A stretch of DNA of 64,000 nucleotides from Cinnamomum chago. Its lineage: Eukaryota; Streptophyta; Magnoliopsida; Laurales; Lauraceae. The DNA lies in assembly GCA_038049695.1 (NCBI GenBank), contig CP142458.1, positions 46,157,001 through 46,221,000 on the forward strand. The letters run 5' to 3'. Shown here in pieces: positions 1 through 64,000 of the stretch; positions within the stretch are counted from its first letter, which is position 1; each line of letters begins with the position of its first letter. Below the pieces are notes generated by a model. It saw only the letters and a program-made list of their open reading frames with translations. It made no database searches and was not told the origin of the DNA. The translations under genes and the position numbers were made by a program.

Positions 1-1690
1 AAACAAATCAACCCACCATGAGCCGGCTAGCTCCTACAAGCCCAAAATCAAGTCATGCATCACTAGGCCTTTGCAAGAACCTGCTCAGGCCTACACTCCT
101 GCGAGTCGACCCTTCATCTCAATAGGGGCCGAACTCGTAAAATTCAAAGCCTCACTGCGATAGGCAAAGGACCGTGTCCGGGTCTTGTCCATGCTTAGCT
201 TCAAAGAAGAGAAGCTCGGCTGCTATGCACGAGGGACTACGTCCTTCATCGCCAAAGCCCAGCTAGAACTGACTGAAGCTCAAACTGCACGTCGTATACG
301 TCACCGCGCGGCATATCGACAAAAGAGACTAGAGAAGCAAAGGACCCAGCATTCTACCGTTCAAGTCTCTAGAAAATGGGTCGAAAAAGAAAGACCCAAC
401 CAAGTTGTTGCTACCCATATGGTTGGAAAAACCAGAAGACACCAGAAGTCGGCAACCAAAATTCATGTCAGACAACCGGTGACTCGCAGTGTCTCCTGGA
501 CGCGAAGACATCAGGAAGATTCTCCCGCTCCTTCAAGCCAAGGACATTGGAGTAACCACTCCTCCGACTCTTCGTCCAAAAGAATGATCTCCGGCTTAGC
601 CACCAAGATGATATCCTCATTCGATTCTCTAAGGATGAACGTCCTGGTTACAAATGCTGAGCAGGCCCCACCGCATGATGACGTAACAGCGCGCATCCAA
701 TAGTTGGAGCAAGGACAGTAGAGAATTGAGGCTCTGATGGAAAACCTCCTTCTCACTTTTTAGCGTCCACCTAACAATGAAACTCCTCTGATTCATTAAG
801 ATGACGAGGAAAATAATGAGTCACGCGCCCTTACCAAAAAGGACGTTGATGATATCCTTGCCAAAGCAAAAGAGGAGGATACACTGAAGGAATATGGGAT
901 CAAGCCACCATATCCCTTATGGATGGACTCGGTTCCATTCCCTGTGAAATTCAAATAACCTACTCTCCAAACATATATGGGGAAAGGTTCAACCAGACAG
1001 CATGTCATCAACTTCAAGATCCCGACAAGAGCTATTGCGGATCAAGATGCCCTCAAGATCCGTCTCTTTGCAAGTACCCTAAAAGGTACGACATTTGATT
1101 GGTACTCCACTTTGCCAGAGGACTCCATCCAAAACTGGGTCATGCTGGAGACACGCTTCTTGACCCACTTCAAAGGTGAAGACCATCCTGTTACTATGGC
1201 ACAACTCTGCAGCTTAAAATAGAGAGAGAGTGAGTCTACATACGACTTCATTCATAAGTGGAAGGCAATGACATACAAGTGCTCAGATGTACTGCCACAA
1301 GCATCGCTGGTCGACATCTACTGTAACAACATGAGAGCAAGGATCCGTTCCATGATTATCGACAACAAATCAAAAAACCTGGGAGAACTCCTAGAAGCAG
1401 CTATAGAGGCTGAAATGATGATCAAAGACCTCAATAATTAGAAATCATCAAAGAAAGAACCGACTGCCATTACGACCTCAAAACCAAATAAAAAAGAGAT
1501 TCTTAATGTGCAAACCAAGTCAGCTCCTCAACAACCAAAGAAAGCTAAAAACAAAAGTGCAGGTAAGAAACCTGAACTCTCTGAGGCCTTCAAAGAATGA
1601 GTAGAGAAGAAATACCCATTCGATGAAGATGTTGAAGAAATTTTTGAGGGTCTCCGGTAAACTCACCTTACCCGAGCCCAAAAGACTAGG
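1..1690 (+). mobile_element. D: Gag region (fossil)
   Basis: The translated + strand matches the Gag of element G: a basic, Arg/Lys- and Ser-rich N-terminal part, then a retrotransposon Gag core at about 980-1440 recognisable from words such as DQDALKIRLFASTLKGT and FDWYSTLPED. The core is the family's structural capsid-like domain. The C-terminal tail is Lys-rich. The segment is a broken fossil and its start lies to the left of the window. Confidence 0.8.
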
Positions 1691-1746
1691 AGATGTTGGC
1701 AAAACCAATGATCCCCGGTATTGTCCATACCACCAGATGGTCTCGC

Positions 1747-3184
1747 TGTTGGAAACTAGGTGGGCCATTCAGATAGGTTTCAAAAACTTTTGACCCACTT
1801 GATGCAGGGATCAACTATCTAGAAGGCAACAAACCCAATCTAGGATGCAATCCCTCAAACTCATAAACCATGTACAGCAATATAACCTATCTAGAAGATA
1901 GAAAATAGCACATAAACAAGCAACCACGAAATCCACAACATACAAGGATGTAGATTATACCTTTGGAGCTTTGTAGTGCTCTAATGGAGAAGTTTATCTC
2001 TTTCTTTGATGATGAACACCTTCACTAATCAAATTAAGATCTCCAACACCCTTTGATCTTCCACGCTATGTCCCGTATCAGATTCTCTTTTCTCAAGAAG
2101 ATGGTGGGATCTCCAAGAGAAAAACCCTAAAGGAAACTATAAGAGAACTAGAAGAGAGGAGTGCAACTCTTGCACTATTACATGGGCTGGGCGTGAATCC
2201 CTATGTGGAGTAACATTAGGGACGTCCAAGGCTCTCTTCTTCTCCCTTTATAGCATTGAAGCCACCTCCTCTTACTAATTGAAATAGAAGTCTTACTTCC
2301 ACTACAATTAGTTGCTTCCTAAATCACAATTAGAAGTCTTACTTCAACTATGATTAGTAACCTCCTCTTTTACTATTTAAAATAGAAGTCCCACTTCCAT
2401 TAATAATTAGTAACTTACTATTACCACTATTAGAAGTCTCACTTCAAATAGAAATAGTAACTTTCAGAGTTCTACTATAATTAGTATCTTTCTAATATAT
2501 TGGGCTAGCGTGGGGACCACTAGGGATTACTTAGAAAGCTGGCTCCAACTGGGACACGCGACCCCACATCTCATGTGCAATCCGGGCCCACAGTTAATTG
2601 CAAATATCTCCACTATATAAATGCAATTGCACTCCAGTCTTAGGAATATATTTCAATGAAGACCCTAAACTTTCCAATTACCACAAGTAGGCCCCTCTAT
2701 CATTATCCATGGATCAATTGGAATAAATCTGTCCCATCCAATCTTAGATCCACGTCTTATTATCCTTGAGCCCCAATTAATTATAGTGATCATTTGGTAC
2801 CGCTCCAATTAACTCTTAATTGGAATGGGTGCGCACTTACCAATGATAAATCCATTAATTGGCACAAGGGGATAATGAAGATAGATTCCATCTTGATCAT
2901 TGCATGTTCCCACAGTCCTACTACCACGTACCCAAGACACTGAGGTGTTGACCTACAGTTGGCCTCACTCATTGGTGACTCAAAGCAAATGAATAGACAG
3001 AAACTTGAGTTCATCAATGTCTCAGGATTGAGAGCCTATTGCTAGGGAATTATGAGAGCAGTCCTTAAATTGAGACAGTATTTCATAAGATGCTTCTCAT
3101 GGTCCTTCAATACATCCAATGTACCAGCACTATGATCAGAATCTTACATTCTGATGATCGAGACAAATCACACTATCTCATAGT
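1747..3184 (-). mobile_element. Partial LTR of a Copia-type element inside D
   Basis: The D gag is interrupted between its core and its zinc-binding segment by about 1.4 kb that reads, on the - strand, like the LTR at 52190-53833. Shared blocks include the stretch around 2790-3017 (52634-52860 in the other copy). The left edge begins TGTTGGAA, the reverse complement of the LTR terminus TTCCAACA at 53833. No internal Copia sequence accompanies it, so it is a solitary, partial LTR. I see no clear target duplication. Confidence 0.8.
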
Positions 3185-5110
3185 CCTCTCAGTCAATGCT
3201 TCGTTGTGAGAGAGAAGATTAACGAGATGTGGAAAAATGGAGTCGTCACCTTTGACAAAAACTATGGGTCTGCCTCCGTCAACATGGTGTCATATGGACA
3301 AACTTCCAAGTCACCCAAGGAAAAGATCACTAATTCCTTCAAGGTGATAAAAATGAAGATGAAAATTGGGAGATCGTCAAAACAAAGCCTACTGCTCAAC
3401 AGCGAAGGCAAGCCAAGAGACAACTCCACAAGCTCAAAGAGCTGGAGAAGACTCAATCAAAGCAAGAAGTCCCTGAAAAAGCAGAGACCTCTTCCACTGC
3501 TTCACTAGGGGTAACGGAAGAATTTCTTCCCAAAACTTCAAAGGTGGTAAGAAAATTCACCCTTGGTGATTTCATGCCACCTCATTACAGAAATGAAACT
3601 ACGCAAGGGGCATCATACTCTTGCGACTCAATAATTGGATTCTCCATGGATGTATACGAGTCCAGTGATACTGCCAATGATACCGATGAATGGGAGGAAT
3701 CCCTTGAAACATGAGAATACCTCTCCGATGAGGAATGGATTCCCGAATCTCATCTTATGCCAGTAATCTGGTATAACCCATTACAGTCACAAGGATTCTG
3801 GTCTGATGATGGAGAAGACTAAGAGGTTGTTCAAGAAAATTTTATAAATCCATCACCTACCAGTGCTCCAGTGGAACCCAACATTGATGAACCACAAGGA
3901 GCAGATGACGAAGAAGATTTGGCTTATATGCCCGATCACAAAGAATATGCAAGAATCTTGCAACGTCTTGCCATAGAGCGGGAGCGGGATCGCATCAATG
4001 AGCTTCGTCATAATCAAAATCCAGAACCGGAAATCCCGGAAAATTTACAGACATCTCCTTTGGTAACCCCAAAAAATGATGAAAACTGTTGGATTGATGA
4101 TCCTCTAACATCTGAAGACGAGTCTGAAACTCAACAGCGCGTTCTAGAGGCATCTTCGATCGGAGTTGCTTGCAATACGATAATTCGGGATGATGGTTCC
4201 TCCGAAGCTTCGTCTGCCGAGACCTTAGATTCTCAGACTACATCCGGTAGCATATCTTCTGGAGCTACGTCTTCTCAGATGACTTCCACAAAACTATCAT
4301 CTTCTCAACCTTTGTCTCCTGAAACTGTGACATCGGAGCTCAAGCCTCTTCCGACTGATCATCTTGAAGAAGCTCCTGCCAATGAAGTCTTCTTCAATGA
4401 AAATTCGGTCAACTAGTCCTAGATACCCGACCTCATAGGCGATGTTTGGACCGATAAATTACTCAACAAGGAAGAAAAGTTGATAGATGCCTTTCAGGAC
4501 TTATTTCCGAAAATGCTCTGTGCAACGCGATCACTGAAGACGACAATACTGCTACAAAGACGTCTTCAGCAAATGACAAGGATCAACCCCTTGATCCTGA
4601 GAGTGATCTTCCAAAAGAAGACCATTCTCTAGAAGCTCTTGAAGTTGGTAGAGGTACCCACTCTGGCCGGGATTACCACAAAAATTACAACCAACCTTAT
4701 TCTTCTTATATAAATTCTCCGTGAAAGCAAGTTGTAAACGCCCTAAGTGGAAACAATAATGAAAATGCAGGCCCGAAGGAGGCTTTCAAGTACGACTTGA
4801 TTGAGCACTTCAAACACATACCTGCACAACTGCACATCCTTGACTTATTACGAATGTCTCCACAAACTCGTGATAGTCTCATTTCAGAACTGCAAAGGCT
4901 GAATGCGAATGTCAACAAACATGCCCCACAAGTCCTACAAATTGAAATGGACTATAGGGTCAAAAAATCAAATACTTCCTCAAAGGGAGAAAAGAAGAAA
5001 ACTGAGGGATCAAGCATTGAATGCCTCCTGGTTCAAAACGCAGTAAATGCAACAATCACCTTCGATAAGGATGACCTCATGCTAGGCGAGACAAAGCACA
5101 ACCGATCCTT
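3185..5110 (+). mobile_element. D: zinc-knuckle remnant and acidic linker (fossil)
   Basis: After the Copia LTR the D reading resumes with the part that in G follows a CX2HX4HX4C segment. It continues as a long low-complexity linker rich in Glu, Asp, Ser, Pro and Thr, with a Ser/Thr-rich stretch near 4200-4330. From about 4760 to 5100 comes a Lys-rich segment leading to the protease. Equivalent linkers of similar composition lie in both G copies. No enzymatic motif is seen here. Confidence 0.7.
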
Positions 5111-5119
5111 ATACTTCAC

Positions 5120-5450
5120 GGGGTATGTCAAAGAGATGCCAATACACAGAGTCGAGATCGACCCAGGTTCTGCACTCAACTTCATCTCTACTTCGGCACT
5201 CAAAGAGTTGAGTATTCCACCTAGCAAGCTGAGTCACACGTCTGTATCCATCTTTGGATACGATGGGAGTGCTCAAAGGCCTATCGGCAAAATCAGATTC
5301 AAGTTGCAAATCGGTGATCTTATCTCTGAAGTCACTGCGTACGCAATAAGGACCCCTTCATGCTATAATATTCTTCTTGGACGCCCCTGGATACACGAGA
5401 ATGGTGTCGTCCCTTCAATTCTACATCAGTGCATCAAGTTCGTTGGCAAC
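5120..5450 (+). mobile_element. D: retropepsin-like protease segment (fossil)
   Basis: The translation shows the hallmark strand-turn of a retroviral-type aspartic protease (words VEIDPGSALNFIS and later YNILLGRPWIHE). In living members of the family this enzyme would cut the Gag-Pol polyprotein inside the virus-like particle. The same segment occurs at about 13190-13510 and 37680-37990 in G. D as a whole is broken. Confidence 0.75.
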
Positions 5451-5535
5451 GACGGCTTAATACATCGAGTGTTTGCAGACAAAAAACCCTTTAAAGGCAA
5501 AGACGTCCATTTTGCAGATGCTCAGATGTATAAAG

Positions 5536-5543
5536 ACGAAAAA
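5536..5543. repeat. Left 8-bp target duplication of MITE
   Basis: ACGAAAAA directly abuts the left terminal inverted repeat and is repeated exactly at 5948-5955. An 8-bp duplication is the signature of hAT transposases. Confidence 0.9.
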
Positions 5544-5947
5544 TAGGGGTGTAACGGTTCGGTTAACCGATTAATTTGGAAAAACCGTTAACCGAACCGT
5601 AACCACGGTTTTCTGTCTTTAAAAATCGTAACCTTAACCGTATCCACAAAAACCGTAAAAAACCGTAACCGCGGTTAACCGTATTAAACGGTTCGGTTAC
5701 AGTTAATAACCGTGGAATGCCTTCCTCACATAAGGGGATAAATGTGAATGATTGAAGGTAAAATGACACATAATGAACAATTAAAGAAGGTAAGAAATAT
5801 TTCCTTCAAAAGAAATATTTCATTCAACTCCCTTATTTTTTCTTTTATTTGTAAACGATACGGTTAACCGCATACGGTTAATCGAACCGTATGATATGGT
5901 TCGGTTCGGTTCGGTTAGACGGTTTTCCGGTTTTTTTTACACCCCTA
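5544..5947. mobile_element. hAT-type MITE, 404 bp, complete
   Basis: The element starts TAGGGGTGTAA and ends TTACACCCCTA, a perfect 11-bp terminal inverted repeat, and is flanked by the 8-bp duplication ACGAAAAA. It has no transposase, so it is a non-autonomous miniature element that would need a hAT enzyme in trans. Both the 8-bp duplication and the TAGGG-type terminus fit hAT. The interior is filled with direct and inverted copies of the palindrome CGGTTAACCG and variants (for example 5560-5569 and around 5860-5870), so most of the element can fold back. The ends and the duplication are intact, so it has not decayed much since inserting into D. Confidence 0.93.
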
Positions 5948-5955
5948 ACGAAAAA
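5948..5955. repeat. Right 8-bp target duplication of MITE
   Basis: ACGAAAAA, the exact copy of 5536-5543. After it the D coding frame resumes with a Lys/Glu-rich stretch like that of G. Confidence 0.9.
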
Positions 5956-6295
5956 GAAGAAAAGGAGGAAGAAACAACACCCTTTTGTCGAAAATCTTCA
6001 GAAAGATAAGGGCAAGGCTTCTCAGCAATCATTGAAAGAAAACAAACATTCCAGCAAATCCAAAGAAAGCGGTCATCCTCCCTTCGTTGTCTCTCTTAAA
6101 TCTTTAAAGTCTCTGGTAATCACCACCAAAGCAAAGAAAACAAAACAAAAGACTAGGGGCAAGTTTCCTGTTTCCTTTGTGTCTATCATTCAAGACATAG
6201 AATCAGATTCAGAGTTAGAAGACGATACACCGTCATGCCAAGCTTATACTCAGCAAGTTCGACCTGTTCTCACTCCATTGCAGACACCTGTTGAC
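5956..6295 (+). mobile_element. D: linker after protease (fossil)
   Basis: Lys/Ser-rich linker matching G at about 12800-13080 on the other strand (shared word VTTKAKKTKQK-like). It ends at the G insertion site and continues at 48054. Confidence 0.75.
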
Positions 6296-6300
6296 GTTGA
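6296..6300. repeat. Left 5-bp target duplication of gypsy dimer G
   Basis: GTTGA, repeated at 48049-48053. The D linker reads up to this point and continues after the right copy, so the whole 6301-48048 block entered D as one insertion locus. Confidence 0.9.
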
Positions 6301-7100
6301 TGATGGAACGCGCTCCGGCCCCGGCGCTACCGGGCGTCGGCGGACGTGGGAGTCCGTTCGGTCCGACCCTTTCGCCCCCGGAGGGCGGAACGCGCATCAA
6401 CGCTTTTGTGTGTTTGTGGGTGTGCCAGATTTTCTATTTTACTTGGAATTGCAAGTGATGATCCGGAGATCAATCTTCGCAAGTAAAAAGGAAATCAACT
6501 TCTTTTCAAGTTTCCATTGCACATATATTCAAGAAAAGAGACAGTTTTTTATTTTGCCGTAAAAGGCGATTTTCTTGGCATTTATGGCCGATTTGTGGCG
6601 TTTATAGCCGATTTACAATTCTCATCAATAATGAAAGACAAGAGTTGTGGTTTTTTGTCTCTCTAAAAAAAATACAAAATACAATGAAAAACGAGAAAGG
6701 AAGAATCTAACTTTTCAGGAGATTGTGGGAGGGACCCGTTTAGATTGACGGTCGCGAGTCATGTATGGACTCCGCCATCATCCATGCAAATGAGAACGTC
6801 GGATGCTTTGGATTCGCTTGGCTTGGCTATATCCTCAGATTTTTAGAGAACAAAGACCGAGAGAAGGTCTTATGTTCAATAAAAAGCCGAGTAGACGGGC
6901 TGAAGAGCCATGTCTAAGCCACTTTTGTTGAAGTAGAAGGTAAAGGACCTTGGGGGGAGTGCCCCCCAAGGGCCTTTTGTCACCTTGTAGTGGAGGCTGC
7001 TACGGAATTCCGACAGAGGTTTCTCTCTCTCTGAGCTTCTGGATCTCTAGAGCAGGAATTGCTGATGCTTTCGATCCCCGGAATGCTTGGAGGGGACTCC

Positions 7101-7110
7101 TATTTATAGG
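7101..7110 (-). promoter_or_regulatory. TATA box of G LTR 1
   Basis: CCTATAAATA on the - strand is the clearest TATA element of the LTR. The same box lies in LTR 2 (27909-27918) and LTR 3 (46115-46124). Transcription would start about 30 bp further along the - strand. Confidence 0.7.
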
Positions 7111-8062
7111 CTTTTGGTGGCCTTTAGGAGTGGTTTATGGTCATTTATGGCAATTATGGCAATAAAGCCAAATTATGGGAGGAGTTACAGGTTTAATTGC
7201 TTTTTGTTTTGTAACTCCTGACACTTGGATTTCATTGGCCAAAGGAGAGTCATGGGCATTTAGTTGCCTTTAATCTCCATTATGTTAGAAGTTTCATGGC
7301 TTGAATGCCATGATTGCTTGGACTTGTAACTCCTAAACGGAGGCTTCTGATTGGGCCGTCCAAGATAATGGGTTAATGACCGCTTTAACTTGCCATAAAC
7401 GGGCCAATTGATAGCATTAAGTGGCCGCCTTGGTAGTTGAAGAGTCGCGGGCCATGTTGCGTCTTTTGGAATTCCCTTTGCGATGATCATCGATGGATCC
7501 TTATGTAAATCAACAGTAGATGATCATGTAGTTTCAGACATTGGTTGATACCAGCGGGCCGACAGCATCTGTCCAGTCGATTTCGCGATCGGGCGGGCAG
7601 AAAGTGCACTTTTTTTGTCGTTCGGCTGGCGATCAATGAAGTTTTTGAAGTTCTGGAAAGGAGTCCTGTGATCTTGATGAATATCAGTGAATTTGGAGCC
7701 TCAAAAGCCTGAATCTGTTAAAATCACAGGGACAGAACATCTTGTCTTGCGAAAACGTACGAAACGGGGGGTCCCGGGGCGAAATCGGCGCCTCGGACCT
7801 CCCAGGGTCGCCGGGCCCAGGGTCGCAGGGGTCTGCGACCATGGGGGGAAAAAACCTCCTCGGGGCCCCTTTTTGGCTGTTTCTCGTCGTTTTTCGCTTC
7901 CGTTTTTTTTGCTTATTTTCTCTGACATTTCTCCACATTATTTGGCTTGATTTCCTTCTGAAAAACCTGATGAGAATCCTTGCAAATTGGTTTGCAAAGT
8001 TTCCGATTTTCCGGGAAAAGCCGAACGCAGAACTGCTGATTTTCCGCCAGAAGCTGAAACAG

Positions 8063-8970
8063 GATCAAACGATGTCGGAATGACCTGAAATTTGAGGTGA
8101 AGCTTCTTGAGCATTGAATAAGACCAACCATGGGCTTTCGTTTGAGTTTTGAAGCCGTTTGGAATCATCCAAACGCTTACCTTTATTTCACCGCGAGGGA
8201 AATACCGAGCTTTGACTTCTGGTCAAACGATGTCCGATTGACCTGAAATTCGACGTGTGACTCCCCCATCAGTAGATAAGACCAACCATAGGCTTTCGTT
8301 TGAGTTTTGAAGCCATTTGGAGTCATGCAAACGCTTGCCTTTATTTCACCGCGAGGGAAATGCCGAGCTTTGACTTCTGGTCAAACGATGTCCGATTGAC
8401 CTGAAATTCGATGGGGAGCCTACTGGAGTCATTTTGAGATGATCCACAAGCTCCGAATTGGGTGCCATGGTCCCGGGGTGCTCCGCCGCCGGTAGGCTTT
8501 AATTTGTTTTCGAGCATCGAAACTGGGTCAAACGTCATCGGAATGACCTGAAATTTGTTGTGCAGCCCTTTGAAGGTATGTAGAAGCCGCCCATGTGCTT
8601 TGTTTGATGAGTGACGACCTCGGTAGTTCTCGCTACCTAAGGGCTTGATTTTGCTGCTCGAGAGTTGATGGAGGGTCAAACGGTGTCGGTTTGACTTGAA
8701 ACTTGACATGTAGCCTTTCGGAGGTATTTTGAGACCATCCGTAGGCTCTGATCGAAGATTTGGGGTCTTCGACACTGTCGCCGCCGGGAGCTGCTGCTTA
8801 GCTGTTGGAGAAGTGAAGCTAGGCCAAATGATGTCGGAATGGCCCGAAACTTCATGTGTACCTCTCTTTTGGCTGTTTTGAATGACCTTGCAGTTTTTTT
8901 TTATTCTGACAAGATCTGATGCTTGAAGTGGCGCCTGCCTATTTTTGGTAGAATGCGGCTCCATGTAGCT
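8063..8970. repeat. Six diverged tandem repeats of about 150 bp in the U3 of G LTR 1
   Basis: Units open with variants of GGTCAAACGATGTCCGATTG followed by a GACCTGAAATT word. They start at 8063, 8221, 8379, 8525, 8674 and 8822, that is every 146-158 bp. The first three units are most alike. The same array occurs in LTR 2 and LTR 3. Position upstream of the TATA box makes it the likely enhancer region. Confidence 0.8.
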
Positions 8971-9010
8971 TTTGGTGTGAAGAGGCAAAGTGACATTTTT
9001 GGTGTCAACA

Positions 9011-9022
9011 AATGCCCCATCG
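9011..9022 (-). promoter_or_regulatory. Polypurine tract next to G LTR 1
   Basis: Reading the - strand, CGATGGGGCATT directly precedes the LTR. This is the plus-strand primer position for reverse transcription, and the same sequence lies at 29804-29815 beside LTR 2. Confidence 0.7.
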
Positions 9023-9289
9023 AGGTACAGCGACGATATAGCTTTTGCAGTCGATGTGCCTCGAAGAGAATCTTGAAGAAGAGCTTCTGACTTGACCAAG
9101 AGTCTTTGAGCATTTTTCTTATTTTTTTATTGTGTAGCCTTTTGAGCTTCCAGGGGATCTTATGGTAGTGAGAGGGATCACGTACCATCTCAAGGCAAGA
9201 TTTTGAGAATGACATTTGGATTTGGATTTGGTTTTGGTTTTTTGGTTTTGATTTTGACCTTGTGACCTAACAAGCTGTATGTGGCAGGT
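9023..9289 (-). mobile_element. G copy 1: short 3' non-coding zone
   Basis: About 270 bp between polypurine tract and integrase that match 29816-30080 of copy 2. The long satellite-like 3' zone present in copy 2 is not represented in copy 1. Nothing coding is seen. Confidence 0.65.
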
Positions 9290-9840
9290 TATCGCAGAAC
9301 TGTGGTCCGTTATCATGGACGAATCTTTTAGGTATGCCGAGGCGACAAATGATGTTGGTGCGCAAGAACTGAAGGACTAATGAGGTTTTCATTTCACTAA
9401 GCGCGAACGCTTCTGACCACTTTGAGAAATAATCCGTAGCAGCGAAAATGAAGCGATGACCTTTGCTTGATGGGGGAGAGATAGGACCTATGATGTCCAT
9501 ACCCCAGGCTTCAAAAGGCCATGAGATTGCTGTAGGATGTAGCCATTCCGGAGGCATGTGGACATAATCTCCATGAGCTTGGCATTGTTGGCAGCGCTTA
9601 GCAAATTGCATTGCATCAGCCACCATGGTAGGCCAATAATAACCTAACCTTTTTATCTGATCGTAGAGCTTAGGCCCAGCCTGATGGGCTCCACAAAGAC
9701 CAGCATGTACTTCTTTGAGTGTTTCCTCAGCCTCTTGTTGTGACAAGCAGCGTAGAAGTACTCCATTATAGGATTTCCTATAAAGCATTTTTGAAGGAAT
9801 ATCCAAATGAAAGTTTGGGGTTCGCCTTTGGATGCTTACC
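9290..9840 (-). mobile_element. G copy 1: integrase region (fossil)
   Basis: The translation shows the HHCC zinc-binding domain (HAGLCGAHQAG... and CQQC, about 9575-9705). The start of the catalytic core follows (WGMDIIGPI, then FVHDNGPQF, about 9290-9500). Integrase inserts the cDNA into the host chromosome. Only part of the domain set seen in copy 2 is present. Confidence 0.82.
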
Positions 9841-9989
9841 CGCTCTTTTGGATCCTCAGGTAGGATTCCGAACATGATGTAATCAATGAACGGATCCCTC
9901 CAGTCGCCGATCAGAGGTTTAATAACGGAGATCCGACTTCCAACCACTTGGTGGCATTCAGCAACTGCTTGATGTGTGTTGAGAGGAGG

Positions 9990-10450
9990 GAGAATCCTTT
10001 TTTGACACACTGTAACTTGCATGTTTTCCCCTTCTTGGATTGCCATAGACGCAGCAAGTCCAGCCAGGGCATCTGCACGAATGTTTTCACCTCTGAGGAT
10101 GTGGGTGATGTGACAGATGTCGAACTTTAATCGAAGCGATTGTGCCTTGTTGTAGTAAGGCAACAGATCGGGCTTCCTGACTTCAAATTTCTGATTCATC
10201 TGGTTGACGATCAGTTGAGAGTCTCCAAAAGCTTCCAGCGTAGTGATGTCGGATTCAAGGGCGAGCTCCAATCCTACAAAGAGGGCTTGGTACTCAGCTG
10301 CATTGTTTGAACATGGCTCTAGCAGCGAGAATGCGTGTGGAATCATGTATTTGTCGGGACTAACAAAGAGAATGCCAATTCCCGATATTTGATTTCCCTG
10401 TTCATTTGTCCTGGTTGCGCCATCGAAGTACATGTGCCAGGAAGCATTTG
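9990..10450 (-). mobile_element. G copy 1: second (archaeal-type) RNase H (fossil)
   Basis: Words MYFDGATRTNE, SNNAAEYQALFVGLELAL and FGDSQLIVNQM mark an archaeal-type RNase H placed between the ordinary RNase H and integrase. This extra domain is a known, lineage-specific feature of Tat gypsy elements. Confidence 0.82.
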
Positions 10451-10499
10451 ATAAGGAAGTCTCCACACTGTAGACCGATTCGTCTGGGAGGTCATCCCT

Positions 10500-11810
10500 G
10501 AGTGGAGAATCTTTAGCAATGGATGCTCCACGAGGAAGTCTGCTAGAGCTTGGCCTTTGATTGCTTTTTGTGGTACATACCTAATGTCAAATTGTGACAG
10601 GAGGATGGACCATTTTTGGCAGTCGGGCATTGAGAGAACTTGCTTTTGTGACAAGGACCTTTAGGAGGTTGATCCTCGAAATCAGGTACACTGTGTTGGA
10701 TAGCAGGTAGTGACGCAGTTTTTGTACGGCGAACATCACTACCAAGCATTCTTTTTCGACTGGAGAGTAGCGATGCTCTGCACCTATCAACATGCGGCTA
10801 AGGTAATATAGAGCAGCTTCTTTTCCCTCGTCATTCTTTTTTGTGAGTAGAGCGCCTAAAGAACAGTTAAGGGCTCTTGTGTACAAGAGGAATGGTTTTC
10901 CAGTTGTGGGGGCAGCCAACACTGGAGGTTTAGTCAGGTATGACTTGATGTCCTGGAACGCGGCTTCACATTCAGCATCCCAGACAAAATCGACACCTTT
11001 CTTCATTAACCGAGAGAATGGATGGCACTTCCCTGATAGGTTGGAGATGAACCGTCGAATGTATGCCAATCTTCCTTGGAGCCCTTTTAATTGTCTTAGG
11101 ATTCTTGGAGATGGCATTTCTAGGATAGCCTTGACTTTGATGGGGTCAAGCTCTATGCCAGCTTTCCGTACTATGAATCCGAGAAACTTACCCGATGAAA
11201 CACCGAAGAAGCATTTGAGGGGATTCATTCGCAGTTTGTGTTTGCGAAGTCGAAGGAAGACTTCTCGAAGATCTTTGAGATGGTCTTCTTTTCTTTTGCT
11301 TTTGACGGCGAGGTCATCGACATAACATTCGACCGTCTTGTGCTGCATATCTTGGAAGATCTTCATCATAGCCCTCTGATATGTAGCGCCGGCATTCTTC
11401 AGACCGAATGGCATGATAGTGTAGCAATACACGCCAAACGGGGTTCGAAATGCTGTGTTTTTCATCTTCAGGATGCATTTTTATCTGATTGTAGCCAGAG
11501 AAGCCATCCATGAATGTCATTCGCTCGAACCCACAGGTGTTGTCGATCATCACCTCCGGTATAGGGAGCGAGAATTCATCTTTTGGGCATGCATTGTTCA
11601 GGTCTCTGTAATCAATGCAGACCCTGATTTGCCCATTTTTCTTTGTCACGGGGACGATGTTGGCCAACCATTCAGGATGTTGTTCCTCACGGATGAAGCC
11701 AACGCTTTTGAGCTTTTGAACTTCTTGTTCAATTTTGTCCATCACGTCAGGACGGAACCTTCTTTGGCCTTGTTTGACAGGCTTGATATCTTTTTGAAGA
11801 TTGAGTTTGT
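10500..11810 (-). mobile_element. G copy 1: reverse transcriptase and first RNase H (fossil)
   Basis: From the high-coordinate side: RT N-terminal part (KPVKQGQRRFRPDVMDKI, about 11730-11800), CIDYRDLN motif, FSGYNQI, the catalytic ECYVDDLAVKSK near 11300-11330, and a first RNase H-like connection domain (LYTRALNCSLGALL and SPVEKECLVVM) at about 10500-10920. The order is that of Ty3/gypsy. The reading is broken in a few places in this copy. Confidence 0.85.
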
Positions 11811-13130
11811 GGACTACTATTTTGGGGTCTAAGCCAGGCATCTCAGCGTAAGACCATGCAAAACAATCAACGAACTCATGAAGAAACGCGATATACTCGG
11901 GTAACTCATCATCCTTTATATTCTTGCTTATGAATACAGGATGTGGGTTATCAGGTGTTCCCAAGTCTATCTTTTGAACAGAATCTTCAGTTGGAAGGTT
12001 TGAAGGTGGTTCCTCCATAATATTTTCGGAGGCTTCCAGCCCAACAAAGCCTTCTGGAGTTCCAAAGGTATCTACAGACCACGGCTCTGTTTTTGTCCAT
12101 GGGTCTTCTTGAATGGTACTTTTCTCAAGATTTGCTATGAGATGGTCCCAATCACCTGTTGAAACTAGGTTGAAGTAGGGCACTTCTTTTGGAGATGATG
12201 GTTCTTCTGGGCTAGAAAACCGTGAGTCTGTATTATCGGACAATTCCTCTTCATCATCAGAGGAATCGTACCAATTGGATGAACTTCCTGGATCCTTAAC
12301 GGTCAACTCTTCAAAGAGATATCCAGGGAGATCGATGTCTTCATTAATATGAGATGTTGAGGCTTGGTCGGCAGGATGACTTTGCAGCCTTTGTGTCAAC
12401 TGTCTCAAGGGAGCGTCAGGATCATACCCCAGCCCATGTGAAGACTTTTCTATGTGGCGGTGGGGTTTCCAACCTTCCAGTTGACTTTTGGTCAGGGTTG
12501 GTTCCAATGGCGTGATAATACCACGGCCACCTCCCAAACCGATTGGGTTCTGAGCGTCGTAGCCCATTTTCTTCATGATAGCTTGTGCCATTGGACTATA
12601 CAGGGATAGTTGAGGCATACCTTCATTTTGGAAAGGTTCAAGCGAAGAATTTGATGAAGAAACTCCCGATTTATGGAAGAAGATTGGCTTTTCTTCTGCT
12701 GATGTTGCTGGAACAACGAAGGAAGCAGATGCCGGATCTTCTATGTCAACGGTTGTCTCCATCGGAGTGAGAGCGGGCTGAACTTGTTGATCATCAGCTT
12801 GGCTTGATGATGTGTTGTCTTCTGGCTCTGAGTCTGAATCCGTGTCTTGCAAGATAGACACAAAGGAGACAGCAAACTTGCCCCCAACCTTTTGTTTTGT
12901 CTTCTTTGCTTTGGTGGTGATCACCAGAGGCTTTGAAGACTTGAGGGAGACCATGAAGGGAGATTGATTATTCTCTTCGGTTTTGATAGAGGGTTTGTTT
13001 TCTTCCGGTGATTGATGAGGAGCCTTGCCTTTGTCTTTCTGGAGATTTTCGGCAAAGGGCGCTGTTTCTTCCTCCCTTTCTTCTTTTTCATCTTTGTACA
13101 TCTGAGCATCTGCGAAATAGACTTCTTTGC
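11811..13130 (-). mobile_element. G copy 1: protease-RT linker with G-patch-like segment (fossil)
   Basis: Acidic, Ser/Pro-rich linker. Near 12470-12610 the translation has KKMGYDAQNPIGLGGGRG and later HGLGYDPDAP. This Gly-rich arrangement resembles a G-patch, a nucleic-acid-binding module known in some retroelement proteases and linkers. The G-patch reading is an inference from glycine spacing only. Confidence 0.65.
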
Positions 13131-13149
13131 CTTTGAAGGGCTTTTTGTC

Positions 13150-13520
13150 TGCAAACACTCGATGTATCAAGCCGTCATTGCCAACGAACTTGATGCGCTG
13201 ATGTAAAGTTGAAGGGACAACACCATTCTCATGTATCCAGGGGCGTCCGAGAAGGATGTTATAGCATGAAGGGGTCTTTATTGCATAGACAGTGACCTCG
13301 GAGATAAGGTCACCGATTTGCAACTTGAACCTGATTTTGCCGATCGGCCTTTGAGCGCTGCCATCATATCCAAAGATGGACACAGACGTGTGGCTCAGCT
13401 TGCTAGGCGGAATGCCCAGTTCTTCGAGTGCCGAAGTGGAGATGAGGTTGAGTGCAGAACCTAGATCGATCTGGATTCTGCGTACTGGCACCTCTTTGAT
13501 GTACCCGGTGAAGTACAAGG
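13150..13520 (-). mobile_element. G copy 1: retropepsin-like protease (fossil)
   Basis: Matches the D segment at 5120-5450 and copy 2 at 37680-37990. It shows the LGSALNLIS turn, FGYDGSAQRPIG and YNILLGRPWIHE, in the position expected of the polyprotein-cleaving aspartic protease. Confidence 0.78.
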
Positions 13521-15493
13521 GTCGGTTGTGCTTTGTCTCGCCTAGCAGGAGGTCTTCCTTGGTGAAGGCGATGGTTGCACTTGCTGCTTTTTGAACCGAG
13601 AGGCATTCGATGCAGGATCCCTCAGTTTTCTTCTTTTCTCCTTTTGCGGGAGTTTTTGATTTTTTGACCCTATAGTCCATTTCAATTTGTAGGACTTGTG
13701 GGGCATGTTTGTCGTCATCCGCATCCAGCATTTGTAGTTCTGAAATGAGACTATCACGAGTCTGTGGTGACATTCGTAATAAGTCTAGGATGTGCAGACG
13801 TGCAGGTATGTGTTTGAAGTGTTGAATCAAGTCGTACTTGAAAGCTTCCTTGGGGCCTGCATTTTCATTATTCTTGCCACTAGGGGCGTTTACAGCTTGT
13901 TTTCCCGAAGGATTTACATAAGAAGCAGAAGGTTGGTTGTAGTTTTTGTGGTAATCCCGGCCAGAACGGGTACCTCTACCAACTTCAAGAGCTTCTGGAA
14001 AAGGGTCTTTGTTTGGAAGATCACCCTCGAGATCGAGGGGTTGTTCCTTCTCATTTGCTGAAGATGTCTCTGTGTCAGCATTGCCATCTTCAGTAATTGT
14101 GTTGCATGGAGCATTTTCCGGGAGCAAGTCCTGAACAGCATCCAGCAACCTTCCTTCTTTATCGAATATTTTGTCAGTCCAGACATCACCGATGAGATCG
14201 GGCATTTGGGACCAATTGACCGGATTTTCTCTGAAGAAGATTTCACCGGCTGGAATTTCTTCAAGGTGATCAGTCGGAAGAGGTTTGAGTTCCGATGTCA
14301 CTGTTCCAGGTGACGAAGCCTGAGAAGGTGAGGAATTATCATCCTGAGCTATTGCATTGCAAGTAACTTTGACGGAAGATGCCTCCAAGATGAACTGTTG
14401 GGAATCAGATTCGTCCTCAGATGTAGGAGGATCATCAATCCAACAGCTTTCTTCATTTTCCGGGGTTACCGGAGGAGATTCCTGTAGATTTTCAGGAACT
14501 TCCGGTGCTGGGTTGTGATGAAGCTGATTGATGCGACCTTGTTCTTGCTCTATAGCAAGGTGCTGCAAGATCCTTGCGTATTCATCGAGATCAGGCACGG
14601 GAGCCAAATCTTCTTCTTCGTCTGCTCCTTGTGGTTCATCATGGCTGGGTTCCACTGGAGTGTTTTCTTGAACAACCTCTTGGTCTTCTTCATCATCAGA
14701 CCAGGATCCTTGCGATTGTAATGGGTTATACCAGATTACTGACATAAGATGAGATTCAGGGATCCATTCCTCGTCGGAGAGATATTCTCCTGTTTTGAGG
14801 GATTCCTCCCATTCATCGATGTCACTGGCGGTGTCACTGGACTCGTATCCATCCATGGGGAATCCAACCACCGAGTTGCAAGAGTATGATGCCCCTTGCA
14901 TAGTTTCATCTTTGAGGTGTGGTGGCATGAAATCACCAAGAGTGAATTTTCTTGCCGCCTTTGAAGTCTTAGGAGAGGACTCTTCTGTTGTCCCCAGTGA
15001 AGCGGTAGAGGAGGTCTCTGCCTTTTCAGTGACTTCTTGCTTTTTTGGAGCTTTCTCCTCCTGTTTGAGCTTACGGAGTTGTCTCCTGGCTTGCCTTCGC
15101 TGTCGAGCGGTTGGCTTTGTTTTGACGACCTCCCAATTTTCATCTTCTAGGATATCGGGGTGTACCCATATGGGCTGTCCGTCTGATGTTGGATATGGAA
15201 CCAACTCTTGGGACGTTTGGGTCATCTTTATCACCTTGAAGGAAGTAGTGATCTTCTCTTTTGGTGATTTTTGTTTTTGTCCACACGACACCATGTTGAC
15301 GGAGGCGGGCCCATAGTTCTTGTCGAAGGTAATGACTCCGTTTTTCCACATCTCATTTATCTTCTCTCTCACAACAAAGCATTGACTGAGAGGATGCGAG
15401 ACCATCTGATGGTATGGACAGTACCGAGGATCGTTGGTTTTGCCAACATCTCCTGGTCTTTTGGGGTCAAGCAAGGTGAGTTTACCGTTTGCG
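13521..15493 (-). mobile_element. G copy 1: zinc-knuckle and acidic linker (fossil)
   Basis: Closest to the A insertion, at about 15375-15425, lies CPYHQMVSHPLSQC, a CX2HX4HX4C array that is the usual Tat-type variant of the Gag zinc knuckle (RNA binding). It is followed by more than 500 residues of Glu/Asp/Ser/Pro-rich linker with several KKEK-type basic clusters. No enzyme motif is seen in the linker. Confidence 0.75.
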
Positions 15494-15498
15494 AGAAG
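15494..15498. repeat. Left target duplication of element A
   Basis: AGAAG, repeated exactly at 23258-23262. Confidence 0.92.
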
Positions 15499-15890
15499 TG
15501 TTAGGAATTTTCTAGATTGCAATTTGATGGATGCATTTCATTCTAGCATCATTTGATTCACACACTTGCATTGTTTTAAATAAACTTGAAATCTTGTTTT
15601 ATTCATGCATTGCTTTTAAGTTTTGTAAAAGTATTGATTTATGCATGATTTGTATTTTCATCTTGGATGCATTTGTTTTAGAAAAGAGTTTTCAAGAAAT
15701 CAAGCAAGCCTTTGTTTTAAAAGTTTTGAATCTTTTTAGGCTTTTTATGTCATGTTTTAAAAACCATTAGAATCTTTAAAACATGTTTTCCAAGCTTGAT
15801 TTAGTAGGCAAAAAGGTCCCCCAAGCAAAACCTTCATATATGCAAAAGTTGCATTTTTTGCAAAAAGGGAGGCTGTCCCGGCAGTGTTGC

Positions 15891-16029
15891 CGGTCGACCG
15901 AGAGGCAGGTCTCGGTCGACCGAGACAACTGGAGGTAAAACCTGCAGTTTTTGAACTGAAACCTCCAACGGTCAGAAATCTGACCGTTGTGCCTTCCCGG
16001 TCGACCGAGACCTCTTTGTCGGTCGACCG
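15891..16029 (+). promoter_or_regulatory. Palindromic promoter module of A LTR
   Basis: Four exact copies of the palindrome CGGTCGACCG, each followed by AGA, lie at 15891-15900, 15913-15922, 15998-16007 and 16020-16029. They form two pairs with 22-bp spacing. Between the pairs is a perfect 11-bp inverted repeat (CAACGGTCAGA, 15966-15976 with 15979-15989). The block ends 25 bp before the TATA box, so it is a plausible dimer-binding enhancer. Copies recur in the other A LTRs. Confidence 0.7.
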
Positions 16030-16054
16030 AGAACTAGCCGTTGGGCACTTTTTG

Positions 16055-16063
16055 CTATAAATA
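16055..16063 (+). promoter_or_regulatory. TATA box of A 5' LTR
   Basis: CTATAAATA, with equivalents at 21595-21603 (3' LTR) and 40533-40541 (LTR in G copy 2). Confidence 0.75.
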
Positions 16064-16236
16064 TGAGTTCTTTCCCTTGCCAAAAGTTGGGAATTTTTAA
16101 CCCCTCCTTGAGAGGATTTGAGGCATATCAAAAGGGAAGAGAACCAAGGGATGAAGGGGAAGATTAGGAAAGCTAAAGCTTGGATTAATGAAGTTAAACC
16201 ACCAAGTAGGCTCTTCCTTTCTTAATCATAAGTTTT

Positions 16237-17159
16237 CATGCTTTGTTTTATTTTTGGTAAATCATTTCTAGCATGTTAAACTATGTTTGTGTTGTGTCCT
16301 TAACATATTTTATGTTTTGAGTTGATTTATTGTTTTGGATACAACATCACATGATTCAATCCAAGTAGTACTTAACTTTGGTAAATCTAAGTAGATCATG
16401 TTAATGAAAGAACTTTGGTAAATCATATGTAACATGATCCATATACTTGATTGAATCTTTGATTGTTGTTTTCCATCATAAGAAAATCACTTTCAAAAGT
16501 ATCTTATGTTTTGGATTCAACTTCTTTACAAATCATATGTTTTCATGTTTTGTTTTATCATTGGTAAATCTTGTAACATGTTAACCTATGATATGTTGTA
16601 TCCTTAGCATGTGTTATATTTTGAATAGATCTATTGTTTTGGATACATCATCATTGATTCATCAAAGTAGTACTTTATCTTTGGTAAATCTAAGTAGATC
16701 ATGTTAATGAAATATGTAACATGATTCATATACTTTGTTGAATCATTGGTTGTTGTTTTTCCATCATAAGAAAATCTCTCTCAAATGTATCTTATGTTTT
16801 GGATCCAACATCATTACAAATCATATGTGTATTATTGTTTTAATGCTTCACAACTTGCCTTACTTTGATTGGTAAATCTTTTTCAAGTTGTCCTTATAAT
16901 TACATATGATTTGTTCCCTAATTTCAATCAAATCAATTTTTATGTTTTGAGCTTCATTGATGATTTGATTGACATCCCTATGCATCACATGTTTAGAGCT
17001 AATCCATTACATACAACTTGTGTAACTTTGATATCATTAACAAGTTGTTACTTTTAACATGTGATTGCATTACTTCCTCAATCATAAATGTTTTTGAGCT
17101 AAAACTTTCAAAAGCCTTAGGCATACATTTATGAGCTTTCATTTTCTAAATGATTGAGG
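16237..17159 (+). repeat. Chain of nested inverted repeats in A LTR
   Basis: Perfect arm pairs read from the sequence: 16237-16242/16270-16275; 16273-16279/16300-16306; 16397-16403/16430-16436; 16477-16483/16502-16508; 16544-16549/16575-16580; 16850-16857/16884-16891; 16924-16935/16961-16972 (12 bp); 16984-16993/17056-17065 enclosing 17013-17020/17041-17048; 17076-17085/17150-17159 enclosing 17083-17090/17126-17133. Several loops carry GGTAAATC. It could be structured RNA, but its function is unknown. Confidence 0.8.
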
Positions 17160-17310
17160 ACCACACACACACACTTCATTTGTTTTCATCTTTGCATTCA
17201 TAGTGTGAGTGTGTATTTGTATTTCACTTCCATATCCGCCTATTTTAGAGGCAAATGTAATGAGCTAAAATGAATCTCCATCTAGTGTATTAAAGACACA
17301 ACTTAGTGAG

Positions 17311-17466
17311 ATAACCAACCATGTGGTTGAAGAGGTTATTGCTTAGCCTATAAAAGCATAATGGATAGGTTGATGTTAAGCCTTGAAAAACATCAATGTA
17401 AAGGTTATTGCTTAGCCTTGGAAAGCATATTGTAAAGGTTATTTCTTAGCCTATTGAAAAGCATAA
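17311..17466 (+). repeat. Row of mini-hairpins with TAGCCT loops in A LTR
   Basis: Units of roughly 40 bp contain GGTTATTGCTTAGCCT and an AAGCAT word. Arms are 17340-17344/17354-17358, 17372-17377/17389-17394 and 17409-17413/17423-17427, and the loops read (T)(A)AGCCT(T/A). The same row is in E at about 57505-57640. Confidence 0.75.
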
Positions 17467-17717
17467 ATAGTGGAAATCCGGTGGGGTGTTGGATCACAAG
17501 CCGGTAGTGGATGTAGGCATTGAGGCCGAACCACTATAAATCCTTGTGTGATGGTGCTTGCTTTGTGGTGATTGTTTATTTTAGCTTCCGCATATTGTTT
17601 GATAATCATCACTTGTGACTAGTTTGTTTTAAAGAAGTTAAAATTGTTAAAATTGGTCATAAAAGAAGCTCACCCTATTCACCCCCCCTCTAGGGTTCGG
17701 ATCCCCATGGACTAACA

Positions 17718-17731
17718 AGTGGTATCAGAGC
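17718..17731 (+). promoter_or_regulatory. Primer binding site of A
   Basis: AGTGGTATCAGAGC directly follows the LTR end. TGGTATCAGAGC is complementary to the 3' end of plant initiator Met-tRNA, the usual Copia primer. Confidence 0.85.
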
Positions 17732-18229
17732 TGTAGAGCCTCGGAAAAACTCCTTGTGAGTCGTGATCACTCGCATCCACGGAAACTCTCGCTTGAAATA
17801 GCGGATAAATAGAGACTCTCCGTTCGTGGCAGGCATTTGGGGGGGGGACTATCGTGCTCCATGTGTCTGGACTCTGATAGGTACCATTTGGTGATCCGTG
17901 TTAAGAGGATGTGGGTCCTCAAGGGTTTTGAAGAAATTCAGACCCCTCAACAAGTGGTATCAGAGATGGTTACTCTATTTTAGGGCTTAACAACCCGGAG
18001 TTGATCCTTGCTAGATTTGAACCCTAGTGTTGTTTTAATTGCATATCTTTTTAAAGATTTCCACTATGGTTGAAAATGAATTTTCCCTAGCCTCTTTGCA
18101 CCACTCTAAGACTTTTCCAAGTTATATCTTCTAGAGTTGGTGAGTCCTCAAAGTGTTCTCTCTTGGACAACCTTTTCAAGACCTTAGGTGAATTTTCAAA
18201 GGTAGACTATTTGAGTAACCTTAGGCCTT
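17732..18229 (+). mobile_element. A: 5' leader, Gag-like sequence lacking
   Basis: About 500 bp without a usable reading frame. A second primer-site-like TGGTATCAGAG lies at 17955-17965. Near 18120-18240 short words match the end of E's Gag region (for example CCTTAGGCCTTGA), so the block is what remains where E has Gag. Confidence 0.65.
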
Positions 18230-20460
18230 GATCCCACTAGACCAACCTATGCTTTTTAGTTATATCTTTTTGTTGGTCATGTTACATTTGCATTCTGTTG
18301 CTTTATAGTCACATCTTTTAAAATGCAATGTTTCTTTGTGATCATTTGATTTTGTCTTCATGAACTTTTATAGTTATATCTCATGGTTTTCAAAATCCTT
18401 GATTGCAACCTTTTCATGATGGATTTGCATTTTGATCATATAGTTATATCTCTTGTAGTGCATATCTATTCATGATCAATTGATTGTGATTACAATTGCT
18501 TTTATAGCTAGTTTTTCATGATCAATTGATGTTGGAAAATCATTTGATGTTTGTCATAGTTAGATCCTTTTTGCATATCAAATGATTTGAAGCTATTTAA
18601 GTTTTCCATTGATTTACAAGTTATATCTTTTGATATGGAAACTTTGTGAGTGTCTATTGTTTTTCAAATTGAAATTTTACAATAGTACACTTCTTGTTTT
18701 TCAAATTCACTTGCTCTCAATTCTATAAATGATTCTTTGTTGGAATTTCATATATTGAAGTGATTTGAGAAACTTTGGAAAATGTTCTAAGCTTTATTGG
18801 TTGTATTTATAGAAGCATTTTCCTTGAATTTATTTCCTTGTGCCTAACTATGATTATATCATTTGGAAGGAAATACTTTTTTTTACAAACAATTTGCATC
18901 TTTGCTCATTTAGTGACATTCTTTATGCAAATTGATTTTGTTGTCTTACATTGCATGGTTGGATATGGTTTCATTGATTTGCATGTTTGTGCCTATTTTG
19001 GTATATAGTTTCATTAATGCAAATTAATGAGGGTTTATGTGCTTTATAGTAAAATCTTGTATTTGAGCTTTTTATGTACATATGTGATTTTATGTGCTAA
19101 GTTCTTTTGGTATAAATCTCATATCTTTTTCCATTGCATTGTAAGCTTAGTGCATTTGCTAAGAGTGGAGATGTTACATGATAGCTTAATGAATCATTTT
19201 AGATGAATTGGAATTAAACCATTGTTCTTAATAGGTATATCCATTTATGTGGTCCATCTTCATCTTTATGTGATCCATGATGTCTCTCTAACTTCATACC
19301 TTCTTGTGCTTACATAGTTATATTCTTTATTGATGATTGGTATGAGTTAGATCTTGAATGTTGATTGATCCTCTCTATGCAAATGTCAAATCGTTCTATG
19401 TATGGTTGTGGTATTGATTACATTTGTAGAAACCATACTAGAACTAAAATCCATCCTCTATGCTTTCTAGTCATTTCTTTTTGGATGGTTATGATGTTGA
19501 TTCATGTATTGTCTCTAAGTGATGTCATTCTTATACATGTTTCAACTTCATAGTAGTGTTCTTAATCATATGAAACTCTTTGAAACCCATTTATCATATT
19601 TCTATATGTTTGATGGATATCTTAGATGTTGAATTCATATGATTTTGACACTTTGGAAATTGCATACATTTACCAAGTTATATCATTTTGCATTGCAATT
19701 TCTCTTGTTCATCACTATGCTCAATAGTTAAATCTTTAAAAGTGATGAATATGCATTTATGATGCTTGATGGAATTTTGTCACATTCTTGCTCTTTATCA
19801 TGTTATCAAATTCAATTGGATTCAATTGGTATAATGTTTTGATTGATTTGATTTCTTGTGAATGTGATAAACTTTGTGTGCATTGGATTGAACTTGATAA
19901 GTAATATGATTGCTCCATGTCACACACCATTAGCATCATAATGTTCATGTTGCCACCTCCTTTGCTCATATAGGTATATCTCATGACCACCATGTTTATG
20001 TGTTCATAATATTGGTTGGTTATTAGTTGAGGTTGGCTTCATGTTTGAATTTCATTTCACTCAATTTGCACTTTAATAAGTCATATTTATTGATTGAATG
20101 AAATGATTTTCAAAATCTTACATAGCATTTGATTTTCATTAGTAATATTGATTGATGCTATGTTTGAGTAAACCCCATTTTATCATGGATAGCTCTAATT
20201 TGGATTTCTCATAATAGTTATACTTTTAAATCCATTTTAGAGTGATTGAGTTTATAGTCATATCCTTTAATCTCAATTGATATGTTTGTTTCAATTGATA
20301 TCCATGATTGCTTCTCCCATTAGACCTAGCTCTCTTTTGGTAATTTGATCATATTGTGCTTAATAGTTAAATGAATCTAATCCTTTCCTTGAAGTTAACC
20401 CTCACTTGGTTAAACCATCTACTTCTTGAATCTAATAGTTATATCTTGTCAAAAGCTTGA
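18230..20460 (+). repeat. A: non-coding interior made of inverted repeats with AGTTATATC loops
   Basis: AT-rich, no coding signal. The word AGTTATATC and close variants recur dozens of times. Many copies lie between inverted arms: 19564-19574/19634-19644 (11 bp perfect), 19657-19664/19694-19701, 19708-19716/19741-19749, 19780-19787/19860-19867, 20052-20065/20093-20106 (13 of 14), 20120-20128/20155-20163, 20193-20207/20228-20242 (13 of 15). The same chain, in the same order, is found in E at about 59460-60910. Confidence 0.8.
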
Positions 20461-20474
20461 CAAAAGAAGAGAAT

Positions 20475-21038
20475 GGATTGAGGGGGAGTGTAAACCTTCA
20501 TAGGAAGAATTAGTTTTGATCAAATTCACCATTGGAATGCTTTTGAGCCCTTAGAGATAACTTTCATGCATGATAGCCTGTTATGAATTTCATTTTCAAT
20601 TTCAATTGTTAACAGGTGCTACTAATGGTATTTTCCTTGTTTCATGTGTGTAGGTACCTTTGCAATTTAATGGCAAAGGGGGAGAAATTATGCAAGTTCT
20701 CAAAAGGGTGAAGAGAAAGTCCAAGCTTCCAAAGGGGAGTGTTGTGTATGATCTTCTACAAAGGGAGAGAATGCATACCTTGCCAAATGGGAGAAAGAGG
20801 CATGGTCAAAGGGGGAGAGCAAATAGAAGAAACAAAGCTTGGAGCTAAAGAATATGCTTGGCTAAAGAATATTTAAGCACCAAGCATCATGAAGAATGAA
20901 GATTGAAGCCCAAGAGCCCAAGCTATGAGAAGAAGCATCCAAGAAGATTTCAAGCCTTGTCAAGCTGAGGGGGAGCTGAAGACTAAGTGTGTTTATTCAG
21001 TGGTGAGTGTGTTGCCATCAAATTGCAAAGGGGGAGAT
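20475..21038 (+). promoter_or_regulatory. A: series of polypurine tracts ending at the 3' LTR
   Basis: AGGGGGAG-type tracts occur near 20480, 20678, 20756, 20812 and 20965. The last one, AAAGGGGGAGAT at 21027-21038, abuts the 3' LTR and is the likely plus-strand primer. A similar series precedes the 3' LTR of E. Confidence 0.7.
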
Positions 21039-23257
21039 TGTTAGGAATTTTCTAGATTGCAATTTGATGGATGCATTTCATTCTAGCATCATTTGATTCA
21101 CACACTTGCATTGTTTTAAATAAACTTGAAATCTTGTTTTATTCATGCATTGCTTTTAAGTTTTGTAAAAGTATTGATTTATGCATGATTTGTATTTTCA
21201 TCTTGGATGCATTTGTTTTAGAAAAGAGTTTTCAAGAAATCAAGCAAGCCTTTGTTTTAAAAGTTTTGAATCTTTTTAGGCTTTTTATGTCATGTTTTAA
21301 AAACCATTAGAATCTTTAAAACATGTTTTCCAAGCTTGATTTAGTAGGCAAAAAGGTCCCCCAAGCAAAACCTTCATATATGCAAAAGTTGCATTTTTTG
21401 CAAAAAGGGAGGCTGTCCCGGCAGTGTTGCCGGTCGACCGAGAGGCAGGTCTCGGTCGACCGAGACAACTGGAGGTAAAACCTGCAGTTTTTGAACTGAA
21501 ACCTCCAACGGTCAGAAATCTGACCGTTGTGCCTTCCCGGTCGACCGAGACCTCTTTGTCGGTCGACCGAGAACTAGCCGTTGGGCACTTTTTGCTATAA
21601 ATATGAGTTCTTTCCCTTGCCAAAAGTTGGGAATTTTTAACCCCTCCTTGAGAGGATTTGAGGCATATCAAAAGGGAAGAGAACCAAGGGATGAAGGGGA
21701 AGATTAGGAAAGCTAAAGCTTGGATTAATGAAGTTAAACCACCAAGTAGGCTCTTCCTTTCTTAATCATAAGTTTTCATGCTTTGTTTTATTTTTGGTAA
21801 ATCATTTCTAGCATGTTAAACTATGTTTGTGTTGTGTCCTTAACATATTTTATGTTTTGAGTTGATTTATTGTTTTGGATACAACATCACATGATTCAAT
21901 CCAAGTAGTACTTAACTTTGGTAAATCTAAGTAGATCATGTTAATGAAAGAACTTTGGTAAATCATATGTAACATGATCCATATACTTGATTGAATCTTT
22001 GATTGTTGTTTTCCATCATAAGAAAATCACTTTCAAAAGTATCTTATGTTTTGGATTCAACTTCTTTACAAATCATATGTTTTCATGTTTTGTTTTATCA
22101 TTGGTAAATCTTGTAACATGTTAACCTATGATATGTTGTATCCTTAGCATGTGTTATATTTTGAATAGATCTATTGTTTTGGATACATCATCATTGATTC
22201 ATCAAAGTAGTACTTTATCTTTGGTAAATCTAAGTAGATCATGTTAATGAAATATGTAACATGATTCATATACTTTGTTGAATCATTGGTTGTTGTTTTT
22301 CCATCATAAGAAAATCTCTCTCAAATGTATCTTATGTTTTGGATCCAACATCATTACAAATCATATGTGTATTATTGTTTTAATGCTTCACAACTTGCCT
22401 TACTTTGATTGGTAAATCTTTTTCAAGTTGTCCTTATAATTACATATGATTTGTTCCCTAATTTCAATCAAATCAATTTTTATGTTTTGAGCTTCATTGA
22501 TGATTTGATTGACATCCCTATGCATCACATGTTTAGAGCTAATCCATTACATACAACTTGTGTAACTTTGATATCATTAACAAGTTGTTACTTTTAACAT
22601 GTGATTGCATTACTTCCTCAATCATAAATGTTTTTGAGCTAAAACTTTCAAAAGCCTTAGGCATACATTTATGAGCTTTCATTTTCTAAATGATTGAGGA
22701 CCACACACACACACTTCATTTGTTTTCATCTTTGCATTCATAGTGTGAGTGTGTATTTGTATTTCACTTCCATATCCGCCTATTTTAGAGGCAAATGTAA
22801 TGAGCTAAAATGAATCTCCATCTAGTGTATTAAAGACACAACTTAGTGAGATAACCAACCATGTGGTTGAAGAGGTTATTGCTTAGCCTATAAAAGCATA
22901 ATGGATAGGTTGATGTTAAGCCTTGAAAAACATCAATGTAAAGGTTATTGCTTAGCCTTGGAAAGCATATTGTAAAGGTTATTGCTTAGCCTATTGAAAA
23001 GCATAAATAGTGGAAATCCGGTGGGGTGTTGGATCACAAGCCGGTAGTGGATGTAGGCATTGAGGCCGAACCACTATAAATCCTTGTGTGATGGTGCTTG
23101 CTTTGTGGTGATTGTTTATTTTAGCTTCCGCATATTGTTTGATAATCATCACTTGTGACTAGTTTGTTTTAAAGAAGTTAAAATTGTTAAAATTGGTCAT
23201 AAAAGAAGCTCACCCTATTCACCCCCCCTCTAGGGTTCGGATCCCCATGGACTAACA
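21039..23257 (+). mobile_element. A: 3' LTR
   Basis: 2219 bp, same length as the 5' LTR and practically identical to it. One visible difference, in the last mini-hairpin (about 22983 against 17443), gives the TGCTT arm in this copy. It ends CTAACA and is followed by the AGAAG duplication. Confidence 0.93.
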
Positions 23258-23262
23258 AGAAG
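23258..23262. repeat. Right target duplication of element A
   Basis: AGAAG, copy of 15494-15498; the G gag continues beyond. Confidence 0.92.
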
Positions 23263-25438
23263 TGCCCCAAAGATTTCTTCAACATCTTCATCGAACGAGT
23301 ATTTCTTCTCTACTCGTTCTTTGAAGGCATCAGAGAGTTTAGGCTTTTTACCTGCAGCTTTGTTTTCAGCTTTCTTTGGCTGCTGAGGAGCTGACTTGGT
23401 TTGCACATTGAGAACCTCTTTTTTCTTTGGTTTTGAGGTTGCAATGGCAGTCGGCTCTTTCTTTGATGATTTCTGACTGTTGAGGTCTTTGATCACCGTT
23501 TCAGCTTCCATAGCTACTTCCAGGAGTTCTCCCAGGTTCTTTGATTTGTTGCTGATGATCATGGAGCGGATTCTTGCTCTCATGTTGTTTCGGCAGATGT
23601 CGACCAGTGACGCTTGTGGCAGTACATCGGAGCATTTGTATGCCATTGCCTTCCACTTGTGAATGAAGTCATATGTTGACTCATTCTCTCCTTGTTTTAG
23701 GCTGCAGAGCTGAGCCATAGTAACAGGATGATCCTCGCCTTTGAAGTGGGTTAGGAAGCGTGTCTCCAGCATGGCCCAATTTTGAATGGAATCCTCCGGC
23801 AGAGTGGAGTACCAATCAAAGGCCGTACCTTTTAGGGTACTTGCAAAGAGGCGGATTTTGAGGGCATCTTGATCCGCAATAGCTCCCGTCAGGATCTTGA
23901 AATGGATGACGTGCTGTCTGGCTGAACCTTTCCCCGTATATGTTTTGGAGAGTAGGTTGCTTGAATTTTGTAGGGAACGGGACCGAGTCCATCCACAAGG
24001 GATATGGTGGCTTGATCCCATGCTCCTTTAGTGTATCCTCTTCTTTTGCTTTGGCGAGGATATCGTCAACGTCCTTTTTGGTAAGGGCGCGTGACTCACT
24101 GTTTTCCGCATTTTCCTCGTCGCCTTGATGGCTCGGAGGAGCTTCATTGTTTTGTGGACGCTGAAGATTGAGAATTAGGTTCTCTACTAGAGTCTCTATC
24201 CTCTGCTGCCCTTGCTCCAGCTGCTGGATGCGTGCGGTTACGTCATCATGCGGCGGAGGTTGCTCAGCATTTGTGACCAGGACGTTCATTCCTCGAGAGT
24301 TGAATGAAGATATTGTCTTGGTGACTGAGCTAGAGCTCATTCTTTTAGATGAAGAGCTCGAAGAGTGGTCACTCCGATGTCCTTGGCTTGAAGGAGCGGG
24401 ATAGTTTTCTTTATGTCTTCGTGTCCGGGGGACGCTGCGAGTCACCGGACGCCTGACATGGATTTTTGTTGCTGACTTCTGACGTCTTCTGGTCTTGCCA
24501 ACCATATGGACAGCAGCAACTTGGTCGGGTCTTTCTTTTTCGACCCATTTTTGGGAGACCTGAAGTGCAGAATCTTGGGTTCTTTGCTTCTCTAGTCTCT
24601 TTTGTCGATATGCCGTGCGGCAGCGCATACGACGAGCGATTTGAGCTTCAGTTAGCTCCGGCTGTGCTCTGGCAATGAAGGACGTAGTCCCTAGTGCGCA
24701 GCAGCCGAGCTTGTCTTCTTTGAAGACTGGCAGGGACAGGATCTGGACGTGGTCCTTTGCCTGCCGGAGCGAAGCTTTGAATTTTGCGAGTTCGACTCCT
24801 GTTGAGAGGAAGGGTCGACTCGCAGTAATGTAGGCCTTGGCAGGTTCTTGCGGAGGCCTGATGATGCATGACTTGATTTTGGGCTTGTAGGAGCAAGCCG
24901 GCTCATGCTGAGTTGGTTTTGTTTGGCGGAGGGTAGGCTTCTCCTCTTTCATGTAAGCAAGTGGGTAGAACCGGTTCTCCTTTAGCGGGGCCAGGTAGAC
25001 TGGCTTTGCAGATTTTTGTGACCTTCGCTGTTTGGGTGAAGGCCTTGGAGACCAAGTCTTTGAGCAGACCTGGTTTCTTGCTGGTTGAGGCTTTGCAGGA
25101 GCGCTACGGGCCTCAGGTTTTCTGATGGTCGCCCTTGGTATCACCGTAGTGATACGTTGAGGGGCGGTTCTCTGCTTCTTGGCAGCTACGGTTTCTTCTG
25201 CAGGTAGTGGGAATGGTCCCAATGACCCGAAGACAATGGTCCGGGGAGTTGAGGTCGACCCGGTGTTTTCTGAGTTGCCGAGGGAAATGACGCTTCGGCA
25301 GCTGGCAGGGCGCTTGTAAGTGCGCTTGGTTTGTTTGTCTTGGAGCATGAGCTGGTACTTGTTCTCATCAAAGGTGATGGTTAATGAAGCTGCCATTGTT
25401 AGTTTTTTGGAAAACTTCTGAAACAAGACCACATCCAT
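23263..25438 (-). mobile_element. G copy 1: Gag region (fossil)
   Basis: The Gag start is placed at a Met codon at 25438 (MDVVLFQKFSKKLTM), or the internal Met of TMAASLTITFDENKY, which is close to the leader. The N-terminal 350 residues are basic and Ser/Pro-rich. A Gln/Glu-rich helix follows (QQLEQGQQRIETLVENLI), then the retrotransposon Gag core at about 23560-23930. The C-terminal Lys-rich tail abuts element A. Gag forms the particle shell. The reading is broken about once here. Confidence 0.82.
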
Positions 25439-25461
25439 TAGTAATCACAAGAATATAATGA

Positions 25462-25809
25462 TTATAAATGGAAAAAAGGCAATCTATGGGTTTGCCTTTT
25501 CAGATCGCTCGAGGGATATGACCCAGGCGACGTGAGGAGGGCAAAAACCATAGAGGGCACAATTGTTCTTATTGCAAGTATGGTGAGCCCCAAAATGAGC
25601 GTCCCAGTGACTGCTAGAAGCAATTGTAAACCTAAATTCAACTTATCGCGAAGCAGGGCTTGCTCGAGATAAGAAGAATATAAGGTTGGAATTTTACAAA
25701 TGCGTCGGTCGCGAATACAGTAGACCCTGAAAGGGCGTACTAGCACCGCTAGACACAAATGTTGGAGATCGCATCCATGAGATGGGATTCTCTGTTTTTT
25801 AAATGTCAA
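25462..25809 (-). CDS. Small ORF with a hydrophobic segment, just upstream of G gag (copy 1)
   Basis: An open frame of 115 codons ends 23 bp before the gag Met. Residues about 55-92 are strongly hydrophobic (LGLQLLLAVTGTLILGLTIL then IVPSMVFALL), which would suit one or two membrane spans; the flanks are basic. I recognise no family. It is repeated almost unchanged at 43659-44006, but the two copies are recent duplicates, so this is weak evidence of selection. It may be only leader sequence. As part of G it is treated as fossil. Confidence 0.35.
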   Translation of the reverse strand: MTFKKQRIPSHGCDLQHLCLAVLVRPFRVYCIRDRRICKIPTLYSSYLEQALLRDKLNLGLQLLLAVTGTLILGLTILAIRTIVPSMVFALLTSPGSYPSSDLKRQTHRLPFFHL

Positions 25810-25811
25810 AA

Positions 25812-26905
25812 TGGATTCATCAAGGAGAGCATGTGGTATCCCAATCCAAAGACGGGCTCAACGATTTCCGCGAGCGCCAGTACCCCGGAAGGAACCACAA
25901 TTTCTCAGATCCGAATCCAAAATGACGAGAGTTTTTTTTTTTTTTGAAAGGCCAAGATCAGGTCCATCAAAGAGAGCAAATGACGTTCCAATCTGAACAC
26001 GGGCTCAGCGGATAATCGCGAGCGCCAGTGCTCAGAAAGGAAGAGACCAAAATTTCTCAGATCTGAACTTGAAAATGACGAAAGTTTTTTATTTTTTATT
26101 TTTTGAAAAGTTTTTTTTTTAATTTTTATTTAAAAGACAAGAGAGCACACATAGGCTTCCTAACCCGGTCTTATGAAATCACAATTGATAGAATTGCCCC
26201 CAGGTAAGGGTAGGATTACTTAATGAACCCGTTTGGAGGACCCTTGCCTCGAACAGTCAGGCTGTCTCCACACTCTCGACAAGGCTTTTCTTGAATCAAC
26301 CGAGGTCAAAGAACGCAGTTGGCTTGGCCTTAGCGGTCTATGTCTTTCTTTTTCTCTTTTTTTTTTTTTTTTTTTGCTTTATTTTTACTAGACTCATTGA
26401 AGAGAAACAATGATCCAAAACCTTAGTCGAACAGGCTCAACATTTCTGCAAGCGCGATGAACGATAGGACAGGATCAAAACCTCTCAATTTTGAATCCAA
26501 AACGAAAAGTTTTGATTTTTTTTTTTTGTAATTGTTTTTTTTTTTTAAATTCTAATGAATTCATCAAAGAGAAACAATGATCCAAAACCTTTAGTCGAAC
26601 AGGCTCTACATTTCTGCAAGCGCGATGAACGACAGGATAGGATCAAAACTTCTCAATTTTGAATCCAAGGCAAAGAAGTTTGCTTTTTTTTTTTCTTTTT
26701 TTCTTTTTTTTGTTTTTTTTTTTGAAGCTCCTTTGTTTTTTTTTTTTTTAAATCTCTAACAGACTCATCGAAGAGAAACAATGGCCCAATCCCCGATCCA
26801 AGCCGGTCTCAGCGGATAATCGCGAGCGCCAATGCCCAGAAAGGAAAGGATCAAAGTTTCTCAATTTTGAATCCAAAACGAGAAATCTGAACTTTTTTTT
26901 TTTTT
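25812..26905. repeat. G copy 1 leader: five diverged repeats with poly-T tracts
   Basis: Units at about 25812-25950, 25951-26115, 26377-26540, 26555-26745 and 26757-26905. Each carries a variant of CATCAAAGAGAGCAA, a GCGAGCGCCA or GCAAGCGCGATGAA word, TCTCAATTTTGAATCCAAAA, and ends in a long T run. A unique spacer of about 260 bp lies at 26116-26376. The array fills the leader between primer site and the small ORF, and recurs at 44009-45120. Confidence 0.78.
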
Positions 26906-27085
26906 GAAAAGAGAGAGAATGGAAATAGATTGAAAGAATTTAAAATTTCCAAAAAATCCCATCTCATGCGAAATCCAACATAGGCCACCAGCCAAAAAGT
27001 AGCCAAGGAATTCGGAAAAGAAACATAAGCAAAGATATAATATGCGAATATTTCAATTCCAAGCATCCGGTGTTCTCAAGTAAAC

Positions 27086-27108
27086 GGGTCCCACCAGGTG
27101 TGCCAACT
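27086..27108 (-). promoter_or_regulatory. Primer-binding-site-like sequence of G (copy 1)
   Basis: On the - strand AGTTGGCACACCTGGTGGGA follows the LTR end directly. The position and the TTGGCRC-type start fit a gypsy primer site; I do not assign the tRNA. The same site follows LTR 3 at about 45275-45296. Confidence 0.55.
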
Positions 27109-29803
27109 TGATGGAACGCGCTCCGGCCCCGGCGCTACCGGGCGTCGGCGGACGTGGGAGTCCGTTCGGTACGACCCTTTCGCCCCCGGAGGGCGGAACG
27201 CGCATCAATGCTTTTGTGTGTTTGTGGGTGTGCCAGATTTTCTATTTTACTTGGATTTGCAAGTGATGATCCGGAGATCAATCTTCGCAAGTAAAAAGGA
27301 AATCAACTTCTTTTCAAGTTTCCATTGCACATATATTCAAGAAAAGAGACAGTTTTTTATTTTACCGTAAAAGGCGATTTTTTTGGCATTTATGGCCGAT
27401 TTTTGGCGTTTATAGCCGATTTACAATTCTCATCAATAATGAAAGACAAGAGTTGTGGTTTTTTGTCTCTCTAAAAAAAATACAAAATACAAAGAAAGGC
27501 GAGAAAGGAAGAATCTAACTTTTCAGGAGATTGTGGGAGGGACCCGTTTAGATTGACGGTCGCGAGTCATGTATGGACTCCACCATCATCCATGCAAATG
27601 AGAACGTCGGATGCTTTGGATTCGCTTGGCTTGGCTATATCCTCAGATTTTTAGAGAACAAAGACCGAGAGAAGGTCTTATGTTCAATAAAAAGCCGAGT
27701 AGACGGGCTGAAGAGCCATGTCTAAGCCACTTTTGTTGAAGTAGAAGGTAAAGGACCTTGGGGGGAGTGCCCCCCAAGGGACTTTTGTCACCTTGTAGTG
27801 GAGGCTGCTACGGAATTCCGACAGAGGTTTCTCTCTCTCTAAGCTTCTGGATCTCTAGAGCAGGAATTGCTGATGCTTTCGATCCCCGGAATGCTTGGAG
27901 GGGACTCCTATTTATAGGCTTTTGGTGGCCTTTAGGAGTGGTTTATGGTCATTTATGGGAATTATGGCAATAAAGCCAAATTATGGGAGGAGTTACAGGT
28001 TTAACTGCTTTTTGTTTTGTAACTCCTGACCCTTGGATTTCATTGGCCAAAGGAGAGTCATGGGCATTTAGTTGCCTTTAATCTCCATTATGTTAGAAGT
28101 TTCATGGCTTGAATGCCATGATTGCTTGGACTTGTAACTCCTAAACGGAGGCTTCTGATTGGGCCGTCCAAGATAATGGGTTAATGACCGCATTAACTTG
28201 CCATAAACGGGCCAATTGATAGCATTAAGTGGCCGCCTTGGTAGCTGAAGAGTCGCGGGCCATGTTGCGTCTTTTGGAATTCCCTTTGCGATGATCATCG
28301 ATGGATCCTTATGTAAATCAACAGTAGATGATCATGTAGTTTCAGACATTGGTTGATACCAGCGGGCCGGCAGCATCTGTCCAGTCGATTTCGCGATCGG
28401 GCGGGCAGAAAGTGCACTTTTTTTGTCGTTCGGCTGGCGATCAATGAAGTTTTTGAAGTTCTGGAAAGGAGTCCTGTGATCTTGATGAATATCAGTGAAT
28501 TTGGAGCCTCAAAAGCCTGAATCTGGAAAAATCACAGGGACAGAACAACTCGTCTTACGAAAACGGACGAAACGGGGGGTCCCGGGGCGAAATCGGCGCC
28601 CCGGACCTCCCAGGGTCGCAGGGGTCTGCGACCATGGGGGGAAAAAACCTCCCCGGGGCCCCTTTTTGGCTGTTTCTCGTCGTTTTTTGCTTCCATTTTT
28701 TTTGCTTATTTTCTCTGAAATTTCTCCACATTATTTGGCTTGATTTCCTTCTGAAAAACCTGATGAGAATCCTTGGAAATTGGTTTGCAAAGTTTCCGAT
28801 TTTCCGGGAAAAGCAGAACGCAGAACTACTGATTTTCCGCCAGAAGCTGAAACAGGATCAAACGATGTTGGAATGACCTGAAATTTGAGGTGAAGCTTCT
28901 TGAGCATTGAATAAGACCAACCATGGGCTTTCGTTTGAGTTTTGAAGCCGTTTGGAGTCTTGCAAATGCTTGCCTTTATTTCACCGCGAGGGAAATACCG
29001 AGCTTTGACTTCTGGTCAAACGATGTCCGATTGATCTGAAATTCGAAGTGTGACTCCCCCATCAGTAGATAAGACCAACCATAGGCTTTCGTTTGAGTTT
29101 TGAAGCCATTTGGAGTCATGCAAATGCTTGCCTTTATTTCACCGCGAGGGAAATGCCGAGCTTTGACTTCTGGTCAAACGATGTCCGATTGACCTGAAAT
29201 TCGATGGGGAGCCTACTGGAGTCATTTTGAGATGATCCACAAGCTCCGAATTGGGTGCCATGGTCCCGGGGTGCTCCGCCGCCGGTAGGCTTTAATTTGT
29301 TTTCGAGCATCGAAACTGGGTCAAACGTCATCGGAATGACCTGAAATTTGTTGTGCAGCCCTTTGAAGGTATGTAGAAGCCGCCCATGTGCTTTGTTTGA
29401 TGAGTGACGACCTCGGTAGTTCTCGCTACCTAAGGGCTTGATTTTGCTGCTCGAGAGTTGATGGAGGGTCAAACGGTGTCGGTTTGACTTGAAACTTGAC
29501 ATGTAGCCTTTCGGAGGTATTTTGAGACCATCCGTAGGCTCTGATCGAAGATTTGGGGTCTTCGACACTGTCGCCGCCGGGAGCTGCTGCTTAGCTGTTG
29601 GAGAAGTGAAGCTAGGCCAAATGATGTCGGAATGGCCCGAAACTTCATGTGTACCTCTCTTTTGGCTGTTTTGAATGACCTTGCAGTTTTTTTTTATTCT
29701 GACAAGATCTGATGCTTGAAGTGGCGCCTGCCTATTTTTGGTAGAATGCGGCTCCATGTAGCTTTTGGTGTGAAGAGGCAAAGTGACATTTTTGGTGTCA
29801 ACA
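27109..29803 (-). mobile_element. G: LTR 2, shared by both internal copies, 2695 bp
   Basis: Begins TGATGG and ends TCAACA. On one side it has a primer site and leader (5' LTR for copy 1), and on the other a polypurine tract (3' LTR for copy 2). It is not flanked by a target duplication, as expected for the middle LTR of a dimer. TATA box at 27909-27918; six 150-bp U3 repeats as in LTR 1. Confidence 0.88.
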
Positions 29804-29815
29804 AATGCCCCATCG
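29804..29815 (-). promoter_or_regulatory. Polypurine tract beside G LTR 2
   Basis: Same sequence and position as 9011-9022; it marks LTR 2 as the 3' LTR of copy 2. Confidence 0.7.
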
Positions 29816-30048
29816 AGGTACAGCGACGATATAGCTTTTGCAGTCGATGTGCCTCGAAGAGAATCTTGAAGAAGAGCTTCTGACTTGACCAAGAGTCTTT
29901 GAGCATTTTTCTTTTTTTTTTATTGAGTAGCCTTTTGAGCTTCCAGGGGATCTTATGGTAGTGAGAGGGATCACGTACCATCTCAAGGCAAGATTTTGAG
30001 AATGACATTTGGATTTGGATTTGGTTTTGGTTTTTTGGTTTTGATTTT

Positions 30049-30215
30049 GACCTTGTGACCTAACAAGCTGTATGTGGCAGGTTAGGGGGTCAGGTTTTTG
30101 GTTTTAGTTTTGACCTTGTGACCTAACAGGCTGTATGTGGCAAGTTAGGGGGTCGGGATTTGATTTTTTGGTTTTGGTCTTAAGTCCTAACAAGCTGTAT
30201 GTGGCGAGTTAGGGG
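30049..30215. repeat. Three tandem repeats of about 65 bp in G copy 2
   Basis: Each unit has CCTAACAAGCTGTATGTGGC followed by a GTTAGGGG word and a GGTTTTTGG-type T/G-rich stretch. Copies lie at about 30049-30110, 30111-30180 and 30181-30215 (partial). Copy 1 has only the first unit. Confidence 0.75.
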
Positions 30216-30775
30216 ACCATGGTTTGGTGTTTTTGGTTCACTCTTTGGGACAATTTTGGGCCCATTGGAGTGGTTTGGGCTTTTGTGGAATGTCAATTTT
30301 AAGATTTTGGCTTAATTTGGTTCATGAGGTGGGATGGTTTGGATTTTTGGAAACTCATGAAGCTTGGATTTTTGTATGGTATGGTCCAATCAACTCAAAA
30401 GAGGCATGAAACCATTTTTTTATGCTCTTGGTAAGAGAAATTTTGACTAAAAGCCACTTTTAGTGCCTAGGTGGTCAAACCTGGCTCATATGGGCTAACC
30501 CATGGGACATTAAGCTTTGATGGATGGCTTAGATCTCAATTGGTGTCATTTTCGTAAAGAATATCTAAAAATATCTTTACTTTGAGAGATTTTCTCAAGT
30601 TTTCTTGATTTTGGGAGAGATTCTTTCAAAATATCTTTCTTTGGGAGAAAATTTCTCAAAGAATCTTTGTTTTGGGAGAGAATATCCCAAGTTTCCTTTT
30701 CTTTTGGGAAGGTTGCTAATTTTTAGCACTTACCTCCTTACTTTTCTCCTCTTTCCTCTTTTGATTTGCTTTCTT
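30216..30775 (+). other. G copy 2: non-coding upstream region of an antisense promoter
   Basis: AT-rich, no ORF. Several near-repeats of the word AAATATCTTT and TTGGGAGA occur at about 30550-30700. The region leads into a TATA box and CT-rich leader on the + strand, that is antisense to G. Confidence 0.45.
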
Positions 30776-30900
30776 CTATAAAAGCAAAGGGGTGGGATCT
30801 CTTGCTCCTATTGCTTTTCTTTTTGCAAAAATCTTCAAGAGAGCTCCAAGATCTCCTCTTCTTCAAAGACCTTCAAGTTCTTCTTTTTCTTCTCCATGGC
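30776..30900 (+). promoter_or_regulatory. Antisense promoter and leader in the G 3' zone
   Basis: CTATAAAAGC at 30776-30785, then about 110 bp of C/T-rich leader, an ATG in good context (TCTCCATGGC, ATG at 30896), and a splice-donor-like AAGTGAGTTTTT soon after. This resembles the 5' end of a plant gene and faces against G transcription. In the older relative D the same zone carries an antisense coding region (50697-52165), so this may be its surviving promoter. No coding body follows here; downstream is poly-T and satellite. Confidence 0.5.
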
Positions 30901-30949
30901 TTCAAGTGAGTTTTTCTTTCTCAACAAGAAATTGCATGTAAAAGTAGAA

Positions 30950-31078
30950 AAAAGTTTCTTTTGTTTTTTTTTTCTTTTTTTCACGTGTTTCCCTTTTTTT
31001 TCACACGTTTTTTTTTCTCCTTTTTTTTTCTCTTTTTTTTTTCTTTTTTTTCTCTTTTTCTCTTTTTTTTTTTTTGAT
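30950..31078. repeat. T-rich low-complexity tract
   Basis: Runs of T broken by single C or short CAC words. Apparent Phe- or Lys-rich frames on both strands are compositional. Confidence 0.8.
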
Positions 31079-31229
31079 ACCTCTATGTAAAACATTTTTG
31101 GTATTCTGTGTACCTTTTACTTAAATTCTTTTTTGATGAAAATAAGCAAAGGTTGGATGAGAATGTTTGTTTGAAAATTTTGATCAAAAGGTTATCATTT
31201 TGTGAAAATCTTTTGTCAAAAGGGTTGTT

Positions 31230-32340
31230 TTGGCATGAAAGCCAGATTTTGCAGCAAAAGCCAGGTTTTTTGATGGTTTGAAAAGCCGAATTTTGAGATG
31301 GCATGAAAGCCGAGTTTATGGCATGAAAGCCAAAATTTTCTTTTTGGCATGAGAGCCAAGTTTTTTGGTGGCATGGAAGCCAGTTTTGAGATGGCATGAA
31401 AGCCGAATTTTGAGAGGGCATAAAAGCCGAATTTGGGTTTATGGCATGAGAGCCAAAATTTTGGATGGCGTGGAAGCCGAAATTTTGAGGTGGCATGAAA
31501 GACGATTTTGGTGGCGTGAAAGCCAAATTTTGGGATGGCATGAGAGCCAATTTTTTTTTTGAGATGGCATGAAAGCCGAATTTTGAGGTGGCATGAAAGC
31601 CGAAATTTGGGTTTATGGCATGGGAGCCAAAATTTTGGATGGCATGGAAGCCGAAATTTTGAGGTGGCATGAAAGTCGATTTTGGTGGCGTGAAAGCCAG
31701 ATTTTGGGATGGCATGAGAGCCAATTTTTTTTTGAGATGGCATGAAAGCCGAATTTTGAGGTGGCATGAAAGCCGAAATTTGGGTTTATGGCATGAGAGC
31801 CAAAATTTTGGATGGCGTGGAAGCCGAAATTTTTGGTGGCATGAAAGCCGATTTTGGTGGCGTGAAAGCCAAATTTTGGGATGGCATGAGAGCCAATTTT
31901 TTTTGAGATGGCATGAAAGCCGAAGTTTGGGTTTATGGCATGAGAGCCAATTTTTTGGGGTGGCATGAAAGCCGATTTTTTTGGGGTGGCATGAAAGCTG
32001 GTTTTTGTGGCATAAAAGCCGATTTTTTTTTTTAAAAAAAAATGGCATGAAAGCCGATTTTGAGATGGCATGGGAGCCAAAGATTTTTTGTGGCATGAGA
32101 GCCGGTTTTGTTTTTGGTGTAAGAACCAGATTTCGTTTTTGGCATGAAAACCGAAATTTCTTTTTGGCATGAAAGCCAGATTTTTTGTTTTTGGCATGAA
32201 AGCCAATTTTTTTTTTTGAAAACCGAGTTTTGTTTTGTTGGCGTGAAAGCCAGATTTTTTATTTTTGGCATGAAAGCCGGGTTTTTGTTTTGGCGTAAAG
32301 GCCGGATTTTTGTTTTTGGCGTAAAAGCCTAATTTTTGGT
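31230..32340. repeat. G copy 2 3' zone: satellite-like array, 25-bp monomers in 175-bp higher-order units
   Basis: About 45 copies of a word GGCATGAAAGCCGAATTTTG and variants (GGCATGAGAGCCAA, GGCGTGAAAGCC), spaced about 25 bp. At 31504, 31681 and 31853 the variant TTTTGGTGGCGTGAAAGCC returns, so seven monomers form a unit of 172-177 bp. The array lies between integrase end and LTR. Such hypervariable 3' arrays are known from Tat elements (Ogre, Retand) and have seeded genomic satellites. Long open frames on both strands (up to 337 codons) follow from a stop-poor monomer and are not genes. Confidence 0.88.
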
Positions 32341-32348
32341 TTTCAAAA

Positions 32349-32760
32349 TGCAAGTATCGACTAAAAAGTCGCCTCCCTGCTGAATGGTCTTGCAAGTATC
32401 GATGGAATGTCGCTTCCTTGCTCATTCGGTTACGAGTATCGATGGAATGTCGCCTCCTCGCGGATTTGGGTGCAAGTATCGACTAAGCGTCGCTTCCCTG
32501 CTTTTGTCTTCAAAAATTTTGTTTTGTGGGTATCGATGGAATGTCGCTTCCCCATGATTTTTGAAGTTTGAGGTTTTTTTCGAACCTTTGTTTTGATTTT
32601 TGTTTGTTTTGAAATTTGGGTTGTGGATATCAACTGGAACGTTGCGTCTCCACGATTTTTGAAATTTTGGGGTTTTGGAAGTATCGAATGGGGTTCGCAT
32701 CCTTCCGATTTTGGGTTTTGCAGGTATTGACTAAACGTCGCTTCCCTGCGATTTTTGAAA
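32349..32760. repeat. Second 3' repeat family in G copy 2
   Basis: About eight irregularly spaced copies (40-100 bp) of GTATCGATGGAATGTCGCTTCC and the variant GTATCGACTAA-CGTCGC. Each is followed by a CCCTGC or CCTTGC word. A degraded version is in D at about 49885-50110. Confidence 0.75.
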
Positions 32761-33122
32761 AACCATTTTTTGTTTAAAGACACGAGGGTCGTAAATTTTG
32801 ACTCAAAACCATTTTGGTGGTAAAAGTCGGGGTGGACTAGGGCTGAAATCCCTAGGTCCTGATTTTGTTTCAAACCATGAATTTTGGGTTCAAGGATCGA
32901 AAATTTTGGTCAAGTTTGGGAAGAGGCTCCTAAAGTTGGATTTTTGGATTTGTTTTTTTTTTTTTGAACAATGAAACGATGAAAGAGACATTGTTTTGAG
33001 GGGTTTTTTTAGAAATTTCAACAAGAGAATGAAAATTCCTAAAGGAGTGGGTTTGACTAGCAGATACCTAGGAATAGGCTTTGGTCGTGCAGGCGTCGCT
33101 CTGACCCTAATGGAAGAAGCCT
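32761..33122 (-). mobile_element. G copy 2: sequence between repeats and integrase end
   Basis: About 360 bp with no repeat or gene recognised, apart from a T run near 32950. The integrase C-terminus ends at its left of the transcript. Confidence 0.5.
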
Positions 33123-34310
33123 TCAAGGGTAGTACCGCTTCAAGAACTTTCCATTGATGGGGAGCATACATCTGTCACCCTCCATGTTTAGAAGAGCATA
33201 TGCGCCGTTGGAGAAGACTTTGTCAATGATGAAAGGTCCCTCCCATTTTGGTTCAAATTTGCCTTTGGATTTGTTGGCAAAAACCATTGGTCTTTTTACT
33301 GTAAAAACCAAGTCTCCCTTTTTGTAGGCTCGTTGCCTGACCTTCTTGTCAAAAGATCCTGCCATGCGTGCTTGGTAGAGTTCAATGCTTTGTAGAGCTT
33401 CGAGCCATCTCTCATCGAGGTTATCCAGCTCTTGGAGTCTCAATGCGACATTACTTTCTTGCGTCATGTCATTTTGCAGAGATACCCTTAAGGAAGGAAT
33501 TTGAACTTCTAAAGGGACAACAGCTTCGCATCCATAGACCAAGGAGAATGGTGTGCTATGGGTTGGTCCTCGAACGGTGGTTCGATAGGCCCACAAAGCT
33601 TCAGGCAGTTTGTCGCCCCAATCTCTTTTGTGACTAGAGACCATTTTCTTGAGGATTTTGGAGAGTGTTTTGTTGAAAGCCTCTGCTAGTCCATTCGCTG
33701 CCGGATTGTACGGAGTTGAAGGACAACTTTGGATTTTGTATTTGTCGCAGAACCTGTAGAATCGGTGATCGCCGAACTGTGGTCCGTTATCATGGACGAA
33801 TCTTTTAGGTATGCCGAAGCGACAAATGATGTTGGTGCGCAAGAACTGAAGGACTAATGAGGTTTTCATTTCACTAAGCGCGAACGCTTCTGACCACTTT
33901 GAGAAATAATCCGTAGCAGCGAAAATGAAGCGATGACCTTTGCTTGATGGGGGAGAGATAGGACCTATGATGTCCATACCCCAGGCTTCAAAAGGCCATG
34001 AGATTGCTGTAGGATGTAGCCATTCCGGAGGCATGTGGACATAATCTCCATGAACTTGGCATTGTTGGCAGCGCTTAGCAAATTGCATTGCATCAGCCAC
34101 CATGGTAGGCCAATAATAACCTAACCTTTTTATCTGATTGAAGAGCTTAGGCCCAGCCTGATGGGCTCCACAAAGACCAGCATGTACTTCTTTGAGTGTT
34201 TCCTCAGCCTCTTGTTGTGACAAGCAGCGTAGAAGTACTCCATTATAGGATTTCCTATAAAGCATTTTTGAAGGAATATCCAAATGAAAGTTTGGGGGTT
34301 CGCCTTTGGA
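33123..34310 (-). mobile_element. G copy 2: integrase region (fossil)
   Basis: HHCC zinc domain at about 34045-34185 (HAGLCGAHQAG to CQQC). The catalytic core lies at about 33600-33975 (WGMDIIGPI, FVHDNGPQF, NPAANGLAEAFNKTL). The C-terminal domain runs down to about 33130 (KPKWEGPFII-like, ending NGKFLKRYYP). This is the fullest integrase in the window. The copy as a whole is broken in about two to four places. Confidence 0.85.
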
Positions 34311-34469
34311 TGCTTACCCGCTCTTTTGGATCCTCAGGTAGGATTCCGAACATGATGTAATCAATGAACGGATCCCTCCAGTCGCCGATCAGAGGTTTAA
34401 GAACGGAGATCCGACTTCCAACCACTTGGTGGCATTCAGCAACTGCTTGATGTGTGTTGAGAGGAGGGA

Positions 34470-34930
34470 GAATCCTTTTTTGACACACTGTAACTTGCAT
34501 GTTTTCCCCTTCTTGGATTGCCATAGACGCAGCAAGTCCAGCCAGGGCATCTGCACGAATGTTTTCACCACTGAGGATGTGGGTGATGTGACAGATGTCG
34601 AACTTTTGTCGAAGCGATTGTGCCTTGTTGTAGTAAGGCAACAGATCGGGCTTCCTGACTTCAAATTTCTGATTCATCTGGTTGACGATCAGTTGAGAGT
34701 CTCCAAAAGCTTCCAGCGTAGTGATGTCGGATTCAAGGGCGAGCTCCAATCCTACAATGAGGGCTTGGTACTCAGCTGCATTGTTTGAACATGGCTCTAG
34801 CAGCGAGAATGCGTGTGGAATCATGTATTTGTCGGGACTAACAAAGAGAATGCCAATTCCCGATATTTGATTTCCCTTTTCATTTGTCCTGGTTGCGCCA
34901 TCGAAGTACATGTGCCAGGAAGCATTTGAT
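34470..34930 (-). mobile_element. G copy 2: archaeal-type RNase H (fossil)
   Basis: MYFDGATRTNE, SNNAAEYQALIVGLELAL and FGDSQLIVNQM, as in copy 1. It lies between first RNase H and integrase. Confidence 0.83.
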
Positions 34931-34979
34931 AAGGAAGTCTCCACACTGTAGACCGATTCGTCTGGGAGGTCATCCCTGA

Positions 34980-36290
34980 GTGGAGAATCTTTAGGCAATG
35001 GATGCTCCGCGAGGAAGTCTGCTAGAGCTTGGCCTTTGATTGGTTTTTGTGGTACATACCTAATGTCAAATTGTGACAGGAGGATGGACCATTTTGCCAG
35101 TCGGGCATTGAGAGAACCTGCTTTTGTGAGAAGGACCTTTAGGAGGTTGATCCTCGAAATCAGGTACACTGTGTTGGATAGCAGGTAGTGACGCAGTTTT
35201 TGTACGGCGAACATCACTACCAAGCATTCTTTTTCGACTGGAGAGTAGCGATGCTCTGCACCTATCAACATGCGGCTAAGGTAATATAGAGCAGCTTCTT
35301 TTCCCTCATCATTCTTTTTTGTGATTAGAGCGCCTAAAGAACAGTTAAGGGCTCTTGTGTACAAGAGGAATGGTTTTCCAGTTGTGGGGGCAGCCAACAC
35401 TGGAGGTTTAGTCAGGTATGACTTGATGTCCTGGAACGCGGCTTCACATTCAGCATCCCAGACAAAATCGACACCTTTCTTCATTAACCGAGAGAATGGA
35501 TGGCACTTCCCTGATAGGTTGGAGATGAACCGTCGAATGTATGCCAATCTTCCTTGGAGCCCTTTTAATTGTCTTAGGGTTCTTGGAGATGGCATTTCTA
35601 GGATAGCCTTGACTTTGATGGGGTCAAGCTCTATGCCAGCTTTCCATACTATGAATCCGAGAAACTTACCCGATGAAACACCGAAGAAGCATTTGAGGGG
35701 ATTCATTCGCAGTTTGTGTTTGCGAAGTCGGAGGAAGACTTCTCGAAGATCTTTGAGATGGTCTTCTTTTCTTTTGCTTTTGACGGCGAGGTCATCGACA
35801 TAACATTCGACCGTCTTGTGCTGCATATCTTGGAAGATCTTCATCATAGCCCTCTGATATGTAGCGCCGGCATTCTTCAGACCGAATGGCATGATAGTGT
35901 AGCAATACACGCCAAACGGGGTTCGAAATGCTGTGTTTTTCATCTTCAGGATGCATTTTTATCTGATTGTAGCCAGAGAAGCCATCCATGAATGTCATTC
36001 GCTCGAACCCACAGGTGTTGTCGATCATCACCTCCGGTATAGGGAGCGAGAATTCATCTTTTGGGCATGCATTGTTCAGGTCTCTGTAATCAATGCAGAC
36101 CCTGATTTGCCCATTTTTCTTTGTCACGGGGACGATGTTGGCCAACCATTCAGGATGTTGTTCCTCACGGATGAAGCCAACGCTTTTGAGCTTTTGAACT
36201 TCTTGTTCAATTTTGTCCATCACGTCAGGACGGAACCTTCTTTGGCCTTGTTTGACAGGCTTGATATCTTTTTGAAGATTGAGTTTGTGG
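34980..36290 (-). mobile_element. G copy 2: reverse transcriptase and first RNase H (fossil)
   Basis: Same motif order as copy 1: KPVKQGQRRFRPDVMDKI near 36240, CIDYRDLN, FSGYNQI, ECYVDDLAVKSK near 35790, then a gypsy-type RNase H (LYTRALNCSLGALI, SPVEKECLVVM). Nearly identical to copy 1. Confidence 0.86.
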
Positions 36291-39200
36291 ACTACTATTT
36301 TGGGGTCTAAGCCAGGCATCTCAGCGTAAGACCATGCAAAACAATCAACGAACTCATGAAGAAACGCGATATACTCGGGTAACTCATCATCCTTTATATT
36401 CTTGCTTATGAATACAGGATGTGGGTTATCAGGTGTTCCCAAGTCTATCTTTTGAACAGAATCTTCAGTTGGAAGGTTTGAAGGTGGTTCCTCCATAATA
36501 TTTTCGGAGGCTTCCAGCCCAACAAAGCCTTCTGGAGTTCCAAAGGTATCTACAGACCACGGCTCTGTTTTTGTCCATGGGTCTTCTTGAATGGTACTTT
36601 TCTCAAGATTTGCTATGAGATGGTCCCAATCACCTGTTGAAACTAGGTTGAAGTAGGGCACTTCTTTTGGAGATGACGGTTCTTCTGGGCTAGAAAACCG
36701 TGTGTCTGTATTATTGGACAATTCCTCTTCATCATCAGAGGAATCGTACCAATTGGATGAACTTCCTGGATCCTTAACGGTCAACTCTTCAAAGAGATAT
36801 CCAGGGAGATTGATGTCTTCATTAATATGAGATGTTGAGGCTTGGTCGGCAGGATGACTTTGCAGCCTTTGTGTCAACTGTCTCAAGGGAGCGTCAGGAT
36901 CATACCCCAGCCCATGTGAAGACTTTTCTATGTGGCGGTGGGGTTTCCAACCTTCCAGTTGACTTTTGGTCAGGGTTGGTTCCAATGGCGTGATAATACC
37001 ACGGCCACCTCCCAAACCGATTGGGTTCTGAGCGTCGTAGCCCATTTTCTTCATGATAGCTTGTGCCATTGGACTATACAGGGATAGTTGAGGCATACCT
37101 TCATTTTGGAAAGGTTCAAGCGAAGAATTTGATGAAGAAACTCCCGATTTATGGAAGAAGATTGGCTTTTCTTCTGCTGATGTTGCTGGAACAACGAAGG
37201 AAGCAGATGTCGGATCTTCTATGTCAACGGTTGTCTCCATCGGAGTGAGAGCGGGCTGAACTTGTTGATCATCAGCTTGGCTTGATGATGTGTTGTCTTC
37301 TGGCTCTGAGTCTGAATCCGTGTCTTGCAAGATAGACACAAAGGAGACAGCAAACTTGCCCCCAACCTTTTGTTTTGTCTTCTTTGCTTTGGTGGTGATC
37401 ACCAGAGGCTTTGAAGACTTGAGGGAGACCATGAAGGGAGATTGATTATTCTCTTCGGTTTTGATAGAGGGTTTGTTTTCTTCCGGTGATTGATGAGGAG
37501 CCTTGCCTTTGTCTTTCTGGAGATTTTCGGCAAAGGGCGCTGTTTCTTCCTCCCTTTCTTCTTTTTCATCTTTGTAGATCTGAGCATCTGCGAAATAGAC
37601 TTCTTTGCCTTTGAAGGGCTTTTTGTCTGCAAACACTCGATGTATCAAGCCGTCATTGCCAACGAACTTGATGCTCTGATGTAAAGTTGAAGGGACAACA
37701 TCATTCTCATGTATCCAGGGGCGTCCGAGAAGGATGTTATAGCATGAAGGGGTCTTTATTGCATAGACAGTGACCTCGGAGATAAGGTCACCGATTTGCA
37801 ACTTGAACCTGATTTTGCCGATCGGCCTTTGAGCGCTGCCATCATATCCAAAGATGGACACAGACGTGTGGCTCAGCTTGCTAGGCGGAATGCCCAGTTC
37901 TTCGAGTGCCGAAGTGGAGATGAGGTTGAGTGCAGAACCTAGATCGATCTGGATTCTGCGTACTGGCACCTCTTTGATGTACCCGGTGAAGTACAAGGGT
38001 CGGTTGTGCTTTGTCTCGCCTAGCAGGAGGTCTTCCTTGGTGAAGGCGATGGTTGCACTTGCTGCTTTTTGAACCGAGAGGCATTCGATGCAGGATCCCT
38101 CAGTTTTCTTCTTTTCTCCTTTTGCGGGAGTTTTTGATTTTTTGACCCTATAGTCCATTTCAATTTGTAGGACTTGTGGGGCATGTTTGTCGTCATCCGC
38201 ATCCAGCATTTGTAGTTCTGAAATGAGACTATCACGAGTCTGTGGTGACATTCGTAATAAGTCTAGGATGTGCAGACGTGCAGGTATGTGTTTGAAGTGT
38301 TGAATCAAGTCGTACTTGAAAGCTTCCTTGGGGCCTGCATTTTCATTATTCTTGCCACTAGGGGCGTTTACAGCTTGTTTTCCCGAAGGATTTACATAAG
38401 AAGCAGAAGGTTGGTTGTAGTTTTTGTGGTAATCCCGGCCAGAACGGGTACCTCTACCAACTTCAAGAGCTTCTGGAAAAGGGTCTTTGTTTGGAAGATC
38501 ACCCTCGAGATCGAGGGGTTGTTCTTTCTCATTTGCTGAAGATGTCTCTGTGTCAGCATTGCCATCTTCAGTAATTGTGTTGCATGGAGCATTTTCCGGG
38601 AGCAAGTCCTGAACAGCATCCAGCAACCTTCCTTCTTTATCGAATATTTTGTCAGTCCAGACATCACCGATGAGATCGGGCATTTGGGACCAATTGACCG
38701 GATTTTCTCTGAAGAAGATTTCACCGGCTGGAATTTCTTCAAGGTGATCAGTCGGAAGAGGTTTGAGTTCCGATGTCACTGTTCCAGGTGACGAAGCCTG
38801 AGAAGGTGAGGAATTATCATCCTGAGCTATTGCATTGCAAGTAACTTTGACGGAAGATGCCTCCAAGATGAACTGTTGGGAATCAGATTCGTCCTCAGAT
38901 GTAGGAGGATCATCAATCCAACAGCTTTCTTCATTTTCCGGGGTTACCGGAGGAGATTCCTGTAGATTTTCAGGAACTTCCGGTGCTGGGTTGTGATGAA
39001 GCTGATTGATGCGACCTTGTTCTTGCTCTATAGCAAGGTGCTGCAAGATCCTTGCGTATTCATCGAGATCAGGCACGGGAGCCAAATCTTCTTCTTCGTC
39101 TGCTCCTTGTGGTTCATCATGGCTGGGTTCCACTGGAGTGTTTTCTTGAACAACCTCTTGGTCTTCTTCATCATCAGACCAGGATCCTTGCGATTGTAAT

Positions 39201-39971
39201 GGGTTATACCAGATTACTGACATAAGATGAGATTCAGGGATCCATTCCTCGTCGGAGAGATATTCTCCTGTTTTGAGGGATTCCTCCCATTCATCGATGT
39301 CACTGGCGGTGTCACTGGACTCGTATCCATCCATGGGGAATCCAACCACCGAGTTGCAAGAGTATGATGCCCCTTGCATAGTTTCATCTTTGAGGTGTGG
39401 TGGCATGAAATCACCAAGAGTGAATTTTCTTGCCGCCTTTGAAGTCTTAGGAGAGGACTCTTCTGTTGTCCCCAGTGAAGCGGTAGAGGAGGTCTCTGCC
39501 TTTTCAGTGACTTCTTGCTTTTTTGGAGCTTTCTCCTCCTGTTTGAGCTTACGGAGTTGTCTCCTGGCTTGCCTTCGCTGTCGAGCGGTTGGCTTTGTTT
39601 TGACGACCTCCCAATTTTCATCTTCTAGGATATCGGGGTGTACCCATATGGGCTGTCCGTCTGATGTTGGATATGGAACCAACTCTTGGGACGTTTGGGT
39701 CATCTTTATCACCTTGAAGGAAGTAGTGATCTTCTCTTTTGGTGATTTTTGTTTTTGTCCACACGACACCATGTTGACGGAGGCGGGCCCATAGTTCTTG
39801 TCGAAGGTAATGACTCCGTTTTTCCACATCTCATTTATCTTCTCTCTCACAACAAAGCATTGACTGAGAGGATGCGAGACCATCTGATGGTATGGACAGT
39901 ACCGAGGATCGTTGGTTTTGCCAACATCTCCTGGTCTTTTGGGGTCAAGCAAGGTGAGTTTACCGTTTGCG
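36291..39971 (-). mobile_element. G copy 2: zinc knuckle, linkers, protease, G-patch-like segment (fossil)
   Basis: Zinc-knuckle variant CPYHQMVSHPLSQC at about 39853-39903; acidic linker to about 38000; retropepsin-like protease at about 37680-37990; Lys/Ser linker; G-patch-like glycine pattern at about 36940-37090; acidic linker to RT. Apart from scattered substitutions it repeats copy 1. Confidence 0.8.
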
Positions 39972-39976
39972 AGAAG
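39972..39976. repeat. Left target duplication of the A-family LTR in G copy 2
   Basis: AGAAG at the same G position as 15494-15498, showing the same insertion event was duplicated with G. Confidence 0.85.
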
Positions 39977-42141
39977 TGTTAGGAATTTTCTAGATTGCAA
40001 TTTGATGGATGCATTTCATTCTAGCATCATTTGATTCACACACTTGCATTGTTTTAAATAAACTTGAAATCTTGTTTTATTCATGCATTGCTTTTAAGTT
40101 TTGTAAAAGTATTGATTTATGCATGATTTGTATTTTCATCTTGGATGCATTTGTTTTAGAAAAGAGTTTTCAAGAAATCAAGCAAGCCTTTGTTTTAAAA
40201 GTTTTGAATCTTTTTAGGCTTTTTATGTCATGTTTTAAAAACCATTAGAATCTTTAAAACATGTTTTCCAAGCTTGATTTAGTAGGCAAAAAGGTCCCCC
40301 AAGCAAAACCTTCATATATGCAAAAGTTGCATTTTTTGCAAAAAGGGAGGCTGTCCCGGCAGTGTTGCCGGTCGACCGAGAGGCAGGTCTCGGTCGACCG
40401 AGACAACTGGAGGTAAAACCTGCAGTTTTTGAACTGAAACCTCCAACGGTCAGAAATCTGACCGTTGTGCCTTCCCGGTCGACCGAGACCTCTTTGTCGG
40501 TCGACCGAGAACTAGCCGTTGGGCACTTTTTGCTATAAATATGAGTTCTTTCCCTTGCCAAAAGTTGGGAATTTTTAACCCCTCCTTGAGAGGATTTGAG
40601 GCATATCAAAAGGGAAGAGAACCAAGGGATGAAGGGGAAGATTAGGAAAGCTAAAGCTTGGATTAATGAAGTTAAACCACCAAGTAGGCTCTTCCTTTCT
40701 TAATCATAAGTTTTCATGCTTTGTTTTATTTTTGGTAAATCATTTCTAGCATGTTAAACTATGTTTGTGTTGTGTCCTTAACATATTTTATGTTTTGAGT
40801 TGATTTATTGTTTTGGATACAACATCACATGATTCAATCCAAGTAGTACTTAACTTTGGTAAATCTAAGTAGATCATGTTAATGAAAGAACTTTGGTAAA
40901 TCATATGTAACATGATCCATATACTTGATTGAATCTTTGATTGTTGTTTTCCATCATAAGAAAATCACTTTCAAAAGTATCTTATGTTTTGGATTCAACT
41001 TCTTTACAAATCATATGTTTTCATGTTTTGTTTTATCATTGGTAAATCTTGTAACATGTTAACCTATGATATGTTGTATCCTTAGCATGTGTTATATTTT
41101 GAATAGATCTATTGTTTTGGATACATCATCATTGATTCATCAAAGTAGTACTTTATCTTTGGTAAATCTAAGTAGATCATGTTAATGAAATATGTAACAT
41201 GATTCATATACTTTGTTGAATCATTGGTTGTTGTTTTTCCATCATAAGAAAATCTCTCTCAAATGTATCTTATGTTTTGGATCCAACATCATTACAAATC
41301 ATATGTGTATTATTGTTTTAATGCTTCACAACTTGCCTTACTTTGATTGGTAAATCTTTTTCAAGTTGTCCTTATAATTACATATGATTTGTTCCCTAAT
41401 TTCAATCAAATCAATTTTTATGTTTTGAGCTTCATTGATGATTTGATTGACATCCCTATGCATCACATGTTTAGAGCTAATCCATTACATACAACTTGTG
41501 TAACTTTGATATCATTAACAAGTTGTTACTTTTAACATGTGATTGCATTACTTCCTCAATCATAAATGTTTTTGAGCTAAAACTTTCAAAAGCCTTAGGC
41601 ATACATTTATGAGCTTTCATTTTCTAAATGATTGAGGACCACACACACACACTTCATTTGTTTTCATCTTTGCATTCATAGTGTGAGTGTGTATTTGTAT
41701 TTCACTTCCATATCCGCCTATTTTAGAGGCAAATGTAATGAAATAAAATGAATCTCCATCTAGTGTATTAAAGACACAACTTAGTGAGATAACCAACCAT
41801 GTGGTTGAAGAGGTTATTGCTTAGCCTATAAAAGCATAATGGATAGGTTGATGTTAAGCCTTGAAAAACATCAATGTAAAGGTTATTGCTTAGCCTTGGA
41901 AAGCATATTGTAAAGGTTATTTCTTAGCCTATTGAAAAGCATAAATAGTGGAAATCCGGTGGGGTGTTGGATCACAAGCCGGTAGTGGATGTAGGCATTG
42001 AGGCCGAACCACTATAAATCCTTGTGTGATGGTGCTTGCTTTGTGGTGATTGTTTATTTTAGCTTCCGCATATTGTTTGATAATCATCACTTGTGACTAG
42101 TTTGTTTTAAAGAAGTTAAAATTGTTAAAATTGGTCATAAA
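39977..42141 (+). mobile_element. A-family LTR alone in G copy 2
   Basis: Matches the A LTR from TGTTAG onward, including palindromes, TATA box (40533-40541), nested inverted repeats and mini-hairpins. It sits at the same G site as A in copy 1 but without the A interior. LTR-LTR recombination is the usual origin of such solitary LTRs. Confidence 0.9.
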
Positions 42142-43635
42142 TTGGAGAGTAGGTTGCTTGAATTTTGTAGGGAACGGGACCGAGTCCATCCACAAGGGAT
42201 ATGGTGGCTTGATCCCATGCTCCTTTAGTGTATCCTCTTCTTTTGCTTTGGCGAGGATATCGTCAACGTCCTTTTTGGTAAGGGCGCGTGACTCACTGTT
42301 TTCCGCATTTTCCTCGTCGCCTTGATGGCTCGGAGGAGCTTCATTGTTTTGTGGACGCTGAAGATTGAGAATTAGGTTCTCTATTAGAGTCTCTATCCTC
42401 TGCTGCCCTTGCTCCAGCTGCTGGATGCATGCGGTTACGTCATCATGCGGCGGAGGTTGCTCAGCATTTGTGACCAGGACGTTCATTCCTCGAGAGTTGA
42501 ATGAAGATATTGTCTTGGTGACTGAGCTAGAGCTCATTCTTTTAGATGAAGAGCTCGAAGAGTGGTCACTCTGATGTCCTTGGCTTGAAGGAGCGGGAGA
42601 GTTTTCTTTATGTCTTCGTGTCTGGGGGACGCTGCGAGTCACCGGACGCCTGACATGGATTTTTGTTGCTGACTTCTGACGTCTTCTGGTCTTGCCAACC
42701 ATATGGACAGCAGCAACTTGGTCGGGTCTTTCTTTTTCGACCCATTTTTGGGAGACCTGAAGTGCAGAATCTTGGGTTCTTTGCTTCTCTAGTCTCTTTT
42801 GTCGATATGCCGTGCGGCAGCGCATACGACGAGCGATTTGAGCTTCAGTTAGCTCCGGCTGTGCTCTGGCAATGAAGGACGTAGTCCCTAGTGCGCAGCA
42901 GCCGAGCTTGTCTTCTTTGAAGACTGGCAGGGACAGGATCTGGACGCGGTCCTTTGCCTGCCGGAGCGAAGCTTTGAATTTTGCGAGTTCGGCTCCTGTT
43001 GAGAGGAAGGGTCGACTCGCAGTAATGTAGGCCTTGGCAGGTTCTTGCGGAGGCCTGATGATGCATGACTTGATTTTGGGCTTGTAGGAGCAAGCCGGCT
43101 CATGCTGAGTTGGTTTTGTTTGGCAGAGGGTAGGTTTCTCCTCTTTCATGTAAGCAAGAGCGTAGAACCGGTTCTCCTTTAGCGGGGCCAGGTAGACTGG
43201 CTTTGCAGATTTTTGTGACCTTCGCTGTTTGGGTGAAGGCCTTGGAGACCAAGTCTTTGAGCAGACCTGGTTTCTTGCTGGTTGAGGCTTTGCAGGAGTG
43301 CTACGGGCCTCAGGTTTTCTGATGGTCACCCTTGGTATCACCGTAGTGATACGTTGAGGGGCGGTTCTCTGCTTCTTGGCAGCTGCGGTTTCTTCTGCAG
43401 GTAGTGGGAATGGTCCCAATGACCCGAAGACAATGGTCCGGGGAGTTGAGGTCGACCCGGTGTTTTCTGAGTTGCCGAGGGAAATGACGCTTCGGCAGCT
43501 GGCAGGGCGCTTGTAAGTGCGCTTGGTTTGTTTGTCTTGGAGCATGAGCTGGTACTTGTTCTCATCAAAGGTGATGGTTAATGAAGCTGCCATTGTTAGT
43601 TTTTTGGAAAACTTCTGAAACAAGACCACATCCAT
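42142..43635 (-). mobile_element. G copy 2: Gag N-terminal region (fossil)
   Basis: Matches 23945-25438: MDVVLFQKFSKKLTM start, basic Ser/Pro-rich part, Gln-rich helix and an acidic EENAENSE stretch. The Gag core of copy 1 is not represented in this copy. Confidence 0.8.
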
Positions 43636-43658
43636 TAGTAATCACAAGAATATAATGA

Positions 43659-44006
43659 TTATAAATGGAAAAAAGGCAATCTATGGGTTTGCCTTTTCAG
43701 ATCGCTCGAGGGATATGACCCAGGCGACGTGAGGAGGGCAAAAACCATAGAGGGCACAATTGTTCTTATTGCAAGTATGGTGAGCCCCAAAATGAGCGTC
43801 CCAGTGACTGCTAGAAGCAATTGTAAACCTAAATTCAACTTATCGCGAAGCAGGGCTTGCTCGAGATAAGAAGAATATAAGGTTGGAGTTTTACAAATGC
43901 GTCGGTCGCGAATACAGTAGACCCTGAAAGGGCGTACTAGCACCGCTAGACACAAATGTTGGAGATCGCATCCATGAGATGGGATTCTCTGTTTTTTAAA
44001 TGTCAA
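43659..44006 (-). CDS. Small ORF with a hydrophobic segment, upstream of G gag (copy 2)
   Basis: Same 115-codon frame as 25462-25809 with one visible substitution (ICKTP for ICKIP). Same caution: recent duplicate, family unknown, possibly non-coding leader. Confidence 0.33.
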   Translation of the reverse strand: MTFKKQRIPSHGCDLQHLCLAVLVRPFRVYCIRDRRICKTPTLYSSYLEQALLRDKLNLGLQLLLAVTGTLILGLTILAIRTIVPSMVFALLTSPGSYPSSDLKRQTHRLPFFHL

Positions 44007-44008
44007 AA

Positions 44009-45120
44009 TGGATTCATCAAGGAGAGCATGTGGTATCCCAATCCAAAGACGGGCTCAACGATTTCCGCGAGCGCCAGTACCCCGGAAGGAACCACAATTT
44101 CTCAGATCCGAATCCAAAATGACGAGAGTTTTTTTTTTTTTTGAAAGGCCAAGATCAGGTCCATCAAAGAGAGCAAATGACGTTCCAATCTGAACACGGG
44201 CTCAGCGGATAATCGCGAGCGCCAGTGCTCAGAAAGGAAGAGACCAAAATTTCTCAGATCTGAACTTGAAAATGACGAAAGTTTTTTTTTTTTTTTTTTT
44301 TGAAAAGTTTTTTTTTTAATTTTTATTTAAAAGACAAGAGAGCACACATAGGCTTCCTAACCCGGTCTTATGAAATCACAATTGATAGAATTACCCCCAG
44401 GTAAGGGTAGGATTACTTAATGAACCCGTTTGGAGGACCCTTGCCTCGAACAGTCAGGCTGTCTCCACACTCTCGACAAGGCTTTTCTTGAATCAACCGA
44501 GGTCAAAGAACGCAGTTGGTTTGGCCTTAGCGGTCTATGTCTTTCTTTTTCTCTTTTTTTTTTTTTTTTTTTGCTTTATTTTTACTAGACTCATTGAAGA
44601 GAAACAATGATCCAAAACCTTAGTAGAACAGGCTCAACATTTCTGCAAGCGCGATGAACGATAGGACAGGATCAAAACCTCTCAATTTTGAATCCAAAAC
44701 GAAAAGTTTTGATTTTTTTTTTGAAATTGTTTTTTTTTTAAATTCTAATGAATTCATCAAAGAGAAACAATGATCCAAAACCTTTAGTCGAACAGGCTCA
44801 ACATTTCTGCAAGCGCGATGAACGACAGGATAGGATCAAAACTTCTCAATTTTGAATCCAAGGCAAACAAGTTTTCTTTTTTTTTTTTTTTTTTTTTTCT
44901 TTTTTTTTTAAGCTCCTTTGTTTTTTTTTTTTGAAATCTCTAACAGACTCATCGAAGAGAAACAATGGCCCAATCCCCGATCCAAGCCGGTCTCAGCGGA
45001 TAATCGCGAGCGCCAATGCCCAGAAAGGAAAGGATCAAAGTTTCTCAATTTTGAATCCAAAACGAGAAATCTGAACTTTTTTTTTTTTTTTTTGAAAAGA
45101 GAGAGAATGGAAATAGATTG
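44009..45120. repeat. G copy 2 leader: five diverged repeats with poly-T tracts
   Basis: Counterpart of 25812-26905, differing mainly in the length of T runs, which is expected of slippage-prone homopolymers. Confidence 0.75.
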
Positions 45121-45274
45121 AAAGAATTTAAAATTTCCAAAAAATCCCATCTCATGCGAAATCCAACATAGGCCACCAGCCAAAAAGTAGCCAAGGAATT
45201 CGGAAAAGAAACATAAGCAAAGATATAATATGCGAATATTTCAATTCCAAGCATCCGGTGTTCTCAAGTAAACG

Positions 45275-45296
45275 GGTCCCACCGGGTGTGCCAACT
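45275..45296 (-). promoter_or_regulatory. Primer-binding-site-like sequence of G (copy 2)
   Basis: AGTTGGCACACCCGGTGGGA on the - strand directly after LTR 3; one base differs from the copy 1 site. Confidence 0.55.
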
Positions 45297-48048
45297 TGAT
45301 GGAACGCGCTCCGGCCCCGGCGCTACCGGGCGTCGGCGGACGTGGGAGTCCGTTCTGTCCGACCCTTTCGCCCCCGGAGGGCGGAACGCGCATCAATGCT
45401 TTTGTGTGTTTGTGGGTGTGCCAGATTTTCTATTTTACTTGGAATTGCAAGTGATGATCCGGAGATCAATCTTCGCAAGTAAAAAGGAAATCAACTTCTT
45501 TTCAAGTTTCCATTGCACATATATTCAAGAAAAGAGACAGTTTTTTATTTTACCGTAAAAGGCGATTTTTTTGGCATTTATGGCCGATATTTGGCGTTTA
45601 TAGCCGATTTGTGGCGTTTATAGCCGATTTACAATTCTCATCAATAATGAAAGACAAGAGTTGTGGTTTTTTGTCTCTCTAAAAAATACAAAATACAAAG
45701 AAAGGCGAGAAAGGAAGAATCTAACTTTTCAGGAGATTGTGGGAGGGACCCGTTTAGATTGACGGTCGCGAGTCATGTATGGACTCCGCCATCATCCATG
45801 CAAATGAGAACGTCGGATGCTTTGGATTCGCTTGGCTTGGCTATATCCTCAGATTTTTAGAGAACAAAGACCGAGAGAAGGTCTTATGTTCAATAAAAAG
45901 CCGAGTAGACGGGCTGAAGAGCCATGTCTAAGCCACTTTTGTTGAAGTAGAAGGTAAAGGACCTTGGGGGGAGTGCCCCCCAAGGGACTTTTGTCACCTT
46001 GTAGTGGAGGCTGCTACGGAATTCCGACAGAGGTTTCTCTCTCTCTGAGCTTCTGGATCTCTAGAGCAGGAATTGCTGATGCTTTCGATCCCCGGAATGC
46101 TTGGAGGGGACTCCTATTTATAGGCTTTTGGTGGCCTTTAGGAGTGGTTTATGGTCATTTATGGCAATTATGGCAATAAAGCCAAATTATGGGAGGAGTT
46201 ACAGGTTTAATTGCTTTTTGTTTTGTAACTCCTGACCCTTGGATTTCATTGGCCAAAGGAGAGTCATGGGCATTTAGTTGCCTTTAATCTCCATTATGTT
46301 AGGAGTTTCATGGCTTGAATGCCATGATTGCTTGGACTTGTAACTCCTAAACGGAGGCTTCTGATTGGGCCGTCCAAGATAATGGGTTAATGACCGCATT
46401 AACTTGCCATAAACGGGCCAATTGATAGCATTAAGTGGCCGCCTTGGTAGCTGAAGAGTCGCGGGCCATGTTGCGTCTTTTGGAATTCCATTTGCAATGA
46501 TCATCGATGGATCCTTATGTAAATCAACAGTAGATGATCATGTAGTTTCAGACATTGGTTGATACCAGCGGGCCGGCAGCATCTGTCCAGTCGATTTCGC
46601 AATCGGGCGGGCAGAAAGTGCACTTTTTTTGTCGTTCGGCTGGCGATCAATGAAGTTTTTGAAGTTCTGGAAAGGAGTCCTGTGATCTTGATGAATATCA
46701 GTGAATTTAGAGCCTCAAAAGCCTGAATCTGGAAAAATCACAGGGACAGAACAACTCGTCTCGCGAAAACGGACGAAACGGGGGGTCCCGGGGCGAAATC
46801 GGCGCCCCGGACCTCCCAGGTCGCCGGGCCCATGGTCGCCGGCGACCATGGCCCAGGGTCGCCGGGGCCTGCGACCATGGGGGGAAAAAACCTCCCCGGG
46901 GCCCCTTTTTGGCTGTTTCTCGTCGTTTTTTGCTTCCATTTTTTTTGCTTATTTTCTCTGACATTTCTCCACATTATTTGGCTTGATATCCTTCTGAAAA
47001 ACCTGCTGAGAATCCTTGGAAATTGGTTTGCAAAGTTTCCGATTTTCCGGGAAAAGCAGAACGCAGAACTACTGATTTTCCGCCAGAAGCTGAAACAGGA
47101 TCAAACGATGTCGGAATGACCTGAAATTTGAGGTGAAGCTTCTTGAGCATTGAATAAGACCAACCATGGGCTTTCGTTTGAGTTTTGAAGCCGTTTGGAG
47201 TCTTGCAAATGCTTGCCTTTATTTCACCGCGAGGGAAATACCGAGCTTTGACTTCTGGTCAAACGATGTCCGATTGATCTGAAATTCGAAGTGTGACTCC
47301 CCCATCAGTAGATAAGACCAACCATAGGCTTTCGTTTGAGTTTTGAAGCCATTTGGAGTCATGCAAACCCTTGCCTTTATTTCACCGCGTTGGGAAATGC
47401 CGAGCTTTGACTTCTGGTCAAACGATGTCCGATTGACCTGAAATTCGATGGGGAGCCTACTGGAGTCATTTTGAGATGATCCACAAGCTCCGAATTGGGT
47501 GCCATGGTCCCGGGGTGCTCCGCCGCCGGTAGGCTTGATTTTGTTTCCGAGCATCGAAATTGGGCGAAACGTCATCGGAATGACCTGAAATTTGTTGTGC
47601 AGCCCTTTGAAGGTATGTAGAAGCCGCCCATGTGCTCTGTTTGATGAGTGACGACCTCGGTAGTTCTCGCTACCTAAGGGCTTGATTTTGCTGCTCGAGA
47701 GTTGATGGAGGGTCAAACGGTGTCGGTTTGACTTGAAACTTGACATGTAGCCTTTCGGAGGTATTTTGAGACCATCCGTAGGCTCTGATCGAAGATTTGG
47801 GGTCTTCGACACTGTCGCCGCTGGGAGCTGCTGCTTAGCTGTTGGAGAAGTGAAGCTAGGCCAAATGATGTCGGAATGGCCCGAAACTTCATGTGTACCT
47901 CTCTTTTGGCTGTTTTGAATGACCTTGCAGTTTTTGTTTGATTCTGACAAGATCTGATGCTTGAAGTGGCGCCTGCCTATTTTTGGTAGGATGCGGCTCA
48001 ATGTAGCTTTTGGTGTGAAGAGGCAAAGTGACATTTTTGGTGTCAACA
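45297..48048 (-). mobile_element. G: LTR 3 (outer 5' LTR), 2752 bp
   Basis: Begins TGATGG, ends TCAACA at 48048 and is followed by the GTTGA duplication. TATA box at 46115-46124, U3 repeats as in LTR 1. A GC-rich patch near 46800-46890 has extra copies of a GGTCGCCGG word compared with LTR 2, a small length variant. Confidence 0.88.
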
Positions 48049-48053
48049 GTTGA
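48049..48053. repeat. Right target duplication of gypsy dimer G
   Basis: GTTGA, copy of 6296-6300; the D + strand linker resumes here. Confidence 0.9.
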
Positions 48054-50690
48054 AGACCATACGTTTTCTTCCTTCGTCGTTCTTGCAACTTCGGCAGAAG
48101 AAAAAACAATCTTCTTCCACAGATCGGAAGCCTCTTCACTAAATTCTTTGCTTGACTTTTCCAAAATGAAGGTATGCCTCAACCATGCCTGTATAGTCCA
48201 ATGGCATAAGCTATCATGAAGAAAATGAGGTATGATGCTCAGAATCCAATCGGTTTGGGAGGTGGCCATGGTATTCTCACACCATTGGAACCCACCCTAA
48301 CCAAAAGTCAACTGGAGGATTGGAAACTTTATCGTCATATAGACAAGTATTTATATGGGTTGAGGTAGGATCCTGACACTCCCATGAGACAGTTGACACA
48401 AAGGTTGCAAAGTCATTTTGCCGACCAAGCCTATCTCGTGCCCATGAAGAGATTGATCTCCTTGGATATCTCTTTGAGGAGTCACCCGTCAAGGATCCAG
48501 GAAGCTCCTTCATTTGGTATGATTTCTCTGACGATGAAGATGAATTGTCTGATGACATAGATGCGCGGTTTTCTTACCCAAAAGGACCATCGTTTCCAAA
48601 AGAAGTACCCTACTTCGACCTAGTTTCAACAGGTGATTGGGATCATCTCATTGTGAGTCTTGAGAAAAGTACCGATCAAGAAGACCCATGGACAGAAATA
48701 AAGCCTTGGTCTGAAAATGCCTTTGGAACTCCAGAAGGTCTTGTTGAGTTGGAAACCTCCGAAAACATTGTGGAGGAACCACTTTCAAACCTTCCAACAG
48801 AAGATCCCGTTCAAAAGATAGCCCTTGGGGACTCTTAACTGATCGTCAACTAGATGAATTAGAAATTTGAAGTCAGGAAGCCTAATATGTTGCCTTACTA
48901 CAACAAGGCACAATCACTTCTGCAAAAGTTTGACATTTGTCACATCACCCACATCCTCAGAGTTGAAAACATCCGTGCAGATGCCCTAGCTGGACTCGCA
49001 GCGTCTATGGCAATCTAAGAAAGAGAAAACATGCAAATTACAGTGTGTCGAAGAAGGATTCTCCCTCTTCATAATACACATCAAGCAGTTGCTAAATGCT
49101 ACCAAGTGGTTGGAAGTCGGATGTTCATCCTCAAACCTCCGATCGGCGACTGGAGGGATCCGTTCATTGATTATATTATGCTCTGAATCCAACCTAAAGA
49201 TCCAAAAGAGCAGGTAAGCATTCAAAGGCGAGCCCCAAACTTTCATTTGGATATTCCTTTAAAAATGCTTTACAAAAAATCCTTCCATGAAGTACTTCTA
49301 CGCTGCTTGTCACAACAAGAGGCCGAGGAAACCCTCAAAGAAGTTCATGCTGGTCCTAAGCTCTACGATCAAATAAAAAGGTTAAGTTATTATTGGCCTA
49401 CCATGGTAGCTGACACTATGCAATTTGCTAAGCGCTGCCGACAGTGCCAAGTTCATGGAGATTATGTCCACATGCCTCCAGAATGGTTACATCCTACAGC
49501 TATCTCATGGACTTTCGAAGCCTGGGGTATGGACATCATAGGTCCTATCTCTCCCCCATCAAGCAAAGGTCATCGCTTCATCTTCGCCGCTACAGATTAT
49601 TTCTCCATGTGGTCAGAAGCATTTGCACTCAGCGAAATGAAGACCTCATCAGTCCTTCAATTCTTGTGCACCAACATTATCTGTCACTTCGGCATACCTA
49701 AAAGATTCATCCATGATAACGGACCACAATTCCGAGATCACAGATTCTACAAGTTCTGCGACAAGTACAAAATCCAAAGTTGTCTTTTGACTCCATATAA
49801 TCCGGCAACAAACGGACTAGCAGAGACCTTCAACAAAACACTCTGCAAAATTCTCAAGAAAATGACCTCAAATTTCAAAAAATCGTAGAGATGCAACATT
49901 CAAGTTGATATCCACAACCCAAATTTAGAAAAAAATCTCAAATTTCAAAAAATCATGGGGAAGCGACATTCAGTCGAAACCCGCAAAACCAAAATTTTTG
50001 AAAAAGCAAGGAAGCAGTGTTCAGTCGATATTTGCACCCCAATTCGCGAGGAGGCGACATTTCATCGATACTTGCAAGACCATTCAGTTGGGAGGTGACT
50101 TTTAGTTAATACTTGCATTTTTGAAAACCAAAACCTGGCTTTTACGCCAAAAATAAAAATCGGCTTTCACTTAAAAAAACCTGACTTTTACGCCAAAAAC
50201 AAAATTCGGCTTTTATGCTACAAAACTTGGCTCTCATGCCATAAACCCAAATTTGGCTTTTACGCCAAATTTTTTTGGCTCTCATGCCATAAATCCAAAT
50301 TTTTGCTTTTATGCCACAAAATTTCGGCTCTCATGCCATCGCAAAATTTTGGTTTTCACGCCAAGAAACAAAATTAGCTCCTATGCCACAAAACCTGCCA
50401 CTCATGCCAATTCAAAATTTGGCTTTCATGCCATCTCAAAACTCAGCTTTCAAGCCCTAAAAAAACCAAGCTTTTTGCCACAAAATTCGGCTTTCAAGCC
50501 AAAACAATCCTTTGACAAAAGATTTTCACAAAATGACAACCTTTTGGTCAAATTTTCAAATAGACATTCTCATCCAACTTTTGCTTATTTTCATCAAAAA
50601 GAATTTAAGTAAAATGTATATATAGTACCAAAAATGTTTATACATGGAGGTACCAAAAAAATAGAGAAGAAAAGGAGTTTGTTATAACTC
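48054..50690 (+). mobile_element. Element D, 3' half: linker, RNase H tail, integrase, 3' repeats (fossil)
   Basis: Continues D after the G insertion. Linker with G-patch-like words lies at about 48054-48840, archaeal-type RNase H tail at about 48850-49010, and integrase at about 49250-49870 (CRQCQVHGDYVHMPPEW, WGMDIIGPISPPSSKG, FIHDNGPQF). The non-coding 3' zone runs 49880-50690. Not all of the pol domains of G are represented. Broken in many places. Confidence 0.83.
49885..50500. repeat. D 3' zone: degraded versions of both G repeat families
   Basis: From 49885 to 50110 GTCGATA-CTTGCA-type words match the 32349-32760 family (reverse sense). From about 50140 to 50500 GGCTTTCATGCCA and GGCTTTTACGCCA words match the 31230-32340 satellite. 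The D array is shorter and lacks the regular 175-bp organisation. Confidence 0.8.
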
Positions 50691-50696
50691 AGGGGC

Positions 50697-52165
50697 TCAG
50701 TTTAACATGGTCTTCAACCAAAGATTCAACTCCTCAAGCAGACTCTTGGCCTTAGCATCCAAAGCTTCCAGGCCATGCTTCTTCAAAATCTTTCCATAAA
50801 ATGCGGCAGAACGCCGCGACCCATCTTCAGCACGAGGAAGTTTTTTCCAAAGCATTTGCCATTGCTCGTATTCTTGAGTCTTCCTCCGGAGATTGCTATC
50901 AGCCTCCTCAACTTGGCGAATCAGAGTCCCCTCTCTAGCACGAGCTTCCACAATGGCGGTCCACTTGGCAGCAACTTGTTCCTCCAATAGCTCGAGACAC
51001 TGCCTGACCTTAATGACCTCTCTATCAAGACGACGCAGGTCTTTTGTTAGCTCAATGATGGCCAACTCGGTGACATTCCTCTCCCAAATGAATTGCTTCT
51101 GAGTCCGCGAGATCTCGTTCAGTTCAGACTTGACCTCGCTAGAAGGCTTCGAAAACATCTCATTGAAAAGTCACCATTTGAGAAGCTCTTGGTCTCATTC
51201 CATTTGTTGCCCGGAGTAATGACTTCATCAACAAAAGCCTTCGCACTTGCAATGTCCAGACCGACCTCTTCGTTATCAGCAAGGATGTCTTGCACATGCT
51301 TGATCATGCCAACGCTAGCCTCCAAATGACCAAAAGAAAGATTTTCGACCCATGAGCTCAAGACGCTCTTCAACACTTTCTTCGCATACTGAAGAGACGG
51401 CCGGATGAAGGGTCGCCCCTCTCCATCGGTCGACCGCCCATGTCATTTCCTGTTGGAGGAGAGATCATCAGACTCTTTCTAATTGGAGGCACTGGCGAAG
51501 GAATCTCCTCAGAAGATTTCATCTACGCCGCATTGAAACTGGAAGTCCCTACTTCTGGATCAACTGCAGGCATCCCCTGCTCTGGCCCTGAAAAAGATGT
51601 AGGAACTTCTCCTGTTACCTCACAACCTGCCAGCAAAACAAAAAGAGGTATGAATATGATCTTGTTGAAAAAATCATTATCATCAACGTTATTGCTACAA
51701 ATACCTTCTTTGACGATCGGCATAATACTTTCTGCCTCCAAGAGCTCATCCAAAGCATCGTCAAAGGTTACATCCATGGATGGCTCGAAGTCGTCAGAAT
51801 CCTGTGGCAAGTCAGTTGATAAGAAAACAAGCAATATGTTAGCAAATAATGGCATAAACAAAAAAAAAAAAAAAGAAAATACAAAGAAGTCATACCAGGT
51901 GAAGATTCTGGAATCACTCCAGAATCCCTCGGTTCTCCTTCAGTGCCACAATCGGATCCGTCACTGCCTCATCAGCTGGAACTTTGGCATCACTAAATCA
52001 TCATCTCCCACTGAAAAAGGGAGAGAAGGCATATCAAAACAAGAAAATCTCAATGAAAGAAACAAAAAAAGAAAGAGGAAGAATCATACCTTCACCAACG
52101 GTCTCTTCCTTTCGGCTCCTCTTTTTCGGAGGCTCATCAGCGTCCCCTGGCATCTCTTCTGTAAG
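50697..52165 (-). mobile_element. Antisense intron-containing coding region near the D 3' end (fossil, function unknown)
   Basis: On the - strand a reading runs from an ATG near 52165 (MPGDADEPPKKRSRKEE, a nuclear-signal-like basic cluster) to a stop near 50697. It is interrupted by three intervals with plant intron features: GT start, AG end, T-rich, at 52011-52089 (79 bp), 51802-51895 (94 bp) and 51627-51704 (78 bp). The last 150 residues are charged and heptad-like (coiled coil), ending LLEELNLWLKTMLN. I do not recognise the family. It lies in the position where G has an antisense promoter (30776). Antisense extra genes near the 3' LTR are known in some Tat elements (Grande of maize relatives). 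It could instead be a captured host gene piece. Intactness is doubtful. Confidence 0.5.
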
Positions 52166-52189
52166 GTTGTATGGACTCAATCCATCAGT

Positions 52190-53833
52190 TGATGTACTAA
52201 ACTAATTAATTTCATTATTTATCAATAAAGTCATGATTTCCTTTCATGAGATGAATGGTATTTATTACTTAACGCACATGACCAATACATATGACATAAT
52301 GGTTCATGAGATGAACCGGGTCCCAGTAGTATATTAGATGTGATATATGTATATGGATGAGATCCACATACGGGAGACATGTGTCACAAATCTTATACTT
52401 AAAATATCTTCACAACCAGTGATGAGACAGGGCATCTCATCTGATAAGGTTGCAGCACTTTGATCACTATGAGATAGTGTGATTTGTCTCGATCATCAGA
52501 ATGTAAGATTCTGGATCATAGTGCTGGTACATTGGATGTATTGAAGGACCATGAGAAGCACCTTATGAAATACTGTATCGATTTAAGGATTGCTCTCATA
52601 ATTCCCTAGCAATAGGCTCTTAATCCTGAGACATTGATGAACTCACGTTTCTATCTATTCATTTGCTTTGAGTCACCAATGAGTGAGGCCAACTGTAGGT
52701 CAACACCTCGGTGTCTTGGGTACGTGGTAGTAGGACTGTGGGAACATCCAATGGTCAATATGGAATCTATCTACATTATCCCCTTGTGCCAATTAATAGA
52801 TTTATCATTAGTAAGTGCACACCCATCTCGATTAAGAGTTAATTGGATGGTACTGATGATCACTGTAATTAATTGGGGCTCAAGGATAATAAGATGTGGA
52901 TCTAAGATTGTATGGGACATATTTATTCCAATTGATCCATGGATAATGATAGAGGGGCCTACTTGTGGTAATGGGGAAGTTTAGGGTCTTCATTGTAATT
53001 TATTCCTAAGACTGGAGTGCAATTGCATTTATATAGTGGTGTTATTTGCAATTAACTGTGGGCCCGAATTACACATGAGATGTGGGGTCACGTGTCCCAG
53101 TTGGAGCCAGCTTTCTAAGGAATCCCTAGTGGTCCCCACACTAGCCTAAGTATTAGAAAGATTCTATTCTTACTTAAACTCTAAAAGGAAGGAATTAGAA
53201 AGTTACTATTTCTATTTGAAGTGGGACTTCTAATAGTGGTAATAGTAAGCTCCTAATTTGTGTGGAAGTGTGACTTCTAATATAAATTAGTAAGAGAGAT
53301 AAGAGAGGAGACTTTAGGGTTATTTAAAGGGGAATACACCCCTTGGACGTCTATGACATAATACCCACGCCCAAGAGCCTCTAGTGCAAGTGTTGCACAA
53401 CTCTTATTCTCCTCTTCTCTCTTCTAGTTGCCTTCTAGTTCCTTAGAGTTTCTAGTACGATTTTCTCTTGAAGATCCCACACATGTTCTTGAGAAAAAAG
53501 ATCTGATAGAGGGTCATAGCGTGGAAGACAACAAGGTCTTGGAGATCTCTAATTACTTCAATAAGAGTTCTTGTTCTAGTTGGTTGTCTTCTCCTCGATT
53601 AGAGCACTACCGGGCTCCAAAGGTATAATCTGCTTCTTTACTTGTTGTAGATTATTTTGCTGCATGTAGTTGCTGAATTCTATCTTCTAGATAGGTTATA
53701 TTGCTGTACATGATTGATGAGAAAGAGGGATTGCATCCTGGATGTGGTGTATGGCCTTCTGGATACTTGATCCCTAAGTCAAGTGGGTCAAAAGTTTTGA
53801 AAATCTATCCACGAGGCCCACCTACTTCCAACA
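52190..53833 (+). mobile_element. 5' LTR of a Copia-type element
   Basis: The right edge is certain: TTCCAACA at 53826-53833 followed by a Met-tRNA primer site. The left edge is approximate (near 52190, TGTACTAAAC). It matches the partial LTR at 1747-3184 in opposite orientation over 52466-53833. No TATA box stands out. It interrupts or abuts the antisense region of D. Confidence 0.78.
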
Positions 53834-53835
53834 AT

Positions 53836-53847
53836 TGGTATCAGAGC
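53836..53847 (+). promoter_or_regulatory. Primer binding site of the Copia element
   Basis: TGGTATCAGAGC, complementary to initiator Met-tRNA, 2 bp after the LTR end. Confidence 0.85.
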
Positions 53848-55685
53848 CATACCTCATATCTAGTTGTGTTAGATCAGCGATCTAGATCTAATCTTTGCAT
53901 GAGATGCGAAGAGGATAGACCTAGGGCTATGTACGGATCAGTTATGATTGAGTTTGTTTACTTTATGTAATAAATCAATGTTTGGATAGTCGCAAAAGGG
54001 TTTAATTATGATGGAAGGACGGTAGGATGCCATTGAGAACCTTCAAAAGTGTTTTGGAGGTGTTTGGGCTCAAATTGAACAAAACTCAATTTTCTGCCTT
54101 TGTCAGGCGGGTTGACCTGGCCTTGCGCACGGTCGACCGGGTACCTGTAGGGTCGGTCGACCGAGCCCATTGGGCGGTCGACCGGGAACACAGGATCACT
54201 TTATTCTTTAATCCAAATTTTTTGGTCCGGGGGTGCTGCCCGCTGGGCCCTCGCGAGCTGACCGGTCAACTCGACCCCGCCGGGGGACACCCTCAGACCC
54301 CCTCTGCGAAGTGCATGTATTAAAAGGGTGGCTACCTTTGGCATCTTATTTTTCCATTGTGGTTTGGTAACCTAGTTTTGTGAGATGCTTTGTTGTATGA
54401 GATACTAACTTGCAGGTGATAATGTCCTCTCCATATGGCCCACAAGTCTTTTACTTTCTTTTTATGTTTATTGGTTTATTTGAGGCTAAGTGTAAAGGGC
54501 ATCATGGTTTCCTTGGTTTCCCGTGAAAGGGCAAGGTATGGTGAATTTCCCTATAGCCCTTTTATTTCCATGTTTAGATTACCATGTAAGTCTCATAATT
54601 GAGGCATAGGAATTTATGTAATTTTCCTAAATTTTTAAATTCTGGCGATGTCCGAAATGAAGAAGGAAAGTAAAGTTGGACTCCTAATCAAAGAATTTGA
54701 AGATTACCAAAAGCCTTTTGGAGATGCCCAAAGAGTTTGAGGAATCCCAAAGTTTTGGAAAGTCTAGAAGTCCAAGAAGTCTATTCTGCTTGGGCCATGT
54801 GGAGGAGAGGACTAGTTTCTAATTTTAGCTTTTTCTATTTACGGATGAATGCTTAATTTAGAATATTTCCAAATTTGATCCAAACATAGCAAGTTACCAA
54901 AATTGGTCAAATCAAATTAATTTTTGGAAAGAGTTCTAATTAGAGTTGATGGGCCCATGAGATGGATCCATTGGTAACACTAATTTAGAAACTGGATTTT
55001 CCTTAAAATAACTTGACTTGGAACCAATCATTGGTCATATCATGAGTTGATTTGATGTGTATATATGTGGGCCCATGTACCTTAAGGGAAATCCTCAATT
55101 CTAAAATATTAAGTGGGAGTGGGGCATTTATATTTAGAAATCCCCATGGTTTTCCACCATAGGTCCATTGTAAAGAAAGTATTAGCCTCGCGCTATCTTG
55201 AGAATGGCCGTTCCCTACGAAGGGCTTTTATTTCTCTGGTTACTAGATATGGATCTCCTATGGATAGTGTTGGTAAGACGGGGTGGGGGCCCACTCCCCA
55301 AGGAGGACCTGCCCGCAATGGTTGTCATGCAATGCTAGGTGGTGGATCACACTTAACTAAAATAATGATGTAGTATCCCCAAGGATTTGCCTCATATATT
55401 TTGGAAACCAAAGCTAATCGGGAGTCATTCATTATTTGGTATGAGATACCTAGATAATAATGAATGAAGGGGATCATGGATAGTTAGTCTTAATCCTAAT
55501 TTTGACCCTTTGATCCGCACCAATCTAGGTGGTATTCGCACTCCCCAAGGAGGCATACCCCAGGGATTGAGATTCTGATGTATTCTAAATCTAGTGGTTA
55601 TGAGGATTCCCACATAAATTTGTTAGAATACTAAACCCTAATGTCATTTAAATTCATTAATTGAATGTATGGTTATGTGCTACAG
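53848..55685 (+). other. Copia leader or embedded unknown sequence, non-coding
   Basis: About 1.8 kb without convincing coding. At 54130-54139, 54154-54163 and 54175-54184 are three exact copies of CGGTCGACCG, and a TATA-like TATTAAAAGG lies at about 54319. The leader is longer than usual for Copia, so another element may be embedded here, but I find no clear ends. Confidence 0.45.
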
Positions 55686-55689
55686 TTTT

Positions 55690-56130
55690 TCAAGCATGAA
55701 TTCAAATACTTTCAGTCCACTTACGACCATCCTGAACCAGAATAAGTTGGTGGGATTCAACTATGTTGACTGGAAACGGAACCTGGATATTGTCTTGACC
55801 GCCTTAGGTTATAAATATTTCCTTACCAAAACCCCCCTTGATGAGCCTGGTCCGGATGCACCGGAAGAAGAAAAGGAACTTTACACCAAATGGGCCAAAG
55901 ACGATGAGATGGCCAGTGCTACATTCTGGCATCCATGTCTAGTGTTTTGCAACACCAACATCAATCCTATAAGACTGCATACGATATTATATCGAAGTTA
56001 AAGGAGATGTTTACGGAACAGGGCAGGGTTGCTAGGCAGGTAGCTATGAGGGTGTTCATTAGCACCAAGATCGCTGAAGGTACATCAGTACATGAACACA
56101 TGTTAAAAATGATGGACTCATTAATTGGTC
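55690..56130 (+). mobile_element. Copia Gag fragment (fossil)
   Basis: Words NKLVGFNYVDWKRNLDIVLTA, then AYDIISKLKEMF and VAMRVFISTKIAEG are typical of the plant Copia Gag N-terminal domain (UBN2/DUF4219-like). The fragment is interrupted by element E and broken at least once. No Copia pol is in the window. Confidence 0.82.
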
Positions 56131-56693
56131 TGGGTAGGAATTTTGTGTATTGCAATTTGATGGATGAATTAACATTTTAATCATCATTTGAATTTTCACG
56201 CATGCATTGATTTAGAAAATCTTGAAATCTTGATTTATACATGCATTGGTTTTTAGACTTGTAGAAATATTGATTTATGCATGTTTTGTTTTTTAAACTC
56301 GGATACAATTAGATTTGAAAAGAATTTTTATAAATCAAGCAAGCCATTGGTTTTAAAGTTTCGAATCTTTTTTGGCTTTTTATGTTTCATGTTTTAAAAC
56401 CCTTAGTATGATTTAAAACATGTTTCCAAGCTTGATTTAATGGCCCAAAAATCCCCACAAAGAAATACTTTGAAATATGCATTTTTTGGGAATTTTGGTC
56501 CCAGGCCAGACTCGCAGTGTGCCAGGTCAACCGCCCCAACAGAAGGCCAGGTCGACCAGCCAAACTATAGGCCTTGTCGACCAGGAAACAGCCGTTGGCT
56601 CCTATCAAATGGCAGTTTTATGACAGTTGTGAAGGCCAAGTTGACTCGGGGGTCATGGGGTCGACCGGGGACTAGCCATTGGGCAGTTTTGAG

Positions 56694-56703
56694 CTATAAA
56701 ATG
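56694..56703 (+). promoter_or_regulatory. TATA box of E 5' LTR
   Basis: CTATAAAATG, equivalent to 62089-62098 in the 3' LTR and to the A TATA box. Confidence 0.7.
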
Positions 56704-57149
56704 AAGTTCATTCCTTTGTCAAAGTTGGAGATTTTTAAGCCATCTTTGAAGTGTTTGGAGACAAGACAAAGGGGATGAACTAAGAGAGACCAAGGGGTCA
56801 TTTGGAGAGCTAAAGCTTGGATTAATGAAGTTAAATCTCTAAGTAAGCTTTACCTTTGTAAATCATATGTTATATGCTTTGTTTAAATTATTGGTAAATG
56901 AATTTTAGCATTATAACTATGATGTGTTGAATCCATTCGTATTTTAATCTTTGATCTAAGTTGGATTGTATTCTTCACTTTGATTTCAAACCAAGTTTTG
57001 TTTTAAAACCTTCATTAATCATGCTTAGCCTAAATCTTTGATTTCTTTTATAGCATGATTCATTTACTTGGTTGAAACATTATTTGTTGTTTTCATTCAT
57101 TTAAACCCTAGTCAAATTTGTTTAGTTTTGAAAACAACATTGTATATGC

Positions 57150-57332
57150 ATCACATGTTTTAAGTTAGTCATTTTCATACAACTTGTGAGCCTTTGATTT
57201 TCATATCATTAACAAGTTTGTATCCATACATGTGATTTGCATTTAACTTCAATCAAATCTTTTATGTGCCTTAAACTTTGAAATGCTTTAAGCATATATT
57301 AATTGAGCTTTGTTTTTAACTTGATTGAAGTT
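57150..57332 (+). repeat. Nested inverted repeats in E LTR
   Basis: Arms 57150-57157/57229-57236 enclose ACAACTTG at 57179-57186 and its partner near 57213-57221. Arms 57245-57256/57321-57332 are a perfect 12-bp pair. Positions match the A stems at 16984-17065 and 17076-17159, but the sequences of the second stem differ in both arms. Confidence 0.8.
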
Positions 57333-57899
57333 ATCACACACACACATCATGAGAATACATCTTTGCATTCATTTAGTGTTTGTGTGAGTTAGTTTTTCAT
57401 TTTTCATATCCGCCTATTTTAGAGGCAAATATATTGAGCTTCAATTGTATCTCATAGAGTGTTTTTGCAAAGACGCCTTCTTTGAGAAATCTCACATTTG
57501 TAAAGGGTATTGCTTAGCCTAAGAAAAGCATTGTGTAAAGGTTATTGCTTAGACTAGAAAAGCATCTTGTAAAGGTTGTTGTTTAGCCTAGAAAAACTAC
57601 ATTGTGAAGGTTATTGCTTAGCCTATTGAAAAGCATAGATAGTGGAAATCCGGTGGGGTGATTGGATCACAAGCCGGTAGTGGACGTAGGCATTGAGGCC
57701 GAACCACTATAAATCGTTGTGTAGTGGTGTTTGCTTGTGGTGATTGTTTTATTAGCTTCCGCATTTTGTTTGTTTATCATCACTTGTGACTAGTTTAATT
57801 TAAAGAAGTTAAAATTTTTCATAATTAGTCACTTATTGTAGCTCACCCTATTCACCCCCCCCCCCCCCCCCCTCTAGGGTTAGGATCCTAGGACTTTCA

Positions 57900-57913
57900 C
57901 TTGGTATCTGAGC
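57900..57913 (+). promoter_or_regulatory. Primer binding site of E
   Basis: CTTGGTATCTGAGC follows the LTR; one base differs from the Met-tRNA site of A and Copia. Confidence 0.7.
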
Positions 57914-57999
57914 CAAGTGCTCTATATTAGGATCAAGTGTTTTTGGAACTCTTGATTAGGTGTAAAAACCTTGAGTCTTAACCCTAGATTTGTGTTTGA

Positions 58000-59458
58000 A
58001 TGAATTCTATTGAAATGGATTCCACTAAGTTAGATTGTTTAGACTTTTGTGTAGATTCTCCTAGACCTCTCTTTCTTCCATCTATTGGAGATTCAAACAT
58101 TCAAATAAATGAATCTCAATGTGAATTAGAAGAAGAAGAATATGATGAAGATGATCTTCAACAAGCCTATGAAGAATTATATACATTATCTTTAGAGCTT
58201 GACAAGAAAAACAAAAAATTAAGAGAAGAATCAAAAAGACTAAAAAAAGAATTAGTTTCTTCTAAAGATGAACTTAGAGAGAAAGAAGAAGTAATACAAT
58301 GTTTAGACTCTAACTTCATGATCTCTTTAAATAACTTATCCAATATCAACGATGAACTAAATGAGATTAAGATAAGTTATGATGATCTTAAAAAGGAAAA
58401 TTTAAATCTAAGAGATCAACTACAAAAGCAAGACAAAGACTTTATCAATTTAGAATCCAAGTTGACAACTTCCAAGGACAACTTGTCTAATGCTCAAAGT
58501 ATGGTAAAAAAAAAACTTAGAACTTGGATCTAAAGTTGTTAATGAACTAAAAGTTGAATTAAAACTTGCCAATGAAGAACTAAATAATTATAAGGAAAAT
58601 GAAAATGAACTTTTAAAAGTTAAAAATGAAAATTCATTCCTTATAACCAAAGTCACTCAACTTGAAGGGTACAAACAAAAGTATGAGTGCAAGTTTACCC
58701 AAGGTGAAGAGAGATTTGAAAAGTTGTTTAAATTGGGTAAATCTCATGGACATAGGACGGGTCTTGGTTTTGATAAGTATACTTCACATGACCCTAAATT
58801 CACCAACAGTTTTGTGAAAGGTGAGTCCTCTTTCTCTAGCACTTTCTCTCCTATGTCCAAAACTAAATGTCATCATTGTGGCAAAGAAGGACATTTCAAA
58901 TTTGAGTGCAAATTGAGGAAAAGTCATATGTCTAAACCCATCTTTGAACCTAAGAAAGTTAAATATAATTCTATGAAGGGTAAGACTTTGAATTCCAAGG
59001 AAGACTCTAAGAAGTTCAAACAAGTTAAAACAATTCAAAAAGAGTCATCCAAGATAGATTTTAAAAAGACTAATAATCAAAATAAATTTATCAAAAAGAA
59101 ACTTCTCACTTTACCTCCTTTAACCTTAGAAATGAAAGAATTCTTGAAAAAGGTTGAAAAGTTAAAATTAAAATTCAAAAGACAAAAAGAGGGAGGAAAA
59201 GCCAAAAGAAATGAGAAGTATAAGAAGAAAAGAAAAATGAACCAATCCCCTAAGAAACAATCTCACCAACTTCAAAAGACTAATCACCAATCTAAGCTAA
59301 ATTTAGTAAAATCTAAATATCATGGTGATAAGTCTAAATTGAAAATATATCAAGTCAAATCTCCTATAGTTGGTGGGACTTCCAAACCAGACCTCAAAAA
59401 TCAACCATCTCAAGACCTTAGGTGGATTCCTAAAGTTAGATACTTAGACAAACCTTAA
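58000..59458 (+). mobile_element. E: Gag-like region with coiled coil and CCHC zinc knuckle (fossil)
   Basis: The first part is a long charged helix (LELDKKNKKLREESKRLKKE and following heptads). The later part has CHHCGKEGHFKFEC (about 58870-58911), a canonical CX2CX4HX4C knuckle, then a very Lys-rich tail and RWIPKVRYLDKP. The combination of coiled coil, knuckle and a W-(I/V)-PK tail is typical of Gag in the SIRE/Tork side of plant Copia; the assignment to SIRE is an inference. It would bind element RNA and form the particle. A has no equivalent. Confidence 0.75.
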
Positions 59459-60910
59459 GGCCTTGAACCTCTTTGACCAACCTATCCTTTATAGTTAAAT
59501 CATATTGTTGGTCATGTTACATTTGCATTTTTGTTCATTGATAGTTACATTTTTTTTAAATGCATTGTTTCTTTATGATCAATTGATTTTGTCTTCATGT
59601 ACATCTCTAGTTACATTTCATGGTTTTCAAAATCATTTGATTATAATTTCATCATGTTAGATTTGCTTTTTGCTCACTTTGAGTTATATCTTTTGCATTG
59701 TATTTCTATTGATGTTCAATTGATTGTGATTTCAAAAGCTTTCATAGCTAGATTAGTCATGATTGATTGTTGTTTTAAGTCATTTGCATCTTTGCTTATT
59801 TAGTTATATTCTTTTTATATGCAAATGTCATTTGGTTCCATGTATGGTTGTGATCTTAGTTATATTTGAAGATACCATACTAGAACTCTCAAATCCATCC
59901 TTTATGCTTCCTAGTCATATTTTTTTTTGGATGGTTATGATGTTGATTCATGTATATTCTCAAAGTGATGTCATCCTTATACATGTTTCAACTTCATAGT
60001 AGTGTTCTTGATCATATGAAACTCTTTGAAATCTATTCCTCGTATATCTATATGTTTGATGGATATCTTAGTTGTTGAATTCATATGAATTTGACACTTT
60101 GAAAATTGCATGGATTACAAAGTTATATCCTTTTGCATTGCAATTTATCTTGTTCATCACTATGCTCATTAGTTATATCTTTAAAAGTGATGAATATCCA
60201 TTTATGATGCTTGATGGAATTTTGTGTTTGTCACATCCTTGCAATTAGTCATGTTGTCATATTCAATTGGTTTCATTTGGTATAATTTTCCATTGATTTC
60301 ATATCCAATTGATGTCTTATCTTGTGAATGTGATAGACCTTGTATACATTGGATTGAACTTCATAGTCATATATTTTCCATGTCACATTCCATTAACATC
60401 ATAATTTTCATGTTTGCCACCTCTCTTGCTCATTTAAGTATATATCATGACCACCATGTTTATGTATTCATAATCTTGGTTGGTTATTAGTTGAGATCGG
60501 CTTCATGTTTGAATTTCATTTCACTCATCTTGCACATGATAGTCATATTTTTTTGATTGAATGAAATGATTTCAAAACTTACATAGCATATGATTTTCAT
60601 AGTTAAATTGATTGATGCTATGTTTAGTAAACCCCATTTCATCATGGATAGCTCTAATTTGGATTTATCTTAATAGTTATATTCTTTATAACTCCATTTT
60701 AGAGTGATTGATTTAATAGTCTTATCCTTAAATCTCAATTGGTACTCTTTGTTTTTCCAATTGGTATCCATGATTGCTTTTCGCCTTGACCTTGCTCTCT
60801 TTTGGTAATTTGGTCATTTTGTGCTCTATAGTTAAACATGTCTAATCCTTTCCTTGAAGTTGACCCTCAATTGGTTAAACCATCTTCTTCTTGAACCAAA
60901 TAGTTATATC
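59459..60910 (+). repeat. E: non-coding interior with AGTTATATC words and inverted repeats
   Basis: Same order of motifs as A 18230-20460, for example ACATAGCAT paired with ATGCTATGT, TTCATCACT paired with AGTGATGAA, and TCATTTCACTCA paired with TGAATGAAATGA. No coding signal. Confidence 0.75.
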
Positions 60911-60944
60911 TTTGTCAAAAGTTTGACAAAAGGAGAGAATGGAT

Positions 60945-61525
60945 TGAGGGGGAGTGTAAACCTTCATAGGAAGTATTAGGTTTGATCAAATTGACCATTG
61001 GATTGGCTTTGAACCCTTAGAGACTACTACCATACATGATAACCTGTTATGAATTTCATTTTCGATTTCTTTTGTTAACAGGTGCTACTAAAAGGTATTT
61101 TCCTTGTTTCATGTGTGTAGGTACCTTTGCAATTTAATGTCAAAGGGGGAGAGAGCATTCAAGTTCTCTTAAGGGGAAGAGAGTTTCCAAGCTTCCTAAG
61201 GGTAGATATTGTATGATCTTCTACAGGGGGAGAGAATGCATATCTTGCCAAAGGGAGAGAGAGGCATGGTCAAAGGGGGAGAGGTAGAAGAAAGAAAGCT
61301 TGGGAGCTAAAGAAGATGCTTGGCCATAGAGAGGAAGATGAAAAGAAAGCTTGAAGAATGATCAAGCTCCAAGCATCAAGAAGATTGAAGAAAAAGAACT
61401 AGAGCCCAAGCCAAGAGAAGAAGCATCCAAGAGATTTCAAGAGTTGTCCAGCTAAGGGGGAGCTGAAGACTTAGTGTGTATATTCAGTGGTGAGTGAGTT
61501 GCCATCAAATTGCAAAGGGGGAGAT
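60945..61525 (+). promoter_or_regulatory. E: series of polypurine tracts before the 3' LTR
   Basis: AGGGGGAG-type tracts recur near 60950, 61145, 61225, 61275 and 61455. The last, AAAGGGGGAGAT at 61514-61525, abuts the LTR. Confidence 0.68.
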
Positions 61526-62794
61526 TGTTAGGAATTTTGTGTATTGCAATTTGATGGATGCATTAACATTTTAATCATCATTTGAGTTTTCACACATGCA
61601 TTGATTTAGAAAATCTTGAAATCTTGATTTATACATGCATTGGTTTTTAGACTTGTAGAAATATTGATTTATTCGTGTTTTGTTTTTTAAACTTGGATAC
61701 AATTAGATTTGAAAAGAATTTTTATAAATCAAGCACGCCATTGGTTTTAAAGTTTCGAATCTTTTTTGGCTTTTTATGTTTCATGTTTTAAAACCCTTAG
61801 TATGATTTAAAACATGTTTCCAAGCTTGATTTAATGGCCCAAAAATCCCCACAAAAAAAATACTTTGAAATATGCATTTTTTGGGAATTTTGGTCCCAGG
61901 CCAGACCCGCAGTGTGCCAGGTCGATCGGCCCAACAGAAGGCCAGGTCGACCGGCCAAACTAAAGGCCTGGTCGACTGGGAAAGAGCCGTTGGCTCCTGT
62001 CAAATGGCAGTTTTATGACCGTTGTGAAGGCCAAGTCGACCCGGGGGTCATGGGGTCGACCGGGAACTAGCCGTTGGGCAGTTTTGAGCTATAAAATGAA
62101 GCTCATTCCTTTGTCAAAGTTGGAGATTTTTAAGCCATCTTTGAAGTGTTTGGAGACAAGACAAAGGGGATGAACTAAGAGAGACCAAGGGGTCATTTGG
62201 AGAGCTAAAGCTTGGATTAATGATATTAAATCTCTAAGTAAGCTATACCTTTCTAAATCATATGTTATATGCTTTGTTTAAATTATTGGTAAATGAATTT
62301 TAGCATTATAACTATGATGTGTTGAATCCATTCTTATTTTAATCTTTGATCTAAGTTGGATTGGATTCTTCACTTTGATTTCAAACCAAGTTTTGTTTTA
62401 AAATCTTCATTAATCATGCTTAGCCTAAATCTTTGATTTCTTTTATAGCATGATTCATTTACTTGGTTGAAACATTATTTGTTGTTTTCATTCATTTAAA
62501 CCCTAGTCAGATTTGTTTAGTTTTGAAAACAACATTGTATATGCATCACATGTTTTAAGTTAGTCATTTTCATACAACTTGTGAGCCTTTGATATTCATA
62601 TCATTAACAAGTTTGTATCCATACATGTGATTTGCATTTAACTTCAATCAAATCTTTTATGTGCCTTAAACTTTGAAATGCTTTAAGCATATATTAATTG
62701 AGCTTTGTTTTTAACTTGATTGAAGTTATCACACACACACACACATACATCATGAGCATACATATTTGCATTCATTTAGTGTTTGTGTGAGTTA
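61526..62794 (+). mobile_element. E: 3' LTR, interrupted
   Basis: Begins TGTTAGGAATTTTG and matches the 5' LTR until 62794, where an unrelated sequence starts. TATA box at 62089-62098. The remainder of the LTR is outside the window or beyond the inserted element. Confidence 0.82.
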
Positions 62795-64000
62795 TGTCGC
62801 GACCCCGGACCGAGAATCCGGGATCGGGACTAATAATGATGTTAGGATGATCCACAACTGCTTAATAATATCATACAATTTATTTAATTTCCCACAGGTG
62901 TCCGCGGTGAGGATATCACAACCATAATTGAATATTTCTGTTAAATGCGGAAGCGTGTAGCAAATCAAATAGTCAAACCATCCTTGGTCATAAAAACAAT
63001 AACACCAGACTAAAATACTGTATCAGAATGAGCAATGATTTAAAGCATGTTTCCCAATAGTTGTTAAAGTTAGACAAAATATCATTTAATTACATTTCCC
63101 AAAAATAGAGGCCCACAAGGCCAATATAACCCAAAAGACCAATCAAAAGAATGGTTAAACAATTCCCCAAAATGTAAAGTCTCTCAGAACCATCAAACGT
63201 CTACATGACGTCGTCGGCACGCCACTCAACCAACTGCTGCGGTTCTACGACCGCCTCCTCAAGCTCCTCCTTGGGATAACCGACAACGGGACCTGAGTAC
63301 CAAAGACTGGGTCAAACACGACGGTTTGGCAATTGGAGGAAAATACAATGACCACATAATAGTAAATGAATTTACCTTCAAAACATGTAAACCTGTTTAA
63401 ATAACAATTTATATGAACGAGATAAAACATTTATTCAAATACAAGGATGCAATGTAAAACATGTAAGGTGACCAAGGAAACGAGAAACAATCAAGATGGC
63501 AACCACACGAAGCTAAGTCCTCTATCACTAAGGTGATAGAGCAAGTACAAGGCCCTGATCTCAATCACTCGAGGTGAGGAGAAACAGGGGATCTCATATA
63601 AATACATATACATATACAATACTATACATGACCACGGTAGCGAGCCGGGCATCGGGGACCACAGTAGCAATCTGCGGTATCGGGAGAAGACCACGGTAAT
63701 GACCGGGTAGCGGGATCCAAACTGCAGCTGGCGGGACAAGAGGGGGATCTCCGAGTCGGTGGATCAGACCAACAGGGTTATCCAAGCTTAGTGGTGCCGA
63801 CTCATAGGTCAAATACAATCGAGACATATGCGATTAAATCAAGTGCAATAGATATTCGGGCAAGACAGGGGTGCTCAAGGGCACACTAACATTTCAAGTG
63901 GTGCAATGCACTTCAAGCCCAATAACCATTTCAAGTGTTCATCAATGCTTTCGGGAAAATAAGACATGTAGTATAAATCTCGGGATCAAATAAGGTACAA
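62795..64000. mobile_element. Start of another LTR-like insertion, family unknown
   Basis: The E LTR is broken at TGTCGCGACCCCGGACC, a TG-initial, GC-rich end like those of several plant LTRs. The following 1.2 kb is single-copy within the window and has no convincing ORF. Neither its second end nor any domain is visible, so type and strand are open. Confidence 0.45.

Follow-up and report, generated by a model that had tools for sequence, protein, structure and literature searches.

Retroelement leaders carry packaging and dimerisation hairpins. One retroelement that has such a leader is Ty1, a member of the Copia superfamily. The stems of the Ty1 leader are required for retrotransposition and can be rescued by compensatory mutation (PMC5454406). 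For elements of the Sirevirus type, an average LTR length of 1.28 kb has been given and CGGTCGACCG has been listed as the repeated motif of a Vitis element (Bousios et al. 2010, PMC2829016); palindromes able to form hairpins have also been published for Sirevirus LTRs, as cited in PMC10760457. Here we describe two related elements, A and E, whose LTRs contain a run of predicted hairpins downstream of the TATA box.

The window, i.e. the whole stretch of 64,000 nucleotides that was analysed, is plant-like DNA rich in LTR retrotransposons, a plant origin being suggested by the types of elements. The LTRs, hairpins and repeat row below are given on the + strand. Element A has a 5' LTR at 15499-17717 with a TATA box at 16056-16062 and a 3' LTR at 21039-23257; it is flanked by the target duplication AGAAG, and there is one difference between its two LTRs. 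Element E has a 5' LTR at 56132-57899, which contains a TATA box at 56695-56701 and a polyC signal near the 3' end, and a 3' LTR at 61526-62794 that is shortened by other sequence. The 5' LTR of E begins with GGGTAGG and the 3' LTR with TGTTAGG. The sequence adjoining the break at 62795 contains TGTCGCGACCCCGGACCG, which may be the start of another LTR element. There is also an A-type LTR that has no internal region (39977-42141, copy S). It is cut near its 3' end, the flanking sequence around it is itself a second copy, and it is not counted as an independent lineage because it is 99.86% identical to the 3' LTR of A. The stretches 14500-17663 and 38978-42141 are two copies of one sequence with Gypsy-like frames (99.94% identical over 3164 bases), and the A LTR is found at the equivalent place in both, as part of the whole A element in one and as the truncated copy S in the other. 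Either a segmental duplication followed by loss or a matter of the assembly would account for this pair.

A and E are short Sirevirus-type Copia elements, as judged from non-coding motifs, and are probably non-autonomous. The features shared with the Sireviruses described by Bousios et al. (PMC2829016) are the junction AGGGGGAG-AT/TG of the polypurine tract (PPT), multiple upstream PPTs, an inverted repeat at the PPT, the CGGTCGACCG motif with the TATA box downstream of the motifs, the polyC signal and the PBS TATCAGAGC. The terminal PPT lies at 21029-21036 in A and at 61516-61523 in E, in both cases followed by ATTG. Counting the terminal one, 5 copies in A and 6 in E lie upstream of the 3' LTR; the 11 exact matches in the window (1.63 expected) all fall within these two elements. 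The bordering inverted repeat, read directly, consists in both elements of CCATCAAATTGCAA beside the PPT and TTGCAATTTGATGG within the LTR, and a polyC-rich signal is present close to the LTR end in both. The PBS junction of A, CA/AGTGG/TATCAGAGC, is exactly of the Sirevirus type, while that of E, CA/CTTGG/TATCTGAGC, is two bases off. The CGG-CCG palindromic motif upstream of the TATA box occurs in A as four exact copies of CGGTCGACCG per LTR; it is weak in E, which has one-mismatch copies only (one in the 5' LTR, two in the 3' LTR). In comparison to the published elements (PMC2829016) the LTRs are longer, i.e. 2219 bp in A and 1768 bp in E versus the 1.28 kb average, and the elements are shorter.

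No pol-like frame was recognised by eye among the frames of at least 50 aa between the LTRs of A and E. The one E frame that was scanned with Pfam contains a CCHC zinc knuckle; the gag-like region of E comprises two overlapping frames (58000-58533 and 58508-59458), the knuckle being in the second. Two other observations concern the remainder of the window. At 53832-53847 there is a perfect Sirevirus-type LTR/PBS junction, CA ATTGG TATCAGAGC, that comes from another Copia-like element; three exact copies of CGGTCGACCG lie just inside it (54130-54184) and one more at 51427. A long degenerate tandem array of TGGCATGAAAGCCGAATTTT-like units of about 24-25 bases occupies 31267-32340, part of which (31384-31929) has a 173-base period.

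The hairpin run of E begins approximately 280 bases past the TATA box at 56695 and consists, in this order, of X (56978-57083), Y (57082-57143, TGTTGTTTTC/GAAAACAACA), H1 (57146-57242, ATGCATCACATGT / ACATGTGATTTGCAT with a TT bulge) and H2 (57244-57333). The run of A is enlarged in two ways. The X hairpin is present twice (X1, 16345-16462; X2, 16649-16752), doubled by a duplication inside the LTR (16224-16842), whose slightly overlapping copies of about 310-335 bases are 82% identical. Moreover, a paralogue unit made up of H1' (16816-16914, with a 13-bp outer helix and no bulge) and H2' (16919-16977, TCAATCAAATC/GATTTGATTGA) stands ahead of H1 (16980-17070, with a single T bulge) and H2 (17075-17160).

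The predicted folds of both runs are more stable than those of shuffled sequences, with z -4.88 for E 56980-57340 (none of 100 shuffles as stable) and z -7.02 for A 16340-17165 (none of 20), versus z -1.18 for the stretch just upstream of the E run (23 of 200 shuffles as stable). The most stable part of the A LTR is not the hairpin run, however, but the motif-bearing region that precedes the TATA box (z to -7.6). When the miRNA-like lowMFE threshold of PMC10760457 is used, i.e. -40 kcal/mol in 110 nt, 162 of the 2110 windows of the A LTR fall below it, starting at 15809-15970; none does so in the run of A (0/717, lowest -27.2) or of E (0/254, lowest -23.3), or across the whole E LTR (0/1666). 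Rfam at gathering thresholds gave no match in the window. The reverse strand often folds as well as the sense strand or better. A second TATA-like stretch lies 3' of the run, at 17535 in A and at 57708 in E. If the E leader is assumed to start 30 bases downstream of the TATA box, it would extend over 56724-57999, i.e. 1276 nt with 15 ATGs ahead of the frame that opens at 58000.

The first-pass annotation had noted that the stems at A 17076-17085/17150-17159 and E 57245-57256/57321-57332 differ in both arms together, and had taken this as compensatory change. The sequences and coordinates are right. In full, this hairpin, H2, pairs over 17075-17085/17150-17160 in A, i.e. 11 bp, and over 57244-57256/57321-57333 in E, i.e. 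13 bp, the outermost two pairs of E being unpaired in A. The two stems are also homologous, as their 7-bp core TCAATCA/TGATTGA is aligned by MAFFT without structure input. In all three MAFFT modes no A pair is broken, and 3 of the 11 have other bases in both arms in E; from A to E these double changes are T-A/A-T, C-G/T-A and T-A/A-T, all still Watson-Crick, and the remaining 8 pairs are unchanged. The number of doubles depends on the aligner: three Needleman-Wunsch settings give 2, 0 and 0 doubles from A to E, fewer because the stem ends are gapped. The paired change in H2 is probably real, though its independent support is thin, there being very few independent copies: the independent material consists of two element lineages and the A-internal paralogues only. 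No relatives were found by DNA pattern in viral and genome contigs or by blastn of plasmids.

One may ask whether an AT-rich sequence was simply chosen for its paired look, the agreement of the arms being due to chance. The variation of the double count with the choice of alignment speaks for this explanation, and the behaviour of the changes over the whole LTR speaks against it. Helices of 8 or more Watson-Crick pairs that A and E share in register in a five-row MAFFT alignment were all considered, which gave 7 helices with 6 kept double changes, three in H2, two in the inner helix of X and one near 15603. When the changes were permuted, either in 60-column blocks or LTR-wide, none of the 300 runs of each kind produced a shared helix that was 10 bp or longer and held at least 2 doubles. 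A null in which the mask of changes is rotated, so that their clustering is preserved, yielded 0.08 doubles on average; 6 were reached in 0 of 1000 rotations with A or with E as the reference, and 3 doubles within one helix of 10 bp or more were seen in 1 of 1000. Two internal controls had zero double changes, i.e. a long non-coding stretch, which is of higher identity (0.88-0.90), and a short one of 415-422 columns (identity 0.79-0.84; 0 or 1 helix). The long control had 9 shared helices versus 2.7-3.0 under the null, and the number of shared helices was therefore not used as evidence; downstream of the TATA box this number is not clearly above the null (13-53 of 200 runs reach it). With five aligners, pairwise A/E alignments downstream of the TATA box gave 3, 3, 3, 2 and 0 doubles, every one of them in H2; the doubles of X are seen only in the five-row alignment.

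A second test, in which helices were found in one sequence alone and then checked in the other, was confined to the collinear stretch. Pairs of A helices kept in E numbered 42, in contrast to about 31 under permuted changes (P 0.0007-0.0013 in three MAFFT modes; 0.06, 0.11 and 0.20 in three other settings). The pairs of E helices kept in A also exceeded permuted changes, with P 0.000-0.012 over six settings. The excess of double changes was modest. From A to E, six settings gave 5, 5, 5, 4, 2 and 1 kept doubles versus 0.6-1.95 under the null, with P 0.027-0.043 for MAFFT and 0.015, 0.20 and 0.47 for the other settings. From E to A there were 4, 4, 4, 3, 1 and 0, with P 0.046-0.085 for MAFFT and 0.036, 0.50 and 1.0 for the others.

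Mapping of whole-hairpin MFE folds with a gap-prone aligner gave a result in line with chance. None of the 24 directed comparisons had more than 1 kept double or exceeded its own null (lowest P 0.08), partly because this aligner gaps the stem ends. In the same mapping, 4 of 6 comparisons showed H1 pairs kept beyond the permuted null (P 0.0015-0.0115), 1 of 6 did so for X pairs, and none for those of Y or H2. Hairpin Y is strong in E; its pairing in A does not go beyond the null in any of 4 A/E comparisons (P 0.22-0.98).

The smaller features that had been cited along with H2 fared worse. Within the row of four repeats of about 35 bp in E (57504-57642), one unit does read GTTT with AAAC (57581-57584/57594-57597), as had been pointed out, and by eye the second unit of A's row shows a like C-G to T-A exchange. 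Nevertheless, the row is no more structured than dinucleotide shuffles (z +1.42 in E, z -0.67 in the 3' LTR of A), and its 4-bp inverted repeats are not enriched, the observed count being reached by 141 of 1000 shuffles in A and 382 of 1000 in E. The row was therefore rejected as a structured feature, and this shuffle-level result is again what chance would give. It is also true that one stem base is not the same in the two LTRs of A (T at 17444, G at 22984), but the change is one-sided and unpairs GCTT/AAGC; since it breaks a pair, we do not count it in support of kept pairing. The 5' and 3' LTRs of E differ by 38 substitutions across their shared part, 3 of which are within 56980-57340, all at unpaired positions of a predicted fold in which 58% of the bases are paired; as a neutral control this comparison was dropped, 3 being too few. 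Downstream of the row a block of about 75 bases (57643-57718 in E, 17471-17545 in A; CCGGTGGGGT...GCCGAACCACTATAAATC) has hardly changed between A and E, the mean identity of aligned LTR columns being 73%. It can be folded as two hairpins (z -1.7 in E, -1.2 in A) and, being nearly invariant, is uninformative on covariation. All considered, we regard chance as an improbable source of the pattern as a whole.

The conclusion originally drawn, i.e. that the paired substitutions indicate that structure and not sequence was kept, can be retained in part. The doubles of H2 exceed the whole-LTR null, and those of inner X do likewise in the five-row alignment. The wording is too strong, however: other shared helices are conserved in sequence (in the H1 core, MAFFT shows all 9 of 9 pairs to be alike in A and E), the mini-hairpin row fails, and in the collinear stretch one-sided changes break 8 pairs, summed over the six A helices, versus 5 kept doubles (MAFFT, A to E). 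The inverted repeats exist, they are homologous between A and E, and they contain more paired change than one stringent null. Judged from the alignments, H2 and inner X, and more loosely H1, appear to have retained their pairing since the divergence of A and E, in part via changes in both arms.

The paralogues within A add further states at homologous pairs, namely G-C / G-T / A-T in inner X and C-G / T-A in H1. Their registers were set by hand to fit pairing, so that the counts of doubly changed pairs (4/14, 4/13 and 2/9) are descriptive only. In such a register H1' differs from H1 on both sides of three adjacent outer pairs and lacks the bulge. This pattern, three adjacent pairs changed and a bulge gone to leave a 13-bp helix, fits a single template switch. 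Template switching, in host DNA replication or in reverse transcription, would rewrite one arm from the other, so that paired changes arise in one step and with no selection on structure; it has been published as a source of multi-base compensatory changes and perfect stems (PMC8794818). The absence of G-U among the kept doubles (none in 12 of 12 rows) agrees with such homogenisation, as do the lack of an excess of G-U intermediates (0 or 1 one-sided G-U per comparison) and the like folding of both strands, and the three A/E doubles of H2 could be a single event. On the other hand, with H2' as a third row, parsimony assigns two H2 doubles to the branch of A and a further one to that of H2'; in this hand-set register more than one event is therefore needed overall, and the series in inner X looks stepwise. 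We consider homogenisation possible, though rather unlikely.

Given the scarcity of G-U intermediates and the often equal or better folding of the reverse strand, nothing points to sense RNA in particular, and RNA is no better supported by the data than DNA. At the DNA level, the repeats might be paired protein-binding sites or cruciforms whose arms co-vary because the half-sites track one protein. Palindromic repeated motifs are indeed known in Sirevirus LTRs (PMC2829016), and the four exact CGGTCGACCG copies per A LTR are of this kind. Yet the TATA box lies downstream of the published motifs and upstream of the hairpins; moreover, the helix arms are 12-73 bases apart (helices of the paralogue comparison), unlike compact dyads. 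A DNA dyad seems to us improbable.

The reading that we prefer is a structured leader RNA with maintained pairing, to which we assign a probability of roughly 0.42, with template-switch repair as a close rival. For this leader we infer transcription from the TATA box after the motif region, folding of the RNA in the cell, and any function. The LTR half downstream of the TATA box would be transcribed into the leader, where the imperfect inverted repeats X, Y, H1 and H2 are predicted to fold as consecutive hairpins. The element may then use the folded RNA, most likely to choose, dimerise or package its genomic RNA, roles in keeping with an element that would depend on proteins supplied in trans; alternatively, the fold might carry ribosomes past the long leader. 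As BARE uses two TATA boxes (PMC3735527), and as a TATA-like stretch follows the run, some transcripts could lack the run. A more far-reaching version of the structured-leader reading would see the post-TATA half of the LTR as a modular array of covarying hairpins that serves a plant Copia lineage as its signal for genomic-RNA selection and dimerisation; non-autonomous elements would have retained the array so as to be packaged by partner proteins, and duplicated hairpin modules would have made it larger in A. This version we hold to be unlikely.

A hairpin run with co-changing arms in a multi-copy family would be an easy place to seek signals of this kind. Selection for RNA shape and template-switch repair leave similar covariation, and a family-wide alignment could separate them. 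In the accessible portions of one open full-text library we found no account of a run of post-TATA hairpins that shows paired change, and such a run is not among the motifs described in the consulted part of PMC2829016. The published template-switch cases (PMC8794818) resemble ours in having paired and multi-base stem changes; those are in RNA genes, and the likeness here is one of pattern. The Ty1 leader with its stems and kissing hairpins (PMC5454406) is likewise a leader with hairpins, but pairing was tested there by compensatory mutation; the likeness seen in A and E is one of position and of predicted hairpins and does not take in a pseudoknot or kissing pair. Further counterparts are the published hairpin palindromes of Sirevirus LTRs (PMC10760457). 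What resembles them in A is the motif region ahead of the TATA box, where the LTR reaches its greatest stability. The run described here differs from them: it is AT-rich, weaker and longer-spaced and lies past the TATA box. Hairpin-forming Sirevirus LTRs are thus already known, and the post-TATA position of the present run looks like a variant of them.
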